From contig JAJUJI010000003.1 in NCBI GenBank assembly GCA_029265405.1, forward strand, positions 62,001 through 126,000: a stretch of 64,000 nt of DNA, written 5' to 3'. The notes below the pieces were generated by a model that saw only the letters and a program-made list of their open reading frames with translations, had not been told where the DNA came from and made no database searches. The position numbers and the translations under genes are program-made. The stretch comes from Clostridiales bacterium (lineage in GTDB: Bacteria > Bacillota > Clostridia > Oscillospirales > Oscillospiraceae). This document shows, in pieces, positions 1 through 64,000 of the stretch; positions within the stretch are counted from its first letter, which is position 1, and the number at the start of each line of letters is the position of its first letter.

Positions 1-371
1 TATACGGGCGCCCATTCTATATCGAAAAACCTCTTGTCGACGCCCGGAGGCGGACGGCCCGGCCCCTCCTCCCCCTTTGGGGAAGCCGCGGCCGCGTCCC
101 CGCTCATCATGGGGCAGTGCATATAGGCTATCCCCTCCACCGAGGCCAGCGCGCTTGGCACGGCCCTTGCCTCCTGCCCGCTCCTCAGATCCATGGAAAG
201 GGTAATCCCGTAGTCCTTAAGGAATCTTATGTCGCGCTCGGTCAGCCTGCCGGGCACCTCGGAGCGCACGAAGACGCCGTACCTTGTCACCCTGCCGTCG
301 CGCGTGGGAAAGCCGCCCAAATCGCGGGCGTTTACCAGCCCGTCCAGAGGCAGCCTTTTAAAATGAGCCAT
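1..371 (-). CDS. Tyrosine phosphatase, DUF/Y_phosphatase3 type (partial, 3' end outside window)
   Basis: The gene runs off the left edge; 123 codons are visible and open. The N-terminus reads MAHFKRLPLDGLVNARDLGG. The NARDLGG box, followed about 20 residues later by an R-S-E segment and then by a M-D-L-R-S segment, is the hallmark of the bacterial tyrosine/serine phosphatases of the Y_phosphatase3 family (IphP-like). The catalytic HCxxGxxR loop would lie to the left of base 1 and is not seen, so activity cannot be judged. The start is the ATG at 371, preceded by a GGAGGAA ribosome site. Such enzymes hydrolyse phosphotyrosine or phosphoinositides in the cytoplasm or outside the cell; no signal peptide is visible here. 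Confidence 0.75.
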   Translation of the reverse strand, partial: MAHFKRLPLDGLVNARDLGGFPTRDGRVTRYGVFVRSEVPGRLTERDIRFLKDYGITLSMDLRSGQEARAVPSALASVEGIAYMHCPMMSGDAAAASPKGEEGPGRPPPGVDKRFFDIEWAPV

Positions 372-424
372 ATATCGCGTGTTCCTCCGTCGCCGAATGC
401 CGGCGCTTCAAAATATCGGCATAC

Positions 425-453
425 ATCTTAAACCATTCGCGTTGCTTTGTCAA
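425..453 (-). promoter_or_regulatory. Sigma-A type promoter of the phosphatase gene
   Basis: On the minus strand TTGACA (448-453) and TAAGAT (425-430) are separated by 17 bases. The pair lies about 55 bases upstream of the phosphatase start. Confidence 0.55.
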
Positions 454-587
454 ACTTTCGGCGGGCAGATGTCATGCTTGTATGTCAAATGCATGCAAAA
501 TGTCGTTTTTTCGGATTGCTGAAATAAACGCGGCCTTCAATGGCAATACTACTTCCTGCGGAGCTATTCCGCGGGAGGTTGTTTTTT

Positions 588-1358
588 ATGCATGGCAAGG
601 TGGAAATCTGCGGCGTAAACACTGCCCGCCTTAAGGTGCTCAACAGCGACGAAACGCTGGAGCTTCTGAAGAAAGCCAAGGCCGGCGACAAAAACGCCCG
701 CGAGGAGCTGATAGCGGGAAATCTGCGCCTTGTGCTGTCCGTCATACAAAAATTTACCAACCGCGGCGAAAACCTGGACGACCTGTTCCAGGTGGGCTGC
801 ATAGGGCTTATCAAGGCCATAGACAATTTTGACATCAGCCAGAACGTGAGGCTCAGCACCTACGGCGTTCCCATGATAATAGGCGAGATACGCCGCTACC
901 TGCGCGACAACAGCGCGATACGCGTCAGCCGCTCTCTGCGGGACATGGCCTACAAGGTGCTGCAGGCCAAGGAGGCCCTCACCAACGAAAAGCAGACCGA
1001 GCCAACGGTGGAGGAAATAGCCTCCGCCCTGGGGCTAAAAAAGGAGGACGTCGTCATAGCCATGGACGCCATAATGGAGCCCGTCAGCCTCTACGAGCCC
1101 ATATACAACGGCGGCGGCGACGCCATCTACGTCATGGACCAGGTGGGCGACACTAAAAACACGGACGAAAGCTGGCTGGAGCAAATCGCCCTTACGGAGG
1201 CGGTTGCGAAGCTCAGCAAGCGGGAAAAGCATATATTGGCCCTGCGCTTCTACGAGGGCAAAACCCAGATGGAGGTTTCCGCCGAGATAGGCATATCCCA
1301 GGCCCAGGTGTCCAGACTCGAAAAAAATGCGATAAACCAGATTAAAAGATGCATGTAG
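588..1358 (+). CDS. sigG: RNA polymerase sporulation sigma factor sigma-G
   Basis: A 256-residue sigma-70 family protein, close to the roughly 260 residues usual for SigG. The N-terminus MHGKVEICGVNTARL matches the conserved SigG start (KVEICGV-T). Region 2 is seen in NLRLVLSVIQKF and DDLFQVGCIGLIKAIDNFD, and region 4 with its helix-turn-helix near the end (KTQMEVSAEIGISQAQVSRLE). Sigma-G directs late forespore transcription after engulfment. The open frame extends 16 codons further upstream, but the ATG at 588 has a GGGAGGT site eight bases before it and gives the family-like N-terminus. Unlike the usual spoIIGA-sigE-sigG order, its partners here lie downstream on the opposite strand. Confidence 0.95.
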   Translation: MHGKVEICGVNTARLKVLNSDETLELLKKAKAGDKNAREELIAGNLRLVLSVIQKFTNRGENLDDLFQVGCIGLIKAIDNFDISQNVRLSTYGVPMIIGEIRRYLRDNSAIRVSRSLRDMAYKVLQAKEALTNEKQTEPTVEEIASALGLKKEDVVIAMDAIMEPVSLYEPIYNGGGDAIYVMDQVGDTKNTDESWLEQIALTEAVAKLSKREKHILALRFYEGKTQMEVSAEIGISQAQVSRLEKNAINQIKRCM

Positions 1359-1379
1359 GCATTCCCTGCAAGCGCGGGG

Positions 1380-1412
1380 CTCCCGTCGGGCATGGACAAA
1401 GCCCGCCGGGAG
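1380..1412 (+). terminator. Hairpin after sigG
   Basis: CTCCCG-t-CGGGC pairs with GCCCG-c-CGGGAG across a nine-base loop just after sigG. There is no T-run, so termination is uncertain. Confidence 0.3.
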
Positions 1413-1456
1413 TGGTAATATAGTCGGGTATTTACTCCGAAAAGGAAAGACCCGAT

Positions 1457-2425
1457 ATGCTTTCTACCCTTCTGTACTGCGCAAACGCGGTAATCCCGGT
1501 TTTTGCCGTCATAGGCCTGGGAAAGCTGCTGGCCGCCAAGGGCGGCGTCGGCGGCGACTTTTTCCGCAGGCTCAACAGGCTGGTCTATCTTTGGCTCATA
1601 CCCGCCGTCCTTTTCAAGGGCATTTACGAGGCCGACATCTACGCCAGCTTTGACGGCGGCCTGGTGCTGTTCATAGCCTCCGGCACCGCGCTGACCTTTC
1701 TCGTCTCCTTCGCGCTGGCAAAAAGGCTCATCAGGGACAAGGCGAAGGCCGCCTCTTTCTGCCAGGGCTGCTTCAAGGGCAACTACATCTTTCTTGCCGT
1801 GCCCATATTGGAAAACCTGCTGGGCGGCCCGGCCATGGGAAAGGTAATGATGGCGGCTCCTTTCATAGTAGTTGTGAACAACATCCTGGCGGTGTTGCTG
1901 TTCTATCTGTTCGGCTGCGGCGGAGAAGGGGAAAAGGGCTTTAGGCGCGTTGCTGCCGTGGCGCTTGGAGTTTTGAAAAACCCCTTCATACTCAGCGTGC
2001 TCATAGCGCTGCCCTTCCCGCTTCTCGGCCTCAGGCTGCCCGCCGCAGTCGAAAAGACCGTCGGCTACATAGCCTCCATGAGCACTCCCGCGGCCCTGAT
2101 AGGCATAGGCGGCGTTTTCATGGCCGACAAGCTGAAAAGGGACTTCAAGCTCATACTTTTCTCATCCCTGACAAAAACGCTCTTTTCCGCAGCGGCCCTT
2201 ACGCTGGCGGCGGCGCTGCTGGGCTTCAGGGACACGGAGCTTGCCATAATAGCCCTTGCCTTCGGCGCGCCCGCCGCAACGAATTCCTACACCACGGCGC
2301 TGGAGCTGGGCGGGGACGGGGACCTGGCCGCCGGCGTCGTGCTGCTCTCGACGGCCCTGTCGCTTATTACGATCGTGGTCCTGATGGCGCTGCTCATGCG
2401 GGCGGGCCTTATAGCCGGCGCTTGA
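1457..2425 (+). CDS. AEC-family membrane transporter (auxin efflux carrier-like permease)
   Basis: 322 residues with about ten hydrophobic segments and the two-halves layout of the AEC family (Mem_trans): an N-terminal block starting LLYCANAVIPVFAVIGLGKLL and a C-terminal block with LAIIALAFGAPAATNSYTTAL. The conserved N near FCQGCFKGNYIFLAVPI also fits. Family members export or import small organic acids such as malate or malonate; the substrate cannot be read from the sequence. The ATG at 1457 follows an AAAGGAAAG site. It sits between sigG and the ymxH-like gene, where no transporter is normally found, and ends with its own hairpin, so it is probably a separate unit. Confidence 0.8.
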   Translation: MLSTLLYCANAVIPVFAVIGLGKLLAAKGGVGGDFFRRLNRLVYLWLIPAVLFKGIYEADIYASFDGGLVLFIASGTALTFLVSFALAKRLIRDKAKAASFCQGCFKGNYIFLAVPILENLLGGPAMGKVMMAAPFIVVVNNILAVLLFYLFGCGGEGEKGFRRVAAVALGVLKNPFILSVLIALPFPLLGLRLPAAVEKTVGYIASMSTPAALIGIGGVFMADKLKRDFKLILFSSLTKTLFSAAALTLAAALLGFRDTELAIIALAFGAPAATNSYTTALELGGDGDLAAGVVLLSTALSLITIVVLMALLMRAGLIAGA

Positions 2426-2464
2426 CCGGCGGCATAACGCGCTTATTCCGGCATATATATAGAG

Positions 2465-2486
2465 GGGAAGGGCTTCCGCCCTTCCC
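2465..2486 (+). terminator. Hairpin after the AEC transporter gene
   Basis: GGGAAGGGC and GCCCTTCCC form a perfect nine-base stem with a TTCC loop, followed by TGTTACTT. It also lies just ahead of the next gene. Confidence 0.5.
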
Positions 2487-2521
2487 TGTTACTTACATAT
2501 TGAATGAATGGAGGCTGGCTC

Positions 2522-2809
2522 GTGCAATGCAGGATAGCCGACTTAAGATGCAAGGAGGTCGTCAATATACACGACGGGGAGCGCCTCGGCTTTGTTGACG
2601 ACGTGCTTATCGACACGGCCACCGGCAAAATGGTGGCCATAATAGTGCCGGGGCCGTTCAAATACCTGGGCTGCTTCGGAAGAACGGACGACTACGTAAT
2701 CGGCTGGGAGTGCATAGTAAAAATAGGCGACGACCTTATCCTCGTAGACGTAAGGGGCGAGCATAAGCGCGTCAAGCACCCCAGAAGGATATGGGTGGGG
2801 CTGCCCTGA
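2522..2809 (+). CDS. YlmC/YmxH-family sporulation-associated protein (PRC-barrel fold)
   Basis: A 95-residue protein beginning MQCRIADLRCKEVVNIHDGERLGFVDDVLID. The pattern L-x-x-K-E-V-V-N-I-x-x-G-x-x-L-G is the signature of the YlmC/YmxH family, small PRC-barrel proteins common in spore formers and usually located next to sigE and sigG. Their molecular role is not established. I chose the GTG at 2522 because a GGAGG site lies seven bases upstream; an in-frame ATG at 2504 would put that site inside the gene. The conserved gene neighbourhood with sigG and sigE supports the call even though an AEC transporter has come between. Confidence 0.85.
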   Translation: MQCRIADLRCKEVVNIHDGERLGFVDDVLIDTATGKMVAIIVPGPFKYLGCFGRTDDYVIGWECIVKIGDDLILVDVRGEHKRVKHPRRIWVGLP

Positions 2810-2830
2810 AGGGGCTTCCAGAGCAGCCCC
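2797..2830. terminator. Convergent hairpin between ymxH-like gene and sigE
   Basis: GGGGCTGC (2797-2804) pairs with GCAGCCCC (2823-2830). The left arm overlaps the last codons of the + strand gene. It lies between two converging genes and has no T-run. Confidence 0.3.
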
Positions 2831-2885
2831 TCAGGATGCGCCGGCCCCGACTGCGCCTTGCCTTCCCCGCCCCCGGCCCGGCCCG

Positions 2886-3578
2886 CTACATGTTTTTCAG
2901 CATCTCGCGCTTGAGGCGCGAGATGATTCTTTTTTCAAGCCTCGATATGTAGGACTGGGAAATGCCCATGAAATCCGCTACCTCCTTCTGCGTCCTTTCC
3001 CTGCTTCCGGACAGGCCGAAGCGCATGGTGATTATGTCCCGCTCCCTTAGGCTCAGCTTGGTTATCGCCCGGCGCAGCAGCAGCCTGTCGGTATCGTCCT
3101 CCAGAGGGCGGAAAACCATGTCGTTGTCCGTGCCCAGCACCTCGCCGAGCAGCAGCTCGTTGCCGTCCCAGTCCGTGTTGAGCGGCTCGTCGAGGGACAC
3201 CTCGGTCTTCTGGGAGGCCGTCTTGCGCAGGTACATGAGTATCTCGTTTTCGATGCAGCGCGAGGCGTAGGTGGCGAGCTTGATGTTTTTTTCCGGGGCG
3301 TAGGTGTTGATGGACTTGATAAGGCCTATCGCGCCTATAGACACCAAATCCTCGATGTTTATGCCGGTGTTTTCAAAGCGCTTGGCTATGTATACCACAA
3401 GGCGCAGGTTGCGGACTATGAGCTGCTGCTTTGCCTCCCCGTCCCCTTCCGCGAGCCTTCCTATGTATTCGGCTTCTTCCTCTTTTGTCAGCGGCGGCGG
3501 CAGCGTTTCGCCGCCTCCCACATAACCGCAGCTTGCGGGCCTCAGCATTCGTAACAGCAGGAGCAGCAGTTTTTTCAA
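2886..3578 (-). CDS. sigE: RNA polymerase sporulation sigma factor sigma-E (pro-form)
   Basis: 230 residues, similar to the 239 of Bacillus SigE. Diagnostic segments include [75 protein letters not shown] and [18 protein letters not shown]. The hydrophobic N-terminus [12 protein letters not shown] is the pro-sequence that ties pro-sigma-E to the membrane until SpoIIGA removes it. The open frame continues far upstream inside spoIIGA, but the TTG at 3578, preceded by a GGAGGAAAC site, gives the family-like start. Sigma-E controls early mother-cell genes. The gene lies 26 bases downstream of spoIIGA and is transcribed with it, on the opposite strand to sigG. Confidence 0.96.
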
Positions 3579-3604
3579 TCGTTTCCTCCGTTCAATCGGT
3601 TTAA

Positions 3605-4426
3605 TCAGACTGCGTCGCCGTTGATTATGGCGCTGTACTCCGCGGCGTCTCCCCTCCCTATTTCGGTCGGCGACAGAGCCGCCCAAATGTCCGTCCTTTT
3701 CTCTCCGCCTATGTAGACCGCCTCCGGCCTGAAGGCCAGCAGCAGGCCGCCCGAAACGCCGACGGCATCGTAGGGCACCAGCCTGAAGCCTCCGCCTAGC
3801 TCCAGAAGCCTGTCTGCGGCTCCGAGGCCTCGCGTTTGGAGCAGCCTCCTCCTCGTTTCCGGCTCCAGAAGCTCCGCCAGCTCCTCCTCGCCGGCCACAA
3901 GCACCGCTCCGCCGGAAAGCGGCTCGCGCAGCCTGTTGCCCGTATCCGGCAGGGCGGACAGCTCCACGCTTCTTCCGCGGTTTGCCAGCCTCACCCCCAC
4001 CGGCCTTGAGGCGGCCCTGCGCGCGCCTATGAAGCGCAGCGGAACGGCGCATAGGCCCAGAGTGAATCCCAGCGCGATAAGCAGCGTCCTTAGGCTGTGC
4101 GGCCCCTCCCCCGCCCAAACCAGCGCAAGGCACAGCCCGGCAAAGAGGGCCGAGGCCGCGACAAAGGCCGCCGCCGGCCTCCACAGCCTTTTTTCCCCGC
4201 CCCAGGCTATGAGCGCCATGGCCGAAGCCGCGCAGATTTTCAGGGGGAGGCAGGCCAGCGCCGGGAAAAACACCGCCGCCGCCGAGTAGGCCGCGCCGAG
4301 GGCCGAGGCGGCCAGTCCCCTTCCGGCGCGGAAGCGGACGGCGCTTAGCCGCGAGGCCGCCCACAGCAGCGCGAAATCCGCCGCCAGCTCGAAGGCGAAA
4401 AGGCTGTCTATGTAGATGACTCTCAT
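3605..4426 (-). CDS. spoIIGA: Sporulation sigma-E processing aspartic protease SpoIIGA
   Basis: 273 residues. The first half carries about five membrane segments starting from [21 protein letters not shown], and the second half is a soluble protease domain. The motif [13 protein letters not shown] contains the catalytic aspartate (Asp161) in the D-[ST]-G-N signature of SpoIIGA. The enzyme sits in the septum and cleaves the pro-sequence of sigma-E when signalled from the forespore by SpoIIR. It is the first gene of the spoIIGA-sigE pair. Residues are strongly Ala/Leu/Arg biased, as in its neighbours. Start ATG at 4426 follows a GAAGGA site. A Spo0A-box-like element lies about 90 bases upstream. 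Confidence 0.95.
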
Positions 4427-4473
4427 ATTCCTTCAGGGCCTTTCATGCTCGCGGCCCTCATAAAAGCGGATAA

Positions 4474-4504
4474 CCCTCACGCCGTAATTGTACAGGCGTG
4501 AGGG
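4474..4504. terminator. Hairpin between hisC and spoIIGA
   Basis: CCCTCACGCC and GGCGTGAGGG form a perfect ten-base stem with an eleven-base loop. It may end the hisC transcript, but there is no clear T-run, and a TACAAT -10-like hexamer for spoIIGA (4487-4492) falls in the loop. Confidence 0.4.
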
Positions 4505-4522
4505 CGTTTGTTCTGTCGAAAA
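4487..4522 (-). promoter_or_regulatory. Candidate Spo0A-controlled promoter of spoIIGA-sigE
   Basis: On the minus strand TTTTCGACAGAA (4511-4522; reverse TTCTGTCGAAAA) matches the Spo0A box TTTTGTCGAAAA at 11 of 12 positions. A TACAAT hexamer (4487-4492) follows 18 bases later, so the box sits where the -35 would be. In Bacillus the spoIIG promoter is activated by phosphorylated Spo0A bound at and upstream of a poor -35. The arrangement here fits that model; binding is inferred. Confidence 0.55.
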
Positions 4523-4558
4523 CGGAGCCGGCGAAAAAAAGTCTGTCCCCGGGCGGCC

Positions 4559-5614
4559 TCAGAGCGTCTTCAATATCTCCTCCAGCTTTTCCATGACCGC
4601 GTCCATTTCCTCGTCTGTGCCCACGGATATGCGCAGATATCCGTCTATGCGCGGCTGCTTGAAGTAGCGCACCAGCACCCCCCGCGCGCGCAGGGCCTTG
4701 AAGATGTCCTCGGCCCTGTCGTGTCCGGCAAAGAGGAAATTCGCCCGGCTGTCCGTCACCGCAAAGCCGAGGGCTCGCAGCCTCCGCGCCGTCCGTTCCC
4801 TGGTGCCGATTATTTTGGCGCAGCAGGCCTTCATGTAGTCTGTATCCCTTATCGCGGCGGCTCCGGCCGCCAGGGCAAGCCTGTCCAGCGTGTAGGAGTT
4901 GAAGGAGTTTTTCACGGTTTCCAGCGCGGCGATGAGATTCGGGTTCCCCGCCGCCCAGCCGAGGCGCATGCCCGCCAGCGAGCAGGACTTTGAAAGCGTG
5001 CGCACGACAAGGAGGTTGGGATGCCTGTCGAGCAGCGCCAGCGCGCTTTCGCCGCCGAAGTCCACATAAGCCTCGTCCACAACGACGACCGCGTCGTTTG
5101 CGGCGGCTATCCTCCCCACATCCTCAAGCCCGACGGCAAGTCCCGTCGGCGCGTTTGGGTTGGCCAGGAGCACGCCCATGTTTTTGCCCATGAATTTTTC
5201 CACCGGCAGGGTAAAGTCCTCGTTGAGCGGTATAACCTCCCGCCTTGCGCCGAAGAGGGCGGCATAGACCGGATAAAAGCTGTAGGTGACGTCCGGATAG
5301 CAGACGCCTCTCTTTTCGTCGAAAAAGGCGAGGAAGCACAGGGCCAGAATCTCGTCCGAGCCGTTTCCGGCAAAGACCATCTCCTCCCGCAGCCCGTAGA
5401 CCTCGCATATTGCCTTTTTCATGTCAGTGCAGCCCGGGTCGGGATAGAGCCTCAGCGAAGCGTCCGAATTCGCCCGGATGGCTTCAATAGCCCTTGGCGA
5501 GGGTGGATAGGGATTTTCGTTGGTGTTCAGCTTGATATATTTCATATCCCTGGGCTGCTCGCCCGCTGTGTAGGGCGCAAGGTTTCTTATCCTGTCGCTC
5601 CAGTATTCCTTCAT
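4559..5614 (-). CDS. hisC: Histidinol-phosphate aminotransferase
   Basis: 351 residues, the usual HisC length. It is a fold-type I PLP enzyme. The N-terminal KLNTNENPYPPSP is typical of HisC, and the PLP-binding lysine lies in RTLSKSCSLAGMRLGWA, with DEAYVDF (cofactor aspartate) before it. It converts imidazole acetol phosphate to histidinol phosphate in histidine synthesis; related enzymes with CobD or aromatic aminotransferase activity share the fold. No other his gene is nearby. It follows the DUF951 gene by 52 bases and is probably cotranscribed with it. Start ATG at 5614 has a GGGGAG site. Confidence 0.92.
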   Translation of the reverse strand: MKEYWSDRIRNLAPYTAGEQPRDMKYIKLNTNENPYPPSPRAIEAIRANSDASLRLYPDPGCTDMKKAICEVYGLREEMVFAGNGSDEILALCFLAFFDEKRGVCYPDVTYSFYPVYAALFGARREVIPLNEDFTLPVEKFMGKNMGVLLANPNAPTGLAVGLEDVGRIAAANDAVVVVDEAYVDFGGESALALLDRHPNLLVVRTLSKSCSLAGMRLGWAAGNPNLIAALETVKNSFNSYTLDRLALAAGAAAIRDTDYMKACCAKIIGTRERTARRLRALGFAVTDSRANFLFAGHDRAEDIFKALRARGVLVRYFKQPRIDGYLRISVGTDEEMDAVMEKLEEILKTL

Positions 5615-5666
5615 GTCTTTTCTCCCCTGGGCCGTTGATTTTATCCGCGCCGAGGCGGCCCCGGCT

Positions 5667-5861
5667 TTATTCCGCCCCCGCTTCCTCGCGCATGACCTTC
5701 CTGACGTTCTTTTCCGCCTTGCTCCTGGGTATGAGCAGCTCGCGGCCGCAGCCCAGGCACTTGAGGCGGAAATCCATGCCCACCCGCAGCACCCTCCAGC
5801 GGTCTGAGCCGCAGGGGTGCTTTTTTTTCATCAGCAGCACGTCGTTAAGCCTGATATCCAT
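5667..5861 (-). CDS. DUF951 family protein
   Basis: 64 residues starting MDIRLNDVLLMKKKHPCGSD. The pattern G/N-D-V-x-x-x-K-K-x-H-P-C-G-x-x-x-W followed by CLGCGRELLIPRSKAEK is the full DUF951 signature, including a C-G plus C-x-x-C set that could bind a metal. Family members are short, cytoplasmic and of unknown function, common in Firmicutes. An open frame extends 20 codons upstream through a tandem repeat, but the ATG at 5861 has a GGGAG site and the family-like start. Confidence 0.85.
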   Translation of the reverse strand: MDIRLNDVLLMKKKHPCGSDRWRVLRVGMDFRLKCLGCGRELLIPRSKAEKNVRKVMREEAGAE

Positions 5862-5883
5862 TATAAACGCTCCCGCATCCGGC

Positions 5884-5919
5884 AATAATAAGCGTAAATA
5901 ATAAGCGTAAATAATAAGC
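5884..5919. repeat. 13-bp direct repeat, nearly three copies
   Basis: The unit AATAATAAGCGTA occurs twice exactly (5884-5896, 5897-5909) and a third time for its first ten bases. It lies between the divergent DUF951 gene and the gene at 5949. It could be an operator array or a promoter spacer that has expanded by slippage. Confidence 0.8.
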
Positions 5920-5948
5920 ACATATGCGCCTTAAGGAGTGATATTAGC

Positions 5949-6314
5949 ATGAACGAAAGCATGGCCGTCCTTTTCGACACGCTCGACGAAGCGGAAATCG
6001 CGGTTTCCCGCCTGAGAAGGACGGGACTTGAATTCCGGGTCCGAGTCCGCGACGAAGCGAAGAAGGGCCCGGCGCCCGCGGCTTCCCCGATGATTGCCAA
6101 TGCATACTATCCCTACCAGCCCGCCAACATGATGACGACCCCGGTAAATCTCTACAATACGGAGCTTGGCGGACGTGTGATGCTGACCTCCGAGATACTG
6201 GGGCTTCCTGTTTACAGGGCCGGGCCGGCCGAGCTTCACGTTTCCGTGGCCTCCGAAAAGGCGGACATAGTGCGCTCGATACTCGTCAATTCCGGCGGTC
6301 ATTTCGTATTCTAG
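5949..6314 (+). CDS. Uncharacterised 121-residue protein with ferredoxin-like N-terminal half
   Basis: I do not recognise the family with certainty. The start MNESMAVLFDTLDEAEIAVSRL and the later GPAELHVSVASEKADIVRSILVNSGG each look like a beta-alpha-beta unit, so the protein may be two ferredoxin-like halves joined by a flexible Tyr/Pro/Met-rich linker (around residues 50-70). Some small signalling or stress proteins of spore formers have this look. There is no signal peptide or membrane segment. The ATG at 5949 follows AAGGAGTG at 5932-5939. It is transcribed away from the DUF951-hisC pair. Confidence 0.65.
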   Translation: MNESMAVLFDTLDEAEIAVSRLRRTGLEFRVRVRDEAKKGPAPAASPMIANAYYPYQPANMMTTPVNLYNTELGGRVMLTSEILGLPVYRAGPAELHVSVASEKADIVRSILVNSGGHFVF

Positions 6315-6346
6315 ACGCGTCTTTCATATTTATAGCATGGCCCGGC

Positions 6347-6375
6347 TTGAAAATAAAGGGTGAAAATTATAAAAT
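6347..6375 (+). promoter_or_regulatory. Sigma-A type promoter of rhaD
   Basis: TTGAAA (6347-6352) and TAAAAT (6370-6375) with a 17-base spacer. The leader holds a small hairpin, GGCATG-CCGT-CATGCC (6385-6400), before the ribosome site. Confidence 0.6.
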
Positions 6376-6429
6376 AGGGTCAAGGGCATGCCGTCATGCC
6401 TTTATATCTTTGAAGGGGATGACGCTTGA

Positions 6430-7218
6430 TTGACTGATTTGGAAGCTTTGCCTCTGTTCGGAGAGTTTTGCCGCGCGGCTTCCGAGATTTACCGCCGCGG
6501 CTGGGCCGAGCGCAACGGCGGCAACCTCAGCATGCTGCTGGAGGACGGCTTCGGCGGCCTGAAGCCGCTGCGCTCCTTCCCCATCGCCTCCGGCGCCGGG
6601 GCTCTGGAGGGCAAATGCCTGCTCATAACCGGCGGCGGCAAGTACCTGAAAAACGTCGAGCGCGACCCGGAGGACGCGCTGGCGCTGCTGAGGCTCGGGA
6701 AAAATTGCGCCGAGCTGCTGTGGGGCCTGAAAAACGGCGGAAGGCCCAGCAGCGAGCTGTCCGCCCACCTGCAAAGCCACGCGGCCCGTCTTGAGGCGGA
6801 CCCGAAACACCGTACCGTGCTTCACGCCCACGCGACGCACCTTGTCGCCCTGACCTCAGTACACGAGCTTGACGACAGGGCGCTGACAAAAACGCTCTGG
6901 TCCATGTGCACGGAGTGCCTGCTCTTTTTCCCGGACGGCGTGGGCGTCCTGCCCTGGATGCCCTGCGGAACCGACGAGATAGGCGCGGCCACGGCCGAAA
7001 AAATGCGAAGCTGCCGCCTGGTGCTGTGGGCAAGCCACGGGGCCTTCGCAGCCGGCACCGGCCCGGACGACGCGCTGGGCCTGTTGGAGGTAGCGGACAA
7101 GGCCGCAGAGCTTTACATAATGACCTCCGGCTTCCCCTCTCCCGCGCGCATCGGCGAGGAGCAGCTCAGGCGCCTTGCCGACGCCATGGGGCTGTCCCCC
7201 AGGGAGGGCTGGCTGTGA
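6430..7218 (+). CDS. rhaD: Rhamnulose-1-phosphate aldolase
   Basis: 262 residues, near the 274 of the E. coli enzyme. Class II aldolase signatures align along its length: the ERNGGNLS phosphate-binding loop, ITGGGKYLKNV, the zinc-binding LHAHATHLVALT, TECLLFFPDGVGVLPWMPCGTDEIG and ASHGAF. It splits L-rhamnulose 1-phosphate into dihydroxyacetone phosphate and L-lactaldehyde. No rhaA, rhaB or rha regulator is next to it. The TTG at 6430 is the only start that fits the AAGGGG site; the nearby ATG at 6419 runs into a stop. Its stop overlaps the GTG of the next gene by four bases. Confidence 0.93.
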   Translation: MTDLEALPLFGEFCRAASEIYRRGWAERNGGNLSMLLEDGFGGLKPLRSFPIASGAGALEGKCLLITGGGKYLKNVERDPEDALALLRLGKNCAELLWGLKNGGRPSSELSAHLQSHAARLEADPKHRTVLHAHATHLVALTSVHELDDRALTKTLWSMCTECLLFFPDGVGVLPWMPCGTDEIGAATAEKMRSCRLVLWASHGAFAAGTGPDDALGLLEVADKAAELYIMTSGFPSPARIGEEQLRRLADAMGLSPREGWL

Positions 7219-8159
7219 CGGGGCTGCATATTCTCATTGCAGCGGCCGTTTTGCTGGCCGCGGCAGCCTATATTGTTTTTTTTCAAATATTTTCACGCAA
7301 AAACCCGGCCGACCTTTCAGACCGGACGCAGCTTTTGCACAGCTCCCTGTTCGTATACGAGGCGGACATATCGTCCGGGGCCAAGTGGATAGCCGCTCAG
7401 GACTGGCGGGAGCTGGAGATAATCAGCCGGGACGGGCTGAAGCTGCGCGGTCGCTGGCTTGAAAATCCGGGGGCCGTCGGCCCGAAAAAGGCGGCGCTCC
7501 TCTTTCACGGCTACCGCTCCATGCCGCACAACGACTTCAGCCTGACCGCCCGCTGGTTTTTTGAGAGAGGCTACGGCGTATTCCTCGCCGAGCAGAGGGC
7601 CCACGGCCGCAGCGAGGGGAAATGGATCTGCTTCGGGGCCAGGGAGCGCTTCGACTGCCGCCTCTGGGCGGAAAAAATAAGCGGCCTCCTTGGGCCGGAT
7701 GCGAGGCTGGTTTTATGCGGCGTTTCAATGGGGGCCTCCGCCGTCCTTATGTCCGCCGGACTGGGGCTGCCTAAAACGGTAAAGGCCATAATAGCCGACT
7801 GCGGCTTTACCTCGCCGGCGGAAATAATCCGCTATTTCATAAAAAAGCGCTACTCCATGCCCGTTTTCCCGCTGCTGCAGCTCATCGGGCTGTATTGCAG
7901 GCTGTTTTGCGGCTTTGGCCTCTCGTCCGTCAGCACAGTCGATGTCATGAAGCGCAACACTGAGCCGCCGGTCTTTTTCGCGCACGGGCTGGCCGACATA
8001 ACGGTTCCCGCCTCAATGACGGACGAAAACTACGAGGCCTGCGCCGCGCCAAAGCGCCTGTTCAAGTGCGAGCGGGCCGGGCACGCGGCCTGCTCGCTTG
8101 CCGACCGGGACAGATATTTCATGGAGCTGGGCTCTTTTCTCCGCGAGCACGTCGAATAA
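7215..8159 (+). CDS. Membrane-anchored alpha/beta hydrolase
   Basis: 314 residues. A single N-terminal hydrophobic segment (LHILIAAAVLLAAAAYIVFF) is followed by an alpha/beta hydrolase fold: oxyanion loop LFHGYRS, nucleophile elbow CGVSMGAS, acid FAHGLADITVP and histidine RAGHAAC. This matches the family of YqkD/FrsA-like hydrolases with an N-terminal anchor and the catalytic domain probably outside the membrane. Substrate unknown. The GTG at 7215 overlaps the rhaD stop (GTGA) with an AGGGAGGG site, so the two are translationally coupled; whether it works in rhamnose use is not known. Confidence 0.85.
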   Translation: MTGLHILIAAAVLLAAAAYIVFFQIFSRKNPADLSDRTQLLHSSLFVYEADISSGAKWIAAQDWRELEIISRDGLKLRGRWLENPGAVGPKKAALLFHGYRSMPHNDFSLTARWFFERGYGVFLAEQRAHGRSEGKWICFGARERFDCRLWAEKISGLLGPDARLVLCGVSMGASAVLMSAGLGLPKTVKAIIADCGFTSPAEIIRYFIKKRYSMPVFPLLQLIGLYCRLFCGFGLSSVSTVDVMKRNTEPPVFFAHGLADITVPASMTDENYEACAAPKRLFKCERAGHAACSLADRDRYFMELGSFLREHVE

Positions 8160-8166
8160 GCGGATT

Positions 8167-8201
8167 AAAAAAGGCGCGCGGCAGGCTTGCCGCGCGCCTT
8201 T
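8167..8201. terminator. Bidirectional intrinsic terminator
   Basis: GGCGCGCGGCA and TGCCGCGCGCC (8173-8198) form a perfect 11-base stem with a four-base loop. An A-run before it gives a T-run for the minus-strand GGDEF gene; TTT follows on +. It lies between converging genes. Confidence 0.85.
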
Positions 8202-8205
8202 CCCG

Positions 8206-9342
8206 TCAATCCTCACCGGAACTGACTCTGATGTCATTTTTCTTCTTTTTAGCCCGATAGAGGGCCGCATCGGCCCTTCTCAAAAGCTGCGCGCCTGTCA
8301 TGCCCTCCCTGTAATCGGCTATGCCGAAGCTGGCTCCCAGCGGCAGCCCCGGAAAGGCCGCGCCCGCTATTTTGCCCAGCTCCTCCTGGATGCGCCGGCA
8401 GGTTTCCACGGCCTCATCCACGCTGCCGCTTGCGAAGACCAGGCTGAACTCGTCGCCTCCGTACCTGTAGGGTACGGAGGCCCCGCAGCTCCTTTTAAGG
8501 GCCTGTCCGCATTCCCTGAGAAACTCGTCGCCCTTGACGTGGCCGAAGCCGTCGTTTATGAGCTTGAAATTGTCAAGGTCCATCATGACGAACACGGCCC
8601 CCGCGTTCTTCCTCTCCGTCAGCCTTTCAAGCGCGCCCTCCAGCGCAAACCGATTGCCGATGCCGGTCAGCTCGTCGGTATGCAGCTTGAGCCGCAGGAA
8701 ATGCCGCTCGAGCTCGCCTTGAACGCCGGCCTCGTTTTTTTCCTTTTCATAATATATAACTATCATGCAAGCCGCATAAAAGCCCAGCGTAATTATCACC
8801 GATACATAGAGGTCGGCAAGAAGCTGCTTGCTTGAGGCAATTGCGGCCGCGTCCGGATCCCACGGTATGAAAAAATCAGCGGTCAGCTTCAGCGCGAGTC
8901 CCATCGCCGCCGTAGCGGTTGTCAGCTGGTAGGAACCGTATATCACCGTTAAAAGGACGGGTATGCTGAATATTAGATAAACAGACGGAAAGACCCTATG
9001 GGCTGCGTATATTACAAAGCATACCAGGACATACAGCAGCGAAACCGCATAAAACTTGAAACGCAGGCCGGGCCCCCTCGCACAGACGGTCATGCGGCAA
9101 AGTACCATCAGGATCAAATTGGCGCCCGTTGGCGCCAGCACGTATTTTAGAGCATAGATGCCGGCTGATGAGTGCAGCAGGCCCATGTAGCTGAGTATGT
9201 AGCCCCACGCCGCCTCGAAAAGGAAGGCCAGGCACACCAGCACCAGCGCCGACCTGTATTGCAGGTTCAGCCAGGAGTCGTATATTTCTCTGTTCTTGCT
9301 TTCTATCAGGTCCTTTATGCTTACGTCATCCACCCAAATCAC
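8206..9342 (-). CDS. Membrane diguanylate cyclase (GGDEF domain)
   Basis: About 378 residues. Six or so hydrophobic segments (for example SALVLVCLAFLFEAAW, ILMVLCRMTV, SLLYVLVCFVIYAA) are followed by a short helix and a C-terminal GGDEF domain: DELTGIGNRFALE, FVMMDLDNFKLINDGFGH, YRYGGDEFSLVF and GASFGIA. The intact active-site loop GGDEF predicts synthesis of cyclic di-GMP. No EAL domain is present. The start is uncertain: the frame stays open to 9432 through an AT-rich stretch that looks non-coding, so I use the GTG at 9342; a GTG at 9333 is equally possible. A strong terminator follows the stop. Confidence 0.88.
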   Translation of the reverse strand: MIWVDDVSIKDLIESKNREIYDSWLNLQYRSALVLVCLAFLFEAAWGYILSYMGLLHSSAGIYALKYVLAPTGANLILMVLCRMTVCARGPGLRFKFYAVSLLYVLVCFVIYAAHRVFPSVYLIFSIPVLLTVIYGSYQLTTATAAMGLALKLTADFFIPWDPDAAAIASSKQLLADLYVSVIITLGFYAACMIVIYYEKEKNEAGVQGELERHFLRLKLHTDELTGIGNRFALEGALERLTERKNAGAVFVMMDLDNFKLINDGFGHVKGDEFLRECGQALKRSCGASVPYRYGGDEFSLVFASGSVDEAVETCRRIQEELGKIAGAAFPGLPLGASFGIADYREGMTGAQLLRRADAALYRAKKKKNDIRVSSGED

Positions 9343-9422
9343 CCGCGAGCATGCCTTACTTGCAACTATATAGAAACTATACGGTTTTATTTTAAAAAAA
9401 GCAACGCTTTTTTGCAAAACGG

Positions 9423-9860
9423 TTACAGCCACAGGACGAAGCCCGTCTTATCGGTACGGCTGTAGCCGGCGTTTTCATAAAAGCGCAGGGTGCTTTCCAG
9501 CCTGGAGCCGGTCATAAGCATAAGCTTGTAGCAGTTCTCCCGCTCGGCCAGCTCCCGTGCGCGGGCAAGACAGGCCGTCGCCAGCCCGCGGCCGCGCCTG
9601 CTTTCGTCCGCAACCACGTTTTCCACTATACCGTAGGGCCGCCCTCCGTGCGTAAGGTTCGGCACGACGGTAAGCGTGCAGGTGGACGCTATCGCCCCGC
9701 CTTCTTCATAGGCCAGCACATGGCAGCGCACGTCGTCCAGAATAGCGCGCCAAAGCTCCTCCAGCTCGGCCGTTATTTCAGCCGGCGGCTCCCCGTGAAG
9801 CTGGCCGTACAGCCTCAGCAGGCCCTCAAGATCGCCCGGTCCGCATTCTCTTACCGTCAT
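9423..9860 (-). CDS. GNAT-family N-acetyltransferase
   Basis: 145 residues starting MTVRECGPGDLEGLLRLYGQLHG. The acetyl-CoA loop is seen in ENVVADESRRGRGLATACLARARELA (R-x-x-G-x-G/A pattern), and the C-terminal strand in LRFYENAGY. It transfers an acetyl group to an unknown small molecule or protein amine. The ATG at 9860 with an AAGGAG site is preferred over upstream in-frame codons that lack one. The end lies in an AT-rich region that may hold a weak terminator and the promoter of the GGDEF gene. Confidence 0.88.
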   Translation of the reverse strand: MTVRECGPGDLEGLLRLYGQLHGEPPAEITAELEELWRAILDDVRCHVLAYEEGGAIASTCTLTVVPNLTHGGRPYGIVENVVADESRRGRGLATACLARARELAERENCYKLMLMTGSRLESTLRFYENAGYSRTDKTGFVLWL

Positions 9861-9954
9861 AAGCACGCTCCTTCCGCGCCGCAGCTTATTTCCGGAAATT
9901 ATACGCTTAGCGCCGCAAGCCCGCAAGTCTTTTTTGCGCGGCCTGCTCGGCCCC

Positions 9955-9983
9955 TTGCATCGGGGCGTTTTTCATTGTAAAAT
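9955..9983 (+). promoter_or_regulatory. Sigma-A type promoter of the SDR gene
   Basis: TTGCAT (9955-9960), a 17-base spacer and TAAAAT (9978-9983), 50 bases before the SDR start. Confidence 0.6.
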
Positions 9984-10032
9984 ACATAGCAAAAAACACT
10001 CTTTCCAGTTTAACGACAAGGAGCACGGATAT

Positions 10033-10872
10033 ATGAAAGATATGCTTAAGGGCAAGATAGCCTGGGTGACCGGGGCCTCCAGCGGCATGGGGGAGGCCAC
10101 CGCGCTGACCTTCGGGCGCGAGGGGGCGACCGTCGTCGTCGGCGGAGGGCGCAACGTAAAAGCCGCCGAGGAGCTTGTGCGGCAAATCGAGGCAGAGGGG
10201 GGCAGCGCCCGCTATTACGGGGCGCTGGACGTTTCCGACTACGGCAATATTAAGGACCATGTGAAAAAAATCATGGACGAATTCGGCAGGATAGACATTC
10301 TGGCCTGCTTTGCCGGCAAATCCTTCGACAACGACGGGCTTTCAAAGGAGGAGCATTACGAGCGAACCTTCGCCGTCAACATGACGGGCACCTACCACTG
10401 CTGCATGGAGGTATTCCCAATTATGAAGGCCCAGAGGGCCGGCAACATCATCATCTGCTCTTCAAACGGCGCCTTCAACCCCACCACTCCCGCCTACGAA
10501 TACCACATGGCCAAGGGCGCCTGCGAATCGCTGGCAAAGAACCTTGCGCTTGAGGGCGCGCCGCTGGGCATACGCGTAAACTGCATCAAGCCCGGCTGCA
10601 TCCTCACAAAGTTCTGGAACGAGCTCATAGAGGACGAGAAGGAGCGCATAGCCTTCACAAACAAGATAGCCATGAAGGAGGTGCCGCTCAAGCGCGTTGG
10701 CACGGCGCAGGACATAGCGAACGTGGCGCTGTTTTTCGCTTCGGAGCTTTCATCCTACGTTACGGGGCTTTGCATGTACGTCGGCGGCGGACAGGGCTAC
10801 ATCTACTCAAGCAGCCAGTCCTTCCTGCTGTCCGAGGACGCGCAGGATACCCTTCCAGTAGGGGTAAGGTAA
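10033..10872 (+). CDS. Short-chain dehydrogenase/reductase (SDR)
   Basis: 279 residues. The cofactor motif TGASSGMG is near the N-terminus, with LDVSD and CFAG following. The catalytic Ser lies in IICSSNGAF and the Tyr/Lys pair in YEYHMAKG (Y-x-x-x-K). The core is a classical FabG-like SDR; the C-terminus extends about 25 residues past the usual GGG end (SSSQSFLLSEDAQD). Substrate cannot be predicted. The ATG at 10033 follows AAGGAGCACGG. It stands alone with its own promoter and terminator. Confidence 0.88.
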   Translation: MKDMLKGKIAWVTGASSGMGEATALTFGREGATVVVGGGRNVKAAEELVRQIEAEGGSARYYGALDVSDYGNIKDHVKKIMDEFGRIDILACFAGKSFDNDGLSKEEHYERTFAVNMTGTYHCCMEVFPIMKAQRAGNIIICSSNGAFNPTTPAYEYHMAKGACESLAKNLALEGAPLGIRVNCIKPGCILTKFWNELIEDEKERIAFTNKIAMKEVPLKRVGTAQDIANVALFFASELSSYVTGLCMYVGGGQGYIYSSSQSFLLSEDAQDTLPVGVR

Positions 10873-10878
10873 AATATC

Positions 10879-10909
10879 AGCCCCCGGCGCCGGCGCCGGG
10901 GGCTTTTTT
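10879..10909 (+). terminator. Intrinsic terminator after the SDR gene
   Basis: AGCCCCCGGCG and CGCCGGGGGCT form the stem, followed by six T. Confidence 0.9.
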
Positions 10910-10932
10910 CATATTCGCGGCAGGCTCATATG

Positions 10933-11616
10933 TCAAAAGCCCCCGGTTTCCCGCCTTGCGCCGCCGCAAAATTCCTTGATCGTTTCCGCAAGCTTATCGC
11001 TGCGGACGACATAGCTCGAGTGGTTCTCGCCCTTGAATATTTTAAGCCTTGCGCCGGGTATTGCGGCGGCGATGAGCCTTGTGTCGGACTCCCTTATCAT
11101 GTCCCGCTCCCCCGCAGCCACCAGAACGGGAGCCCTTATTTTTCCCAGCTCCTCGGGCCTGATGTCAGGCTCGTTCAGCATGAGCCTTAGCAGGGGCGAG
11201 CGCGTGAAAAAATGCAGGGCCTTGAACAGGAGCAGGTACGGCGTCTTGAGCGCGGCCGGGCTTGTGTTGGCTCCGCAGACTATCAGGGAGCCGGGCAGCT
11301 CCGGGCGCCTTATGCCGAGCAGCAGCGCCGTTATGCCGCCGTCGCTGAAGCCGCAGACCGCCGGCCTGTCGAGCCCAAGGGCCTCGATAAGCTCCGCGCA
11401 GTCCTCCGCCATGTCGGTATAATGCAGCTCTACCGCGCGCCCGCTTTTGCCGTGACCGCGCGAGTCCACCGCGTATATCGTGAAGCTGTCCTCCAGGGCT
11501 GCGCTCAGCCTGTCGAAGATCGCGTGGCTTTCCCCGTTGCCGTGGAGCAGCAGCAGGGCCGGTCCGCAGCCGCGCGCCTCATAGTATAGCTCGGTTCCGT
11601 TGACCCGGATAAGCAC
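10933..11616 (-). CDS. Alpha/beta hydrolase
   Basis: 227 residues of the small alpha/beta hydrolase type. Seen are the oxyanion loop LLLLHGNGES, VDSRGHGKS, the nucleophile elbow VCGFSDGGITA, the acid in AAGERDMI and the histidine in GENHSSYV. No signal peptide. Related to many esterases and to BioH-like proteins; substrate unknown. The GTG at 11616 is the likely start, with a GGAGG site nine bases upstream; the ATG seen closer to that site is out of frame. Confidence 0.87.
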   Translation of the reverse strand: MLIRVNGTELYYEARGCGPALLLLHGNGESHAIFDRLSAALEDSFTIYAVDSRGHGKSGRAVELHYTDMAEDCAELIEALGLDRPAVCGFSDGGITALLLGIRRPELPGSLIVCGANTSPAALKTPYLLLFKALHFFTRSPLLRLMLNEPDIRPEELGKIRAPVLVAAGERDMIRESDTRLIAAAIPGARLKIFKGENHSSYVVRSDKLAETIKEFCGGARRETGGF

Positions 11617-11703
11617 GTCATATCGCCTCCCGCTGATGCGTATTATGCGCCCATTCTATCACGCCGGGGCCGCGCGGTCCATAAGGCGGGCCCGGGCCGC
11701 AAT

Positions 11704-11730
11704 AAAAAAAGCGGCCGCTTCGCGGCCGCT
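11704..11730 (-). terminator. Intrinsic terminator after cheW
   Basis: On the minus strand AGCGGCCGC-GAA-GCGGCCGCT is followed by a run of T, just after the cheW stop. Confidence 0.9.
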
Positions 11731-11740
11731 CCAGGCCTTT

Positions 11741-12253
11741 TCAGGCTTGCGGAAGGTTTATGCTCTCAAGCTCGCCCTCGCTGAGCAGCTTGTCGCAGTC
11801 TATTAACAAAACGACGCCGGCCGCGGTTTTGCCTATGCCTTTTATGTAGCCTCTTGCCGAGTTGAAGCCCGGCAGCGGCTCTATGTCCTCCTCGGCTATG
11901 GCCGCGACCTCCGACACGCTGTCGGTAATCAGGCCGAGCCGTGTGCCGTTGACGTCCACTATGATTATGCAGGTCCTGTCGTCGTATTCCCGCCCCGGCT
12001 TTCCGAACCTCAGACGCATGTCTATAAGGGGGATTATAACGCCGCGCAGATTGATTATGCCCTTCATGAAGTAGGGCATTTCAGGAACCTCGGTCATTTT
12101 CTGTATGCCGATTATCTGCTTGACGTAGCTGATTTCAATGCCGTAGCTCTCGTTTTGTATGGGAAAGGTGAGATAGCGGCCCTTCATGGTGTCCTCCGCT
12201 GCCTCGCCCGCCGCCCCGCTCAAAGCCTTGTCCGCATCAAGGATCTTAGACAT
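11741..12253 (-). CDS. cheW: Chemotaxis coupling protein CheW
   Basis: 170 residues. A CheW beta-barrel starts at about residue 26 (YLTFPIQNESYGIEISYVKQII) and carries the typical VPEMPYFMKGIINLRGVIIPLIDMRLRFG, TCIIIVDVNGTRLGLITDSVSEV and FIKGI-like segments. CheW links chemoreceptors to the CheA kinase. The first 25 residues are an acidic, Ala-rich tail of unknown role. No che, mcp or flagellar gene is nearby, so it stands alone with its own terminator. The ATG at 12253 has a GGAGGGG site. Confidence 0.93.
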   Translation of the reverse strand: MSKILDADKALSGAAGEAAEDTMKGRYLTFPIQNESYGIEISYVKQIIGIQKMTEVPEMPYFMKGIINLRGVIIPLIDMRLRFGKPGREYDDRTCIIIVDVNGTRLGLITDSVSEVAAIAEEDIEPLPGFNSARGYIKGIGKTAAGVVLLIDCDKLLSEGELESINLPQA

Positions 12254-12348
12254 ATTTCTGCCCCTCCGTATTTCCGTTTCCGCGCCCGTCCCCGCGCGCT
12301 CTCCCCTATATATTATTTCGTTATTTTTTCAAACTTCAACAGCATTTC

Positions 12349-12372
12349 GGCGCTTAATTTTTATTAAGCGCC
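12349..12372. repeat. Perfect palindrome in the divergent cheW/csoR intergenic region
   Basis: GGCGCTTAAT-TTTT-ATTAAGCGCC: ten-base arms and a four-base centre. No gene ends here; cheW begins about 95 bases to the left and csoR about 100 to the right. It could be an operator or an insulating terminator. Confidence 0.75.
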
Positions 12373-12414
12373 ATGATAAATGAATAATATGATGATTTTT
12401 GCATCCTTATGTTG

Positions 12415-12450
12415 TATAATACACTCATCACTACACGCGCGCTCGCGCGC
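12415..12450 (+). promoter_or_regulatory. csoR -10 element and GC-rich operator candidate
   Basis: A consensus TATAAT lies at 12415-12420; no good -35 is seen at the right distance. Between it and the ribosome site is the self-complementary GCGCGC-t-CGCGCGC stretch (about 12436-12450), placed where a CsoR-type repressor could act on its own gene. Inferred. Confidence 0.35.
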
Positions 12451-12468
12451 TTGAAAGGATTTGCGCAT

Positions 12469-12918
12469 ATGGGCGACAAAGGCAGGACTGCGGCCGGCGG
12501 CGCGGGGTATCCCGGCCCGCAGGGCTCCGCCCCGCACGGGCACGAGCACGAACATGAACACGGGCATGAACACGGGCATGAACACGAGCACGAAAACGAA
12601 CACGATCACGAAAACGAACACGAACACGGGCTTGGGGCGCCGCATTCCCACGTCCATACCCATCAGCAGACCAGGGCCGTGCTTAATAGGCTTTCGAGGA
12701 TAAGCGGTCATTTGGGCGCCGTAAGGCGCATGGTGGAGGACGGGCGGGACTGTCCCGAGGTGCTGATACAGCTTGCCGCCGTCCGCTCCGCAATAGACGG
12801 GGTTTGCAAGCTCATATTGAAGGACCATCTCGACAACTGCATAATGGACGCGGTCGAAACGGGCGACTCCTCCGCTATAGCCGAGCTCAACCGCGCCATC
12901 GAGATACTGATGAAATAA
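12469..12918 (+). CDS. csoR: CsoR-family metal-sensing repressor with a long His-rich N-terminal tail
   Basis: 149 residues. Residues 68-149 form the DUF156/CsoR helical repressor domain: RAVLNRLSRISGHLGAV, then DCPEVLIQLAAVRSAIDGV and KDHLDNCI. The Cys of DCPE and the His and Cys of DHLDNC (spaced by four) match the C-H-C set of copper-sensing CsoR. Residues 23-65 hold 18 histidines, mostly alternating with Glu or Gly (H-E-H-G), a tail absent from ordinary CsoR and like the metal-storage tails of HypB or metal chaperones. The ATG at 12469 has a GAAAGGA site. No copper or nickel transporter is next to it. Metal identity (copper or nickel/cobalt) is undecided. Confidence 0.85.
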   Translation: MGDKGRTAAGGAGYPGPQGSAPHGHEHEHEHGHEHGHEHEHENEHDHENEHEHGLGAPHSHVHTHQQTRAVLNRLSRISGHLGAVRRMVEDGRDCPEVLIQLAAVRSAIDGVCKLILKDHLDNCIMDAVETGDSSAIAELNRAIEILMK

Positions 12919-12923
12919 GCATC

Positions 12924-12961
12924 GCTGCTCCGGCCGGCCCCGGAGGGCCGTCCGGAGCAGC
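12924..12961. terminator. Convergent hairpin between csoR and the solute-binding lipoprotein
   Basis: GCTGCTCCGG pairs with CCGGAGCAGC, with further pairing inside. No T-run on either side. Confidence 0.5.
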
Positions 12962-12986
12962 GCGTCCGTATGAAGGGCGGCTTCCC

Positions 12987-14699
12987 TCAGGCGGCCTTAT
13001 ATGCGTCGTAGGCCTCCTGGTATATCTCCCTTATTCGGGCAAGGCCCAGCGCGTCCATCTGCCCGACATAGTCGCCCCACTGGCTTATAGGCTTGGAGCC
13101 GGTAAAAAAAGTTATGAAATTTTCCGTAAAAAAGGTGTTCACGTCGTCGAACAGCGAGTTTATCTCGTCCTGCTGGGCGGAGTCGAACTTGACTCCCGCA
13201 GGCCAGTCGTAGCTCCCGCCGTAGTCCGTCACCTTCCAGGTGTTGAACATGTTGACGAAACGCTCCCCGCCCTCGTAGGCGTAGTTCCGGGTCCATATCT
13301 GTATGCCTGCGTCGGCCAGCTCGTTGAAGGTGTAGCAGTCCTGAAGCCAGGCGGTTCCCGCCTCATGCTTGAGGGCAAACTCGGTGAGCATCTTCTCACC
13401 CTTGTCGTTATACTCCCAAAGCTCGCCCTCCGGGCCCCAGTTTGTCCAGTCTGAGCCCTCGTCGCTGTACATCCAGTCTATATATGTGGCCACGAGCGGT
13501 ATATTGGCGCATTTGGCGCTTACGGTGCAGGAGCCGTAGGTTATATGGTTGGGCTTAAGTCCCCATTCGATGATCTGCCCCTCCGTCCGCTTCAGGCGCT
13601 GCACCGGCTCGAAGCGGCAGTCCGGGTCGGCGCAGGAGGCCTCGAAGCCCGGCACCTCGGAGGGCGTAAAGATCACATAGCCCAGCTTCCCGGCCGCAAG
13701 CTGGTTCGAGGCGGCGTTGGTCGAGGTGTAGGCTCCGTAATTGGGATCTATGAGCCCCTCGTTCCACCAGGAATTGAGCATGGTCATAAGCTCCCTGTCA
13801 TCCTCGGTTGTGCCGCAAAACTGCACCTTCCCGTCCTTGACCCTCACATAGGAGAGCCTTCCGGTGTAGGGCGTTGTGTTGTAGCCCACCCAGTTTACAG
13901 GCTGCAGCTCAAAGGTGGAGAAAATGAACATGGGATAGGCGCCCTCGGGCCCGTAGGCGGTCTTGAAGGCGGAAAGAACGCCGTGCAGGTCGTCGTAGGT
14001 TTTCAGCTCGCCGGCTTTTCCAAGGCCCAGCTTGTCCATCCAGTCCTGGCGGAGGAAGTAGCCCGTGGAGGTCAGCGGGGTGGAATAAAGCCCGTATATC
14101 GAAACCACCTCGTCGTCCCTGTAGAAGGCGGTGTCGAGTATGTCGCTGTCGTGGCTCCTGTCCCACAGCTCCCAGCAGTAGTTTGGCATATACTCGAGAT
14201 AAGGGTAGAGGTTGGCGAAATACCCGTCGTCAAGCGCGTCCTGCAGGGTGCCGCTGGTGAAGAAATAGACGCCCTGGCTCATGATGTCGGGCAGGCTGTC
14301 GGAGGCAAGGAGCGTGGCGAAGTTTTCGGCGCGCGTATCCGACGAAACAAGGATATAGTTGATGTTGACCCCCGTTTTTTCCCTCATGCCCTTGTACATG
14401 GAAAGGCCGGCGTATCCGTCCTCCGGAAGATACTGGGGCGTGTAGTTTACAGTCCACAGCGAAAAGGCCTCGTCCGTCCTGCTCAGGGGCAGCTCGTATT
14501 CGTACTTGCTTTTAGGCCAGCCCTCCTCGTTTTTGCCGTATTTGCCGACGGCAAAGCTGTAGTTGGCGTTGGCCGTGGCGGCGGGCGTGGCGGTGGCGTT
14601 TCCCGGCGAGGGCGAGGGCTTGGCGCCGCCCTTCCTGCAGCCGGAAAAAAGCGACAGCGCAATGCAAAGCGCGATAATAAAGGTCAGCTTGTTTTTCAT
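12987..14699 (-). CDS. Extracellular solute-binding lipoprotein (ABC sugar type, family 1)
   Basis: 570 residues. A lipoprotein signal MKNKLTFIIALCIALSLFSGC ends in a lipobox cysteine, followed by a Pro/Ser/Ala linker. The body has features of large family 1 binding proteins of Firmicutes (LplA-like): GVNINYILVSSDTRAENFATLLASDSLPDIM, FLRQDWMDKLGL, and a C-terminal NEGLIDPNY and WMYSDEG. These bind oligosaccharides outside the cell and hand them to two LplB/LplC-type permeases. No permease gene is next to it. The ATG at 14699 is chosen; an upstream GTG at 14723 would put GGAGGTG inside the gene. Confidence 0.88.
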   Translation of the reverse strand: MKNKLTFIIALCIALSLFSGCRKGGAKPSPSPGNATATPAATANANYSFAVGKYGKNEEGWPKSKYEYELPLSRTDEAFSLWTVNYTPQYLPEDGYAGLSMYKGMREKTGVNINYILVSSDTRAENFATLLASDSLPDIMSQGVYFFTSGTLQDALDDGYFANLYPYLEYMPNYCWELWDRSHDSDILDTAFYRDDEVVSIYGLYSTPLTSTGYFLRQDWMDKLGLGKAGELKTYDDLHGVLSAFKTAYGPEGAYPMFIFSTFELQPVNWVGYNTTPYTGRLSYVRVKDGKVQFCGTTEDDRELMTMLNSWWNEGLIDPNYGAYTSTNAASNQLAAGKLGYVIFTPSEVPGFEASCADPDCRFEPVQRLKRTEGQIIEWGLKPNHITYGSCTVSAKCANIPLVATYIDWMYSDEGSDWTNWGPEGELWEYNDKGEKMLTEFALKHEAGTAWLQDCYTFNELADAGIQIWTRNYAYEGGERFVNMFNTWKVTDYGGSYDWPAGVKFDSAQQDEINSLFDDVNTFFTENFITFFTGSKPISQWGDYVGQMDALGLARIREIYQEAYDAYKAA

Positions 14700-14787
14700 G
14701 CGGTAATCCGCACCTCCGTTCACCCCTATTTTTGCATGAATGGGAGCTTTTATTCATAAGTCAGCGCTTTTTGGGCTCAGTGCGCTA

Positions 14788-14816
14788 TTGCCAAGCCTAA
14801 TGCCCTGTGCTATCAT
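14788..14816 (+). promoter_or_regulatory. Sigma-A type promoter of the DivIVA-like gene
   Basis: TTGCCA (14788-14793), a 17-base spacer and TATCAT (14811-14816), 31 bases before the start codon. Confidence 0.5.
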
Positions 14817-14847
14817 AATTTAATGTCGGAAAGGGGATGGAAATGTC

Positions 14848-15519
14848 ATGGCTGGCGAATACCAATTCAAAAAAAGCCTCTTAGGCTTCGACCGGCGCGA
14901 CGTGGCCGACTATATAGAAAACCTGGCCAAACGCCACAGCATACTCAAAAACGAGAAGGACAAGCTTGAATCGCGCTGCGCCGCCCTGGAAAGCGACTGC
15001 GCTTCTCTTTCCGCCGAGCTTGAGGCCCTCAGGGCCGAGAAGGCAAGGCTGTCCGAGGATGCCGCCCAGCTTGAGGGACGGGCCGAGGCGGCCGAGCAGA
15101 GGGCGGAGCGGCTGGAAACGGAGCTTGAGGCCCTGAAAGCCTCCATATCTGAATACCGCGAGAAGGCCGCCATATACGACGCCGCGAGGGACCGAATAGC
15201 CGGGCTGGAGCTGAGCGCCAGCAGGCGCGCAGCGGAAATCGAAAAGCAGGCCGAAGCCCGCGCCGCCGCGCTTGCACACGCCTGCGAAGCCTATATAGCC
15301 TCCGTCAAGGCCAAGTATATCAAGGTGAGCGACGAAACCCGCCAAAGCTCCGAGTTCATCATCTCCGAGCTCAACCGGCTTTCCGACAGGCTTTCGGTGC
15401 TTTCCGCCCTGCTTGGCGAAAAGGCCGACGCCTTCGACTTCATTGAGCCCGGCCAGGGGCCCGAATGCTTCCTTGCCCCCTCCGGGGAGGCCGCGCAAGC
15501 CGGGGCGCAAAGCGCATGA
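14848..15519 (+). CDS. DivIVA-like coiled-coil protein
   Basis: 223 residues. The N-terminus QFKKSLLGFDRRDVADYIENL is the DivIVA membrane-curvature motif (F-x-x-x-x-x-G-[FY]-D-x-x-x-V-x-x-Y-[IL]). Residues 30-150 are a continuous heptad coiled coil rich in Leu, Ala, Glu and Arg. The C-terminal third is a helix pair plus a short disordered tail. Related proteins sense negative membrane curvature at poles and septa and recruit division or sporulation factors. Its stop overlaps the next start (ATGA), so it is translated together with the nitroreductase-like gene. Which DivIVA branch it belongs to is open. Confidence 0.8.
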   Translation: MAGEYQFKKSLLGFDRRDVADYIENLAKRHSILKNEKDKLESRCAALESDCASLSAELEALRAEKARLSEDAAQLEGRAEAAEQRAERLETELEALKASISEYREKAAIYDAARDRIAGLELSASRRAAEIEKQAEARAAALAHACEAYIASVKAKYIKVSDETRQSSEFIISELNRLSDRLSVLSALLGEKADAFDFIEPGQGPECFLAPSGEAAQAGAQSA

Positions 15520-16286
15520 CCCGGCCGGAGGCGGAAGCGCTTTACACCGCGATATTTAAGCGCAAGTCCTTTTCCGGCTTTGAAGACAGGCCTCCCGCTC
15601 AGGGCGAGATCGACGGCCTGTGCGATTTCCTCTCGGATCTTGAGCCTCCGGCCGAGGACATAGACTGGAATTTCGACACGCTGCCCTATACGGACATGGT
15701 CAGGATAGCCAGCCGCGAGCCGGGCGTCAGGGCGCCGTGCTACCTTGTTTTGCGCGCCGAGCGCAAAAGCTTCAGCCTGCAGAAATGCGGCTATCTGGGC
15801 GAGCTTGCCGCCCTCTATCTGACCTCGCGGGGCCTTGCCACCCGCTGGCAGGGCTGCATCGAGGTGCCGAAGGAAAACGATTTTCCCGGCTGCCTCCCCT
15901 ATGTTTCCGCCCTCGCCTTCGGCTATTCCTCCGAGCCCTTCCGGCAAAGCGCCGCGGACTTCGACAGGAAGCCGCTGGACAAGTTAGCCTTCGGCAGGTA
16001 TGAAAATTGCAGGGTCATAATGGAGGCGGCGCGGCTGGCGCCCTCCTCCCACAACCGCCAGCCCTGCGTCTTTGTGGCCGACGACAGGAACCGCATACAT
16101 CTTTACAGGAAAGCCTCCCTGCTGGCAAATCCGGTTGTCAGCTACGCCCAGTGCGTGGACGCCGGGGCGGCCCTGGCGCACCTTGAGGTGGCGGCGGCTT
16201 ACGAGGGCTTCCTGCCCAGGATAGCCAGATGCAAGCCTGAGCCGAGCTTCAGACGCTTTATTTATCAGGCCACGGTGGAGCTTTAA
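15516..16286 (+). CDS. Nitroreductase-like protein (TM1586 type)
   Basis: 256 residues with two nitroreductase half-domains in one chain. The first begins LYTAIFKRKSFSGFEDRP (the R-K/R-S-x-R/G-x-F/Y motif) with GYLGELAALYLTSRGLATRWQGC, the second has IMEAARLAPSSHNRQPCVFV and VDAGAALAHLEVAA. This is the pattern of the putative TM nitroreductase family, flavoproteins of unknown substrate. The start ATG at 15516 overlaps the DivIVA-like stop by four bases, and the upstream extension of the open frame lies inside that gene. A terminator follows. Confidence 0.82.
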   Translation: MTRPEAEALYTAIFKRKSFSGFEDRPPAQGEIDGLCDFLSDLEPPAEDIDWNFDTLPYTDMVRIASREPGVRAPCYLVLRAERKSFSLQKCGYLGELAALYLTSRGLATRWQGCIEVPKENDFPGCLPYVSALAFGYSSEPFRQSAADFDRKPLDKLAFGRYENCRVIMEAARLAPSSHNRQPCVFVADDRNRIHLYRKASLLANPVVSYAQCVDAGAALAHLEVAAAYEGFLPRIARCKPEPSFRRFIYQATVEL

Positions 16287-16308
16287 GTTATAGGACGGCA
16301 ATGGCAGC

Positions 16309-16346
16309 AAGCCCCGAATGGAGAGGACCTCCCATCCGGGGCTTTT
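16309..16346 (+). terminator. Intrinsic terminator after the nitroreductase-like gene
   Basis: AAGCCCCG-a-ATGG pairs with CCAT-c-CGGGGCTT, followed by TTTT. It may also stop the converging minus-strand peptidase gene. Confidence 0.8.
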
Positions 16347-16357
16347 CCTTTTATCGC

Positions 16358-17947
16358 TTATCGGGCCCGCTGGCGGCCCTCGATAAGCACGTTCTTCTTT
16401 TCAGCGTCATACTCGACGCCCATTCTCAGCGCCCGGAGCGTCCGGCAAACGGGCAGCATCAGCGTGCCGCCCTCGTAGCGCAGGGGCGCGTCCAGCTCTA
16501 CCGGCGCACCGTTTGCAACCATCGTTTTGCTTCCCAGTCGCAGCTCCACCTTGTTGTCCCCTCGCCAGGCCTCGAGAAGCCCCTCGCCGTCGCCCCACCA
16601 GGCCCAGCGGACGCCGCACTTCGACAGCAGCTCGAAGGCCGGGGCAAGGACGCAGCCGTTGTCCTCCACGGGGCGCTGGGGGTAGAACATCAGGAGCTTG
16701 CCGTTTAAATATACGTCGGGCCTAAGGCTCAGTTCGTCCATTTTCATGGCTTCGTCGCCCATTATCAGGCCCAGGGAGTATACCGGCTCGGCCGACCTGT
16801 CAAACAGGGACAGGGGGAAGGGGTCGCCGCTTATATACGGGCACAGCTCGACGGTCATGCAAAACCTGCCGTACTCGACTCGCGCCGAGTTTATCATGTA
16901 TCCGCCCCTGTCCGATACGTCCTCCGGCTCGAGCAGCTCAAAGCCGAAGGCTTTGGCGAAGCGGGCGGCAATAGGCCGGTACTCGTCGTACCTGTCAAGG
17001 GTGTCCGAATCAAGCCAGTATATGACCTCTCCCCTTATGTGCAGGGAAACGAACATGTAAAAGTCCACCCTGTCCAGCAGCCTAAGCATGGCCCGGGTTT
17101 CCGGCTCGCTGGCCGCGTACGGGCCAGCCCAGCCGAAAGGCGCCGGCGCGGTCACCTCATCCCTAATTCCCCACTTATGCCTGAAGTTGCCGTTGAGGTC
17201 AACGCCGTTGATGTTGGCCTTCCAGGAGGCGTAGCTGCAGCCGGCCCCGCCTATGCGCCGTACGGCCTCGGGGTCAAGCGCCGCGTCCGGCCCGTTCTGG
17301 GCCAGATTGACCCCGTCCGGGTTGAGCATGGGTATAACGATGAATTTTACGTTGTCCAGTATCTCCCGGTAGGACAGGCCGCCGTAAGACTCGCCGGCCT
17401 CATAGCCCAGGCAATAGCGGTCTACCATGTGCATGAGCACATTTGTGGCGATGTGCTCGCAGGCGTGCATGGTGGAGCACAAAACGACCTCCCTCTTTCC
17501 CCTGCCGAAGGCGAAGGCGGTAAGCTCCCTGCCCTCCACGCTCTTTCCTATGCTGAAGGAGGAAATCAATTGCGGATGCTTGCGCTCAAGCTGGGCTATG
17601 TCCTCGTTCATCTGCTCATATGAATATGTTGCGTATGGATTTACCAGCGCCCCGTCCGGCAGCCCGTATCCCGACAGGTCCTCCTGCGGCGGCGGCGAGG
17701 CTTCCGGCTCCGGACCGCCGGTAAGCAGCGGAGTCGGCGCGGGCGTCGGCAGGTTCACCGGCGGGGCCGTCGCCGACGCCGCCGGCTCCGGCGAGGGCGA
17801 AGCGCCCGGACTTTTCCGGGCGGGCAGCAGGCAGGCGGCCAGCGCCAGAACGGAGAGCGCCAGGCCCCACGCCGCCTTTTCAATCAGTCTTTTCAGCTCG
17901 CAGTTTCTCAAATCTTCGGGGCAGCCTTTCAAAAAAATCGATGGCAA
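16358..17947 (-). CDS. M14 zinc peptidase, gamma-D-glutamyl-diaminopimelate peptidase type
   Basis: 529 residues. An N-terminal hydrophobic anchor (AAWGLALSVLALAACLL) is followed by a Pro/Ala/Thr linker to about residue 95. The M14 domain shows the zinc motif STMHACEH (His161, Glu164), LNPDGVNLAQ, VDLNGNF, the third zinc ligand in SLHIRGEVIYW and the catalytic Glu in MTVELCPY. The IRGEVIYW context resembles murein peptidases such as YqgT. The carboxypeptidase motif N-R-N-F is changed to N-G-N-F, so a free C-terminus is probably not the substrate. The last ~130 residues (VYLNGKLLMF...) form a copper-amine-oxidase-like surface domain. Start uncertain: TTG at 17947 (AGAGG site) or TTG at 17911. 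Confidence 0.82.
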   Translation of the reverse strand: MPSIFLKGCPEDLRNCELKRLIEKAAWGLALSVLALAACLLPARKSPGASPSPEPAASATAPPVNLPTPAPTPLLTGGPEPEASPPPQEDLSGYGLPDGALVNPYATYSYEQMNEDIAQLERKHPQLISSFSIGKSVEGRELTAFAFGRGKREVVLCSTMHACEHIATNVLMHMVDRYCLGYEAGESYGGLSYREILDNVKFIVIPMLNPDGVNLAQNGPDAALDPEAVRRIGGAGCSYASWKANINGVDLNGNFRHKWGIRDEVTAPAPFGWAGPYAASEPETRAMLRLLDRVDFYMFVSLHIRGEVIYWLDSDTLDRYDEYRPIAARFAKAFGFELLEPEDVSDRGGYMINSARVEYGRFCMTVELCPYISGDPFPLSLFDRSAEPVYSLGLIMGDEAMKMDELSLRPDVYLNGKLLMFYPQRPVEDNGCVLAPAFELLSKCGVRWAWWGDGEGLLEAWRGDNKVELRLGSKTMVANGAPVELDAPLRYEGGTLMLPVCRTLRALRMGVEYDAEKKNVLIEGRQRAR

Positions 17948-17981
17948 AACAAAGCCTCTTTGAATTATAGCCTAGAATCGC

Positions 17982-19505
17982 TCAAAAGAACATACCCTTG
18001 GGCGCAATTTTATCGTGCAGCTCCATGAGCCTTATATCCTTGAAGGAGGCCTCGCAGCTCCTGTCGAAATACATGGTGGCGGGCCTGTCCGCCGTATACG
18101 CCGGCCACTTGTCCATGCCCTTATGGTTGGGGTCCCCGTAGCGAGCGAAGGCCGTGAAGGCGCCGCATACGGCCTCCTCCAGCCCGTCGGAAACGCCGGG
18201 CTGGTTGCATATCGGAACCTTGTCGGTGTTGCGGAACACGAAGGGTATATCTGAGCAGTGCCAGGCCGGCTTGCCCCCGTCGTAGGGGAAGGTGAAGGCA
18301 AAGAGGTAGTTGTAAACCGGGGCAAGCGACTGCGCGGCCTTCTCGGACGCGTATTCCAGAGTTCCCAGACGGTTTGAAAGGGCCATGAGGTCAAGCTCGT
18401 TCTTGTCGGGATACGCCTCCCTGAAAAGCGCTATCAGCTCGGCCGAGTCGGTTTTGAAATAGCCGTCCAGCAGCCTTTTCCGCTCGGCGGGGCTCATCTC
18501 GTTTTTTCCCGCCGGCGCTGGCATGAAGCCCCACTCGCAGATGACCGAGCCCACCATGACCGGCACTCTTTTGGCAAAGTCCGTGAAGCCCACGTCATAA
18601 GGGTCCCCCAGATACCAGCCGTTGGCCTTCGGCGCCCACCAGATCCTGACGCCCTTTTTCTCCAGCTTCCCGAGCGCGGCGCGGGAGGCTGCGCACAGCT
18701 CCTCAAGTCCGGCCTTTTCCAAGGCCTCCGCGCTTTTCGCTCCCAGCTCGTCCATTATCGCCTCGGCTATGTTTCCCTCTCCGTCCTGCGGCGGGAACGA
18801 GCCTCTCCGCCGGCCGCCGACGCCGCTCATGAGTATGGCCTTGTGGAAAAGCCCCTCCGCCGCCGGGGTCTGGAGCAGACAGTTTATCTTTGCCGCGCCT
18901 CCCGACTGCCCGAACAGGGTAACGTTGTCCGGGTCGCCCCCGAAGGCGGCTATATTGTCGCGCACCCATTTCAAAGCCTCAACCAGGTCCGCCTGCCCGG
19001 CGTTTGCCGAATTGAAGTATTTATCGCCGTAGGCCGAAAGGTCGCAGTAGCCGAATATGTTAAGCCTGTGGTTTACCGTCACGACGACCACGTCGCCGTA
19101 TTTGGAAAGGTTTTCGCCGTCGTAGGCCACCATTTCTATGGAGGAGCCTGTGGAGAAGCCGCCGCCGTGTATCCATACCATGACCGGCTTTTTCGCGCGC
19201 CCGTCAAGGCTCTGCGTCCAAATGTTAAGCGACAGGCAGTCCTCGCTCTTTGGCCAGAAGCGGTGCGGGATGAGCGTGTCGCCAAAGGGCGACTCCGGCT
19301 CAAGAAGCGGGCAGACATAGCCGTAATCCAGCGCGTCCTTTATGCCATCCCAGGGAGATACCGGCTCCGGCTGCATGAAGCGCCGCGCTTCGGCGTACTT
19401 TACGCCGCGGAAAATGCAGGTGCCGTCCACAATGCAGCCCCTAAGCCTGCCGGCTTTCGTTTCAACTACCGGCTCCGTAGGCGTGCATATAAAGGTTCTT
19501 GACAT
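17982..19505 (-). CDS. Type B carboxylesterase
   Basis: 507 residues of the COesterase family. Landmarks: GRLRGCIVDGTCIFRGVKYAEA, EDCLSLNIWTQ, the oxyanion hole VMVWIHGGGFSTGS, VTVNHRLNIFGY and the nucleophile elbow LFGQSGGAAKI. The acid and histidine are expected in the second half (WHCSDIPFVF carries a likely His). No signal peptide, so it is cytoplasmic. It hydrolyses carboxylic esters; the natural substrate is unknown. The ATG at 19505 follows a GGGAGG site; an upstream ATG at 19523 would place that site inside the gene. Confidence 0.9.
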   Translation of the reverse strand: MSRTFICTPTEPVVETKAGRLRGCIVDGTCIFRGVKYAEARRFMQPEPVSPWDGIKDALDYGYVCPLLEPESPFGDTLIPHRFWPKSEDCLSLNIWTQSLDGRAKKPVMVWIHGGGFSTGSSIEMVAYDGENLSKYGDVVVVTVNHRLNIFGYCDLSAYGDKYFNSANAGQADLVEALKWVRDNIAAFGGDPDNVTLFGQSGGAAKINCLLQTPAAEGLFHKAILMSGVGGRRRGSFPPQDGEGNIAEAIMDELGAKSAEALEKAGLEELCAASRAALGKLEKKGVRIWWAPKANGWYLGDPYDVGFTDFAKRVPVMVGSVICEWGFMPAPAGKNEMSPAERKRLLDGYFKTDSAELIALFREAYPDKNELDLMALSNRLGTLEYASEKAAQSLAPVYNYLFAFTFPYDGGKPAWHCSDIPFVFRNTDKVPICNQPGVSDGLEEAVCGAFTAFARYGDPNHKGMDKWPAYTADRPATMYFDRSCEASFKDIRLMELHDKIAPKGMFF

Positions 19506-19583
19506 CGAAACGCCTCCCGTCATATTATATCAAGCTATATAGTATCATATTTTTACCCGCGGCGCAATATTTTGGAAACAAAT

Positions 19584-19606
19584 AAGCCCGCCTCCTGGGC
19601 GGGCTT
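19584..19606 (-). terminator. Intrinsic terminator after the Cys-rich gene
   Basis: On the minus strand AAGCCCGCC-CAGGA-GGCGGGCTT is followed by ATTTGTTT. Confidence 0.75.
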
Positions 19607-19632
19607 ACCTGCCGGTTCGCAGCTTAAGCGAT

Positions 19633-19950
19633 TCAGACGGTGTTGTGGACAAAGCAGGCTATCTTGTCGATGGGTATGTCGCAGGCGGAGCCTACGCAGC
19701 CGGGCCAGCTGCCGCCGCGCCCCGCCAGAGGCGCGTTGGAGCCGCCGGGCCTGCCGCAGGAGCTGCCTAAGGCGCAGCCGGGCGCGGGTCCTATGCTGGT
19801 AACCAGCCTGCAATAGCATGGGTTGACAAACAGGATCACGCCCGTAAAGCCGCAGCCGGACTGGCCTCCGCAGGTGCAGTATATCGTGACGGTTTCACCG
19901 ACAAAATTTTGCAGATGCTCGACGAAATTTCCGGTGTATGTGTTGGACAT
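19633..19950 (-). CDS. Small cysteine-rich protein, possible spore-surface protein
   Basis: 105 residues with ten cysteines (CTC, GC, PCYC, PGC, SSC, PGC, SAC, IAC). The ends look like one compact beta domain: LQNFVGETVTIYCTCGG, GFTGVILFVNPCYCRLVTSIG at the front and CDIPIDKIACFVHNTV at the back, separated by a Gly/Ser/Pro loop around residues 65-85. The phrase VGETVTIYTTxGGQSGxGFTGV recalls short conserved proteins in spore formers, some listed as coat or exosporium components, but I cannot name the family firmly. No signal peptide. The ATG at 19950 has a perfect GGAGGT site. It has its own terminator. Confidence 0.65.
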   Translation of the reverse strand: MSNTYTGNFVEHLQNFVGETVTIYCTCGGQSGCGFTGVILFVNPCYCRLVTSIGPAPGCALGSSCGRPGGSNAPLAGRGGSWPGCVGSACDIPIDKIACFVHNTV

Positions 19951-20060
19951 AGGATACCTCCGATGATTTTATGGGGCGGCGGCTCGCAGGCGGCCGGACC
20001 CCGGTACATCGTACCGCTATATCCTATTCAGCCCGACACAGGAGGTGACATCCCGGGCAC

Positions 20061-20855
20061 TCAGCAGGAGAGCATATATCCCCCGTCTATCACCTGGCAG
20101 GTGCCCGTCACCTGGGCCGCCGCCGGGGAGGCGAAATACACTGCCAGAGCGCCCACCTCTATGGGCTCGCCGAAGCGGCCCAGGGGCATCTGCCTGTTTA
20201 TATAGTCGAACATGTCCTTCGGAATGTGCCTGGACAGCTCGGAGTTGGTAAAGCCTGGGCAAATGGCGTTTACGCGGATGTCGTACTTGCCGAGCTCCAC
20301 GGCCATGCAGCGGGTGAAGTGGTTGACGGCGGCCTTGCTGCTGCTGTAGGGGCTCATGGCCTGCGTCTTGTTCACGATGAAGGCGGCGTTGGAGGAGATG
20401 TTGATGATGGAGCCGCCCTTGCCGGCCGCGCGCATCCTCTTGCCGACCTCGTAGGTCATATGCACCGTTCCGTTCAAATCCGTATTCACTACCCTGTACC
20501 AGTCGGAAAGCTCCTCGTCCATGTCCAGCAGCTCGCACACGCAGGATATGCCGGCGTTGTTGACAAGTATGTTGATTTCCTTAAAGGACTCGTAAACCTC
20601 GGCAACAGCCCTGCGCACGCTGGCAAGATCCGTCACGTCGCAGCCGAAGCTCTCGTACCTGCCGCCCAGCGGCTTCAGCTCGGCCAGGGCCTCTGCCGCC
20701 TTCTGCCTGTCGCGGCAGAGGATAGCTATGTTTGCCCCGCTCTGGGCCATGGCCAGCGCCACTCCGAAGCCCAGGCCCCTGTTGCCGCCGGTGATTATGG
20801 CGTTCAGGCCCTTGAGGCTGAAGGCGTCCTGAATGCCGGCTATAGGCTTTATCAT
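20061..20855 (-). CDS. Short-chain dehydrogenase/reductase (FabG/gluconate 5-dehydrogenase-like)
   Basis: 264 residues. TGGNRGLGFGVA is the cofactor loop, CDVTD and LVNNAGIS follow, the catalytic Ser is in INISSNAA and the pair Tyr/Lys in SPYSSSKAA. It ends in QVIDGGYMLSC, as in classical SDRs that act on sugar acids or polyols (KduD or gluconate 5-dehydrogenase-like). The start MIKPIAGIQDAFSLKGLNAIITGG resembles IdnO/KduD N-termini. Substrate remains a guess. The ATG at 20855 has a GGGAG site. Confidence 0.87.
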   Translation of the reverse strand: MIKPIAGIQDAFSLKGLNAIITGGNRGLGFGVALAMAQSGANIAILCRDRQKAAEALAELKPLGGRYESFGCDVTDLASVRRAVAEVYESFKEINILVNNAGISCVCELLDMDEELSDWYRVVNTDLNGTVHMTYEVGKRMRAAGKGGSIINISSNAAFIVNKTQAMSPYSSSKAAVNHFTRCMAVELGKYDIRVNAICPGFTNSELSRHIPKDMFDYINRQMPLGRFGEPIEVGALAVYFASPAAAQVTGTCQVIDGGYMLSC

Positions 20856-20892
20856 GTTCCGTACTCCCTTTCGTTTTCAAATGTCCGGCCCG

Positions 20893-20922
20893 ATTTTAAC
20901 ACGGCCCGGCCCGAAAAAGCAA
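20893..20922 (-). promoter_or_regulatory. Sigma-A type promoter of the SDR gene
   Basis: On the minus strand TTGCTT (20917-20922), an 18-base spacer and TAAAAT (20893-20898). Confidence 0.45.
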
Positions 20923-21026
20923 CCGCGGCCGTGCCGATATGTCGGCTGCTATATGGATTTTTGTTAATGCTCGTGTTACAATTATTATCAATAACTCAAT
21001 ATTTCAGGTTTTAGGGAGGCTTGTCA

Positions 21027-22079
21027 ATGTTCCGGAAAATACCCTTCGTGCCCCGCGAGCTTAAAATCACCGAGACCCTGCCCGGCTTTTTCGGAGGGCC
21101 GGGCTACCCCGTCAAAAACACGCCCGTCACCCCGCGCGAGAACATGGCGGCCCTGTATTATGAAAAAAAGCCCTTCTGGATGCCGGCCGCCTCGGAGAGC
21201 CGCATGATAGGGCCCGCCAGCTACAACGACAACCTGGGGCGCGGCATGGGGCACGACAGCAGGGACGCCTTCGGCATCGAGTGGGAATGGATACCCTCCG
21301 CCGGCGGCTCCATAGTCCGCCCCGGCTCCCCCTTTATGACCGACGCCAACCAGTGGCGCGAAAAGGTGGCGTTTCCCGACCTGGACGCCTGGGACTGGGA
21401 GGCTGACGCGGAGCGGCATAAGATAGACGGCCGCTTCCCCTGCCAGTGCTCGCTAATAAACGGCTTCTGGTTCGAGAGGCTGGTGTCCTTCATGGATTTC
21501 GCGCCCGCGGCAATGGCCCTCATAGACGAGGAGCAGCGCGGCGCGGTAAAGGAGCTGTTCCAGGCCATGACGGATTTCGCCTGCAGGGTCGTGGACAAGA
21601 TATGCGAGTACTGGCCCATGCTGGACGGCTTCAACATACACGACGACTGGGGCGCGCAGAAGGCCCCCTTCTTCTCGGAGGAAACGGCCTACGAGCTGTT
21701 CGTGCCCTTTATGAGGCAGCTCACCGACCATATACACTCCAAGGGCCGCTACGCCACCCTCCACTCCTGCGGCCATGTGGACTCCCGCGTACAGTGCTTC
21801 ATAGACGCCGGCTTCGACGCCTGGGATCCCCAGACCATGAACGACATACACATGCTCTATGAAAGGTACGGCGACAGGATAGTGCTCGGGGTCTATCCGG
21901 ACCGCTTCGACCCCGAAACCACGCCCGAGGCCGAGCAGCGCCGCCTCGCGCGCGAATTCGTGGACGAGTTCTGCCGGCCGGGCAAGCCCTCCATCTTCAG
22001 CTACTACGGCTCCTACGCCATGACTCCCGCCTTCAGCGAGGAGGTCTACGTCTATTCAAGGCGGCTTTACTCTCGCTAA
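21027..22079 (+). CDS. Uroporphyrinogen decarboxylase-like (methyltransferase-type) protein
   Basis: 350 residues with the URO-D/MtaA TIM-barrel pattern: PFWMPAASESRMIGP, DGFNIHDDWGAQKAPFFSEETAYELFVPFMRQL, ATLHSCGHVDSRVQCFIDAGFDAWDPQTMNDI and YGDRIVLGV. The H-S-C-G segment corresponds to the zinc site of corrinoid methyltransferases such as MtaA, and the N-terminal heme-pathway arginines of HemE are not seen. Many Clostridia have such proteins linked to demethylation of plant-derived compounds, but no corrinoid protein or partner methyltransferase is adjacent. The ATG at 21027 lies seven bases after a GGGAGG site; the TTG six bases earlier is too close to it. Confidence 0.78.
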   Translation: MFRKIPFVPRELKITETLPGFFGGPGYPVKNTPVTPRENMAALYYEKKPFWMPAASESRMIGPASYNDNLGRGMGHDSRDAFGIEWEWIPSAGGSIVRPGSPFMTDANQWREKVAFPDLDAWDWEADAERHKIDGRFPCQCSLINGFWFERLVSFMDFAPAAMALIDEEQRGAVKELFQAMTDFACRVVDKICEYWPMLDGFNIHDDWGAQKAPFFSEETAYELFVPFMRQLTDHIHSKGRYATLHSCGHVDSRVQCFIDAGFDAWDPQTMNDIHMLYERYGDRIVLGVYPDRFDPETTPEAEQRRLAREFVDEFCRPGKPSIFSYYGSYAMTPAFSEEVYVYSRRLYSR

Positions 22080-22080
22080 A

Positions 22081-22533
22081 TCAAGCCCCGCCCGGCTTTT
22101 TGCGCCCGCCCGCCCAATTGAGCAGGGCCCCGGCCAGATACAGGCCGGGCAATATGAGCGACAGAAGGAGCCGGAACGCGCCGAAGGTTCCGGCCGCTAT
22201 CGCCGCCGCCTGCGTGAAGACAAGATAGGCCAGCAGCAGACCGGCAAAAGCAAGGCATATTCCCGCCCTTTTCCCGCCGCTGCATTTTACGCCCGCTATC
22301 CCGGCCGACAGGTGCACCGCGGCTCCCACGGCAAGTACGGCGAAGCGGAATCTGAGGCTCCCCGAGTTTTCAAACAGCTCTGATACGCTTCTCCCGGTCC
22401 TTTCCGCCATGGAGGACAGCAGCCTCATCGCCGCCGGGGCCAGCAGGCAGGCCAAAGCCATCAGAGCGCCGAAAGCTATGCAGATTGCGCCCGCAACCTT
22501 AAGCAATTTTCTTCCCCTGAGCTTTTCTTCCAT
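22081..22533 (-). CDS. Four-helix membrane protein of unknown function
   Basis: 150 residues. Four hydrophobic segments are visible: VAGAICIAFGALMALACLLAPA, FRFAVLAVGAAVHLSAGI, GICLAFAGLLLAYLVFTQ and LLLSLILPGLYLAGALLNW, with a basic start and basic end. I do not recognise a family. It converges on the UroD-like gene with a one-base gap and lies downstream of the flavodiiron gene on the same strand, about 90 bases away. Confidence 0.7.
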   Translation of the reverse strand: MEEKLRGRKLLKVAGAICIAFGALMALACLLAPAAMRLLSSMAERTGRSVSELFENSGSLRFRFAVLAVGAAVHLSAGIAGVKCSGGKRAGICLAFAGLLLAYLVFTQAAAIAAGTFGAFRLLLSLILPGLYLAGALLNWAGGRKKPGGA

Positions 22534-22625
22534 CAGCCTCGTCTCCCCCGGGCCGCGCTTTCCATGCGCGGCCCGATTTTATTTCTTTTCCCTGTTTTTG
22601 CCGGAAGCGGGCGCAGCCTCCGCCC

Positions 22626-23840
22626 TCACGCCCGCGGAGCGCTTTCGGCGTCGTCCCTTATGGCGCGGGCCAAGGCCTCTATTTCCCCAAGCTGCCCGGG
22701 CTTGAGCGCCGACTTTATGCTCACCGTTTCCGGCAATACCTTAAAGCCGCTCAGCGGCTCCAATATTTCCTTCATGAGCCTGCCGCTGGCCGGGGCCCAG
22801 GAGCCGTTCTCGATAAAGGCGGCCGTCCTGTTCTTCAGACCGTGCGCGGCGATGTCGCGCAGCAGCTCCTCCATGGTTATGAATATCCCCGTATTGTATG
22901 TGGTCGAGGCAAATACAAGATGGCTCCATTTGAAGGCCGCGGCCACTATCTCGGAGGCGGGCGTCACCGACACGTCGAACATGACCGTCCTCAGCCCCAG
23001 CTCCCTGAGCCTGCACGAGAGGATCTCGGCCGCGTTTTCAGTGTTTCCGTAGACGGAGGCGTAGGCTATCATGACCCCCGTTTCCTCCGGCTCATAGGCG
23101 CTCCAGCGCCGGTACTTTTCGGCCATAAGGCCTATTTCCTTCCTGAGGACAAAGCCGTGGAGCGGGCAAATGAGCCTGATTTGCCCGCCGCAGACCCTGT
23201 CCATCAGCGACTGGACGAAGGAGCCGTACTTGCCGACTATGTTTGCGTAATACCTGCGGGCCTCGTCCAGATAGTCCCGCTCAAAGTCCACCTCGTCGTC
23301 GAAAATCGCGCCGTTTATCGCACCGAACACCCCGAAGGCGTCGGCCGAAAACAGTATTCCCTCGGTTTCGTCGAAGGTGACCATCACCTCCGGCCAGTGC
23401 ACCATCGGCGCCATATGGAAAACAAGGCTGCGCCTCCCGGTTTCAAGCCGGCTCCCCTCCTTGGCAAGCACGGCCCGCGCCGTAACGTCCTCGCCGAAAA
23501 ACTGGCCTATCATGGCGGCCGTCTTTGCGGTGCAGACGAGCTTGGCCTGCGGGTGGCGGCTCAGAATTTCCATAAGCGCCGCGGTATGGTCCGGCTCCAT
23601 ATGCTGGACTACCAGGAAGTCCAGGCTCCTTCCCCCCAGCCCGTAGGCAACGTTTTCCAGAAACACCTTTGCCACGCTCCTGTCCACCGTGTCGAACAGG
23701 ACGGTCTTTTCATCAAGCAGCAGGTAAGAGTTGTAGGAGACGCCTCGGGGCACTGAATAGACGCCCTCGAACATAGCCAGCCTCCTGTCGTTTCCGCCGA
23801 CCCAGAGCAGCTCCTCCGTAATTTTCCGCGTGCAATGCAT
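22626..23840 (-). CDS. fprA: Flavodiiron protein (FprA-type oxygen or NO reductase)
   Basis: 404 residues, standard for the family. The N-terminal metallo-beta-lactamase-like half holds the di-iron ligands in VVQHMEPDHTAALMEIL (H-x-E-x-D-H), a His in APMVHWPEVMVTF, an Asp in FSADAFG and a His in CPLHGFVL. The C-terminal half is a flavodoxin domain: MIAYASVYGNTENAAEI and FASTTYNTGIF. It reduces O2 to water, or NO to N2O, using electrons from rubredoxin or F420, and protects anaerobes from oxygen. The ATG at 23840 has a GGAGGAAC site. Confidence 0.95.
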   Translation of the reverse strand: MHCTRKITEELLWVGGNDRRLAMFEGVYSVPRGVSYNSYLLLDEKTVLFDTVDRSVAKVFLENVAYGLGGRSLDFLVVQHMEPDHTAALMEILSRHPQAKLVCTAKTAAMIGQFFGEDVTARAVLAKEGSRLETGRRSLVFHMAPMVHWPEVMVTFDETEGILFSADAFGVFGAINGAIFDDEVDFERDYLDEARRYYANIVGKYGSFVQSLMDRVCGGQIRLICPLHGFVLRKEIGLMAEKYRRWSAYEPEETGVMIAYASVYGNTENAAEILSCRLRELGLRTVMFDVSVTPASEIVAAAFKWSHLVFASTTYNTGIFITMEELLRDIAAHGLKNRTAAFIENGSWAPASGRLMKEILEPLSGFKVLPETVSIKSALKPGQLGEIEALARAIRDDAESAPRA

Positions 23841-23877
23841 GCCGTTCCTCCGTTCCGCCCCTACGGGCGTTTTTACA

Positions 23878-23907
23878 ATTTTAACACGGCGGCGCGGGAA
23901 AATTCAA
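23878..23907 (-). promoter_or_regulatory. Sigma-A type promoter of fprA
   Basis: On the minus strand TTGAAT (23902-23907), an 18-base spacer and TAAAAT (23878-23883), about 40 bases before the fprA start. Confidence 0.55.
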
Positions 23908-24060
23908 CCTGCGCACCGGATCTTAGCCCATTTTACAGGGAAGAAGGGCTGAAGCGCCGAAAAATCGTCATGCCGCATCAATAAAATCGTTCATTTTTGC
24001 GCCGGACTGCTTTATAGTATGCCAAACGGGACGCAAACGCGCGGTTTTGAAAGGACGGGA

Positions 24061-25353
24061 ATGCATATGGAATACTTCAAAAAAATACCCAAGCCGGTTT
24101 TCAGGTATTACGATCCCGCGAGGCTCGTGCTCGGCAAGCCCATGGGCGAGCATCTGCCCTTCGCCATGGCCTGGTGGCACAACCTGGGCAGCGCGGGGCG
24201 CGACATGTTCGGCGCGGAAACGGCGGACAAGAGCTTCGGGGCCAGAGGCGGCGCGATGAAGCTGGCCAAGGCCAAGGCGGACGCGGGCTTCGAGTTTATG
24301 GAGAGGCTTGGCCTCCGCTATTTTTGCTTCCACGACCTGGATCTGGCGCCCGAAGCAGACACTATAGCCGAAACGAACGAGAGGCTGGACGAGATAAGCG
24401 ACTACATCCTCGAAAAGATGAAGGCCACCGGCATCAGGTGCCTCTGGGGCACGGCCAACCTTTTCAACAATCCCCGCTACATGAACGGGGCCGGCAGCTC
24501 CGACTCGGCGGAGGTATACTGCTTTGCCGCCGCGCAGATAAAGAAAGCCCTTGATCTGACCGTAAAGCTCGGCGGCAGGGGCTATGTTTTTTGGGGCGGA
24601 CGCGAGGGCTACGAAACCCTGCTCAACACCGACATGAAGCTTGAGCTTGAAAACGTTGCGCTGCTAATGCGCATGGCCGTGGCCTACGGCCGCTCCATAG
24701 GCTTCAAGGGCGACTTTTATATAGAGCCCAAGCCCAAGGAGCCCATGAAGCACCAGTACGACTTCGACGCGGCCACCGCCATAGGCTTTCTGCGCGCCTG
24801 GGGGCTGGACAAGGACTTCAAGCTGAACATAGAGGCTAACCACGCCACCCTGGCCGGCCATACCTTCCAGCACGAGCTGCGCGTGGCGGCAATCAACGGG
24901 ATGCTCGGCAGCATAGACGCCAACCAGGGCGACCTCCTGCTGGGCTGGGACACCGACGAGTTCCCCTGCGACATCTACGAAACCACCCTCGCCATGTACG
25001 AGGTTCTCAAGGCGGGCGGACTGAGCGGCGGCTTTAATTTCGACGCCAAGACACGCCGGCCCTCCAACACCTTCGAGGACATGTTCCACGCCTTCGCCCT
25101 GGGCATGGACAGCTACGCGCTGGGCCTGATAAAGGCCGCCGCCCTTATCGAGGACGGAAGGCTGGACGCCTTTATGCAGGAGCGCTACGCAAGCTGGAGA
25201 AGCGGCATAGGGGCAGAGATAAGGAGCGGCGGCATGACGCTTGAAAGGCTGGCCGAACGCGCGGAAAGCCTGGGAAGGCCCGCGCCGCCGGAGTCCGGCA
25301 GGCAGGAATACCTGCAAAGGATAGTCAACGAGATACTGTTTGAAAGGGCGTGA
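24061..25353 (+). CDS. xylA: Xylose isomerase
   Basis: 430 residues with the type II xylose isomerase pattern: [12 protein letters not shown], the active-site His in [47 protein letters not shown] (metal and base residues), [36 protein letters not shown] and [11 protein letters not shown]. It converts D-xylose to D-xylulose in the cytoplasm. The GAAAGGA site serves the ATG at 24061; an ATG two codons later is also possible. Its stop lies five bases before the likely start of the GH3 gene, and the three genes form one operon. No xylR or xylose transporter is seen. Confidence 0.97.
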
Positions 25354-25358
25354 GGGGC

Positions 25359-27467
25359 ATGAAATGCACCAAGGAATACAGGCTTTCCTTTACGGAAAAG
25401 GCCCGCGAGATGGTCGGGCAAATGACCCTTGAGGAAAAGGTCTTCCTTATGGGCGGCTGGATAAACGCCGTCCCCCCCGTGGAGGACGACATGCAGCGCC
25501 CCGGTACCCACTACAACTACCTGCCCTTCGGCGCAGGCGGCTGCAAGCGCCTCGGTCTCGGCCCCATGCTGTTTTGCGACGGGCCCAGAGGCGTTGTCAG
25601 CGGTACGGGCGAGAGCACCTGCTTCCCCGTTTCCATGCTTAGGGGCGCTTCCTTCGACACCGAGCTGGAGGAGGAGATAGGGAGGGCAATAGGCCGCGAG
25701 GTGCTGGCCCACGGCGGCAACCTTTTCGCCGGCGTCTGCATCAACCTGCCCTACAGCCCCGGCTGGGGACGCTCGCAGGAAACCTACGGCGAGGACAGCT
25801 TCGCCATAGGCCAAATGGGAGCGGCGCTGGCGCGCGGCGTGCAGAGCGAAAACGTCATCGCCTGCGTCAAGCATTTCGCCTTCAATTCCATGGAGCTGAG
25901 CCGCTTCAAGGTCAGCGTGGACTGCGACAGGCGCACGGAGCGCGAGGTCTTTCTCCCCCACTTCAGGGACTGCATAGACGCCGGCGCGGCCGCCGTCATG
26001 AGCGCCTACAACAAATACAAGGGCGTGCACTGCGGTCACAGCGACTATCTTCTGAGAAAGGTGCTCAAGGAGGAATGGGACTTCGACGGCTTTGTGATGA
26101 GCGATTTCAACTGGGGCATACGCGACACCGTTGAGGCCGCAAACGGCGGCCAGGACATGGAAATGTGCTGGACCCGCCATTTCGGGCCGAAGCTGGTCGA
26201 AGCCGTCAGGAAGGGGCTTGTGCCTGAGGAAAGGATAAACGATGCGGCCCTGCGCATAGCGCGCACGCTGCTTGCCTTCGAGGCGGCCCGAGCGGAAGCG
26301 GAGCCTCCCTCACGGTCGGTCATAGGCTGCCGGGAGCATATAGAGCTGGCCCTCAGGTCCGCCAGGGAGGGCATAACCCTGCTGAAAAACGGAGGCTCGC
26401 TGCCGCTGGACAGAAGCAAAATCAAAAAGCTCGCCGTAATAGGCAGGCTTGCCGCCGAAGCCAACATAGGCGACCACGGCTCCTCCCAGGTCTTCCCCGC
26501 ATATGTGACAACGCCTTTGGAGGGGCTAAAGCTCGTCGCTCCGGACACCGAGCTAATCTACCGCGACGGGACGGATATTGAGGCCGCCAAAGCCGCCGCC
26601 GCGGAGGCCGACGCCGTTGTTTTCGTCGTCGGCCTGAACCATGACGACGAGGGCGAATACGTCGGCCCGCAGGAGGGCTCGCAGGAGGAGGCCAACGGCT
26701 TCGACGCCATAGGCGGCGACAGGAAGGACCTGGGCCTCCACCGCGGCGACGTGGAGCTCATCAAGGCCGTCGGTCCGGCCAATCCGCGCTCGGCCGCGGT
26801 GCTCATCGGCGGCAATACGCTTATGATGACCGAGTGGCTCAGCTGCGTAGACGCCGTGCTGATGGCCTACTATCCCGGACAGGAGGGCGGCAGGGCCATA
26901 GCCGAGATACTCTTCGGCGACGTCAACCCCTCCGGTAAGCTGCCCTTCGTTCTGCCCCGCTCGGAAGCGGACCTGCCCCGGGTCAACTGGGAAACGACGA
27001 ATCAATGGTACGGCTATTACCACGGCTACGCGAAGCTTGACAAGGAGGGCGTCAAGCCTCTCCTGCCCTACGGCTTCGGGCTGTCCTATACCAGCTTCAG
27101 CTTCGGCGGCGCGAGCTTCGGGGCGCGAGGCGGCAATATCTACGCCGCCTGCACGGTCGCAAACACCGGCGCGAGGGCGGGGACGGAGGTCGTCCAGCTC
27201 TATGTGGGCTTCGGCGCGTCCCGGCTGGACCGCCCGGCGAGGCTTTTAAGGGGCTTTAAGCGCGTGGAGCTGGCCCCCGGCGAAAGCAGGGAGGTCGTCA
27301 TCGAGTGCCCAATTGATAGGCTGAAATACTACAATCCGAAGACAGCCTCCTTCGAGCTTGAGGACATGGATTACGAGGTGTACATCGGCTCCTCCGAGGC
27401 CGAGGAGGATCTGCTAAAGGGCGTAGTCAGGCTCGGCCCGGAACGCGACCGGGAGGCTCTGTCATGA
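25359..27467 (+). CDS. Glycoside hydrolase family 3 (probable beta-xylosidase/beta-glucosidase)
   Basis: 702 residues in the GH3 layout: N-terminal TIM barrel with DGPRGV, WGRSQETYGEDSF, CVKHFAFNS, MSAYNKYKG and the nucleophile in FVMSDFNWG (Asp249); a second alpha/beta domain starting around REGITLLKNGGSLPLD with VVFVVGLNHDDEGE (possible acid Glu); and a C-terminal fibronectin III-like domain from about residue 570 (GARAGTEVVQLYVGF). The usual S-D-W is S-D-F. No signal peptide, so it acts on imported oligosaccharides. Position between xylA and xylB makes xylo-oligosaccharides the likely substrate. ATG 25359 is chosen; the GTG at 25350 is an alternative. Confidence 0.92.
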   Translation: MKCTKEYRLSFTEKAREMVGQMTLEEKVFLMGGWINAVPPVEDDMQRPGTHYNYLPFGAGGCKRLGLGPMLFCDGPRGVVSGTGESTCFPVSMLRGASFDTELEEEIGRAIGREVLAHGGNLFAGVCINLPYSPGWGRSQETYGEDSFAIGQMGAALARGVQSENVIACVKHFAFNSMELSRFKVSVDCDRRTEREVFLPHFRDCIDAGAAAVMSAYNKYKGVHCGHSDYLLRKVLKEEWDFDGFVMSDFNWGIRDTVEAANGGQDMEMCWTRHFGPKLVEAVRKGLVPEERINDAALRIARTLLAFEAARAEAEPPSRSVIGCREHIELALRSAREGITLLKNGGSLPLDRSKIKKLAVIGRLAAEANIGDHGSSQVFPAYVTTPLEGLKLVAPDTELIYRDGTDIEAAKAAAAEADAVVFVVGLNHDDEGEYVGPQEGSQEEANGFDAIGGDRKDLGLHRGDVELIKAVGPANPRSAAVLIGGNTLMMTEWLSCVDAVLMAYYPGQEGGRAIAEILFGDVNPSGKLPFVLPRSEADLPRVNWETTNQWYGYYHGYAKLDKEGVKPLLPYGFGLSYTSFSFGGASFGARGGNIYAACTVANTGARAGTEVVQLYVGFGASRLDRPARLLRGFKRVELAPGESREVVIECPIDRLKYYNPKTASFELEDMDYEVYIGSSEAEEDLLKGVVRLGPERDREALS

Positions 27468-28960
27468 AGGCTTATCTCATAGGAGTGGATCTCGGCACCG
27501 GCGGCACGAAAACCGTATTGTTCGACGCCGAGGGCAGCATAATCGCCGAGGCGGCCGAGGAATACCCGCTCTACCAGCCGCGCAACGGCTGGGCCGAGCA
27601 GGACGCGGACGACTGGATACGCGCCGGGTTCGGCACCATACGCGCGGTCATGGAAAAAAGCGGCGTGGAGCCCTCGCTGATTGCGGGAGTCGGCTTATCT
27701 GGCCAGATGCACGGCCTTGTCATGCTGGACGGGGACGGAAAGGCGCTTGCGCGCAGCATTATCTGGTGCGACCAGAGGACGGCGGCGGAGTGCGCCGAGA
27801 TAACCGAACGCGTCGGCGCCCGCCGCCTCGTTGAGATAACCGCCAACCCAGCTCTTACCGGCTTCACCGCCTCCAAAATACTCTGGGTCAGGAAAAACAT
27901 GCCCGAAATCTACAAAGCCTGCCGCCATATACTGCTGCCCAAAGATTACCTGCGCTACAGGCTCACGGGCGCCTTCGCCACCGAGGTCAGCGACGCCTCC
28001 GGCATGCAGCTTCTGGACGTGCCAGGACGCCGCTGGTCCGAGGAGGTCCTCAGGGCTCTGGACATAGACGCGGGCCTGCTGGGCAGGGTTTACGAGTCGC
28101 CGGAGATAACCGGCTTCATAACTCCCGAGGCGGCCTCGGCCACCGGCCTCAGGGCCGGCACGCCGGTAGTCGGCGGCGCGGGGGACAACGCCGCCGCAGC
28201 CGTGGGCACCGGCGTTGTGTCCGACGGGAAGGTCTTCGTCACGATCGGCACCTCCGGCGTCCTTTACGCGCATACCGACATGATATCCATAGACCCGAAG
28301 GGGCGAGTCCACACCTTCTGCTGCGCGGTTCCTGGCGCGTGGCACGTTATGGGCGTCACGCAGGCTGCGGGCCTGTCGCTTAAATGGTTCAGGGACAATT
28401 TCTGCCAGGGGCGCGGCTACGCCGAGCTGAGCGGAATCGCAGAAACAGCCCCGCTGGGCGCAAACCGCCTGCTGTACCTGCCCTATCTCATGGGCGAGCG
28501 CACTCCGCATCTCGACGCCGACTGCCGCGGGGCCTTCATAGGCCTGTCGGCCATGCACGGGAAGGCCGATATGCTCCGCGCCGTCATGGAAGGCGTGATC
28601 TACTCCCAGCGCGACAGCCTCGAGATATTGAAGGAGCTGGGCATACACGTCGCGGAGGTCCGCAGCTGCGGCGGCGGGGCAAGAAGCCCATTCTGGAGGC
28701 AGATGCTTTCCGACGTATTCGGCCTTTCGGTCAAGACTGTCAAATGCGCCGAAGGCCCGGCATTGGGCGCCGCCGTGCTGGCTGCCGTCGGCGCGGGCCT
28801 GTACCGGACTGTGCCCGAGGCCTGCGCCTCCATGGTTTCCGAAGACAGGGCCCATACCCCGGACATGGGAAAAAACGCCGAATACGAGCGCTATTACCGG
28901 CTCTATACACGGCTCTATCCCGCGCTGAAGCAGAGCTACCGGGAGCTGGCGGAGCTTTAG
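27464..28960 (+). CDS. xylB: Xylulokinase
   Basis: 498 residues of the FGGY kinase family. Seen are the ATP/phosphate loop IGVDLGTGGTKTVLFD, GLSGQMHGLVMLD, IIWCDQRTAAEC, LPKDYLRYRLTG, EVSDASGMQLLDV and the second loop GGGARSPFWRQMLSDVFG. It phosphorylates D-xylulose to xylulose 5-phosphate for the pentose phosphate pathway. The ATG at 27464 overlaps the GH3 stop by four bases (ATGA). Length and motifs are normal for XylB. Confidence 0.97.
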   Translation: MKAYLIGVDLGTGGTKTVLFDAEGSIIAEAAEEYPLYQPRNGWAEQDADDWIRAGFGTIRAVMEKSGVEPSLIAGVGLSGQMHGLVMLDGDGKALARSIIWCDQRTAAECAEITERVGARRLVEITANPALTGFTASKILWVRKNMPEIYKACRHILLPKDYLRYRLTGAFATEVSDASGMQLLDVPGRRWSEEVLRALDIDAGLLGRVYESPEITGFITPEAASATGLRAGTPVVGGAGDNAAAAVGTGVVSDGKVFVTIGTSGVLYAHTDMISIDPKGRVHTFCCAVPGAWHVMGVTQAAGLSLKWFRDNFCQGRGYAELSGIAETAPLGANRLLYLPYLMGERTPHLDADCRGAFIGLSAMHGKADMLRAVMEGVIYSQRDSLEILKELGIHVAEVRSCGGGARSPFWRQMLSDVFGLSVKTVKCAEGPALGAAVLAAVGAGLYRTVPEACASMVSEDRAHTPDMGKNAEYERYYRLYTRLYPALKQSYRELAEL

Positions 28961-29001
28961 CGTGGCCGGGCTAAAGGCACGCCTATAGTTTGCTTCTTTG
29001 C

Positions 29002-29031
29002 TTGACGCCTGCCAGACACTTCCTGTATAAT
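29002..29031 (+). promoter_or_regulatory. Sigma-A type promoter of the SnoaL-like gene
   Basis: TTGACG (29002-29007), an 18-base spacer and TATAAT (29026-29031). Confidence 0.75.
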
Positions 29032-29068
29032 GCAGTTAATAATTTTTAAATAATCAGGAGGCACAGCT

Positions 29069-29824
29069 ATGGACGCAGCACTTGCATATGAAGACCGCAT
29101 CTCCGCACTGGAAGACTCCCTCGCCGCGCTGAAGGCAGAGCTTGCCGAAAAGGAGCGCAGGCTGCGCGATCTGGAGGATATAGAGGCCATCAAGCGCCTT
29201 CAGTGCGCCTACGGCTACTACCTTGAGCACTGGATGTCCGACGAGATCATCGCCCTGTTTGCCGACAGGCCGGAGACCTCGGCTACCTTTGTAGAGGGAA
29301 CCTATCTGGGCATGGAGGGCGTAAAGCGCTACTTCGGCAAAATGAAGGTCGCTCCGCCGGAATTTCTGCACCTGGTTATGCAGGTAAACCCCGTCATAAC
29401 CCTCGCCGGCGACGGGGTAAGCGCCAAGGGCCGCTGGTACGGCTTCGGCACCATCTGCGGCGGAATGGTCAACGGGGCGATAGACCCCACGTACATGGCC
29501 GTCGTCTACGAAATGGAATACATTAAGGAAGACGGCGTTTGGAAGATACTCAAGCTGGCCTTCCAGATGCACTACGCCTACGGCCATCCCCAGAAGAACG
29601 TCGCGCCTCCCCCGCCGCCTCCCGCCGGAGAAAGGGCGGACTCCGGAAGCGCGCCCGGCGGCATGAAGCTCAGCCCCGACATCTGGGCTCCCTACAACAC
29701 GCAGTACGGCTCCGGCTACATATACCCCATGCACTTCGTCCATCCCGTCACCGGCAAGCCGTCCCAGGAAAACGAGCACAACGCGAAGCTCAATCTCAAG
29801 CCCAGCCCCTTCCTTCCGAAATAA
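29069..29824 (+). CDS. SnoaL/NTF2-like protein with N-terminal coiled coil
   Basis: 251 residues. Residues 5-40 are a coiled coil (ISALEDSLAALKAELAEKERRL). Residues 40-175 resemble a SnoaL-4/NTF2-like cone: IEAIKRLQCAYGYYLEHWMSDEIIALFAD, GVKRYFGKM, MQVNPVITLAGDGVSAKGRWYGFG and YEMEYIKEDGVWKILKLAFQ. A Pro-rich stretch follows, then a conserved-looking tail with HPVTGKPSQENEHNAKLNL. NTF2-like folds include isomerases, hydratases and pure binding proteins, so no reaction is assigned. It has a strong promoter and terminator of its own. Confidence 0.75.
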   Translation: MDAALAYEDRISALEDSLAALKAELAEKERRLRDLEDIEAIKRLQCAYGYYLEHWMSDEIIALFADRPETSATFVEGTYLGMEGVKRYFGKMKVAPPEFLHLVMQVNPVITLAGDGVSAKGRWYGFGTICGGMVNGAIDPTYMAVVYEMEYIKEDGVWKILKLAFQMHYAYGHPQKNVAPPPPPPAGERADSGSAPGGMKLSPDIWAPYNTQYGSGYIYPMHFVHPVTGKPSQENEHNAKLNLKPSPFLPK

Positions 29825-29838
29825 ACCGCATAAAGACT

Positions 29839-29882
29839 GCGGGGCGGCCTCTCAAAATGAGAGGCCGCCCCGCCCGCCTTTT
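29839..29882 (+). terminator. Intrinsic terminator after the SnoaL-like gene
   Basis: A 15-base perfect stem, GCGGGGCGGCCTCTC with GAGAGGCCGCCCCGC, and an AAAAT loop, followed by CCGCCTTTTC. It lies between converging genes and may serve both. Confidence 0.85.
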
Positions 29883-29888
29883 CGGTAC

Positions 29889-32078
29889 TTATTCGGCTAC
29901 GACAAGACGCACCTTGCCCCCGTCCTCGGGAAGCCGGTCGTAATAGACCGTGAGCTTCTCCGAATAGGCCCTGGCCTCGGCCAGGGAGGCAAACCAGGTC
30001 CCGTTCTGCCTGTTGTAGCAGACCACCTTGTCCGAAACCGGCATTATGAAGCCTGGGAGCTCCGCCGTCGTCGAGTCGTCGCCCACTTTGAAGGCGCTGC
30101 GGCTTATACCGTCGGCCTTTTTAAGCTCGGAAATATAGGCGTAATTGCTGCTCGAATCATAAACGGCGATGCCGGCGGCGATGCCGCCGCTGTGCTCATA
30201 ATTCGTATAGGCGGAAACCGCGCCGGAGGCGGTCAGCAGCTTGATAGCCTTTTCGCCGGTCGCCGTGTCGTCGTACAAAAAGCCGTAGGTATACAGATCG
30301 CCCGTCACGTTGTCCAGCAGCAGCACGTCCACCTCGCCCGAGCCGTCCTTATGCGCCGCCAGTATTTTAGCCGCCGGCACCTTCGACTGGGTAATATCGG
30401 AATAGTCTATCTCCTGCGGCTTTGCCCTGCCCACTCTTTCGTATACCTTGACATCGTCCGAAAGCCTCGCCGAGCCCAGCCTGCGCCCCGCCACGTCCAA
30501 CGCGCCGTAGTATTCCGTTCCTCCAGAATATGCGGAAGCGGAAAGCTGCACATCCCCGTTGGACTGGTAGCTGCGCAGGATCACAAGCTCGCCGACCAGG
30601 CCGGGCTCCGCGTAATAGGACTTGCCCGTGACCGTCATGCCGTTTGCTAGCAAAACCGTCGCCTTGCCGTCGGAATAGCTTTTCAATATGCCCAGAGCGT
30701 CCTCCTTATAAACCGAGGAGGGCATTGCGCCGGCCACCTTGTTGTCTGCCGTGAGAAGCACGGTTATCTCGTCGCCAACCTTCATAGAGGTCAAATCGTT
30801 GAGCGCCGAGTCCAGCACCTCCAGCTTGTTTCCCAGCACAGTTATATACTTCGGAGCGGCGGCGTTGGGGCTGGCGTTTTCATAGCAGCCGGTGAGCTTT
30901 TTGTCCGTCAGCGTCAGGACGTTGGAAGCCGCGTCGTAGAAGGCCACGTCGTAGCGTCTGGCGTCCGAGGCGGAGGCGGGCTTCCCGTTCCTGAGCACCG
31001 AATATCCGTGCGCGCCCCCTGTCAGGGCCGCAAGCTCGGACTGGGGAGCCGCCGTTTTCAATACCGCGGTGGAGCCGGAGGCGGGCGTAGTGACATATAT
31101 CGCGTCCAGCTTCTTTTCCTCGTCCAGATACAGCACCGCCCCGCTGCCTTTGTCAAGGTTTACCCAATAATCCGCATAGGTCTTTGTCTCGCCGTCCACA
31201 TACAGTTTGGTGTCCGTTTCAACGGCGTATTTTTTCCCGTCCGACGCCACAACCCAAGCCGACTGCGCCTCCGTCAGCGTGGCTTTGACGGCCGTGCCTT
31301 TGCCGTTTGCCAAAACGGCCGCGACCTTGCCCTTGGCGTCGATCACCACGGTCGCGTATCTTGCTGCAAAGCAGTCCGGCATATCCGTCTTTGCCGAAAG
31401 CTCGCCCTCGGAGGTGTAGAGGGTACCGTTTTTATATTTGAATATTATAAGATCCTTGGTTGTGCCCAGAGCGGCCAAGTAGGCGGTTCCCGACTTTTGC
31501 TCGGTTCCCAGCAGGTTGACAAACAGCTTCACCGCCTGCGCGCGGGTCAGGCTCCCGTCTGCCTTGAGGCCCTCAAGACCTTTGGTCAGTCCGCGCTCTC
31601 CGGCAAGCTTCAAATAGCCCTCGGGCCATCTCATGCCAGTGTCGCTGTCGGCGTAGCCCAGCACGCGCATGAGTATGGTCACGGCCTGGGCGCAGGTGAC
31701 ATAGGCGTCCGGCCTGAAGGTGCCGTCGGAAAAGCCCCGGAGCAGCGGAGTTTCATAGGAGGCCATAAGGTTTATGTAGCCTCTGGCCCAGTGGGTGGAC
31801 TTCACGTCGGGGAAAATCGTCCGGTTTACGTAGCCTTCGGCCTTCGCCCCGTCGTTTTTTATAAGCACGGTCATCTTGCAAAAGGCGGCCCTGGTCAGAA
31901 GGCCGTCGGGGTCGAACCTGCCGTCCCCTACGCCGTTTATCACGCCCAGCATTCTCAGAGTCTCGGCGCTTAGGAGGGTGTCCTCGTCCGTTACGTCGGA
32001 AAAGCCGGCGGCCAGGGAAGGCGCGGCCAGGCTCAGGCAGAGGGCGGCCGCCAGCAGCATGGAAATCATCTTTTTCAT
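29889..32078 (-). CDS. SLH-domain surface protein of the MacAB-like operon
   Basis: 729 residues. Signal peptide MKKMISMLLAAALCLSLAAPSLAAG. Three SLH repeats follow at about residues 25-200: FSDV-x8-SAETLRMLGVINGVGDGRFDPDGLLTRAAFCKM, FPDVKSTHWARGYINLMA with GFSDGTFRPDAYVTCAQAV, and a third ending TRAQAVKLFVNLLG. The remainder is a mostly beta, Ala/Asp/Thr-rich region with repeated patterns of the type D-A-K-G-K-V-A-A-V-L and an end DRLPEDGGKVRLVV. It is held to the wall by SLH domains. It is the last gene of the operon, 29 bases after the permease gene. Start ATG at 32078 with a GGAAAGGA site. Confidence 0.9.
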   Translation of the reverse strand: MKKMISMLLAAALCLSLAAPSLAAGFSDVTDEDTLLSAETLRMLGVINGVGDGRFDPDGLLTRAAFCKMTVLIKNDGAKAEGYVNRTIFPDVKSTHWARGYINLMASYETPLLRGFSDGTFRPDAYVTCAQAVTILMRVLGYADSDTGMRWPEGYLKLAGERGLTKGLEGLKADGSLTRAQAVKLFVNLLGTEQKSGTAYLAALGTTKDLIIFKYKNGTLYTSEGELSAKTDMPDCFAARYATVVIDAKGKVAAVLANGKGTAVKATLTEAQSAWVVASDGKKYAVETDTKLYVDGETKTYADYWVNLDKGSGAVLYLDEEKKLDAIYVTTPASGSTAVLKTAAPQSELAALTGGAHGYSVLRNGKPASASDARRYDVAFYDAASNVLTLTDKKLTGCYENASPNAAAPKYITVLGNKLEVLDSALNDLTSMKVGDEITVLLTADNKVAGAMPSSVYKEDALGILKSYSDGKATVLLANGMTVTGKSYYAEPGLVGELVILRSYQSNGDVQLSASAYSGGTEYYGALDVAGRRLGSARLSDDVKVYERVGRAKPQEIDYSDITQSKVPAAKILAAHKDGSGEVDVLLLDNVTGDLYTYGFLYDDTATGEKAIKLLTASGAVSAYTNYEHSGGIAAGIAVYDSSSNYAYISELKKADGISRSAFKVGDDSTTAELPGFIMPVSDKVVCYNRQNGTWFASLAEARAYSEKLTVYYDRLPEDGGKVRLVVAE

Positions 32079-32107
32079 ATACGCAAACAATCCTTTCCTA
32101 AAAAAGG

Positions 32108-33349
32108 CTAATCCGCTCTAAGCGCCTCCACGGGCTGGAGCCCGGAGGCCTTGATGGCCGGATACAGGCCGAATATCATGCCCAGCAGCACGGAAAAGCC
32201 CATGGCGCCGAGGCTCAGCGGCACGCTCGGCAAAAGCGTCGTCTTCAAAAGCAGCTTGCCCGCTATCAGAGTGCCCGCATAGCCCAGCATAAGGCCCACT
32301 AATCCTCCCATAAGGCAGATGACGGCCGCCTCTATCAAAAACTGCAGTATTATGGATTTCCTTGAGCCGCCTATGGCCTTCCTTATGCCTATCTCCCTGG
32401 TGCGCTCGGAAACCGTCACAAGCATGATGTTCATGATGCCTATTCCGCCCACCAGCAGCGAAATTCCCGCTATTCCGCCCAGCACCAGGCTCATCATGCG
32501 GTTTTGCGCGTCGCTGCTCTCAATGGCCTGGTTGGCAGAGTAAATGTAGTAATAGCCGTTCTTATTGTCTATAAGCCCCGAAAGAAAGCCGTCGAGCTTG
32601 GTTATGACCTCGTTTGTGGCCTCCTTGCTGGCGGCCTTGACGGTGAACTGCTCTATGGGCTGGTTTCCGTTAAGGAGCCTGTTCACGGTGTAGGGCACCA
32701 CGGCTATATAGTTCATGTATCCGTATATGTCGTAGCCGCCGAACAGCGAGGAGGTGTCCGAGCTGCCGCCCTTGGCCTCGTAAACGCCTATTACCGTGAA
32801 GGGGTAATTGCCTATGTTCACAGTCTCTCCTATCGGGTTCTTGTACTGGAACAGGTACTCGGCCACCTTGGAGCCCAGCACGACCACCTGCTTGTAGTTC
32901 TTGACGTCCAGCCAGGAGATGTCGCGGCCCTTGGCTATGGTGAAGTTGTTGCAGACGGAAAACTGGTCGCTGCCCAGGCTTATCTGCGGCGAGCCGTACT
33001 CCTGATTGTTGTTGGTGCTGAGAGTGCGGTACTTAATGCCGTTCTGGCTCCAGGCGTAGCCGTTTGGCGTAACGCCAAGCACGAGGTCGTCAAGCCCCAG
33101 GCAGTAGTCGTAGAGCTTCATGGTTATGTCCCTGCCGCTGCCCTGCCAGGCGTATACGTTTATCTGGTTGGTGCCCATGCTCTCGTAGTACTCCTTAAGG
33201 GCCTTGTTCTGCCCCTGCACCACCGACACCATAACTATGACGGAAGTTATGCCTATGATGATGCCCAGCATGGTCAGCACCATGCGCACCTTGTTGGAAA
33301 AGATCGATTTGAAGGCCATTTTGAAGGCCTGCGTAATCTTCTTTATCAT
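32108..33349 (-). CDS. ABC transporter permease, MacB/FtsX type
   Basis: 413 residues. One N-terminal membrane helix (MVLTMLGIIIGITSVIVMVSVV), a large extracytoplasmic MacB_PCD domain (residues 45-280), and three C-terminal helices in an FtsX domain (GGIAGISLLVGGIGIMNIMLVTVSERTREIGIRKAIG). The ERTREIGIRKAIGGS segment is diagnostic. MacB-type systems transmit force to an adaptor to export peptides, macrolides or lipoproteins. Its start overlaps the ATPase stop by four bases. Confidence 0.93.
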   Translation of the reverse strand: MIKKITQAFKMAFKSIFSNKVRMVLTMLGIIIGITSVIVMVSVVQGQNKALKEYYESMGTNQINVYAWQGSGRDITMKLYDYCLGLDDLVLGVTPNGYAWSQNGIKYRTLSTNNNQEYGSPQISLGSDQFSVCNNFTIAKGRDISWLDVKNYKQVVVLGSKVAEYLFQYKNPIGETVNIGNYPFTVIGVYEAKGGSSDTSSLFGGYDIYGYMNYIAVVPYTVNRLLNGNQPIEQFTVKAASKEATNEVITKLDGFLSGLIDNKNGYYYIYSANQAIESSDAQNRMMSLVLGGIAGISLLVGGIGIMNIMLVTVSERTREIGIRKAIGGSRKSIILQFLIEAAVICLMGGLVGLMLGYAGTLIAGKLLLKTTLLPSVPLSLGAMGFSVLLGMIFGLYPAIKASGLQPVEALRAD

Positions 33350-34044
33350 AAGCCCGCCGCCTCCCTCGCCCCGTCGTAAATTATCCTGCCGTCGCTGATG
33401 CGTATAATGCGGTTTGCCGTTGCGGCTATCTGGCTGTCGTGGGTTATGAGTATTATCGTCGTTCCGTCGCGGTTGAGGCCGTGCAATATCTCCAGGACTT
33501 GCCTTCCCGTTTTGGAATCCAGCGCGCCGGTAGGCTCGTCGGCCATGATCATGTTCGCGCCGGTGGCTATGGCCCGGGCTATGGCCACGCGCTGCTGCTG
33601 GCCGCCCGACATCTCCGAGGGCTTATGCTCCGCCCTGTCCTCCAGGCCGACGCGCTCAAGGGCGGCCATAGTCATGCCGTACCGCTTTGAAGCGCCCACT
33701 CCCAGATAAATAAGCGGCAGCTCGACGTTTTCATAGGCGTTCAGGGCCGATATCAGGTTGAAGCCCTGGAAAACAAAGCCTATTTCACGATTCCTTATGC
33801 GGCTGAGCTGGCGGTCCGTCAGGTCCCCGACATATTCCCCGTCCAGGTAGTAGTCGCCGTAGGTGGGCACGTCCAGGCAGCCCAGTATGTTCATGAGCGT
33901 GGACTTGCCGGAGCCGGACGCGCCTATGATCGCGACAAATTCGCCCCTGTCTATCGTCAGGCTGACGCCGTCCAGCGCCCGCACCTCGTTCTCATAGCCC
34001 TCGTTGTAAATCTTATATACGTCGTACAACTCAATAAGCTTCAT
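33346..34044 (-). CDS. ABC transporter ATP-binding protein, MacB/LolD type
   Basis: 232 residues. Walker A GASGSGKST, the VGLEDRAEHKPSEMSGGQQQRVAIARAIA signature and Walker B MIMADEPTGALDSKTG are intact, and the LITHDSQIA switch follows. LolD/MacB-like ATPases contain the FVFQGFNLISALNAYENVELPL segment seen here. It powers the FtsX-type permease. Four bases separate it from the adaptor gene. Confidence 0.95.
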   Translation of the reverse strand: MKLIELYDVYKIYNEGYENEVRALDGVSLTIDRGEFVAIIGASGSGKSTLMNILGCLDVPTYGDYYLDGEYVGDLTDRQLSRIRNREIGFVFQGFNLISALNAYENVELPLIYLGVGASKRYGMTMAALERVGLEDRAEHKPSEMSGGQQQRVAIARAIATGANMIMADEPTGALDSKTGRQVLEILHGLNRDGTTIILITHDSQIAATANRIIRISDGRIIYDGAREAAGL

Positions 34045-34048
34045 GCGC

Positions 34049-35761
34049 TCAGCCCATACCCATAGACATGGAGGAATCGGCGCTGGTCTTCATGTACTGC
34101 GTAAAGACCTCCGTGCCCTCCTCTACTCCGCTTATGATCTCCACGCCGTAATCGTCGGAAAGGCCGATCTCCACCGGCACCGCGTAGAAGCCCTTCGGCA
34201 CCTCGATTCCGAGCGTCGAGGCGTCCAGCGCATTCTCCGGCGGCGTGTCCGCCATGACGAACACGCAGGTGCCGGCCTCCGTGTATTTCACGGCCTGCAC
34301 CGGCGCTATCAGGCAGTTGTCGGACTGGGCGGCCACCAGGCTGTAATCGACATACATGCCGTTCATAAGAGAACCGTCCGGATTTTGCACGGTGATCCTG
34401 GCCGGGAAGGCGGATATGCCGTTGTTATTGGTCGCCTGGAGGCTGACGCTTTCGACTACGCCCGTGTAATGCTGCTCGCCGTTGCGCCCCCACTGTATTA
34501 TGTCGCAGGCCATGCCAGGCTTTACATAGGAAACGTTTATCTCGTCCACCTGGGCCTCCACTATCATGACGGAGGTGTCGGCTATGTTCACAGCAACGGT
34601 GCCCGAAGCGGCGGTTTCGCCCGGCGTCAGCGCGCAGGAGATAACCGTGCCGCTCTTGGGAGCTACGGCCCTGAAGTTTGCGAGCGCGTCCTGCGCCTTC
34701 TTGAGCGTCTCGTTTGCCGCAGCAAGCTGATCCTCGTAGGTTATAAGCTGCTCGTCATATACGTCGCTGTCCATTTTCAGCAGCACGTCGCCCTGCCTGA
34801 CCTTGGAATAGTTGACAAGATTGACGCTCAGCGCCTCGCCCTCGGCGCCGGTCTTGATATCCTGCGAGCGCAGGTATTCCAGCTTCCCGTCCTCGTAGGG
34901 GTATATCTCCTCGCCGCCGTTTCCGGCCAGCGAAGCCGAGGCGGCCATGGACGCCGTGAGCGTGCCGGGGTTCGGCACCTCCACCGTTACCTCGAACAGC
35001 CTTGTCCCCTTGTCCGAGATGCGCTCGACCTTTTTGATTTCCTTCACCTTGCCGGCCAGCGTTTCCATTGCCGAGGGTATGGATACGCTCGCCTCCTGCC
35101 CGACATAGATCTCGTCCTCATAGCCGTAGCTGAAATAGAGCTTGAGCAGCATGGCGCTGTCGTCCACCAGCGTGGCAAGCTTTGTGCCGGAGGCGACATT
35201 GTCTCCGACGTTGATCGTCGCCGCGTCTATGAGCTTTCCGTCGTAGGGGGCGGCCACCGTCAGCTTGCCGTAATACTCGTATATCTCGTCTATTTTCTTT
35301 TGTATATTGGCGACGCTCTCGCGGGCAGTCTCAACCTCCTTCTCGGCGTCCTCGCTGTCTATGACGTAAAGCGGGTCGCCCTTGTTGACCCACTGGCCCT
35401 CGGTCACGTACACCTCCAGCACCTTGCCGCCCGTGTTCAGAGTCACCGAAGCCGAGTCCAGCGCCTTAGTCACTCCGCTTCCGGTAACCTTGCTCTGTAT
35501 CGAGCCGCGGTACACAGGCTCGTGCAGCGCCTGCGCTTCAGTGTCGGCGGGCTTCTTGAAAAGCGTGTATATGTAGTAGCCCAGCCCTCCCAGTATCGCG
35601 AAAAGTATAAGAAAGCCTATGATGCGCTTTATTATTCTTCCCGCTCTTCTTTTTTTGCGCCTGCGCGGAGCGGGCCTCTGAGGGCCGCCGCCCGCCGCTC
35701 CGGCTTCCCCGGTCGCCGCCTCGGGCATGACGTTTGCCCCGGCGCTTATCTCTGATGCCAT
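34049..35761 (-). CDS. Membrane-fusion adaptor protein, MacA/HlyD-like
   Basis: 570 residues. An Ala/Gly/Pro-rich cytoplasmic start is followed by a basic run (RPAPRRRKKRRAGRIIKRI) and one membrane helix (IIGFLILFAILGGLGYYIYTL). Outside are two biotinyl-lipoyl-like halves: NTGGKVLEVYVTEGQWVNKGDPLYVID with LTVAAPYDGKLIDA, and a second set VAPKSGTVISCALTPGETAASG, flanking a short coiled coil, then a beta-barrel and C-terminal domain ending SADSSMSMGMG. It is longer than usual MacA because the hairpin region carries a duplicated segment. The ATG at 35761 has a GGAG site. First gene of the operon. Confidence 0.9.
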   Translation of the reverse strand: MASEISAGANVMPEAATGEAGAAGGGPQRPAPRRRKKRRAGRIIKRIIGFLILFAILGGLGYYIYTLFKKPADTEAQALHEPVYRGSIQSKVTGSGVTKALDSASVTLNTGGKVLEVYVTEGQWVNKGDPLYVIDSEDAEKEVETARESVANIQKKIDEIYEYYGKLTVAAPYDGKLIDAATINVGDNVASGTKLATLVDDSAMLLKLYFSYGYEDEIYVGQEASVSIPSAMETLAGKVKEIKKVERISDKGTRLFEVTVEVPNPGTLTASMAASASLAGNGGEEIYPYEDGKLEYLRSQDIKTGAEGEALSVNLVNYSKVRQGDVLLKMDSDVYDEQLITYEDQLAAANETLKKAQDALANFRAVAPKSGTVISCALTPGETAASGTVAVNIADTSVMIVEAQVDEINVSYVKPGMACDIIQWGRNGEQHYTGVVESVSLQATNNNGISAFPARITVQNPDGSLMNGMYVDYSLVAAQSDNCLIAPVQAVKYTEAGTCVFVMADTPPENALDASTLGIEVPKGFYAVPVEIGLSDDYGVEIISGVEEGTEVFTQYMKTSADSSMSMGMG

Positions 35762-35799
35762 AATGTCAACGCGCTCCTGTTCCTTATTTTTACTTGGTA

Positions 35800-35828
35800 A
35801 CTTTAACACATATATTGTTTTTTTTCAA
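35800..35828 (-). promoter_or_regulatory. Sigma-A type promoter of the MacA-like operon
   Basis: On the minus strand TTGAAA (35823-35828), a 17-base A/T-rich spacer and TAAAGT (35800-35805). Confidence 0.65.
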
Positions 35829-35847
35829 GCAAAAGCAAATTAAAATT

Positions 35848-35866
35848 CAGTTACAGCGGGTAACAG
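35848..35866. promoter_or_regulatory. Possible operator upstream of the MacA-like promoter
   Basis: CAGTTACAGCGGGTAACAG has inverted arms GTTAC and GTAAC five bases apart, and its minus strand is also a direct repeat (CGCTGTTAC, CGCTGTAAC). It lies 20 bases upstream of the -35. No regulator gene is adjacent. Confidence 0.35.
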
Positions 35867-35937
35867 CGCCGCAACGCCGCCGCAAATTGTTTAGACGCTT
35901 GCCGCTTCATATTGTTCCATAAAATTTACCGCAAAAA

Positions 35938-35976
35938 GCAAAAAGCGGAGGAACGGGCAAAAGCCCGCTCCTCCGC
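35938..35976 (-). terminator. Intrinsic terminator after the isochorismatase-family gene
   Basis: On the minus strand a 14-base stem (35945-35958 with 35963-35976, one G-T pair) and a TTTT loop is followed by TTTTTGC. Confidence 0.85.
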
Positions 35977-36063
35977 CAAGTTCCGCCGTTTTTCCCGCTT
36001 GCCGAATAGCGCCGCGTCCCCGCCCGCCGTAAAGGCTTTGCCGGCGCGCCTTAGCAAGGCGCC

Positions 36064-36630
36064 TCAGCCGCCCGCCTCCCCGGCAAACATCCGGCAAAGC
36101 TCGTCAACGGTATGAAGCGAGGCGCCGTAAACGGCCTTCAGGTATTCAAGGCCCGAGATATAGTCCGCTTCGGTGAAGCTGTCGGTGGCGTCGGAGGCGA
36201 CGATGACCCTGTAGCCCAGGCAAAAGGCGTCCGCCGCAGTGTGGCGCACGCAAAGGTGTGTGTGCAGCCCTGCCAGTATGACGGTCTCCACCCCCAGCTC
36301 CCTCAAAAGCAGGTCCAGATCGGTTTTGAAAAAGCCGCTGTAGCGCCTTTTAGGCACCACGTAGTCGGACGGGCAGAGCTCCAGCTCGTCTATCACCCGC
36401 GCACCCTCCGTCCCGGCCACGGCGTGCTCGCCCCAAAGCTTGAACTCCATATCGACGCCTTTTACATGCGCGTCGTTGCAAAAAATGACAGGCACCCCGC
36501 TTCTTCTCGCCTCACGGAGAAGCCGGGCCGCGTTGGGCACGATGGCCAGCCCCCTGTCGCAGCGCAGCGCGCCGGTTACGAAATCGTTCAGCATATCCAC
36601 CACAAGTACGGCCGTCCCGCCTCTTGCCAT
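36064..36630 (-). CDS. Isochorismatase-family cysteine hydrolase, nicotinamidase-like
   Basis: 188 residues. The catalytic triad of the family is visible: Asp in LVVDMLNDF, Lys in YVVPKRRYSGF and Cys in LHTHLCVRHTA. A second pattern, CNDAHVKG followed by FKLWGEHAVAGTEGARV, resembles the D-x-H ... H metal site of nicotinamidases (PncA), which convert nicotinamide to nicotinic acid in NAD salvage. Being the neighbour of a NiaR-type niacin repressor, with operator-like repeats ahead of it, strengthens that reading. Other members hydrolyse isochorismate or ureidoacrylate. The ATG at 36630 follows GGAGGCGG. Confidence 0.85.
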   Translation of the reverse strand: MARGGTAVLVVDMLNDFVTGALRCDRGLAIVPNAARLLREARRSGVPVIFCNDAHVKGVDMEFKLWGEHAVAGTEGARVIDELELCPSDYVVPKRRYSGFFKTDLDLLLRELGVETVILAGLHTHLCVRHTAADAFCLGYRVIVASDATDSFTEADYISGLEYLKAVYGASLHTVDELCRMFAGEAGG

Positions 36631-36647
36631 AAAACCGCCTCCATCAT

Positions 36648-36672
36648 TGTAATTACATGTGTCTTTACACAT
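36648..36672. promoter_or_regulatory. Candidate NiaR operator (two TGT-N4-ACA palindromes)
   Basis: TGTAATTACA (36648-36657) and TGTCTTTACA (36660-36669, inside ATGTGT-CTTT-ACACAT) lie 12 bp apart, so on the same face of the helix. They are between the promoter and the start of the nicotinamidase-like gene, where a bound repressor would block transcription. NiaR operators have TGT...ACA halves; the assignment is inferred. Confidence 0.5.
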
Positions 36673-36684
36673 TCTCCTGTTCCA

Positions 36685-36712
36685 ATAATAGCACGGTTCC
36701 GCCGCAAGTCAA
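36685..36712 (-). promoter_or_regulatory. Sigma-A type promoter of the nicotinamidase-like gene
   Basis: On the minus strand TTGACT (36707-36712), a 16-base spacer and TATTAT (36685-36690). Confidence 0.7.
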
Positions 36713-36718
36713 GAAAAT

Positions 36719-37231
36719 TCATTCCATAAGAATGCCCAGCTCGCGCAGCTTTTTTCTCACGCGGCCGAAGGCAGCCTCGGCGGGGCAGGACAGGGTATGG
36801 AGGTGTATTCCGTCGGTCAGCGCTGAGAGGGGCAGGGCGCCGGATTCCTCCATGCGCTGCATGAACTGCTCCACGTCGTAGCGGCTGGAAAGGCTGAGCT
36901 GGCCTGTAAGCTGGCCGTATACCGGGTGATCGACTATAACGTCCAGCACCGTGCAGCCGCTGTCCACTATGGCGTTGAGCTCGGCCTCCATGCCCTCGCG
37001 GCCGCTGTGGCAGCAGGCTATCGTATGCAGGGTTCCGGTCGCCTCCCTGCCGATAAGGTAGCCCCGGGGCGTGGCTATTATGTTCGCCCCGGCGGCGCGC
37101 AGCAGCGCCACGTCGCCAACTATGACCTGGCGGCTGACTGACAGGCGCTGGGCCAGCAGCGCGGCGCTCACCGGCTCCCCGGCCGAGGAAAGTATATTGT
37201 GAAGCTCTATCCTGCGCTCCTTCGCGGTCAT
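36719..37231 (-). CDS. niaR: Transcriptional repressor NiaR (HTH plus 3H domain)
   Basis: 170 residues. The N-terminal winged helix (KERRIELHNILSSAGEPVSAALLAQRLSVSRQVIVGDVALLRAAGANIIATPRGYLI) is HTH_11 type. The C-terminal 3H domain shows its three conserved histidine sites: LHTIACCHSG, VIVDHPVYGQL and GIHLHTLSCP. NiaR (YrxA) senses nicotinic acid through a metal-bound site and represses NAD synthesis and niacin uptake genes. The ATG at 37231 follows a GGGGTGATC site. It is upstream of the nicotinamidase-like gene on the same strand, with 88 bases between that hold a promoter and operator. Confidence 0.93.
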   Translation of the reverse strand: MTAKERRIELHNILSSAGEPVSAALLAQRLSVSRQVIVGDVALLRAAGANIIATPRGYLIGREATGTLHTIACCHSGREGMEAELNAIVDSGCTVLDVIVDHPVYGQLTGQLSLSSRYDVEQFMQRMEESGALPLSALTDGIHLHTLSCPAEAAFGRVRKKLRELGILME

Positions 37232-37275
37232 TTTGATCACCCCATGTAAGCTTGTCTGCAATCCGATTATATCAG

Positions 37276-37303
37276 CGGCGGCCGTCGAAAGCAACGGCCG
37301 CCG
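37276..37303 (-). terminator. Hairpin after the PAP2 gene
   Basis: CGGCGGCCGT and ACGGCCGCCG form a perfect ten-base stem with an eight-base loop. On the minus strand it is followed by TGATATAAT, which may be the niaR -10 instead of a T-run. Confidence 0.5.
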
Positions 37304-37309
37304 GCAAGG

Positions 37310-37879
37310 CTAACGCTTTGTTTGGCCCCCGGCCCTTCTTATTATTTTATCCGCCAGCTTCCCCAGCTCTGCGGCTGCTGCGGCGGCAAGGACACCCAGC
37401 AGGGCCCCGGCCAAAACGTCCGAAGGGTAGTGAACATAGAGGTAGAGCCTTGAAAAGGCTATCAGCGCGGCCAGGGCCAGGGCCGCCGCGCCGAGCCGCC
37501 TGTCGGCGCGCAGGATGCAGGCCGCCGCCCCGAAGGAGGAGGCGGCGTGGCCCGAGGGAAAGGAAAAATCCTCCGGCCTGGCTATCAGCAGCGGCGCAGC
37601 CAAATCCGCCTGGCAGGGGCGCAGCCGGCCGACCAGCGGCTTTATAACGCTGTTTCCGGCAAGCGTGCAGATAAGCAGGGTTCCCAGCAGCACAAAGCCG
37701 GTTCTTCTGTATTTTTTTGTGCAAAGGAAGGCCGCGGCGGCAAGCAGCCATATCAGGCCCCAGTTGCCGAGAAAGGACAGCGCGGGCATCAGCGCGTCGA
37801 AAACCGGGTTTTGCGCGCCGACGTGTATCAGAGCGAGCAGCTTTTCGTCCAGAGCCTGAAAATATTCCGGCAAGCTCAC
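37310..37879 (-). CDS. PAP2-family membrane phosphatase
   Basis: 189 residues with about six membrane segments. The three phosphatase motifs are intact: KPLVGRLRP, FSFPSGHAASSFG and SRLYLYVHYPSDVLAG. Relatives remove phosphate from undecaprenyl pyrophosphate (BcrC-like) or phosphatidic acid at the membrane surface. The GTG at 37879 has a GGAGGGAG site seven bases upstream. It is separated from the giant surface gene by a strong terminator. Confidence 0.9.
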   Translation of the reverse strand: MSLPEYFQALDEKLLALIHVGAQNPVFDALMPALSFLGNWGLIWLLAAAAFLCTKKYRRTGFVLLGTLLICTLAGNSVIKPLVGRLRPCQADLAAPLLIARPEDFSFPSGHAASSFGAAACILRADRRLGAAALALAALIAFSRLYLYVHYPSDVLAGALLGVLAAAAAAELGKLADKIIRRAGGQTKR

Positions 37880-38003
37880 GGCATCTCCCTCCGGCCGGCC
37901 GCCGGGCCGGCCCGTCTTGTTTTTCCGTTCCGGCCGCCTCTTGCGCGGCGGCAGCGGGCATGCAGATTATACGCGGCCGGAAGCGCTAAAGCAAGCCTCC
38001 GCG

Positions 38004-38047
38004 CGCAAAAAGCGGCGGCGCCAAAGCCGACGCTTTGGCGCCGCCGC
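38004..38047 (-). terminator. Intrinsic terminator after the 2319-residue surface protein gene
   Basis: A perfect 16-base stem (38012-38027 with 38032-38047) and four-base loop, followed on the minus strand by TTTTTGCG. Confidence 0.9.
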
Positions 38048-38059
38048 GCCCGCTGAAGT

Positions 38060-41000
38060 TCAGTCCAGAGCCACGGGGTCAAACCTGCCGTCTCCGCTGA
38101 GGAGAAACACCTTGTAGACTTCGCCCTCCGGCAAGTCCAGCTCGATGCGGTCTCCGGCGACGCTCCCGGCATCCAGCGTGAGCAGCCTCACACCCAGCAT
38201 CCTGCCGCCCGAATAGGAAGCGGCCGCAAGTCTGCAACCGGCATAAGAGGCGTCAAGCCCGTAATCGACGCTCATCTTCCCGTTTCCGTATGAGGGCTGC
38301 CCGATATAGGGCCCGCCCTCGCAGCGTGCGGATACTCCTCCGACAAGGACCCAGGCTGAGCCGTCGTAACGGTACAGGTAGTAGTCGCGTCCGTTGTACA
38401 GGCCGGAAAAGCGCAGCCCGCGGTTTTCGTTCAAAGTGCAGACCGCCGACATCTGCGTGGCGTTCCCGCTGTCGGCGACGCCAAAAAGGCTCCCGGGGCA
38501 GCTCTCGGCCACCCAGCCCTCAAGCCTTCCCGGCCCCTGCGGGTTGAGCCTGGCCGCCCTTTCCACCCACAGACACCTGCGCTGTACTATCCTGTTTTGC
38601 GCGTCGGTGAGGCTGACGCTGACCATTATGTCACCGTTGTGCTCGGGATTTGAAAACATTATGTAGTTTTCGGAATAGTGCGTCTTGTCTATTTCCAGCA
38701 GGGTTTCGCCGAGTATGAAGCAGCCCTGGTCCGGCTCCAGGTTGTCCGCCGCGTAGAACTCGCCTGTCGCCTCGTCGCGCAGGTAGTAGGTCAGCCCGCT
38801 GTCCGGGTCGTACGCGGCGGCCTGGTAAACCGCGACTTCGCAGCCGGTTATGCCCCGGCCCTCGGCAAACTCGCCGGTCCAGACAAGATAGAAGCTGTCC
38901 TGCGCGCTGCAGACTCTGTCGGGGAGAAAGCTCGTCTTTGTCGCCTCAGCCGTTGTGAAGAAGGCCAAGTCCGGATGTACGACGGTCGCCGCAACCGAGG
39001 CTGTTTTTCCGTTCGCGTCGTCATAAATAAGCCTGAAGGCGTCGCCTTCCTCCATGCCTGAAAGGTCGAAATTCCATCTCGCCCCATCGTAGGACAGTTG
39101 CACGTCGGGCGAGCTGAGTCCGGACTTTATCTCCTCGTAGCTGTAGCCCCTTTCCGCGCTGTAGGTACCCAGCCAAAAGCGCAATGAGTTGAAGGTGTAC
39201 CAATAGGAGAAGCCGTAGTTGAATCTGAACTCATTCGTCCCGCTCAGGTCGGCGTCGTCCTGAACTATCCAGCAGCTCGAGTCCGCAGCTTCGATCCGTC
39301 CATAGTCCTCACCCGCTATGCCCTCGTCATAATCCAGGGCGGCGGTGCTCCATCCCACGATGTATCTTCCGCCTGTTTCGGATGTTTCAAGCTTCTGACA
39401 GCTTATCTCATAGGCCCAGCAGCCTCCGCCGTATTGGGAAAGGCCATTCTGGCTGAAGCCGTAAAGCTGCGCCCTTTCGTTTCCCGCGCCGAAATAGCTT
39501 TCAAAATCGCAATAAACGTTTGAGGGGCCAACAACATAGTGGAACACTCGGTTTGCCTCTCCGCGCCCGAAAACCACCTGCCGCCCGTCCTCGGCCGCCT
39601 CGGCAATTAGCTGGCCGTCCGGCAGGCGGGAAAGCTTGACGCTGTATTCGGCGGCGCCGGCAAACTCGGCGTCCGAGCGCGCCACAGGATAGTCGGGGTA
39701 AAGCTCATAAAGCCCGCTCTCAATCCCGTCCAGGTTAACGGCGGCTACGCCGAAGGCCGCTGCGGTCTCCCCGTCCTGCAAGATATCGGCCAGATAGCAG
39801 TCCTCATCGTTCCATCGGCCCAAATAAGCGTCATAGTAGAGGGTTCTGCTTCCCCTGCCGCGCCATTGCCCGTCGATCAGGGCGTATATGTTGTACTCTA
39901 CGGCATCCGAGCTTCCTTTTGAAAGGCGCAGGGAATATACGCCCTCCGCGTCCATGACGAGCCTGGCGTTCTCCGGGCCGGGCTCGGCCGGACGGCTGGA
40001 CTTGACGACGGCCAGCATTACGGCGCCGCTCGTCTCCCCGCCGGTTCCGTTCCAGACCGCCGCATAATAGGTTCCCGGCTCAAGATAAGCCGCGGCGCGA
40101 AGGGCCGCTCCGCTGTCGGCATAGCGCCTGGACAAAGCGACAAGCCTCCAGTCCTTGTCAAAAACGTACAGGCCAAAATCGCCGGAGGCGGCCTCAGGCG
40201 TCAGCGAAAAGGCGTACCAGCCTTCTTCCTGCGCCAAAAAATCGCAATATTTCACAGCCTGTCCGGCCATCTGGCCAATATCCGAGGCGTTGTCCGCGCC
40301 CTCTGAAAGGCTTCCGCCGTTCTCCACCGAGGAGGCCTGCTCGGCCCTGGAATAGAAGCTGGCGTTTCCGGCGACAAATTCGTTGCCGTTAGAATCCCTT
40401 ACATGGAGCTCCAGGCTGTAGGCGCCTGAGAAGGGGCTCGCTGAAATGTCAACCCTGAAGTAATCGTAATTTCCGTCGCCCTCCGCGTCGACGGCGGTAA
40501 CGGTGAAGCCGCCGAAGGATAGGGCGTCGCCCCATTTAAAACAGCTTGAAGCTTCAGTTCCGCCGCCTCTGACTACAAGCTCGGTTTCGGCAAGGCTCAT
40601 CCGCGACAGGGAGGCTCCGTTTGCGGGAACCATGTACACCGTCCCCAGCGACGTATAATCCACCCCGTTGAGGTAAAGGCTCTTGTCCGCGGAAGGCGCC
40701 GAGTAGGGGCCCAAATAGGGCAGCTCCGTCACGCTGATGCTTACGCCGTAGCGGCAGGCCTGCCCCCCGCTTTTACAGCCGAAGTCATAAGAGCCGATAT
40801 CGCTGAAATAGAGCGTATAGCAGCCTGGCCTGCTTTGATCCTCCGTCAGCGTTACGTTTGAGCAGGAAGCCAGCGGCTGCCCGTTTGCAACGAGGCTGTC
40901 CGCAGGCACGGGAGCATAGTCCCAGACGCCCTGCTCATTCTGCCGATACAGGTAGAAGGCGCCGTACCAGCCGTCGCCGGAAACGGCCGTCCCTTCGGTG

Positions 41001-44000
41001 ACCGCGTTTCCGAAATCGTCTCCGTGAACCCAGACAAGGTGCTCGTAGTCTTGAGCAAACAGCTCGACCCAGCAGTTGGTTTCCCACATGTTGCCGTAAG
41101 CGTCGTGCAGCTCCGCGCCCATGTTCAGACTGAAGCTGTCGCGCGCCTCGTCCCTGAGCCGGAGCTCCCACACCTTGGAATCCCTGTCGTAGAGCTTCTT
41201 TACCTCAAAACGGCTCCCGAAATTGTGCAGCACGTAGTCCCCCGCCCAATTCTCGGGGTTTACCGCGTCGTTGTAGATAAAATATATGGTCTTTTCCGTG
41301 CCCGGCGTATAGAGGAAATAGTTGGTCCAGTTTTCTTCCGCCGGCCCGTATTTATAATAGGCGGTACCGCTCTGGGCGAAGCCTTCGGCGGGTTCGTAGG
41401 CCTCCGTTTCAGGGTTGTAAACCAGAATGCCCGAGCCGTCCAGCGCCGCGCCGGGCTCGACCTCGACGGCGCAAACAGGCGAGTCGTAAAAACCGACCTC
41501 AGGCAGCTCTACGGAGATGTCCATCGCATATGACTTGCCCTCTCCCGCGTCGCAGCTCAGCCTGTACTTCTTCCACCCGTCGAGCGAGAGCTCGGAGTAA
41601 TAGTCGTATACATAATTATCTAATATCAGATTTTTAACGTAGCTTTGGTCCGGCGCGCCGTTTTCCAGCGCCTCAAGGGCCAGCTCGGAGGCCGGCGCCG
41701 GCGTCAGCTCCCAGCTCTGGCTCTGCTCGTCGAAGCACATGCGGTAGAAGGCAAGCCAGTAGGAGCAGCGCTGGAGCACCAGCGAGTTGACAAGGTCTCC
41801 ATCGCCAGGCTCGTAAACGCCGCTGCCGTCCCAGTTCAGCCATTTAGCGGCAAGCCCCTCGTAGTAGACGTTTCTATCAAAGCTTCCGTTGTTCTCAACG
41901 CTTCCCGTCAGCCACACCTGGCCGCCGTTGTAGCCGCTCATCCTACCGTTGTTTACGGCCTCGCCGGCTATTACCCTCGCCCCGTCGACGGCCTCCAGAT
42001 TGCAGCCGGAATCCGTTATGAGAGCGGAGGCGCTGACGACCGCGCCGTTGTAGGCCTTGGCGTACATGCCGCATTCCAATGTCCCGTTGACCGTGAGGCG
42101 CCTGCCGTCGCCGACCTGGATTGAAAACGGCGCGTACAGATCCGCGTCTATCGTCAGATCGCCTGCCGGCGGCTCCGAATTTTCATTCAGATACCAGTCG
42201 AACATTAGCGACAGCTTGCCGTTTTGATACAGCTCGGGCCTGGCCAGCAGGTCCGCGAAAGCGTTGCTGTCGCCGGCGCCCACATAATAATCGCCGACGC
42301 CCTCCAGCCCGGCAAGCCTGTATGAGCCGTCCTCGACCATATAATACATGCGGTGTATTCCGCTCCCGGCCAGCGCCGCGCCGGCGTCCTTGAGCTTCAG
42401 CGCGCCGTATACGCTCAACGCGCCCTGTACGTTCAGGCTGCCGCTTACGGTCAGCGCTGCGTTTATGTCCGCATAGCCCGGAACCGTTACTGAGCCGTCT
42501 ATCTCCATATCGCGGTTGAATTGGTATCTGTACCACTCCATATCAAGGGATTTCATATCCGCAAAGGCGAAGCCGCAGCCTGGCGAGGAAACGTTTTCGG
42601 GCGTGATCCCTATTATGGCGCCCTGGGCGCTGACCGAGCCGGTTTCTCCAAGCGTAAGGAAGCCGCCTTCCACATCTATCCTGCTTTTCCAGACCCAGCC
42701 GTCGTCTTCAAACACCACCAGCCAGGATGAGGGCTCCACGCCCATCTCGGCGGCCAGCTTGGCGTCCTGGCCGACAAAAACCACGTTATTTTCGCCGACG
42801 GTGTAGTTTGCGGCCTCATCCGCGCTTATAACGATGACATGCTTCCAGGAGCAGGGCGCGGCGGCCTTCAGCTCGCCCTCGACCGTCAAGGACGCGCCTC
42901 CGGACACAAGTACATAGCCCGGCGCCCAGGCTTCGTAATAATAGTCGCGACCGTACTCGGTCTGGTCGCCGACGTTTGTCCAGCCCGTGACCGCAAGCCT
43001 TGCCGCGCGAACGGTAAAACCGCTTTCTATTGCGGCCTCGGCGCCGCCAACAACCAGCAGGTTGGAAACGAGCAGCTCACCGGCCCCGAAGGCCTGACTG
43101 TTCAGACTGAGTTCGGTGCCGCCGCCGCAGATGAAATAGCTGACCGTTTCCAGTTCCGAGGCCGCTTCAATAAGCTGCGGTCCGGCGTTGTAGCCGGCGC
43201 TGCGGGGCGCGAAATAAAGCTCGCGGTAGGAGAGGTTTCTTATGCCGTCGTCCGCATCGTCGCTGTAGCCGCCTATAACACCTCCGAAGGCTTCCTCCCA
43301 GTAGCCTTCCTTTTCAAAGCACAGTCCCTCCATATTGTCCTGGCCGTCCAGGCTCCAATCCGAGCGGACCGTCAGCACGCTGCCCTCGGCTATTCTCAGC
43401 GCCCCGTACCCGCCGCTTTCGCCGTCATACATGAGGGTTATAAGCACGCTTTCCGGCACCGTCGCATCGGCCTCAAAGGTCAGCTCCGCGCCTGGGCGGA
43501 TAAAAACCTTCTTGCAGCGGACATTCTCATCCAGCGCAGGCTCACCGGGCAGCCCGGCAATGCCGAAGCTTCCGGCCACATAAATTTCAGCAAACATGAG
43601 CTCGGCGTCTGTCACGGCTGAATTGAAGTCCTCGGCGCTGGAAACGGAAGCGACGGCTCGCCCCGCCCTGAAGTCCACGTTTTCAAGCGTCACGTTCGCC
43701 AGCGGATCCCGCGAACCGTCCCTTACCGGGCTCCCGTTTTCGTATATGTATTCGCTGCGGCACTTCACCCAGCCGCCGCCGGGCTCCGAGACTATGCGGC
43801 CGCCGGCGGCCCCGTCTTTGTTGAAAACGGCTCCGTCAAGTATCAGCCCGCCATGGTCCACGCCCTCCTGACCGCTTTTGCTAAGCTCGATAACGCCTGA
43901 GGGGTAAAGGCTCGCTTCCCCGCCAAGGATCAATCGGCAGCCCGGCATGACGCGCACCGTGCCGGAAACGCTCAGGGCGGCCTTCTCGTATATGCAGGTG

Positions 44001-45019
44001 TCCTGCATGCAGTACAGATCGGCCCCGGCCTGCACTTCTATGGAGCCGCCGCCTATATTGGAGGCGGCATCGCCCGGCCCGGCCAGCTCGGTGCGGCCGC
44101 TTTCCACGGTCAGAGTCACACCTTCCTCGTAAATGGCCAAGCCGCCGAGAAAACAGAGATTCTTATTTGCCGTCAGCGATTCGGTAAGCTCGACGGCGCG
44201 CGTCACGGTCACGCTTTGGACGCCCCCGTCCTCAAGAGCCTCCTTCAGCTCGGCGAAGTTGAGAACCCTGCGGTCGGTTTCGAAATGCTTCATGCTTACA
44301 AGCCATCTAAGAATATCCGCCCCAGAAACGAGGCTGTCCGGATTGAAGGCGCCGTAGTCGGCCGACAGTATTCCCAGCTCGTAAAGAGTGAGCACGGGAA
44401 CGGAGTACCAGGTTCCCGAGCCCGGCACATCCAAAAGCTCGAAGCTTCCGTCATAGGACGTGTCCGTCCTTCCCAGCATTCTGAAGATCAGCACGCCCGC
44501 CGCCGCCTTGGAAAGCGTGTCGTCAGGATTGAAGTTTCCGTCCGCGTCGCCCTTAAAAAAGCCCATGTCGGCGCACCATAGTATGGCCTTATAGGTTGCG
44601 GTCCCCAGCGCCGCCTCTGACACGTCGGCAAAGGCTGACTGCGCCTCGTAGCCGGATAAAGGCGTCGAGTCCCGGTAAAGGCAGCCGGCCATAAGCTCCG
44701 CCATCTGCGCGCGGGTCACCGCTGCGGTTTCCTCGTTCACAGCGCTGTAGTCCACTATGCCCAGAGCGGCCGCCTCTCCGTACAGCGCGGAGCCGTCCAT
44801 GAGCTCTATTTGCCCTACGTCTTCCGCGACGTCATATATATCGCCGCCGCCCTCCCTTAAGCCCGCCTCGCTGCCGAAGCCTTCCTGCGGCGCGGCAGTA
44901 GCGCCGCCTTCCTCGCCCGGTTCCGCCGCGTCCTCCGCCGAAGCGTAAGGCGTCAGCCCGGAAAAGAGCGAAATGAGCATGCAGGCCGCCAGAAGCAGCG
45001 TCGCCGTTTTCTTTTTCAT
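38060..45019 (-). CDS. Giant SLH-domain surface protein (2319 residues)
   Basis: Signal peptide MKKKTATLLLAACMLISLFSG..., then a Glu/Ala/Gly linker. SLH repeats fill about residues 75-255 (ALYGEAAALGIVD, AFADVSEAALGTATYKAILWCADMGFFKGDADGNFNPDDTLSKAAAG, and LTLYELGILSADYGAFNPDS). Residues 255-1100 are rich in short beta-helix-like turns (repeats such as GASLTVEGELKAAA, NVQGALSVYGALKL), suggesting a long right-handed beta helix. A bacterial pre-peptidase C-terminal-like domain lies near residues 1560-1670. The rest is beta-rich and aromatic. No enzyme motif was seen. It follows the subtilase gene by 47 bases. Start ATG at 45019 has a GGAGGCG site. Confidence 0.9.
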   Translation of the reverse strand: MKKKTATLLLAACMLISLFSGLTPYASAEDAAEPGEEGGATAAPQEGFGSEAGLREGGGDIYDVAEDVGQIELMDGSALYGEAAALGIVDYSAVNEETAAVTRAQMAELMAGCLYRDSTPLSGYEAQSAFADVSEAALGTATYKAILWCADMGFFKGDADGNFNPDDTLSKAAAGVLIFRMLGRTDTSYDGSFELLDVPGSGTWYSVPVLTLYELGILSADYGAFNPDSLVSGADILRWLVSMKHFETDRRVLNFAELKEALEDGGVQSVTVTRAVELTESLTANKNLCFLGGLAIYEEGVTLTVESGRTELAGPGDAASNIGGGSIEVQAGADLYCMQDTCIYEKAALSVSGTVRVMPGCRLILGGEASLYPSGVIELSKSGQEGVDHGGLILDGAVFNKDGAAGGRIVSEPGGGWVKCRSEYIYENGSPVRDGSRDPLANVTLENVDFRAGRAVASVSSAEDFNSAVTDAELMFAEIYVAGSFGIAGLPGEPALDENVRCKKVFIRPGAELTFEADATVPESVLITLMYDGESGGYGALRIAEGSVLTVRSDWSLDGQDNMEGLCFEKEGYWEEAFGGVIGGYSDDADDGIRNLSYRELYFAPRSAGYNAGPQLIEAASELETVSYFICGGGTELSLNSQAFGAGELLVSNLLVVGGAEAAIESGFTVRAARLAVTGWTNVGDQTEYGRDYYYEAWAPGYVLVSGGASLTVEGELKAAAPCSWKHVIVISADEAANYTVGENNVVFVGQDAKLAAEMGVEPSSWLVVFEDDGWVWKSRIDVEGGFLTLGETGSVSAQGAIIGITPENVSSPGCGFAFADMKSLDMEWYRYQFNRDMEIDGSVTVPGYADINAALTVSGSLNVQGALSVYGALKLKDAGAALAGSGIHRMYYMVEDGSYRLAGLEGVGDYYVGAGDSNAFADLLARPELYQNGKLSLMFDWYLNENSEPPAGDLTIDADLYAPFSIQVGDGRRLTVNGTLECGMYAKAYNGAVVSASALITDSGCNLEAVDGARVIAGEAVNNGRMSGYNGGQVWLTGSVENNGSFDRNVYYEGLAAKWLNWDGSGVYEPGDGDLVNSLVLQRCSYWLAFYRMCFDEQSQSWELTPAPASELALEALENGAPDQSYVKNLILDNYVYDYYSELSLDGWKKYRLSCDAGEGKSYAMDISVELPEVGFYDSPVCAVEVEPGAALDGSGILVYNPETEAYEPAEGFAQSGTAYYKYGPAEENWTNYFLYTPGTEKTIYFIYNDAVNPENWAGDYVLHNFGSRFEVKKLYDRDSKVWELRLRDEARDSFSLNMGAELHDAYGNMWETNCWVELFAQDYEHLVWVHGDDFGNAVTEGTAVSGDGWYGAFYLYRQNEQGVWDYAPVPADSLVANGQPLASCSNVTLTEDQSRPGCYTLYFSDIGSYDFGCKSGGQACRYGVSISVTELPYLGPYSAPSADKSLYLNGVDYTSLGTVYMVPANGASLSRMSLAETELVVRGGGTEASSCFKWGDALSFGGFTVTAVDAEGDGNYDYFRVDISASPFSGAYSLELHVRDSNGNEFVAGNASFYSRAEQASSVENGGSLSEGADNASDIGQMAGQAVKYCDFLAQEEGWYAFSLTPEAASGDFGLYVFDKDWRLVALSRRYADSGAALRAAAYLEPGTYYAAVWNGTGGETSGAVMLAVVKSSRPAEPGPENARLVMDAEGVYSLRLSKGSSDAVEYNIYALIDGQWRGRGSRTLYYDAYLGRWNDEDCYLADILQDGETAAAFGVAAVNLDGIESGLYELYPDYPVARSDAEFAGAAEYSVKLSRLPDGQLIAEAAEDGRQVVFGRGEANRVFHYVVGPSNVYCDFESYFGAGNERAQLYGFSQNGLSQYGGGCWAYEISCQKLETSETGGRYIVGWSTAALDYDEGIAGEDYGRIEAADSSCWIVQDDADLSGTNEFRFNYGFSYWYTFNSLRFWLGTYSAERGYSYEEIKSGLSSPDVQLSYDGARWNFDLSGMEEGDAFRLIYDDANGKTASVAATVVHPDLAFFTTAEATKTSFLPDRVCSAQDSFYLVWTGEFAEGRGITGCEVAVYQAAAYDPDSGLTYYLRDEATGEFYAADNLEPDQGCFILGETLLEIDKTHYSENYIMFSNPEHNGDIMVSVSLTDAQNRIVQRRCLWVERAARLNPQGPGRLEGWVAESCPGSLFGVADSGNATQMSAVCTLNENRGLRFSGLYNGRDYYLYRYDGSAWVLVGGVSARCEGGPYIGQPSYGNGKMSVDYGLDASYAGCRLAAASYSGGRMLGVRLLTLDAGSVAGDRIELDLPEGEVYKVFLLSGDGRFDPVALD

Positions 45020-45066
45020 AAATGCGCCTCCATAATTTATTGACTGGAATATTCATCGCTTGCGCG

Positions 45067-46536
45067 TCAGGAAGGCGGATAGGCCGCGCTGGCCGCAAGC
45101 GGCTGAAAACCTGTTCCAAGGAAAAAAAGCCTTTCGGCTGCGCTCCCCCGCTCGTAGCGGCGGCAGAAGCTGCCGGGCAATGCAATAACTGATTCAAGCC
45201 GCCCGGCGGCGGAATAGCGCGCCGCGTATACCCTCAGCTCGGGCGAGAGCGCGGCGACGCTCAGCGTAGTCGCATTGTCGGCCGTCGTCATGTCCCAGAG
45301 AACCGGCAGGTCCGAAAGCAGCCAGTCCAGCCTGACAAAGCCGCAGCCGTAATAGTCGTCGCGCCCGCTGGCTCCTAAATCCATGCAGCGCGCGGTTAGC
45401 TGGGCCTCGAAGCCGGCGGGCGTCAGCCCCGGGTCGCGCTGGAGCATAACAGCGGCGGCGGCCGCAACCGCCGGAGAGGCGTAGGACGTACCCCTGGCGC
45501 CTATATAAGAGCCGCCGGAGACGTAAACCAGCGTGCCGGGAACCGCGCAATCCACCGACACGTTGTAGCAGGAGTAGGTCTGCCAGGAATAGTCGCAGCC
45601 GACGGCGCCCACGCCGACGACGCCGTCGCAGGCCGCGGGATACACCAGCTTGTTTCCAAGCTGCGTTATGTTGCCCGCCGCAGCTACAAGAATGACTCCT
45701 TTGCTCACAGCCTCGTCCAGCTTGGTTTGCAGCAGGTCCGATTTAACCGTGCCGCCGAGGCTCATGTTGACCACCTTGCAGCCGTATTGGTTTATCGCGG
45801 CGTCAAGCCCGGCGATTATGTCGCTGTAGTAGCACTCGCCGTCGCTGTACACGTTTATCGACACTATGCTCGCTCCGGGCGCTATCCCGTCGACGCCTAT
45901 GGCGTTGCCGTTTGCGCCGGCTATTATGTCCGCCACAAGCGTCCCGTGGTTGACGCCGCCCGTTTCCGGTTCAAAAAGCACAGTATTGCCGTTTACCGCG
46001 CAGCGTTCGACCTTAGCCGGGTCGAAGTCGCCGAAATCAAGGTCAAGGCCGTTGTCGATGATTGCGACGCGCACTCCGCTCCCGTCCAGGCCTAAGCTGG
46101 CCGCCGCCGAAGCGCGCATCTGCCCCCTTGCGCCGCCGGAGCCGTATATCTGAGCCAAGGCGGCCGAGCTGTATATGTCGTCGTCGGCCGCCGCCTCCGC
46201 GCGCCAGTCCGGCTCTATCAATTCGACATCTTCGGCCGTTACCAGGCCGTAAAGCAGCATTTCGGCGGGATCGTCGGTTTTGTATATCCCCTCGGCCACC
46301 CGCTCCAATGCTCCCTCGCGGCAGACTGGCTCGGCGTCCTCGTTCAGGCTGATAAGAAAGCCGCTGAACTCGGCCTCCCCGCTTTCCGGGACAGACTCGG
46401 ACAGCAATAAGGCGAGCCTTTCCTCCTCGCTCCCCGCCCCAATTGCCGGGGCCAGGGCCGAAAAAAGACTGGCGGCGCAGATCATCGTCAAGGATAATCT
46501 GCGCGCGAAAGTTTTGAATCTTTTCAGCTTATCCAT
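45067..46536 (-). CDS. Secreted subtilisin-like serine protease (S8 family)
   Basis: 489 residues. Signal region MDKLKRFKTFARRLSLTMICAASLFSALAPAIGA, then a propeptide to about residue 140. All catalytic parts are present: Asp161 in VAIIDNGLD, His197 in GVNHGTLVADIIAG, Asn289 in AAAGNI and Ser351 in RGTSYASPAVAA. A C-terminal stretch of about 100 residues forms a small beta domain of unknown role. No SLH or sortase signal, so it may be released or held by partners. Being upstream of the 2319-residue surface protein gene, it may process surface proteins of this block. The ATG at 46536 is chosen over 46557, which lacks a ribosome site. Confidence 0.92.
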   Translation of the reverse strand: MDKLKRFKTFARRLSLTMICAASLFSALAPAIGAGSEEERLALLLSESVPESGEAEFSGFLISLNEDAEPVCREGALERVAEGIYKTDDPAEMLLYGLVTAEDVELIEPDWRAEAAADDDIYSSAALAQIYGSGGARGQMRASAAASLGLDGSGVRVAIIDNGLDLDFGDFDPAKVERCAVNGNTVLFEPETGGVNHGTLVADIIAGANGNAIGVDGIAPGASIVSINVYSDGECYYSDIIAGLDAAINQYGCKVVNMSLGGTVKSDLLQTKLDEAVSKGVILVAAAGNITQLGNKLVYPAACDGVVGVGAVGCDYSWQTYSCYNVSVDCAVPGTLVYVSGGSYIGARGTSYASPAVAAAAAVMLQRDPGLTPAGFEAQLTARCMDLGASGRDDYYGCGFVRLDWLLSDLPVLWDMTTADNATTLSVAALSPELRVYAARYSAAGRLESVIALPGSFCRRYERGSAAERLFFLGTGFQPLAASAAYPPS

Positions 46537-46579
46537 ATGGCGTTCCAAATCTTGCATTAAAAATAACGGGCGCTTTCAT

Positions 46580-46614
46580 GCCCCCGCGCGGTCTTGAGCC
46601 GCGCGGGGGCTTTT
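46580..46614. terminator. Hairpin between the 3326-residue gene and the subtilase gene
   Basis: GCCCCCGCGCGG and CCGCGCGGGGGC form a perfect 12-base stem with a seven-base loop. TTTT follows on +, but transcription here is on -, where no T-run is seen. Confidence 0.5.
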
Positions 46615-46621
46615 AAAGCGG

Positions 46622-49600
46622 TTACTTATTCATATACCGGGTCAGCATCGCGGCCAGCTCCGCCCTTGTTAAGGCGCTTGCGGGCGCGAGAGCGCCGTCT
46701 CGGCCGCCTATCAGTTCCGTCCCGCAGGCCCACCTCATGGCGGCTGCGGCGTATGCGCTGACCGCCGAGGCGTCCTTGTAGGAGCCGATGTCGGTGTTCT
46801 CGCCGGCCGAAACATCCTTGCCCGCCGTCTTGGAATAGCGGTATAGGAAGGCGGCAAACTGCTCGCGCGTCACCGCGCCGGCGGGGTCAAACCTGCCGTC
46901 CGCCACGCCCACGGTTATGCCGTTTGCGTAGGCCCAGTTTACGGCCTCCTTGTACCAATCCTGCGCGAGGTCGCCGAAGCCGGCGTCGGGCGCGCCCTTG
47001 GGGCTGCCCGCCATGCGCCAGAGCACTGTCACGACCATGGCGCGCGAGGCCGTTCCGCCGGGATTGAACTTGCCCTCGGCGACGCCCGTCATGAGCCTCT
47101 CGTCGTACACATACTGCGCGTAGCACTCAAACCAGTCGCCGCTGCGGATATCGTCAAAGCTCTGGGATACTGGAACCGCCTTGTTCTTGAGCACAACAAA
47201 CCTCGAGAGCGAGTCTACGCTGAACACCGCGTTGCCGTCGGCGTCCACCGTGGCTTCTAACACCGTGTAGCCGCCGTCGTCCTTCATGTGCAGCACCGAA
47301 ACCTTCTGCCCGGCGTAGCTCTTGCCCACCGGCAGCCTTACCGTCAGCGTCCCGAAGCCGGAGCTCAGCTTTCCGCCGCCCGCGTAAACGGATATCTCGG
47401 CGGAGGCAAGCGCCGTGTTGCCCGAGAGGACTTTGAAGCCCTTGCCGGCATCGCGCGACTCTGCAACCTTCACCGTTATATCTCCGCCTGAGGAGGCGTC
47501 GGCCAGGCTGCCGAGGCCCTCGGAGGTGAAGCTGACGCTGCCCGCACCGGTAGAGACTGTAAGAGCGGCTTTGCCGGAGGAAACGGCCTTCGCGTCGGAC
47601 GCCGCTATCGTCGCGCCGTCGGACTTGGAGCTTATAACCACCCTGCCGGTTTTGGCCTTGAGCGCGCCGCTAATGCCGCTTGAGGAAACCTTGCCCGTTG
47701 ATGTTCCGATGGTATCGCTGTAGCTTGTCGACGAGCCGCCGGAGGAGCCGCCGGAGGAGCCGCCGGAGGATGTCTTGGTATAGGTCACGCTTCTTTCGGC
47801 GTCCGCCGCTCCCATGGTCACGGTAACCGTCTTTTCGGAGGCCTCGTAGCCGCCGACGCTGGGCGAGGCGACGACGCAGGTGGAGCCGTAGGTCACCGTT
47901 ATGGCTATTTTGCCGCCGCTTACCGTGGCCGTCTGATCCGCGCCGCCGTCTATGGAGTATGAAACCGCCGTTCCGTCGGCTACGGCCGAGCCGAAGCTAA
48001 TCGTAAGGACATAGCTGTTTGCCTCGAAGGTCCCCGCGGCTGTCAGGTCGGCCTGGGGCATGGTTTCGGGCGCATAGCCGCAGTCCCAGCTCCAGCCGCT
48101 GAAGGTGTGGCCCGTTTTTTCCGGCAGGTAGGGCTGGATCGCCGCGCCGGCATCGTATCTGACGAAGCTGTCGGCCTTGCCGTCTATGTAGTAGGTTATC
48201 ATGTAGGCGCCGGAGGAGTAAACGACGCTCTCCTCCGCGTCGCCGCCGATTATGCCGGCAACGACGGGCTTGCTCGCGGTAAAGCCCTCGATTTCCGGCG
48301 AAACCACGCTGTAGGACTCTCCGTAGGCGTAAGAGGCTGCCACCGGCGTGGCGGCCTGAGAGCCGTCGGCATATTTGTATGCTATCGTAAGCGTATAGGT
48401 GTTGGGAGAGTATGTCACGGTTACGGCCCTGTCGGAGGCGCCCATGGTGCCCTCGACTAGCGCCTTGTCGGGCGTGTGGCCGGCAAGGCTTGGCGAAGCC
48501 ACGGAGTAGGACTCGCCATAGGTCCTGTTAAGCGTTGCCGTGGCCGAGGCCGCAGTCCCGTTTTCAAACACATAGTAGACGCTGAGCTTATAGACGTTTG
48601 CCGCATATGTCACGCTTACGGTCCTGCCCTGGGCGTCCATGACGCCGTATACCGAGCTTGCGCTCGCCGTGTAGCCTTCAACCGAAGGCATGGAAACGCT
48701 GTAGGCGGCTCCGTACGGAACGCTGACCGTTATTTTTCCGCCGGATACGGTAGTAGTCTCCGCCCTGCCGTCTGCGGTATATGCAACCGTCCTGCCCTCT
48801 GCGGCATAGCCGCAGTCTATTGTCAGGTCATATTCTGGCGTCGTCTGCACAGAGTAGAGCTTTATCGTGCCGGCGTCGAGAAGCTGCATTCCGTAGGGCT
48901 GCCAGCCGCTGTAGGAGTAGCGCCCGCCGTATGGCGTGCCGGGGTTGTAAGCGCCCATATCGTCAAAGCCGAAATCTGAATACTGCGTATAGTAGTCTTC
49001 ATTGACCAGGTTGCCGTCGCCGTCGATTATTATGTAATCGTAGCGGTACCGGCCGCTTGTGAACTTGCCGCTGACCGTGATATCACAGGCGGGCATCTCG
49101 ACCGGCAGGCCCTCCCAGCCGGACCAGAAGTAGCCGGAGGTGTCGGAATCAAGGCGGTAGGCCTGCGGCGCCCTTATCGCTTCACCGTAAGCGTAGGTTT
49201 GCTTATAGAGCGTCGCGCCCTCGGCCTCGACGGTTTCAGTGGGTATGTCAAAGGTGTCCAGAGAGTAGAGCGAGGGGTCGAGGGCTGAGCCGCCGCCGTC
49301 GGTTATCGTGTAGGTCACCGTGTATTCCTCGGGCCGGTAGGTCAGACTCAGCCTCTTGTCGGACGCGGCGTTATAGGTCAGGTTCACGAGCACCAGGCCG
49401 GGCGAGCCGCTTCCCGTGTTCGTCATGGCGAAAACGCCGTCGGCCCATGAGGCGCTGTAGACGCCCGGCGCGTACTCCACGCCGTCGAGCAGCAGCGCGT
49501 AGCCGCTTATTGCCGGCAGCGCGAGAGTCGTTGAAGCTCCGTAGGCTACGGTTTCGGTCTGGAAGTCGGTCTGCGCGTTGGGCATTGTAAATTCTATTGT

Positions 49601-52600
49601 CAATTCGTATTTGTTGGGAACGTAGACTACACGCAGCGCAGAATCGGCCTTGACCGGCGCCACCAGGCAGCCGCCGGCCGCCGCCTGAGCTCCGTTGACA
49701 AAGGCCGTATAGCCTTCTATGGCCGGTATCGGGACGGAGCAGGAGCCGCCGTAGGCTGCGGCCGCGCTGAAGGAGGGGGCCGCCTCGGAGCCGTCTTCAT
49801 ATTTGTAGCTCGCCGTTACGGTATAGGTCCTGTCGGCATAGGCAAACTGGGCCGTGTAGACGGCGTTGCCTGTCACGTCGGCGACGGTCGGGCTCCAGCC
49901 CTTGAAGGTGTAGATCCTGGCCGAATCGGCCCTTGCGGGCGTTTCGGCGGGCAGGACTATGTCGGCCGCCTTGGTGCCGTACCTGTAGCTTCTTGAGGAC
50001 AGAACGCTTCCGTTGAAGTTCTTGAAGGTAACCGTGTAGTATCTTGCCGCGGCCGTGTATTTGGCGGTGTATTCGGCATCCGCCGCGGCCTTCGGGACGC
50101 TTATGTAGGTCCTGCCGCTTGCCGCGTCGACCCAGCCGGCAAAGGTGTAGGCGTACTCCGCGTCCGCCGCCCTTGAGGCCGCCGGGGCTATGGGCGAGGC
50201 TCCGCCGTCGACAGACTGCACTGACAGCACCGTGCCGTCGTAATTTTTGAATGTGACGGTGTACTGAAGCTCGGCCCGCGCCTCGGCCTTATACTGGGCC
50301 GTATAGACCGCGTCGCCGGTTACGGGGACGATTTCCGGACTCCAGCCCGTAAAGCTGTAGTTGTAGCTGCTGTCGGAAGGCTTGGCGGTGCTGCCGTTAA
50401 ACTTCGGAGTCGCGCCGTAGGCGTACCTTTCCGTGTATACGCCGGAGCCTGTCTCCCAGGCGACGGTGTAGCTCCTTAGCCTTGCCGCATAGACGGCTCT
50501 GAAGCTGATGTTGCCGGTCAGCGTCATGCCCTCGGTGTAGCCGGCATAGCCCGCAAAGGCGTAGGAGTATTGCGCCGTATCGGCTTTTGCAGGGTCGGCG
50601 GCCGGCTTTTCTATCCTGGCCCCGTAGGCGCCGGTGCCGGAGGCAAGCACTGTCGCTCCGTCCTCGTCGTAGAAGGTGTAGGAGTAAACGCCGTCCGTTT
50701 CCTTAAAGGAGGCGTAGGCGGCCGTGTCGGCCGTTATGCCGTAGAGGCTTGCCGCAGCGCTCCCGCCGGGCTCGGCTACCCACCTGTCGAAGGCGTAGCT
50801 CTTGCCTCCGGCCGGAGCCTTGGAGGGCCAGTTGGCCGGATTTGTTCCGTAAGCCGCGTCGCCGCCGTGAGGCACATTTTCTGTGTAAAGCGTCGTGCCG
50901 TTTTCGTTATAATAAACAACCTTGTAAGTATTTATCCTGTACTGGGCCTGGTATACAACGTCGTAGCGCCTAAGCAGGCCGGCCTGCGTATCCTCGTCCG
51001 CGCCCAGCGGAACCACGGTCGCCTTCTTTATTGCCGGCAGCGTGGTGTAAATTATCAGGTTGCCCTGCCCGTCCTTCGTTCCGTCGCTCCAGCCTATGAA
51101 GGTATAGCCTTCCCGCGACGGCACGCTGCCGGGCGCTCTGGCGGCGGAGCCGTACCTGACCGTCTGGTACTCCTCGCCGTCCACCGCGATATAGTCTCCC
51201 TTATAATCCATAAAGGCGACCCTGTAGCTCATCCTCCGGTAAGCGGCCGTATAGGTGACGCTTCCCGTCACTGGCGGCAGCTCCGCGGACGCATATACGT
51301 TAAGATTTCCCGATATGTCGAGGCTGCCGTCCGTCCAGCCGCAGAACTGGTTGCCCTCGCCCGAAAAGCTCTCCGGATCCGGCGCTGCGGCGGGATAAGC
51401 CGGGACGTCGCCGTACGCGCAGGTCTGGGCAAGCGGCTTCTCGTTTCCGACGGCCCAGAGCACCACCGCGCCAACCGGCTCTACGGCCAGCTCTGTCTCA
51501 GCCCCGCCGTAGCTGAAGGTCACCTTCGTCGCCGCCTGCGTGGCCTTGAAGGCGCTCCCGGACAGCCGCGAGCCGTCGTTTCCATAATATATCAGCCTGA
51601 CGAGCGAGGTGACGTCCGCCGTTTCGCCTCCGGCATAGGAAGCCGTTACGGTCAGGCCCGTCATGTCTAGCGGCTGGCCCTCGACATAGCCGCTCGTCTT
51701 GCAGGAGCCGGAGAGGGAAAGGCTCTCAACCTGCCGCTCGGGGACGCTTACAGGCTGGTAGACGGTCTTCTTCACGCCCTTGTAGATGTAGCTGACGGCC
51801 GCATAGGTGTCGCCCGTGTCGAAGGCCGCGCTTCCGTTGGCCCCGCCCTCGATATAGGACACAGTCGCCTTGCCGGTCACATCCTCCGTGCTCTTGTCGC
51901 TATAGGCGGCTATGATTCTCATGCCGGAGGCCGCAAGGTCAAGAATTTCGCCAGCGTAGAAAACGGTGCCGGCCGGGGGGGTGGCTATCGATATGCCGAC
52001 AAGCTCCACGGGCGTTATCTTTACATTGAAAGACGCAGTAATCGACTCGTCCGCCTTGGCCTTAACCGCAACCTTGCGGAAGCCGGCTTCAGGCTCGCCC
52101 ACGCTCAGCTCGTATGCAACCGTTCCCGCGTCGGAGCCGTTGTTGTTTTTGCCGGTTACCGTAAGGACGTCCCCTTCGACTATGCCTCTGGCGATAACCG
52201 AGAGAGCCGTGGTTTCGTAATAGACGGTTTTCTGGGTATAGCTTGCCGCTATGGAGGCCAGGGCGACCGGCGTAACCTCAAGGTTTATGCTCGCGCCGAC
52301 CGCGTTGAAATCGGCCGTGTCGTACGGCGTGAAGGTCAGCTCGTAAGAACCGCTCACGTCCACGGCCGACTTTTTGAAGCTGAGCCTGCCCGGAACGTCC
52401 GCCCCAAGATATTTCGCCGTCCAGCTTATTGAGGGCGTCCTGTCGCCGGCGTAAAGAACGCCGTCATAGGGCTGCACCTCGATCGAGGGCGTAGCCTTGA
52501 GTATCGCGAAGCTCTTTGAAACCGAGCCGCCGAAATTGCCCTTGAAGCTTACCGTCACGGTCGCTGTGCCCGCGTTTATATTCGAGCTATAGCCGAGGGT

Positions 52601-55600
52601 ATAGTCCGTACCCTCGGCAAGGAGCCTTCCGCTCTCCTTGAGCGTCACCTCGGGCGAGGGCGCAAGGGCCGCGCCGGTATAGGTCTGGTCGGCTATGCCG
52701 CTTATATTCACGTCGGCCGCAGTCAGCACCCTGCCGACTATTGAGAAGGTTCTTGTCAGGGTTCCCGTATAGTTGCCCTTGAGCTTTACGGTGGCCGTCG
52801 CAGTGCCGACAGCCGTATTGTTAGAGTATTCGAGGTCGTAGTCCCTGCCCGCCTGGAGGGTGATTAGACCGTATTTTACCGTCGCCGCCGGGGTTACCGG
52901 GCTGCCGGTATATTTCTGGCTCTCTATCGGTTCCACCGCAAGGCCGGTTGCGTCCTTGGGAGTGATGGAGCCCGTAGCCGTGCCGTCGGCCGGCTTTATG
53001 TAGTTGCCCGAGGCCGCGCCGCTTATAGAATATGTAACGGTTATCGTCTTGCCCGTCCCGGCGTCGGCCGTATCGTAGGCTGCGGAGGCCGAAACCGTTA
53101 TATCGTCGCTCCCGGCGCGGTTTGTCATTGCGCCGGGCTTGACATCGGCATAAACCGTGCCGTCGTAAACCTTGGCGGTGGTGAGAACGGGGGCCGACAG
53201 CGCAAGCTGCCTTTTCGCTATGGCAAACGTGAGCGTGCTGCCCGTCAGCCTGTAGTTGCCGTCGTCCGTGCTCGCCGTCGCGCTGTACTCTCCGGCGTCC
53301 CTCGGCGTCCTGTCATAGGCCACCGCAGCCGTCCGCTTCTCTCCGTTCACGCCGTAATATGCGGCGCTAACGGCCCGCACGGTTCCGTCGTAGACAAGGC
53401 CCGAGTAGCCGGAGAACGCTGCGGGAACATCCCTTGGCGCGACGCTCGCGTGCGCCTGGGTCTGCTGGCCCGAGGCGGCAAGGACGTAGTTGGCGCTGTC
53501 GCCGCCCTCAAGCTTAAGCTCGGTTATGGCGACAGGCTTTCCTTCCCCCGCGTCGGGGCTTATAAACGCGCCCTTGGCCGTTGCCGACAGCGCGTCGCCT
53601 TCAAGCTTGCCGCTTAGGACCGCGCCGCCGAAATCCAGCTCGGCCTCGGTTTTGCCGTCGTATGTCTTGCTCTTCGCCGCAATGCCGCTTACCGTTATTT
53701 CCCTTCTGGCTATGGCGGCGCCGCCGGGGGCCGCAACCCCGGAAAGGCCGGTTGCGGAGAGGGAGTAGTTTGCCTTCCATCTGCCGTCAAGCTCTATGCC
53801 GGCCACGTTGACGGTATTGGTTCCAGCCTTGGCGGAGGTCCACTCGAAGGCATATGCGCCAGTTGTGCCGTCTCCGCCGGCTTCGGGAGAGTCTCCGGCC
53901 TTCCAGCCCTCAAGCCGCAGCCTGCCGGAGGCCGCCTTCGTCCCGTCGTAGGTCTTTGATTCGACGCTTTCTAGGGCGGGGGTCAGGGTGGCCTTGCCTA
54001 TGGCTATTTCAAAGGTTTCCTCCAGGGTGACGCCAGCGTAGCCCGGAGTGTCTATGACATAGGCTATCGTAATGGAGCCGGTTCCGGCGTTCTGCACCGT
54101 CTGCGGGTCGCCCTTGAGCTCGAAGCGGCCGACAACCTCGTTCTCGCCCATCTGGGCGACGACGCCCTGCGGCAGGGCCCCGGTTATTACCGCCCCGTTT
54201 TCGGTTCCGTAAACGACGCTCCTGCTTATCTTGTCGCCGACATAGTGGCCGACGGTGTAGGAGGCGTCCTCCTTGAAGACTATTTCGCGGGCCGTTACCG
54301 TCAGCTCCGCGGCTATATCGCTGTAGTTTGCGCTGCTTATCGTAACGATTATCTTATCCGAGTTCTTGTCTTCCGCCGCGCCGTAGCCGAAGCTCAGGCT
54401 CGCCCCGCCGGAAGCCGGCTCCGCGGACGAAACAAAGTTCGCTCCGTCCCCGGCGACCGAGGCCGCGGTTATCCTGGCCCCGGCAAAGCCCTGCTGGGGC
54501 AGCCCGGCAAAGGAGGAAAGGGCGAAGCTCCCCGTGCCTGCAGAGCCGTTGAACACCGTTTTTGTCCCGGTCACCGGGCCGGGGTAGGAGGCCTTGCCTA
54601 TCGAGGCCTTGGCGTCGGCCCCGCTCAGCTCTGTGGCCGAAAGGGTGTAATTGCTTCCCCAGGCGCCGGTCAGCCGGATGTTCTTAACGTTGACGGTGCT
54701 CGTCCCGGCATCCGGCGAGGTCCACTCGAAATCGCCCTCGGCCGCCGGCGCATCGCCGTTGACGGCTCCGTCAAGTACTATAGTTCCGCCCGAGGCCGCC
54801 TTCGTCCCGTCGTAGGTCTTGGAAGCGACGCCGCCCACCGAGGGGACAAGCTCGGCCTTTCCGATATTCAGGGTTATGACAGGCGACCAGGCCGAGCTTT
54901 GGGTGCCCGTGTCAGCCTCGTCCCTGGCCGCAACCTCGCAGACGAAGCTATAGACTCCCGCGCCGACAGTGCCCGGCACCGTCAGCGATGCGGAGGAGCC
55001 GCCGTACGGGACGGCCGTTTTGTTCCCGCCCTGCCCGTCGCAGGCGTACCACCGGTATTCATATGTTATTCCCGCTGTTATGTCGTGGGAGGCAGACACG
55101 GCCAGCGCCGCGGCCTGACCGTAGGTTGCGGAAACCTGGGTTTCGGCGCTCACCTTCGGCGGGGCAATTTTATACGAAACCGCTACTATGGCGTCGGCCG
55201 CCGGCATGGTAAATGAGTATGCCCCACCGGAGGGGAGCAGCTCCTGCGTCCCCAGCATGACCTTGCCAACCTCGTAGCCCTTTGCCGGCGACACGGAAAA
55301 GGCCACGCTGTCGCCTGCCCTGGCGGAGGAGGCTATGTCCGCGGTCCCGTGGGCGCTGACGACGGAAAGGGCGTAGTATCTGGTGACGCTCAGCCTCAGG
55401 ACGGTATACACTCCGCCGCTATAGGCCTTGATGAAGTATTCGCCGCCGGCCGCGCTTTTTGAAACCGTTACCGCGCCGCCCGAAACTGAAACGTCCGTGC
55501 CGGAATATGGCTCCGCGCAGCCCGCATCTTTATAAACGGCGTAGCTAAGGGCCGGAACCGCCATCCCGGCGCCATACTGGTCCCTGGCCGAAAAGCCGCC

Positions 55601-56602
55601 GCTTATGTCGAACGAAAGGTCCTCCGGATCGGAGCTGCGCACGGAAACCGACGCTGCGTTCTGCGAGAAAACCGCCCCGCCGTAAGCTCCGTCGGCAAAA
55701 AGAAGATATGCAAGCTCCGGCGCATCCCTGGTTATAGTCAGTTCCTTTACGCCTTCAGTATAGCCCTGAGCCTGGGCCTTTACTGTGTAAACTCCGGCGG
55801 AAGCCTGGCTGGTTACGGTGACAACGCCGTCGGCCCCTATGGACACGCCGGTTGTTCCTCCCGAGGGTTCCTTGTTTTCCACTGTCCAATTGACGGTTCT
55901 GCCCGGCTCGGGCTCCCCCGCGGCGTCGTAAACCGTGGCGGTAAAGGGAGCGGTCGCGGCGAGGGCGCCCTGCGCTACGGTCGGCACCGCCACGGAAGTC
56001 GCGCCGCCGCCGACGACTATTTCGCTCGTTAGTGCGATGTTTATCGACAGGCCGTTTAAGACCGCCGGTATTTCCGCTTTGTTGAAATCGAAGAACCTTG
56101 TTTTGTAGTCCGTTGTTTTCAGCAGCGCAAAGCCGGCTGCGTCCGCTTCGGTAACCTTGGTTTTGGCGGTTATCTTAATGCGCACTATCCTGCCGGAGGT
56201 TTTGATCACGTTTATATCGTTTTCCTCGTCGTAGGCATAAATGCCTTTTTCCGAGGCCCAGAACAGGCCTATCACCCCTTCGGCGTAGGCCGTGTTTGCA
56301 GTGGGCGAGCAGTCCTGCGGCACCGCGGTCCCCACGGTGAACTTGGAGCTGTCGTAGCCTATGAACATATCGAAGGAGCAAAGCGAATTTTCCAATGCGC
56401 CTGGATTGTTCGCAAAATCCACCCACAGGTAAAAAGAGCCGCCGGGCAAGACCTTCGTAACCGGGGTATTCCCCGCCAAGTCGCCGGTAGCCCTGAGGCT
56501 GACGGTCAGGCTTTCTCCTTCGGCCAGCGCCCACGCGGGGAACAGGCCGAAAACCATCAGAACCGCCAGCAGCAAGGACAAAGTCTTTTTCATTCTTTTC
56601 AT
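46622..56602 (-). CDS. Giant multi-repeat SLH surface protein (3326 residues)
   Basis: Signal peptide MKRMKKTLSLLLAVLMVFGLFPAWALA. Residues 28-195 resemble a cohesin-like beta sandwich (FYLWVDFANNPG..., FDMFIGYDSSKFTVG). Bacterial Ig-like segments follow, then YDG/MBG-type repeats at about 580-1400 (SKTYDGTKAASG occurs twice; PIESQKYTGSPVTPAATV, IADQTYTGAALAPSPEV). InlB/Listeria-Bacteroides-type repeats occupy about 1730-2200 (YTVTFKNYDGTVLS, YTFKGWSPTVADVTGNAVYTAQF), MucBP-like units about 2250-2940, a GGSS linker near 2945-2965, and three SLH domains end the protein (about 3146-3325). No catalytic motif seen. It follows the dockerin gene by ten bases. ATG at 56602 has GGGAGAAG. Confidence 0.92.
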   Translation of the reverse strand: MKRMKKTLSLLLAVLMVFGLFPAWALAEGESLTVSLRATGDLAGNTPVTKVLPGGSFYLWVDFANNPGALENSLCSFDMFIGYDSSKFTVGTAVPQDCSPTANTAYAEGVIGLFWASEKGIYAYDEENDINVIKTSGRIVRIKITAKTKVTEADAAGFALLKTTDYKTRFFDFNKAEIPAVLNGLSINIALTSEIVVGGGATSVAVPTVAQGALAATAPFTATVYDAAGEPEPGRTVNWTVENKEPSGGTTGVSIGADGVVTVTSQASAGVYTVKAQAQGYTEGVKELTITRDAPELAYLLFADGAYGGAVFSQNAASVSVRSSDPEDLSFDISGGFSARDQYGAGMAVPALSYAVYKDAGCAEPYSGTDVSVSGGAVTVSKSAAGGEYFIKAYSGGVYTVLRLSVTRYYALSVVSAHGTADIASSARAGDSVAFSVSPAKGYEVGKVMLGTQELLPSGGAYSFTMPAADAIVAVSYKIAPPKVSAETQVSATYGQAAALAVSASHDITAGITYEYRWYACDGQGGNKTAVPYGGSSASLTVPGTVGAGVYSFVCEVAARDEADTGTQSSAWSPVITLNIGKAELVPSVGGVASKTYDGTKAASGGTIVLDGAVNGDAPAAEGDFEWTSPDAGTSTVNVKNIRLTGAWGSNYTLSATELSGADAKASIGKASYPGPVTGTKTVFNGSAGTGSFALSSFAGLPQQGFAGARITAASVAGDGANFVSSAEPASGGASLSFGYGAAEDKNSDKIIVTISSANYSDIAAELTVTAREIVFKEDASYTVGHYVGDKISRSVVYGTENGAVITGALPQGVVAQMGENEVVGRFELKGDPQTVQNAGTGSITIAYVIDTPGYAGVTLEETFEIAIGKATLTPALESVESKTYDGTKAASGRLRLEGWKAGDSPEAGGDGTTGAYAFEWTSAKAGTNTVNVAGIELDGRWKANYSLSATGLSGVAAPGGAAIARREITVSGIAAKSKTYDGKTEAELDFGGAVLSGKLEGDALSATAKGAFISPDAGEGKPVAITELKLEGGDSANYVLAASGQQTQAHASVAPRDVPAAFSGYSGLVYDGTVRAVSAAYYGVNGEKRTAAVAYDRTPRDAGEYSATASTDDGNYRLTGSTLTFAIAKRQLALSAPVLTTAKVYDGTVYADVKPGAMTNRAGSDDITVSASAAYDTADAGTGKTITVTYSISGAASGNYIKPADGTATGSITPKDATGLAVEPIESQKYTGSPVTPAATVKYGLITLQAGRDYDLEYSNNTAVGTATATVKLKGNYTGTLTRTFSIVGRVLTAADVNISGIADQTYTGAALAPSPEVTLKESGRLLAEGTDYTLGYSSNINAGTATVTVSFKGNFGGSVSKSFAILKATPSIEVQPYDGVLYAGDRTPSISWTAKYLGADVPGRLSFKKSAVDVSGSYELTFTPYDTADFNAVGASINLEVTPVALASIAASYTQKTVYYETTALSVIARGIVEGDVLTVTGKNNNGSDAGTVAYELSVGEPEAGFRKVAVKAKADESITASFNVKITPVELVGISIATPPAGTVFYAGEILDLAASGMRIIAAYSDKSTEDVTGKATVSYIEGGANGSAAFDTGDTYAAVSYIYKGVKKTVYQPVSVPERQVESLSLSGSCKTSGYVEGQPLDMTGLTVTASYAGGETADVTSLVRLIYYGNDGSRLSGSAFKATQAATKVTFSYGGAETELAVEPVGAVVLWAVGNEKPLAQTCAYGDVPAYPAAAPDPESFSGEGNQFCGWTDGSLDISGNLNVYASAELPPVTGSVTYTAAYRRMSYRVAFMDYKGDYIAVDGEEYQTVRYGSAARAPGSVPSREGYTFIGWSDGTKDGQGNLIIYTTLPAIKKATVVPLGADEDTQAGLLRRYDVVYQAQYRINTYKVVYYNENGTTLYTENVPHGGDAAYGTNPANWPSKAPAGGKSYAFDRWVAEPGGSAAASLYGITADTAAYASFKETDGVYSYTFYDEDGATVLASGTGAYGARIEKPAADPAKADTAQYSYAFAGYAGYTEGMTLTGNISFRAVYAARLRSYTVAWETGSGVYTERYAYGATPKFNGSTAKPSDSSYNYSFTGWSPEIVPVTGDAVYTAQYKAEARAELQYTVTFKNYDGTVLSVQSVDGGASPIAPAASRAADAEYAYTFAGWVDAASGRTYISVPKAAADAEYTAKYTAAARYYTVTFKNFNGSVLSSRSYRYGTKAADIVLPAETPARADSARIYTFKGWSPTVADVTGNAVYTAQFAYADRTYTVTASYKYEDGSEAAPSFSAAAAYGGSCSVPIPAIEGYTAFVNGAQAAAGGCLVAPVKADSALRVVYVPNKYELTIEFTMPNAQTDFQTETVAYGASTTLALPAISGYALLLDGVEYAPGVYSASWADGVFAMTNTGSGSPGLVLVNLTYNAASDKRLSLTYRPEEYTVTYTITDGGGSALDPSLYSLDTFDIPTETVEAEGATLYKQTYAYGEAIRAPQAYRLDSDTSGYFWSGWEGLPVEMPACDITVSGKFTSGRYRYDYIIIDGDGNLVNEDYYTQYSDFGFDDMGAYNPGTPYGGRYSYSGWQPYGMQLLDAGTIKLYSVQTTPEYDLTIDCGYAAEGRTVAYTADGRAETTTVSGGKITVSVPYGAAYSVSMPSVEGYTASASSVYGVMDAQGRTVSVTYAANVYKLSVYYVFENGTAASATATLNRTYGESYSVASPSLAGHTPDKALVEGTMGASDRAVTVTYSPNTYTLTIAYKYADGSQAATPVAASYAYGESYSVVSPEIEGFTASKPVVAGIIGGDAEESVVYSSGAYMITYYIDGKADSFVRYDAGAAIQPYLPEKTGHTFSGWSWDCGYAPETMPQADLTAAGTFEANSYVLTISFGSAVADGTAVSYSIDGGADQTATVSGGKIAITVTYGSTCVVASPSVGGYEASEKTVTVTMGAADAERSVTYTKTSSGGSSGGSSGGSSTSYSDTIGTSTGKVSSSGISGALKAKTGRVVISSKSDGATIAASDAKAVSSGKAALTVSTGAGSVSFTSEGLGSLADASSGGDITVKVAESRDAGKGFKVLSGNTALASAEISVYAGGGKLSSGFGTLTVRLPVGKSYAGQKVSVLHMKDDGGYTVLEATVDADGNAVFSVDSLSRFVVLKNKAVPVSQSFDDIRSGDWFECYAQYVYDERLMTGVAEGKFNPGGTASRAMVVTVLWRMAGSPKGAPDAGFGDLAQDWYKEAVNWAYANGITVGVADGRFDPAGAVTREQFAAFLYRYSKTAGKDVSAGENTDIGSYKDASAVSAYAAAAMRWACGTELIGGRDGALAPASALTRAELAAMLTRYMNK
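47734..47769 (-). repeat. 12-bp tandem repeat encoding a Gly-Gly-Ser-Ser linker
   Basis: The unit GAGCCGCCGGAG is repeated three times inside the giant gene and encodes SGGS repeats between the MucBP-like region and the C-terminal domains. Confidence 0.8.
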
Positions 56603-56612
56603 ATTCTTCTCC

Positions 56613-57254
56613 CTATTGCCAGGTCGCTATCAATTTGGCGGCGTATTTAAGTATCTGCAGAGCGTCCGTCGAGCTTACGGAGCCGTCCCCCGTAACGTCC
56701 GCCGCCAAGCGCTGCCTTTCGGTCGGCGTGTCAAGCTTCGCCGCGATTTTAAGCGCCATCAGCGCGTCCAACGAGTTTATGCTTCCGTCGTTGTTCACAT
56801 CGCCGAGGGTGTATGGCGTATAGTAGCCGTACTCGGCAAGCTTCAGCAGCCCGCCGGCTTCGGTTATATACACCTTCCCTCCGGAAACGACGCTCATGGG
56901 GTATACATTGAACTCCACAACGCTTCCGGCTGCCTCGGCCTGGTCTATGTACATTATGGTGTCCTCCGTGGGCGTCGTTTCGCCGCCCTTTAAAACGAAT
57001 ATCACATAGCTCTTTCCGGGTAACGCGGCGCTGTAGGTGATTTTGAAGCGCACCCCGTCGGGGTAGACTCCAAACTCGTCCGGCACGCTCTCCGTCGTAC
57101 CGTCGGCCATGTACACAGTTACCGCCGTTGTTCCCGGATCGGCGACGGCAAGCCCGCTTATTCCCGTATTTTCCGAATAGTCCGCCGCCAGCGCGGCCAG
57201 ACATAATAAAACGGAAAAACACAGCGCGAAAAACGCAATCCTCAAATGCTTCAT
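56613..57254 (-). CDS. Dockerin-domain secreted protein
   Basis: 213 residues. Signal peptide MKHLRIAFFALCFSVLLCLAALA. Residues 25-145 are a small beta domain (ISGLAVADPGTTAVTVYMADGTTESVPDEFG...) I cannot assign. Residues 150-209 are a type I dockerin: two calcium F-hand repeats GDVNNDGSINSLDALMALK and ADVTGDGSVSSTDALQILK, with recognition positions 10-11 being Ser-Leu and Ser-Thr. Dockerins bind cohesins tightly outside the cell. The protein lies between a cohesin-SLH gene and the giant SLH gene on the same strand, which suggests the partner is close by. No glycoside hydrolase domain is present. ATG at 57254 has a GGGGGAAAG site. Confidence 0.93.
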   Translation of the reverse strand: MKHLRIAFFALCFSVLLCLAALAADYSENTGISGLAVADPGTTAVTVYMADGTTESVPDEFGVYPDGVRFKITYSAALPGKSYVIFVLKGGETTPTEDTIMYIDQAEAAGSVVEFNVYPMSVVSGGKVYITEAGGLLKLAEYGYYTPYTLGDVNNDGSINSLDALMALKIAAKLDTPTERQRLAADVTGDGSVSSTDALQILKYAAKLIATWQ

Positions 57255-57290
57255 CAGTCTTTCCCCCAGTAAATGCTGTCTGTATTTATA

Positions 57291-58478
57291 TCAACTGAAT
57301 CTCTCCAGATAACGCGCGATAATAGCCGCAACCTGCGCTCTTGTGGCCGGGCTCTTCGGCGAAAGCTCGGTTTCCGTCACGCCGTTTATTATTTTGTGGT
57401 AGACGGCCCAATACATGGGCTCCCTTCCCCATTCGGCCAGCTCTGCGCTGTCGGCATACAGGCCGTCGTAGATTGCGCCCAGCAAGGCCGCCTCCCCGGA
57501 AACGCCCCCGCTGTAGCGGAAGAGCATGGCCGCCAGCTCCTGCCTGGTCACAGGGCTGTCCGGCGAAAAGCTCAGGCCGCCCGTGCCCTTTATGTAGCCC
57601 TTTTCCGAAGCCCAGGCCGCCGCCTTTTCATACCATGCAGCCCTTATGTCCCTGAAGCCGCTCGCTCCGGAGGATTCGGGCTTTCCCGCCATCCTCCAGA
57701 GGACGACGGCAAACTGCGCCCTCGTCATGTTGTCGTCCGGCCTGAAGCGCCCGTCCTCAAAGCCTGTCATCAGGCCAAGGCCCGCCGCCTTTTCTATATA
57801 GGGAGCGGCCCAGTGCCCGGCTGTGTCGGCAAACAGATATGCGGGGCTGTTCAAGCCGCCGGAGCCCGTGGCGGCGCCGCCGGAACCCGGCCCCGGATTT
57901 GCGCCGGGAGACGAACCGGAATTTGCGCCGCCGCCTCCGCCCGAGCCGCCGGCGCCGGATGTTGCGTCTACAGCGGCGACACTGTCGGCAAGCGCGGTAT
58001 AGGCCAGCTCGTTGTAATCAATGTCGCAAAAGGCCTCCACGTCTACGGACAGGCGCGCCTCGCCCTTCCCGATGACCTTGAAGGTAAGCGCCGCAAGGGG
58101 CCCGTCGCCCCGTATCTCGTCCGTCGTGGCGGCGGCCACCGTTATCGCCCCGTCGTCCTCGGAGTTGCAGGCGGTTATCGCCGCTTTTTTCAGCAGCTCC
58201 CCCAGCCGGCAGCCTGTGCAGGAGAGAACGGCCGTATCGTATACGAGGTCGAACTGGAGTGCCGCAAAGCCGGGATTCTCCGCAAGGCTCACCGTAACAG
58301 TCAGCGTGTCGCCGACGGCCGGGCTGAGCCCTCCCGCCGCGCAATAAATACGCGCCGCGCCGGCTGCCAGGGCCGGCGCGGCGCAGTTGACAAACGGAAT
58401 CAGTACCGCCAGCGCGAGCGCAAGCGAGACTGCCTTTACGCATCGTGTTGTTTTAGCGATTAATCCGTTGAGCTTCAT
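57291..58478 (-). CDS. Cohesin-SLH anchoring protein
   Basis: 395 residues. Signal peptide CVKAVSLALALAVLIPFVNCAAPALAA. Residues about 40-165 form a cohesin domain: LSPAVGDTLTVTVSLAENPGFAALQFDLVYDTAVLSCTG, DGPLAALTFKVIGKGEARLSV. A Gly/Ser-rich linker (about 170-200) leads to three SLH repeats (YLFADTAGHWAAPYIEKAAGLGLMTGFEDGRFRPDDNMTRAQFAVVLWRMA and two more). It resembles small cell-surface anchoring proteins of cellulosome systems (SdbA/OlpA-like), with one cohesin on a wall anchor. Start ATG at 58478 has a GGAGAG site. It is the first gene of the minus-strand surface block and has a strong promoter. Confidence 0.93.
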   Translation of the reverse strand: MKLNGLIAKTTRCVKAVSLALALAVLIPFVNCAAPALAAGAARIYCAAGGLSPAVGDTLTVTVSLAENPGFAALQFDLVYDTAVLSCTGCRLGELLKKAAITACNSEDDGAITVAAATTDEIRGDGPLAALTFKVIGKGEARLSVDVEAFCDIDYNELAYTALADSVAAVDATSGAGGSGGGGGANSGSSPGANPGPGSGGAATGSGGLNSPAYLFADTAGHWAAPYIEKAAGLGLMTGFEDGRFRPDDNMTRAQFAVVLWRMAGKPESSGASGFRDIRAAWYEKAAAWASEKGYIKGTGGLSFSPDSPVTRQELAAMLFRYSGGVSGEAALLGAIYDGLYADSAELAEWGREPMYWAVYHKIINGVTETELSPKSPATRAQVAAIIARYLERFS

Positions 58479-58541
58479 AAACTCTCCATTCCGGTTTAAG
58501 TGAAGTTTACAATTTATTTTCAAATAATCCATTTTTTATTT

Positions 58542-58570
58542 ATTATACCGCCAAATAATATTTATTTCAA
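58542..58570 (-). promoter_or_regulatory. Sigma-A type promoter of the cohesin-SLH gene
   Basis: On the minus strand TTGAAA (58565-58570), a 17-base spacer and TATAAT (58542-58547). Confidence 0.75.
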
Positions 58571-58725
58571 CTCTTTTCTTTATCTGCTCGCGGCGGATAG
58601 GCGTCAATAAATATTCGTAATTTTAACTTGCCTATATGCGCATATTTATTATAATGATTATATTTTAATTTTTCTGTTCATAACCGCCCCGGCAGGGCTT
58701 TTAGGCGTTTTTTTCTTCGAATCGG

Positions 58726-58754
58726 TTGCCCTGGGGCCCGGCCTGTGCTATATT
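58726..58754 (+). promoter_or_regulatory. Sigma-A type promoter of fumC
   Basis: TTGCCC (58726-58731), a 17-base spacer and TATATT (58749-58754), 28 bases before the start codon. Confidence 0.55.
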
Positions 58755-58782
58755 TTTCATAATACAGGAATGGAGGCAAGCG

Positions 58783-60144
<1,362 letters not shown>

Positions 60145-60334
60145 AAGCGCGCTGCGCGCGCAAGGCGGCCGGCTCGACTGCGGTTCGTCGGCGGGATTTC
60201 CGGATTTGCGGCGGGCGGCCGGCATCTTTTAAGAACGGTTTACGCGCGCCCGCGCCTGGAGGTGAGACTGCGGCCCTTTTTGTGCTTATTGCGTAAATCA
60301 TGCAGCATCGTCATATTGATTTGGGAGGAAGGAC

Positions 60335-60856
60335 ATGAAAAGGCTTATCGTTTTTATTTTGATCTTGGCTTTTGCCGCATCGCTTGCCGGCTGCGGCGCT
60401 AAGAAAAGCCTGACCGAAAAAGTTGAGGATGCGGCTGCGGAAAAGGCCGCGGAGGCGATTGCGGAAAAGGCTCTTGAGAAGTCCGCCGGAGGGGACGCAG
60501 ACGTCGATATAGACGGCGAAAATGCGGCCATAAAGGGCGAGGACGGCTCGGTGCTTACCGTGGGCGAGAGCGAGTGGCCGAAGTCGGAACTGGCAAAAAG
60601 CGTGCCCGAATTCAAGAGCGGCAAAATAACCGGCGCCTACGACAGCGAAAATTACATAATGGTGACGCTCGAGGAGGTCGAAAAGGCCGACGCCGACGCC
60701 TATCTGGAGAAAATAAAGGAGGACTTCGACCAGGAGGCCACGGAGAACACCGCCGACGACTACTTCAGCTACGGGGCCAAAAACGAGGACGGGCTGAACC
60801 TGCTGCTGCTGTATTCCGACAGCACCCTTACGCTAACCATAACAAAGGAAAGCTGA
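60335..60856 (+). CDS. Uncharacterised lipoprotein
   Basis: 173 residues. Lipoprotein signal MKRLIVFILILAFAASLAGC with a lipobox cysteine at residue 20, then a charged Ala/Glu/Lys helix (residues 24-50) and a beta-rich domain with SEWPKSELAKSVPEFKSGKITGAYDSENYIMVTLEEVEKADADAYLEKI. The composition is very acidic. Similar acidic lipoproteins of unknown function occur in Clostridia; I assign no role. The ATG at 60335 has a GGGAGGAAGGA site. A bidirectional terminator follows. Confidence 0.82.
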   Translation: MKRLIVFILILAFAASLAGCGAKKSLTEKVEDAAAEKAAEAIAEKALEKSAGGDADVDIDGENAAIKGEDGSVLTVGESEWPKSELAKSVPEFKSGKITGAYDSENYIMVTLEEVEKADADAYLEKIKEDFDQEATENTADDYFSYGAKNEDGLNLLLLYSDSTLTLTITKES

Positions 60857-60883
60857 AGGCCGTGCCGTTTCGGCGCGGCGCGC

Positions 60884-60921
60884 AAAAAAAGACGGGACGA
60901 GGCCTCGTCCCGTCTTTTTAT
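60884..60921. terminator. Bidirectional intrinsic terminator
   Basis: A perfect palindrome with 17-base arms centred at 60902/60903 (AAAAAGACGGGACGAGG with its complement), giving T-runs on both strands, between converging genes. Confidence 0.92.
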
Positions 60922-62292
60922 TCAAAGCAGGCCCTTCAAATACTCGATCTGCCTTTCCACCGATTCGGGGGCGGGCCCGCCCTCCGTTTTCCGCCTTGAC
61001 ACGCAGCTTTCCAGACTTATGGCCTCGTACAGGTCGGCTCCGAAAAGCTCGCTGTGCCCGGCGTATTTTTCAAGGGGGAAGGTCTCCAGCGTCAGCCCCG
61101 AGGCTATGCACTCGGCCACTATCCGCCCCACCAGCTTATAGGCGCTCCTGAAGGGAAGCCCCTTTTTAACCAGATAGTCGGCCAGGTCCGTGGCGTTTAT
61201 GAAGCCCTCGGCGGCGGCCCTCCTCATGCTTTCCGCGTTCACCGTCATTGTTGAAAGCATGGGCGCGAGTATGCCCAGGCAGGCCTTTGCTGTGTCGAAG
61301 CTGTCGAATATGGCCTCCTTGTCCTCCTGCATGTCCTTGTTGTAGGCAAGCGGCAGGCCCTTCATTACCGTAAGCAGATTGACAAGGTTGCCGTAGACGC
61401 GGCCGGTCTTTCCGCGTATGAGCTCTGCCATGTCTGAATTCTTCTTCTGCGGCATGATGGAGGAGCCTGTGGTGTACGCGTCGTCCATCTCTATGAATTT
61501 AAACTCCCAGCTTGTCCAAAGTATGAGCTCCTCGGCCAGCCTCGACAGGTGCGTCATCAGCAGGGCCAGGGCCGCGCCGAGCTCCACGCAGAAATCCCTG
61601 TCGGACACCGCGTCCAGGCTGTTAAGGCACACCCCGTCGAAGCCCAGGCGCTCGGCCGTCATGCGCCTGTCTATGCCGTAGGTTGTGCCCGCCAGGGCGC
61701 AGGCCCCGAGCGGCGAAACGTTCATGCGCCTCGCCGCGTCCTCAAGCCTTCCCAGGTCGCGCGCGAGCATCATGCCGTAGGCCAGCATATGGTGCGCGAA
61801 GGTCACCGGCTGCGCCCTCTGCAAATGGGTGTAGCCGGGCATAATCGTTTCCTTATGCCTCCCGGCCAGCTCAACAAGGACGGCTATAACGGCCTTTATG
61901 AGCCTCGCGGTTTCCTCCGCCTCGCCCCTCAGATAGAGCCGCGTGTCCAGAGCCACCTGGTCGTTGCGGCTGCGGGCGGTATGGAGCCTCTTTCCGGCCT
62001 CCCCGGCCCTGGCGGTCAGCTCGGCCTCGACGAACATATGTATGTCCTCCGAGGACGGGTCGATTTCCAGCCTGCCGGACTCCAGGTCGGCCAGTATGCC
62101 CTCCAGCCCCGCCATTATCTTTTCCGCATCGTCGGCCGGTATTATGCCGCGGGCGGCCAGCATGGCCGCGTGGGCCATGCTGCCCGCTATATCCTCGCGG
62201 AACATGCGCCCGTCTATCCCGACGGAGGAATTGAAATCGTCGGCGGCGGCGGCCGTCCGCTTGGACGAGCGCCCTTCCCAAAGCTTAGGCAT
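60922..62292 (-). CDS. argH: Argininosuccinate lyase
   Basis: 456 residues. Superfamily landmarks: TARSRNDQVALDTRLYLR, MPGYTHLQRAQPVTFAHHMLAYGMML, SNSLDAVSDRD-like DAVSDRDF and the signature GSSIMPQKKNSDMAELIRGK. It cleaves argininosuccinate to arginine and fumarate. It starts three bases after the argG stop and is translated with it. A terminator follows. The ATG at 62292 begins MPKLWEGRSSK, the typical ArgH start. Confidence 0.97.
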   Translation of the reverse strand: MPKLWEGRSSKRTAAAADDFNSSVGIDGRMFREDIAGSMAHAAMLAARGIIPADDAEKIMAGLEGILADLESGRLEIDPSSEDIHMFVEAELTARAGEAGKRLHTARSRNDQVALDTRLYLRGEAEETARLIKAVIAVLVELAGRHKETIMPGYTHLQRAQPVTFAHHMLAYGMMLARDLGRLEDAARRMNVSPLGACALAGTTYGIDRRMTAERLGFDGVCLNSLDAVSDRDFCVELGAALALLMTHLSRLAEELILWTSWEFKFIEMDDAYTTGSSIMPQKKNSDMAELIRGKTGRVYGNLVNLLTVMKGLPLAYNKDMQEDKEAIFDSFDTAKACLGILAPMLSTMTVNAESMRRAAAEGFINATDLADYLVKKGLPFRSAYKLVGRIVAECIASGLTLETFPLEKYAGHSELFGADLYEAISLESCVSRRKTEGGPAPESVERQIEYLKGLL

Positions 62293-62295
62293 GGC

Positions 62296-63522
62296 TTATC
62301 TGCCCCGTTCCCTGTCGAGCATGGCCTGCACCTTGACGGGCAGCCCGAACAGGTTAATGAAGCCCTCGGCGTCCTTCTGGTTGTAGTCGGACTTGTCGAA
62401 GGTGGCTATCTTCTCGGAATAAAGGCTGAAGGGGCTCCATACCCCGGCGTTTATGACGTTGCCCTTGTAGAGCTTGAGCCTTACCTTGCCGGTCACCCTT
62501 TCCTGCGTCTTGTCCACGAAGGCGGCCAGAGCCTCCCTGAGCGGTGTGTACCACTGCCCGTTGTAGATAAGCTCGCCGTAGGTTATGGCCAGCTCCCGCT
62601 TCTTGTGCGAGGTGAGCTTGTCTAGGCAGACGGTTTCAAGGGCCTTGTGGGCATGGTAGAGTATCGTGCCGGCGGGCGTCTCGTATACTCCCCTGCTCTT
62701 CATGCCCACCAGCCTGTTCTCCACCAGGTCCAGCAGGCCTATGCCGTGCTTCCCGCCTATGGCGTTGAGCTTATATATAATATCGGCAGCCTTCATGCGC
62801 TCGCCGTTGAGGGCGCAGGGAACGCCCTTTTCAAAATCTACGGAAACGTATTCCGGCTCGTCGGGCGCCTTGAGGGGCGAAACGCCAAGCTCGAGGAAGC
62901 CCTCCTTTTCGTACTTCGGCTCGTTGCCCGGGTCCTCAAGGTCCAGCCCCTCGTGGGACAGGTGCCAGAGGTTCTTGTCCTTTGAGTAATTTGTGGTCCT
63001 GCTTATTTTCAGGGGTATGTTGCGGGCCTCGGCATAGTCTATCTCCTCGTCCCTGGAGGCGATAGACCACTCGCGCCAGGGCGCTATTATCTTCATGTCC
63101 GGGGCGAAATGCTTGATCGTCAGCTCGAAGCGCACCTGGTCGTTGCCCTTTCCGGTGCAGCCGTGGGCTATGGCGTCGGCCCCCTCGGCCAGCGCTATCT
63201 CCACCAGCCGCTTGGCTATGACGGGCCGGGCCAGAGAGGTGCCCAGCAGGTAGCCCTCATAGTCCGCGCCCGCCTTAAGCGCCGGGATTATGAAATCGTT
63301 TACAAATTCGTCCTTCAGGTCCTCAATGTAGAGCTTTGACGCGCCGGTCTTTATGGCCTTTTCCTGAAGCCCCTCCAGCTCGTCGCCTTGGCCCACGTCG
63401 GCCGCCACGGCTATGACCTCGCAGCCCTCGTAGTTTTCCTTCAGCCAGGGTATTATAATGGACGTATCCAGCCCGCCGGAATACGCCAGAACTATCTTTT
63501 TGTATTTTCCGCCCATTTGCAT
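62296..63522 (-). CDS. argG: Argininosuccinate synthase
   Basis: 408 residues. N-type ATP pyrophosphatase loop [32 protein letters not shown] and the typical [27 protein letters not shown] and [17 protein letters not shown]. It joins citrulline and aspartate. First gene of the argG-argH operon, with a strong promoter and a candidate ARG box upstream. The ATG at 63522 has a GGAAGGAAGG site; an ATG two codons later is possible. Confidence 0.97.
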
Positions 63523-63550
63523 ATGCCTTCCTTCCGATAGAATATGCGCT

Positions 63551-63579
63551 AATATACATTACATTTGAATAAATGTCAA
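63551..63579 (-). promoter_or_regulatory. Sigma-A type promoter of argGH
   Basis: On the minus strand TTGACA (63574-63579), a 17-base spacer and TATATT (63551-63556). Confidence 0.8.
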
Positions 63580-63595
63580 GAGAATTTTGCAATAC

Positions 63596-63611
63596 GGGAA
63601 TAATTATTCAT
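63596..63611. promoter_or_regulatory. Candidate ARG box upstream of argGH
   Basis: GAATAATTATTC (63598-63609) is a perfect 12-base palindrome and, with flanks, ATGAATAATTATTCCC matches the ArgR/AhrC box (TGAAT-N4-ATTCA) except one end. It lies about 17 bases upstream of the -35. Confidence 0.5.
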
Positions 63612-63670
63612 ATGGCATGAAAATACGGCCCGCGGGCGGCGGCTTTGGCGGGTCTCGCCGCGGCTGAGCG

Positions 63671-63688
63671 GCGCGTGTTGACACGCGC
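63671..63688. repeat. Perfect inverted repeat over the -35 of the last gene
   Basis: GCGCGTGT-TG-ACACGCGC: eight-base arms with a two-base centre, covering the TTGACA element. A likely operator. Confidence 0.7.
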
Positions 63689-63706
63689 TGGAAAAGGCCG
63701 TATTAT
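63678..63706 (+). promoter_or_regulatory. Sigma-A type promoter of the phosphopantetheinyl transferase gene
   Basis: TTGACA (63678-63683), a 17-base spacer and TATTAT (63701-63706). The start codon lies only seven bases beyond, so the transcript may be leaderless. Confidence 0.75.
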
Positions 63707-63712
63707 TTTAAT

Positions 63713-64000
63713 ATGTATATTTTCCGGCTTATCGACATAAACCAATTCGGGGAAGCGGATTATCTTTCAAGCCTTGAGCGCATGTCGGAGGGCAGGCGCT
63801 CAAGGCTTGAAAGGCTGCGCTCCGAAGCGTCCAGGCGGCTCATGGCGGCAGGCGACCTGCTTGCCCGGCTTCTTGCCTCGGAGCTTGCCGGGGCGCGGCC
63901 GGAAGCGCTCACGGTTGAAAGCGGCGAAAACGGGAAGCCGCATATAAAGGAATGTCCCGTGTATATTTCCATATCCCATTCGGGCTCCTTCGCCATGGCT
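63713..64000 (+). CDS. 4'-phosphopantetheinyl transferase, Sfp type (partial, 3' end outside window)
   Basis: 96 codons are visible and open to the right edge. MYIFRLIDINQFGEADYLSSL is followed by the arginine-rich helix typical of the family (RSRLERLRSEASRRLMAAGDLLARLLASELAG), then SGENGKPHI and YISISHSGSFAMA. The G-x-x-G-K-P and S-x-S-H-S/T-x-x-x-x-A motifs are the first two signatures of Sfp-like enzymes, which attach the phosphopantetheine arm of CoA to carrier proteins. The Mg/KE motif is beyond the edge. No Shine-Dalgarno site precedes the ATG. Confidence 0.85.
   Translation, partial: MYIFRLIDINQFGEADYLSSLERMSEGRRSRLERLRSEASRRLMAAGDLLARLLASELAGARPEALTVESGENGKPHIKECPVYISISHSGSFAMA

Follow-up and report, generated by a model that had tools for sequence, protein, structure and literature searches.

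The regulator gene P0001 of a Clostridiales bacterium encodes a CsoR/RcnR-family protein with a long histidine-rich N-terminal tail, which the members of a large clostridial clade have in common and which is no peculiarity of one genome. Judged by its sequence, the regulator is closest, among sensors of known effector, to InrS, the nickel sensor of Synechocystis PCC 6803. Putative operator sites shared by regulator and transporter genes suggest that the tailed regulator controls a distant nickel/cobalt uptake transporter, and it probably acts as an InrS-type Ni/Co sensor in trans on a cbiMQO importer, with the tail as a disordered metal-binding arm. The InrS-like kind of CsoR/RcnR sensor is already known; what is added here is the long, clade-conserved histidine arm and the predicted importer target. 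In the literature covered, from which most subscription journals are absent, no description of the tailed clade or of its operator was found. If the proposal is true, many Clostridia would gain an assigned regulator of nickel/cobalt uptake whose operator is defined, and an orphan regulator would be tied to its target gene family. The gene lies in a stretch of 64,000 nucleotides (contig JAJUJI010000003.1, positions 62,001 to 126,000), hereafter the window, and its features are collected in Table 1.

Table 1. Features of the tailed regulator gene, its product and its upstream DNA; positions are those of the window
Feature	Position	Strand	Remarks
CsoR/RcnR-family regulator gene P0001	12469..12918	+	149 aa, stop included; PF02583 91.8 bits
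Shine-Dalgarno-like AAAGGA	12454..12459	+	9 nt before ATG; read from sequence
Possible -10 box TATAAT, without good -35 box	12415..12420	+	putative, from sequence
Perfect 10-bp inverted repeat GGCGCTTAAT/ATTAAGCGCC	12349..12372	.	divergent intergenic region
His-rich tail at N-terminus (residues 23-65, 43 residues with 18 His)	12535..12663	+	conserved end H59, H61, H63, H65
Degenerate CAYGAR tandem array encoding most of tail	12535..12628	+	periods 6 and 24
PF02583 helical core, residues 69-145	12673..12903	+	E 3.7e-26, 91.8 bits vs gathering cut-off 22.8
His63, fingerprint position W	12655..12657	+	faces InrS His21 in phmmer alignment; His in 90/92 rows
Cys95, position X	12751..12753	+	92/92 rows
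His120, position Y	12826..12828	+	92/92 rows
Cys124, position Z	12838..12840	+	91/92 rows

The initial annotation had described a CsoR-family repressor with 18 histidines in 43 residues ahead of a Cys-His-Cys sensor site. The coordinates of the reading frame, its ATG, stop and length, and the histidine count were all confirmed. It had also been considered there that the true start might lie later, leaving the tail untranslated. No ATG, GTG or TTG occurs between codon 1 and codon 71 of the frame, and the first alternative start, a GTG at codon 71, falls inside helix 1 of the core; a tail-less product from a later start was thus ruled out, and translation of the core entails that of the tail. 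Among the 513 stop-to-stop frames of at least 60 aa in the window, the next highest count is nine histidines per 43-residue stretch. The hexamer array that encodes the tail was detected as 12541-12628 and as 12535-12626, with the two periods given in Table 1, and the histidine codons are mixed (12 CAC and 6 CAT). Two perfect short tandem arrays also occur elsewhere in the window, at 5884-5919 (13 bp x 2.8) and 47733-47770 (12 bp x 3.2). In the DNA upstream of the regulator gene, the promoter scan listed no + strand promoter at the candidate TATAAT. The perfect GGCGCTTAAT/ATTAAGCGCC repeat is present as a single copy within the window, was found in 0 of 100 shuffles, and is distinct from the G-tract operator of the relatives described below.

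Relatives were collected with one genome per species. The best 80 of 418 relative-encoding stretches, together with 60 related genomes, gave an alignment of 92 rows at 48% core identity or more, the own row included, and nearly all of these rows have a histidine-rich N-terminal tail. In two loci, L047 and L094, the apparent absence of the tail results from a late start choice, the upstream DNA of both encoding a histidine-rich tail. Since the first query had included the tail, the search was repeated with the core only (residues 69-149) on 391 genomes of the class, of which 47 match at 1e-14, and 29 loci were read besides the own one. A tail of the same kind is present in all 20 of the loci read whose core identity is 50% or more; it spans 9 to 87 residues and holds 3 to 34 histidines, so that the presence of the tail is conserved and its length is not. 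Among nine loci at 37-47% core identity, a histidine tail is found in two (6 and 19 histidines), and the remainder have 0 to 3 histidines. The homologue search proposed with the initial annotation thus had a positive outcome, and the contrast drawn there with ordinary CsoR was borne out in part: the tail is real and translated, but it is not peculiar to this protein.

It could be argued that the tail arose neutrally, by slippage of the hexamer repeat, and has no metal role, the regulator functioning without it. The DNA is indeed a tandem array, and the wide range of lengths among relatives agrees with such an origin. Slippage is nevertheless an unlikely account of a tail that recurs in every one of the close relatives in many different sequence forms, with mixed histidine codons and with an end that is nearly fixed: H59 is present in 80/92 rows, H61 in 88/92, H63 in 90/92 and H65 in 79/92, and the last HxH ahead of helix 1 is nearly invariant in the relatives.

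The assignment to the CsoR family with a Cys-His-Cys site, made in the initial annotation, is well supported by the PF02583 score and by Cys95, His120 and Cys124. The CsoR label holds for the family, but among relatives whose effector is known the nearest is InrS, which senses nickel, and not a copper CsoR. The W-X-Y-Z fingerprint reads His-Cys-His-Cys (H63, C95, H120, C124), which is the InrS pattern, and the two rows without His63 are gaps caused by a wrongly chosen start. Position A, a Tyr in copper CsoRs, is held by Asp94 in 92/92 rows. At position B, Glu139 aligns with InrS Glu98, and Glu or Asp is found in 77/92 rows. The predicted structure, a monomer model of low confidence (mean pLDDT 69, pTM 0.44, core blocks 80-93) that was used for the core only, has helices at residues 65-90, 95-131 and 134-148, with residues 1-64 disordered. 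Both the model and its fold matches have the three-helix, all-alpha protomer of the CsoR/RcnR family. InrS (PDB 5fmn) was ranked first by Foldseek (E 1.7e-5), the Geobacillus CsoR (4m1p) was third, and the M. tuberculosis CsoR (2hh7) was among the top matches. In phmmer, InrS matched with an E value of 2e-23, and the top sequence match was 6ahx, titled Copper-Sensing Operon Regulator Protein. The NCBIfam RcnR model scored 42.4 bits, below its cut-off of 138.

InrS has the same fold as the tailed regulator and is 47-49% identical to it across the aligned core; the two also share the fingerprint and a position A without Tyr. The N-terminal extension of InrS also bears histidines, six according to an excerpt of PMC4235346, but is short, with His21 at position W, as compared with the 64 residues and 18 histidines of the tailed regulator. 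The H21L variant of InrS retained nickel binding by co-elution (excerpt of PMC4235346), and the role of His63 is thus not certain. The known target of InrS is the efflux gene nrsD, that predicted here is cbiMQO; binding of InrS upstream of a nickel-import operon, with raised expression, is also described in an excerpt of PMC7055735. The M. tuberculosis and Geobacillus CsoRs likewise combine the three-helix PF02583 core with a Cys-His-Cys triad, and the CsoR operator is also a G-tract pseudopalindrome (excerpt of PMC3902906); the tailed regulator differs from them in its position A without Tyr, the His at W, the long tail and the lack of a link to a copper ATPase. RcnR and DmeR, sensors of nickel and cobalt, belong to the same Pfam family and also use an N-terminal His as metal ligand. 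They have His at position Z (excerpt of PMC7055735) in place of Cys124, and the ligand in RcnR is His3 as against His63.

These likenesses bear on the reading that the protein is an ordinary copper CsoR with an incidental tail, binding Cu(I) at its Cys-His-Cys triad and controlling copper efflux. CsoR uses this triad to bind Cu(I), which is bound tightly by InrS too (excerpts of PMC4235346 and PMC7055735), a copper sensor stands third among the fold matches, and the first sequence match bears the title of one. The reading is improbable in view of the Asp at position A, which leaves the protein without the Tyr-Glu second shell, and of the loci of the tailed clade, among whose recurrent neighbours neither a P-type ATPase nor a copper chaperone gene was found. 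The role would, moreover, already be filled in the source genome by a second PF02583 protein, G000:C4:96122 (L002 1480-1752), which is tail-less, is encoded immediately ahead of a P-type ATPase and is preceded by a perfect palindrome of its own, TACCCGTACGGGTA (near L002 1446-1461). Its position and its palindrome make this protein the natural, and likely, copper CsoR of the genome.

In the window, the tailed regulator gene is flanked by a divergent gene that is presumably CheW-like and, likewise on the opposite strand, by one that presumably encodes a lipoprotein. Searches of the genome for CbiM, E1-E2 ATPase and cation-efflux families gave zero copies within the window. The earlier remark that the gene stands away from any transporter gene is therefore correct for these three families in this genome, but not as a general statement, as cbiMQO genes adjoin the regulator in some relatives and an operator is shared with distant cbiM genes. 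No metal transporter is a common neighbour in the loci of relatives. The cbiMQO genes are beside the regulator in 5/91 loci, divergent in L053, L090 and L105 and adjacent in L093 and L112, and the class-level search found cbiM beside the regulator in G112, G301 and G161. A Mrp/NUBPL-like ATPase gene lies 3' of the regulator in 11/91 loci. A CbiA/AAA-family ATPase precedes the regulator in L014 and another is nearby in L079, both of which we take to be CooC-like, and RACo and DUF3786 genes stand ahead of the regulator in L004 and L007. The source genome encodes CO dehydrogenase, which provides a nickel context. Conserved neighbourhood was set aside as a route to function, as it reflects mostly clade synteny and most loci are without a transporter.

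Upstream of many relatives' regulator genes, a G-tract palindrome of approximately ATCCCC-N5-GGGGAT was found by reading the DNA. With up to two mismatches and within 170 bp upstream of the regulator, it occurs at 17/92 loci against 0.28 expected from shuffles, a count which is a description and not a test, since the motif was defined on the same 92 loci. A position matrix (A1) was made from 18 regulator-upstream sites, a score of 17 or more being taken as a site, and was tested on the 300 bp upstream of cbiM genes outside its construction. The 60 relatives and the source genome have 13 CbiM loci. A site is present at 4/4 cbiM genes of the MHMADALL (PDGLE) type (own L114, G003, G004 and G035), with scores of 17.1 to 22.2, and at 0/8 of the other testable cbiM genes, none of which exceeds 6.5 (Fisher p 0.002); the ninth of these, L173, has only 45 bp of upstream DNA. 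Four of the cbiM genes of other type, own L113 included, have a cobalamin riboswitch instead of the operator.

Across the class, where 30 cbiM loci were read, a site of at least 17.1 was found at 5/8 loci with the regulator and at 0/22 without it (best score 10.8; Fisher p 4e-4), the source genome being among the positives of both sets (the 4 and the 5). Against the proposed link, three of the eight regulator-positive loci are siteless (for one of them, G161, the locus read is a copy other than that beside the regulator), and because of these three the rank test over all class-level scores is not significant (p 0.06). The regulator and this cbiM type occur together in 10 of the 391 genomes, cbiM alone in 30, the regulator alone in 11 and neither in 340 (p 6e-6), a value which, like the other p-values given here, is too small because the genomes are related.

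In the source genome, candidate sites upstream of cbiM are located at L114 2178-2210 and 2361-2393. Several results in this genome count against cbiM as the target. Within 400 bp of the regulator gene in the window, no G-tract site is present. The site at the own cbiM promoter, ACATCCCCCCACCCCGCTTGTTA-N17-TATAAT, has a degraded right half and scores 13.2. The better palindrome (17.1) is located some 230 bp ahead of cbiM; on its divergent side it abuts a -35-like hexamer and faces the gene of a 147-aa protein (L114:2447-2887, + strand) without a Pfam or NCBIfam match. An operator model (R1) run across the source genome gave one match, elsewhere, with E 0.6, and missed the cbiM sites, with 150 of its 436 candidates scored; the case for cbiM in this genome is built on the position matrix, whose best score on 94,405 bases of other source-genome DNA is 10.3. 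A search of the same genome with a 17-bp consensus pattern (2 mismatches) was too unspecific, with at least 68 places per strand against at least 32 for the reversed control. CO dehydrogenase was rejected as a target: in one relative (G028) the operator model matches upstream of cooS with E 0.27, but at a greater distance from the -35 box, as judged by eye, and cooS in the source genome has no operator site. In five loci from genomes without the tailed regulator (L191-L194 and L196), the same cbiM type has another, short palindrome, CCCTTCATGGGT / GACCCATGAAGGGG, about 43-54 bp upstream, which may belong to a different regulator.

The neighbourhoods and the operator data both bear on the reading that the protein senses zinc or cobalt for another regulon and that the cbiM link is secondary. 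Transporters of the CbiM type move both cobalt and nickel, most loci have no adjoining metal transporter, with cbiM-operon genes beside the regulator in so few, and the Mrp/NUBPL-like ATPase, the CooC-like proteins and RACo could indicate other partners. This alternative is nonetheless doubtful, as the other cbiM of the source genome (L113) is operator-free behind its cobalamin riboswitch. The two cbiM genes would thus be under separate control, as expected if the L114 system serves nickel.

As the probable regulator of cbiMQO, the protein would bind at a well-defined place in the promoter. At all 12 cbiM promoters with a site (L053, L090, L105, L182, L184, L203, L206, L174, L171, L166, L093 and own L114), a TTGnnn -35 box begins 6-7 bp past the site centre and a -10 box follows 16-18 bp further, an arrangement that random positions in the same DNA fit in 40/12,000 cases (0.3% per position), the best-of search for -35 and -10 boxes favouring the layout rule somewhat. 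Three of these loci, L053, L090 and L105, share the site with the regulator gene, and their sites were in the matrix. In L053 and L090 a single palindrome lies between the divergent regulator and cbiM genes, and in L090 the regulator-side -10 is poor. Where the spacer is 17 bp, the site centre is at about -42. Class II activators have their site near -42. The -35 boxes are poor at the regulator promoters, with a mean of 3.2 of 6 matches (n=13).

In the CsoR/RcnR family the three-helix core forms a tetrameric DNA-binding oligomer, and the core of the tailed regulator would do the same. Each subunit would bind one divalent metal through His63, Cys95, His120 and Cys124, with the metal and the geometry suggested by InrS; the metal would most likely be nickel, possibly cobalt. 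Nickel is favoured on the InrS pattern, the separate riboswitch-controlled cbiM and the CO dehydrogenase of the source genome, although sequence cannot separate the two metals. Acting in trans, the oligomer is predicted to bind the G-tract palindromes lying against the -35 box of the PDGLE-type cbiMQO operon, and metal binding would release it from the DNA and alter importer expression.

RcnR, InrS and DmeR leave the DNA upon nickel binding (excerpt of PMC7055735), so that simple repression of an importer would amount to positive feedback. The same regulator with the same target could still be a classical repressor, whose apo form blocks the -35 box and whose metal form de-represses. Release on metal binding in the nickel-responsive family members agrees with this, and an oligomer bound against the -35 box could exclude RNA polymerase. 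Such repression is possible but rather unlikely, given that the imported metal would induce its own importer and that the -35 boxes are as poor as at activator-dependent promoters. The site at about -42 beside weak -35 boxes suits an apo-activator, but a repressor could sit there too. As a tentative proposal for the whole clade, the apo form would activate cbiMQO at nickel shortage, nickel arriving via the histidine arm would remove the regulator and switch import off, and the length of the arm (3 to 34 histidines) would provide the set-point of each species.

The 64-residue disordered tail may provide the regulator with several weak metal-binding sites and act as a local store that would supply the His63 ligand and shift the sensing threshold, by analogy with the nickel-holding tails of some HypB proteins. 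Buffering of metal, its transfer to the sensor site or a broader metal range, as put forward in the initial annotation, could likewise be roles of the tail. Histidine-rich HypB, a nickel protein with such an arm at its N-terminus, resembles the tailed regulator in the tail only, being a nucleotidase chaperone where the tailed regulator is a transcription factor. The arms of the B. japonicum and R. leguminosarum proteins have 24 histidines with 9 Ni and 17 histidines with 4 Ni per monomer, respectively, and storage or buffering was proposed for them (excerpt of PMC7055735). The natural variants, with from 3 to 34 histidines on one conserved core, would offer a means of finding out whether a metal sensor's threshold is set by a disordered metal-binding arm. 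Two further loci deserve mention with regard to histidine-rich or extended N-termini. In L136, a 118-aa histidine-rich protein (MHHDETMHTHEHTHADG..., 836-1189, + strand), for which no Pfam or NCBIfam match was found, is encoded divergently from the tailed regulator with the operator between them. In L041, the start choice gives an acetyltransferase-like N-terminal region of 220 residues in frame before the tailed regulator, which may represent a fusion or a wrong start.

Follow-up and report, generated by a model that had tools for sequence, protein, structure and literature searches.

A recurrent three-gene cassette of gut clostridia encodes a candidate enzyme-free cohesin–dockerin system of the cell surface

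Three adjoining genes, here called A, D and T, in a 64,000-nucleotide stretch of a clostridial genome (the window) encode a cohesin-bearing wall anchor, a small dockerin protein and a giant surface protein, respectively (Table 1). We propose that they form a private, enzyme-free cohesin–dockerin system in which gene D ties the cohesin at the tip of the giant protein (CohT) to the anchor made up of a cohesin (CohA) and SLH repeats, the whole serving as a surface adhesin; we hold this reading about as likely to be right as wrong. The three genes lie on one strand and follow each other in the order A, D, T in the direction of transcription, with spacers of 36 and 10 nt, and the initial annotation had given their coordinates exactly. 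It had also described the block as free of glycoside hydrolases, and domain annotation of the three proteins with Pfam likewise recognized no catalytic domain, glycoside hydrolase included.

Table 1. Positions in the window of the A, D and T genes, their domains and the next gene downstream
Feature	Coordinates	Strand	Details
Gene A, secreted cohesin–SLH wall anchor	57291..58478	-	395 aa; Pfam Cohesin E 1.5e-12 and three SLH repeats
CohA, cohesin domain of gene A, residues 40-172	57963..58361	-	Pfam and fold comparison
SLH repeats of gene A (three)	57306..57833	-	Pfam
Gene D, small secreted protein, N-domain and dockerin	56613..57254	-	213 aa, signal peptide
N-domain of gene D, residues 25-147	56814..57182	-	No Pfam or NCBIfam name
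Type I dockerin of gene D, residues 150-205	56640..56807	-	Pfam Dockerin_1 E 1.8e-14; recognition dipeptides SL, ST
Gene T, giant surface protein	46622..56602	-	3326 aa; N-terminal cohesin, YDG/MucBP/InlB-type repeats, three C-terminal SLH repeats
CohT, divergent cohesin at the N terminus of gene T, about residues 29-190	56033..56518	-	Profile, profile–profile and fold comparison
C-terminal SLH repeats of gene T (three)	46628..47158	-	Pfam
Secreted S8 subtilase, next downstream of gene T	45067..46557	-	Pfam; membership of the system uncertain

The order and strand of A, D and T are kept in 17 sampled genomes, the window's included, which belong to three families of one clostridial order. Gaps between the cassette genes range from -26 to +63 nt across these genomes; some of the 17 cassettes, which were identified by reading the loci, are cut by contig ends. 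Searches with the N-domain of gene D, in up to 400 genomes each for the order and the family, gave strong matches in 8 of the 394 genomes from the order and some match in 24 of the 400 from the family, and in a phylum-wide sample the matches outside the window's genome were all weak. Strong matches to the N-domain lie in cassettes, and its weak relatives lie beside other dockerins. When named genomes were searched with a three-row alignment, two loci only were returned. The cohesin-like start of gene T is retained in nearly all cassettes, while its middle is variable, with Fn3, YDG or other repeats; the length of complete copies runs from 459 to 3326 residues. As a separate observation, distant relatives of the N-domain are fused to dockerins at three non-cassette loci (L123, L125 and L126) in another family of the same order.

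Gene A encodes, in order, a signal peptide, a single cohesin, a Ser/Gly linker and three SLH repeats, which agrees with the wall-anchored single cohesin read there in the initial annotation; an alternative ATG upstream, at 58532, would extend the product to 413 aa. The CohA model (pLDDT 80-92) has its best structural match in 2xdh, a non-cellulosomal cohesin of Archaeoglobus fulgidus (Z 18.0), and it matches 1g1k, a cohesin of C. cellulolyticum, with Z 17.6. By its predicted fold, CohA is thus a plain type I cohesin, a beta-sandwich near solved cohesins. Surface anchors bearing one cohesin are known from Clostridium thermocellum, and CohA resembles the OlpA/OlpC-type cohesins of that species (3ul4 and 4dh2; Z 16.3 and 16.7) in being one type I cohesin on a surface anchor. 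Theirs, however, is part of a cellulosome, whereas the partner here has no recognized enzyme domain and the window's genome has two dockerins.

In gene T, Pfam recognized three SLH repeats, four YDG repeats, MucBP and Flg_new; by Pfam alone, no cohesin was called at the N terminus, where the initial annotation had seen a cohesin-like sandwich within the first 165 residues. Other comparisons bore out that view. In held-out scoring, with the window sequence excluded from the model and signal peptides removed, a model built from this region of the other cassettes gave CohT 23.0 bits, where none of 200 shuffles exceeded 4.3; a general cohesin model gave it 14.2 bits, the highest-scoring shuffle reaching 9.1. 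In profile–profile comparison, the CohT family profile matched cohesins with 97.3% probability (E 1.7e-11), and its significant matches in the PDB were cohesins, from E 3e-7. At the same position, protein T of one relative (G067, from a family for which three genomes were sampled) passes the Pfam cohesin threshold, with 25.6 bits against a cut-off of 24.1. Comparison of the predicted CohT fold returned cohesins as its first 49 entries, with Z up to 11.8, the first non-cohesin having Z 7.8; we treat this model as supporting evidence because its confidence is low (pLDDT 56, pTM 0.61) and its input alignment included true cohesins. Taken together, the profiles and the predicted fold indicate that the N terminus of gene T belongs to the cohesin fold. 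CohA and CohT are 18.2% identical within a genome and 17.8% identical across genomes, and since they are no more alike within than across genomes, nothing points to gene conversion between the two.

The genome that contains the window (2.48 Mb, 98.8% complete) holds two dockerins only, as judged by a genome-wide Pfam search. Pfam finds dockerins and cohesins in two places each, the A–D–T block and one other locus. The sole additional significant match of a wider cohesin profile was an internal domain of a 1892-aa protein, and the cohesins of this genome, three by profile plus CohT, are all single. Cohesin profiles found no multi-cohesin scaffoldin in the genome, and by Pfam neither of the two dockerins sits on a recognized glycoside hydrolase. 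The ordinary cellulosome that the initial annotation had allowed for elsewhere in the genome is ruled out, since a cellulosome is not compatible with just two dockerins. The second locus (L005:4115-11643, on contig C2, outside the window) encodes the 1892-aa protein, which is secreted, followed by a 576-aa cohesin–SLH anchor. Besides its internal cohesin-like domain, the 1892-aa protein has a terminal dockerin and shows metallophosphoesterase-like motifs by eye, with no Pfam call for them; a cohesin and a dockerin on one chain could lead to self-assembly. Anchoring by SLH is common in this genome, which encodes 54 SLH repeats and has two family-level matches to polysaccharide pyruvyl transferase, candidates for the CsaB-type pyruvylation gene expected alongside SLH anchors.

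Type I dockerins are marked by two calcium loops, with side-chain ligands at positions 1, 3, 5, 9 and 12, followed by helices, and they present two equivalent cohesin-facing surfaces. The dockerin of gene D fits the type I description: both loops, DVNNDGSINSLD and DVTGDGSVSSTD, are intact with their ligands and lead into helices. Together with the Dockerin_1 match (Table 1), this confirms the secreted dockerin protein that had been placed ten bases before the giant gene. Across its two repeats, the window's dockerin has SL and ST at contact positions 10-11 and lysine in both at position 18. Using the cohesin-contact positions of type I dockerins given in PMC4728124, we found that repeat symmetry among the cassette dockerins is 71-94% at contact positions 10, 11, 17, 18, 21 and 22, compared with 29-47% at positions 7, 8, 15, 16 and 19. 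Positions 10-11 match between the repeats in 28 of 34 cases (mean of 20,000 shuffles, 4.5; maximum, 16), and repeat 1 carries 16 distinct dipeptides there among 17 genomes. Contacts that are near-identical between repeats yet vary by genome are, as far as sequences can tell, the signature of a functional dual-mode dockerin. The presence of cellulosome-rich relatives in the same order raises the idea that the cassette is a remnant of a lost cellulosome, now functionless, which we consider very improbable: the three-gene unit is conserved in three families with its frames intact, and dockerin contacts that are kept symmetric while changing fast need continuing selection.

We further compared the domains for covariation in sets of 15-16 cassettes. 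The first test, with whole-domain maximum-likelihood tree distances, gave no relation between dockerin and CohT (r 0.08, p 0.33), a negative one between dockerin and CohA and a weak one between N-domain and CohA. With the literature-defined dockerin contacts in 16 genomes, the dockerin followed CohT (r 0.51, p 0.0002) but neither CohA (r -0.03) nor the N-domain (r -0.11); the p-values for contact residues are exploratory, because they were obtained after the null whole-domain test. At non-contact dockerin positions the relation to CohT was weaker (r 0.27, p 0.008). When the contact set was widened slightly, the dockerin–CohT result held; it was robust to leave-one-out, to a change of alignment method and to the identity measure, and it survived controls by the SLH repeats of both A and T. 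Most of the signal comes from position 18, where glutamine occurs in 7 of 8 cassettes that have one CohT subtype and in none of the 8 that have other subtypes. These comparisons support a pairing of the dockerin with CohT of the giant protein and not with CohA of the anchor. An AlphaFold model of an in-frame A and D read-through fusion had pTM 0.30, too low for an interface to be read, so docking is not readable from it.

The giant's cohesin could also serve partners outside the cassette. CohT sits at what is presumed to be the outer end of this very large surface protein, and the order also includes dockerin-rich genomes; CohT might then act as a hook that faces outward and catches dockerin proteins made by other gut bacteria, for instance cellulosomal enzymes, with gene D as a plug or placeholder. 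We think this improbable, since the adjoining dockerin covaries with CohT and varies by genome, which points to a private pair.

The N-domain showed a different pattern: it followed CohA (r 0.64; given the SLH repeats of A, r 0.49, p 0.0002) and did not follow CohT. Once one of two sister species was dropped, its relation to CohA was r 0.29, p 0.029, and the N-domain and CohA each track the SLH repeats of A, with r about 0.55. The covariation between N-domain and CohA may therefore come from shared descent.

In the private system proposed above, gene A would place CohA on the cell wall via its SLH repeats, and gene T would supply a giant wall-attached repeat protein that carries CohT at the N terminus, far from the wall. 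Gene D would be a secreted adaptor whose dockerin docks on CohT and whose N-domain would then be held at, or bind, the CohA–SLH anchor. The adaptor would in this way link the giant's tip to a wall anchor, of the same cell or of a neighbour. Because a dockerin normally engages a single cohesin at any one moment, bridging would require the N-domain as a second binding head. We infer that the N-domain is such a head, with CohA as its contact, and that the product has a role in adhesion or in layering of the surface. A more far-reaching version, which we offer tentatively and with some doubt, makes the N-domain a new cohesin- or anchor-binding module and the dockerin a clamp that would lock the giant's tip to a second wall protein, the outcome being an enzyme-free, self-assembling surface layer made from components of the cellulosome.

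Natural variants of the cassette bear on this arrangement. In one genome (G206), gene A has three SLH repeats only and has lost its cohesin, whereas CohT, dockerin and N-domain are retained. Protein T of G067 consists of CohT and Fn3-type repeats and has no SLH; it therefore lacks an SLH route of its own to the wall and would need an adaptor. A third genome (G129) has an extra protein in which CohT occurs twice, with 78% and 54% identity to the giant's copy, together with a dockerin whose recognition residues, VS/VS, are the same as those of gene D there. The initial annotation had proposed that the dockerin protein bridges two anchored proteins. The dockerin–CohT covariation, the N-domain–CohA covariation and the G206 and G067 variants lend this proposal indirect support; the bridge itself we infer. 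G206 counts against the two-headed reading in one respect, as it keeps the N-domain though its anchor is without CohA.

The main rival is simple display, in which the N-domain would be cargo and the dockerin would attach it to any unoccupied cohesin, be it CohA close to the wall or CohT on the giant's tip, with no bridge. This reading agrees with the dockerin's normal hold on a single cohesin, and it gains from two other arrangements. In G460, next to an SLH protein of 3003 residues, an N-domain-like region (a weak match, E 1.5e-4) is fused directly with a set of three SLH repeats, and such a fusion would display the region with no need of cohesin or dockerin; and the second locus of the window's genome is a simple pair of a large dockerin protein and a cohesin–SLH anchor. 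We also count the G460 fusion, weak as the match is, for the adaptor reading. Simple display nevertheless leaves the SLH-less, cohesin-bearing protein T of G067 without a route to the wall, and the dockerin contacts do not covary with CohA. We judge it unlikely, though it deserves more weight than the outward hook or the remnant.

Other cohesin–dockerin arrangements were seen in the course of these searches. In a relative (G014), two dockerin proteins adjoin a protein of 1202 aa in which six cohesin-like domains are combined with three SLH repeats (L072:5829-14144); in the single dockerin protein scanned there, Pfam sees only the dockerin. At four loci in relatives (L067, L068, L069 and L071), one dockerin protein with SH3, Cadherin-like or Big_3 and InlB-type repeats adjoins one cohesin protein. 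Minimal enzyme-free cohesin–dockerin pairs may be common in this order. As for the surroundings of the cassette, S8 genes like the subtilase downstream of gene T also lie near it in L064, L065 and L109. A C-terminal region some 70 residues long, with the pattern A-x-Y-x-x-x-G-[RK]-[ML] ... F-x-L ... P, is common to the window's subtilase, the window protein at 38060-45019 and secreted neighbours in L064, L065, L109 and L110. The proteins that share it are S8 subtilases, transglutaminase-like, LRR and large repeat proteins, and held-out scores reached 43 bits, the match being weak for the 2319-aa window protein; the region is possibly a common surface or sorting module.

Several known systems resemble the cassette in part. 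Non-cellulosomal cohesins and dockerins were catalogued earlier (Peer et al. 2009, cited in PMC9012536). Going by that citation, the catalogue shares with our case single cohesins and dockerins outside cellulosomes, and differs in that a fixed three-gene cassette with two cohesin types on SLH proteins and a small adaptor is the arrangement here. Few-cohesin systems, for example in Paenibacillus guangzhouensis (Minor et al. 2024, PMC11557425), have SLH anchors and cohesin–dockerin adaptors and likewise stand outside classic cellulosomes, but they were found via dockerin-bearing glycoside hydrolases and multi-cohesin proteins, and the cassette has neither. For ANME archaea, dockerin/cohesin and S-layer–dockerin proteins have been described and cell–cell contact suggested (Chadwick et al. 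2022, PMC9012536). Surface-layer proteins are joined there, too, by cohesin and dockerin; the domain of life and the architecture are different, and a giant SLH adhesin with a terminal cohesin is not among the proteins described in the sections of that paper that we cite. The amylosome of Ruminococcus bromii (Sas20, PMC9112005) is reported as another gut clostridial cohesin–dockerin complex, including a flexible binding protein, but unlike the cassette it binds and degrades starch. In the literature searched, outside which most subscription papers fell, we found no description of the three-gene unit.

The role of non-cellulosomal cohesins and dockerins has been a question since they were first listed, and the cassette supplies a few small soluble domains with which to approach it. 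It is a defined, recurring gene unit, present in at least 17 genomes of uncultured gut clostridia, that would use cohesin–dockerin pairing for surface architecture and not for enzyme assembly. Because each genome has its own recognition residues, the family may be a source of ready-made orthogonal cohesin–dockerin pairs for protein assembly.
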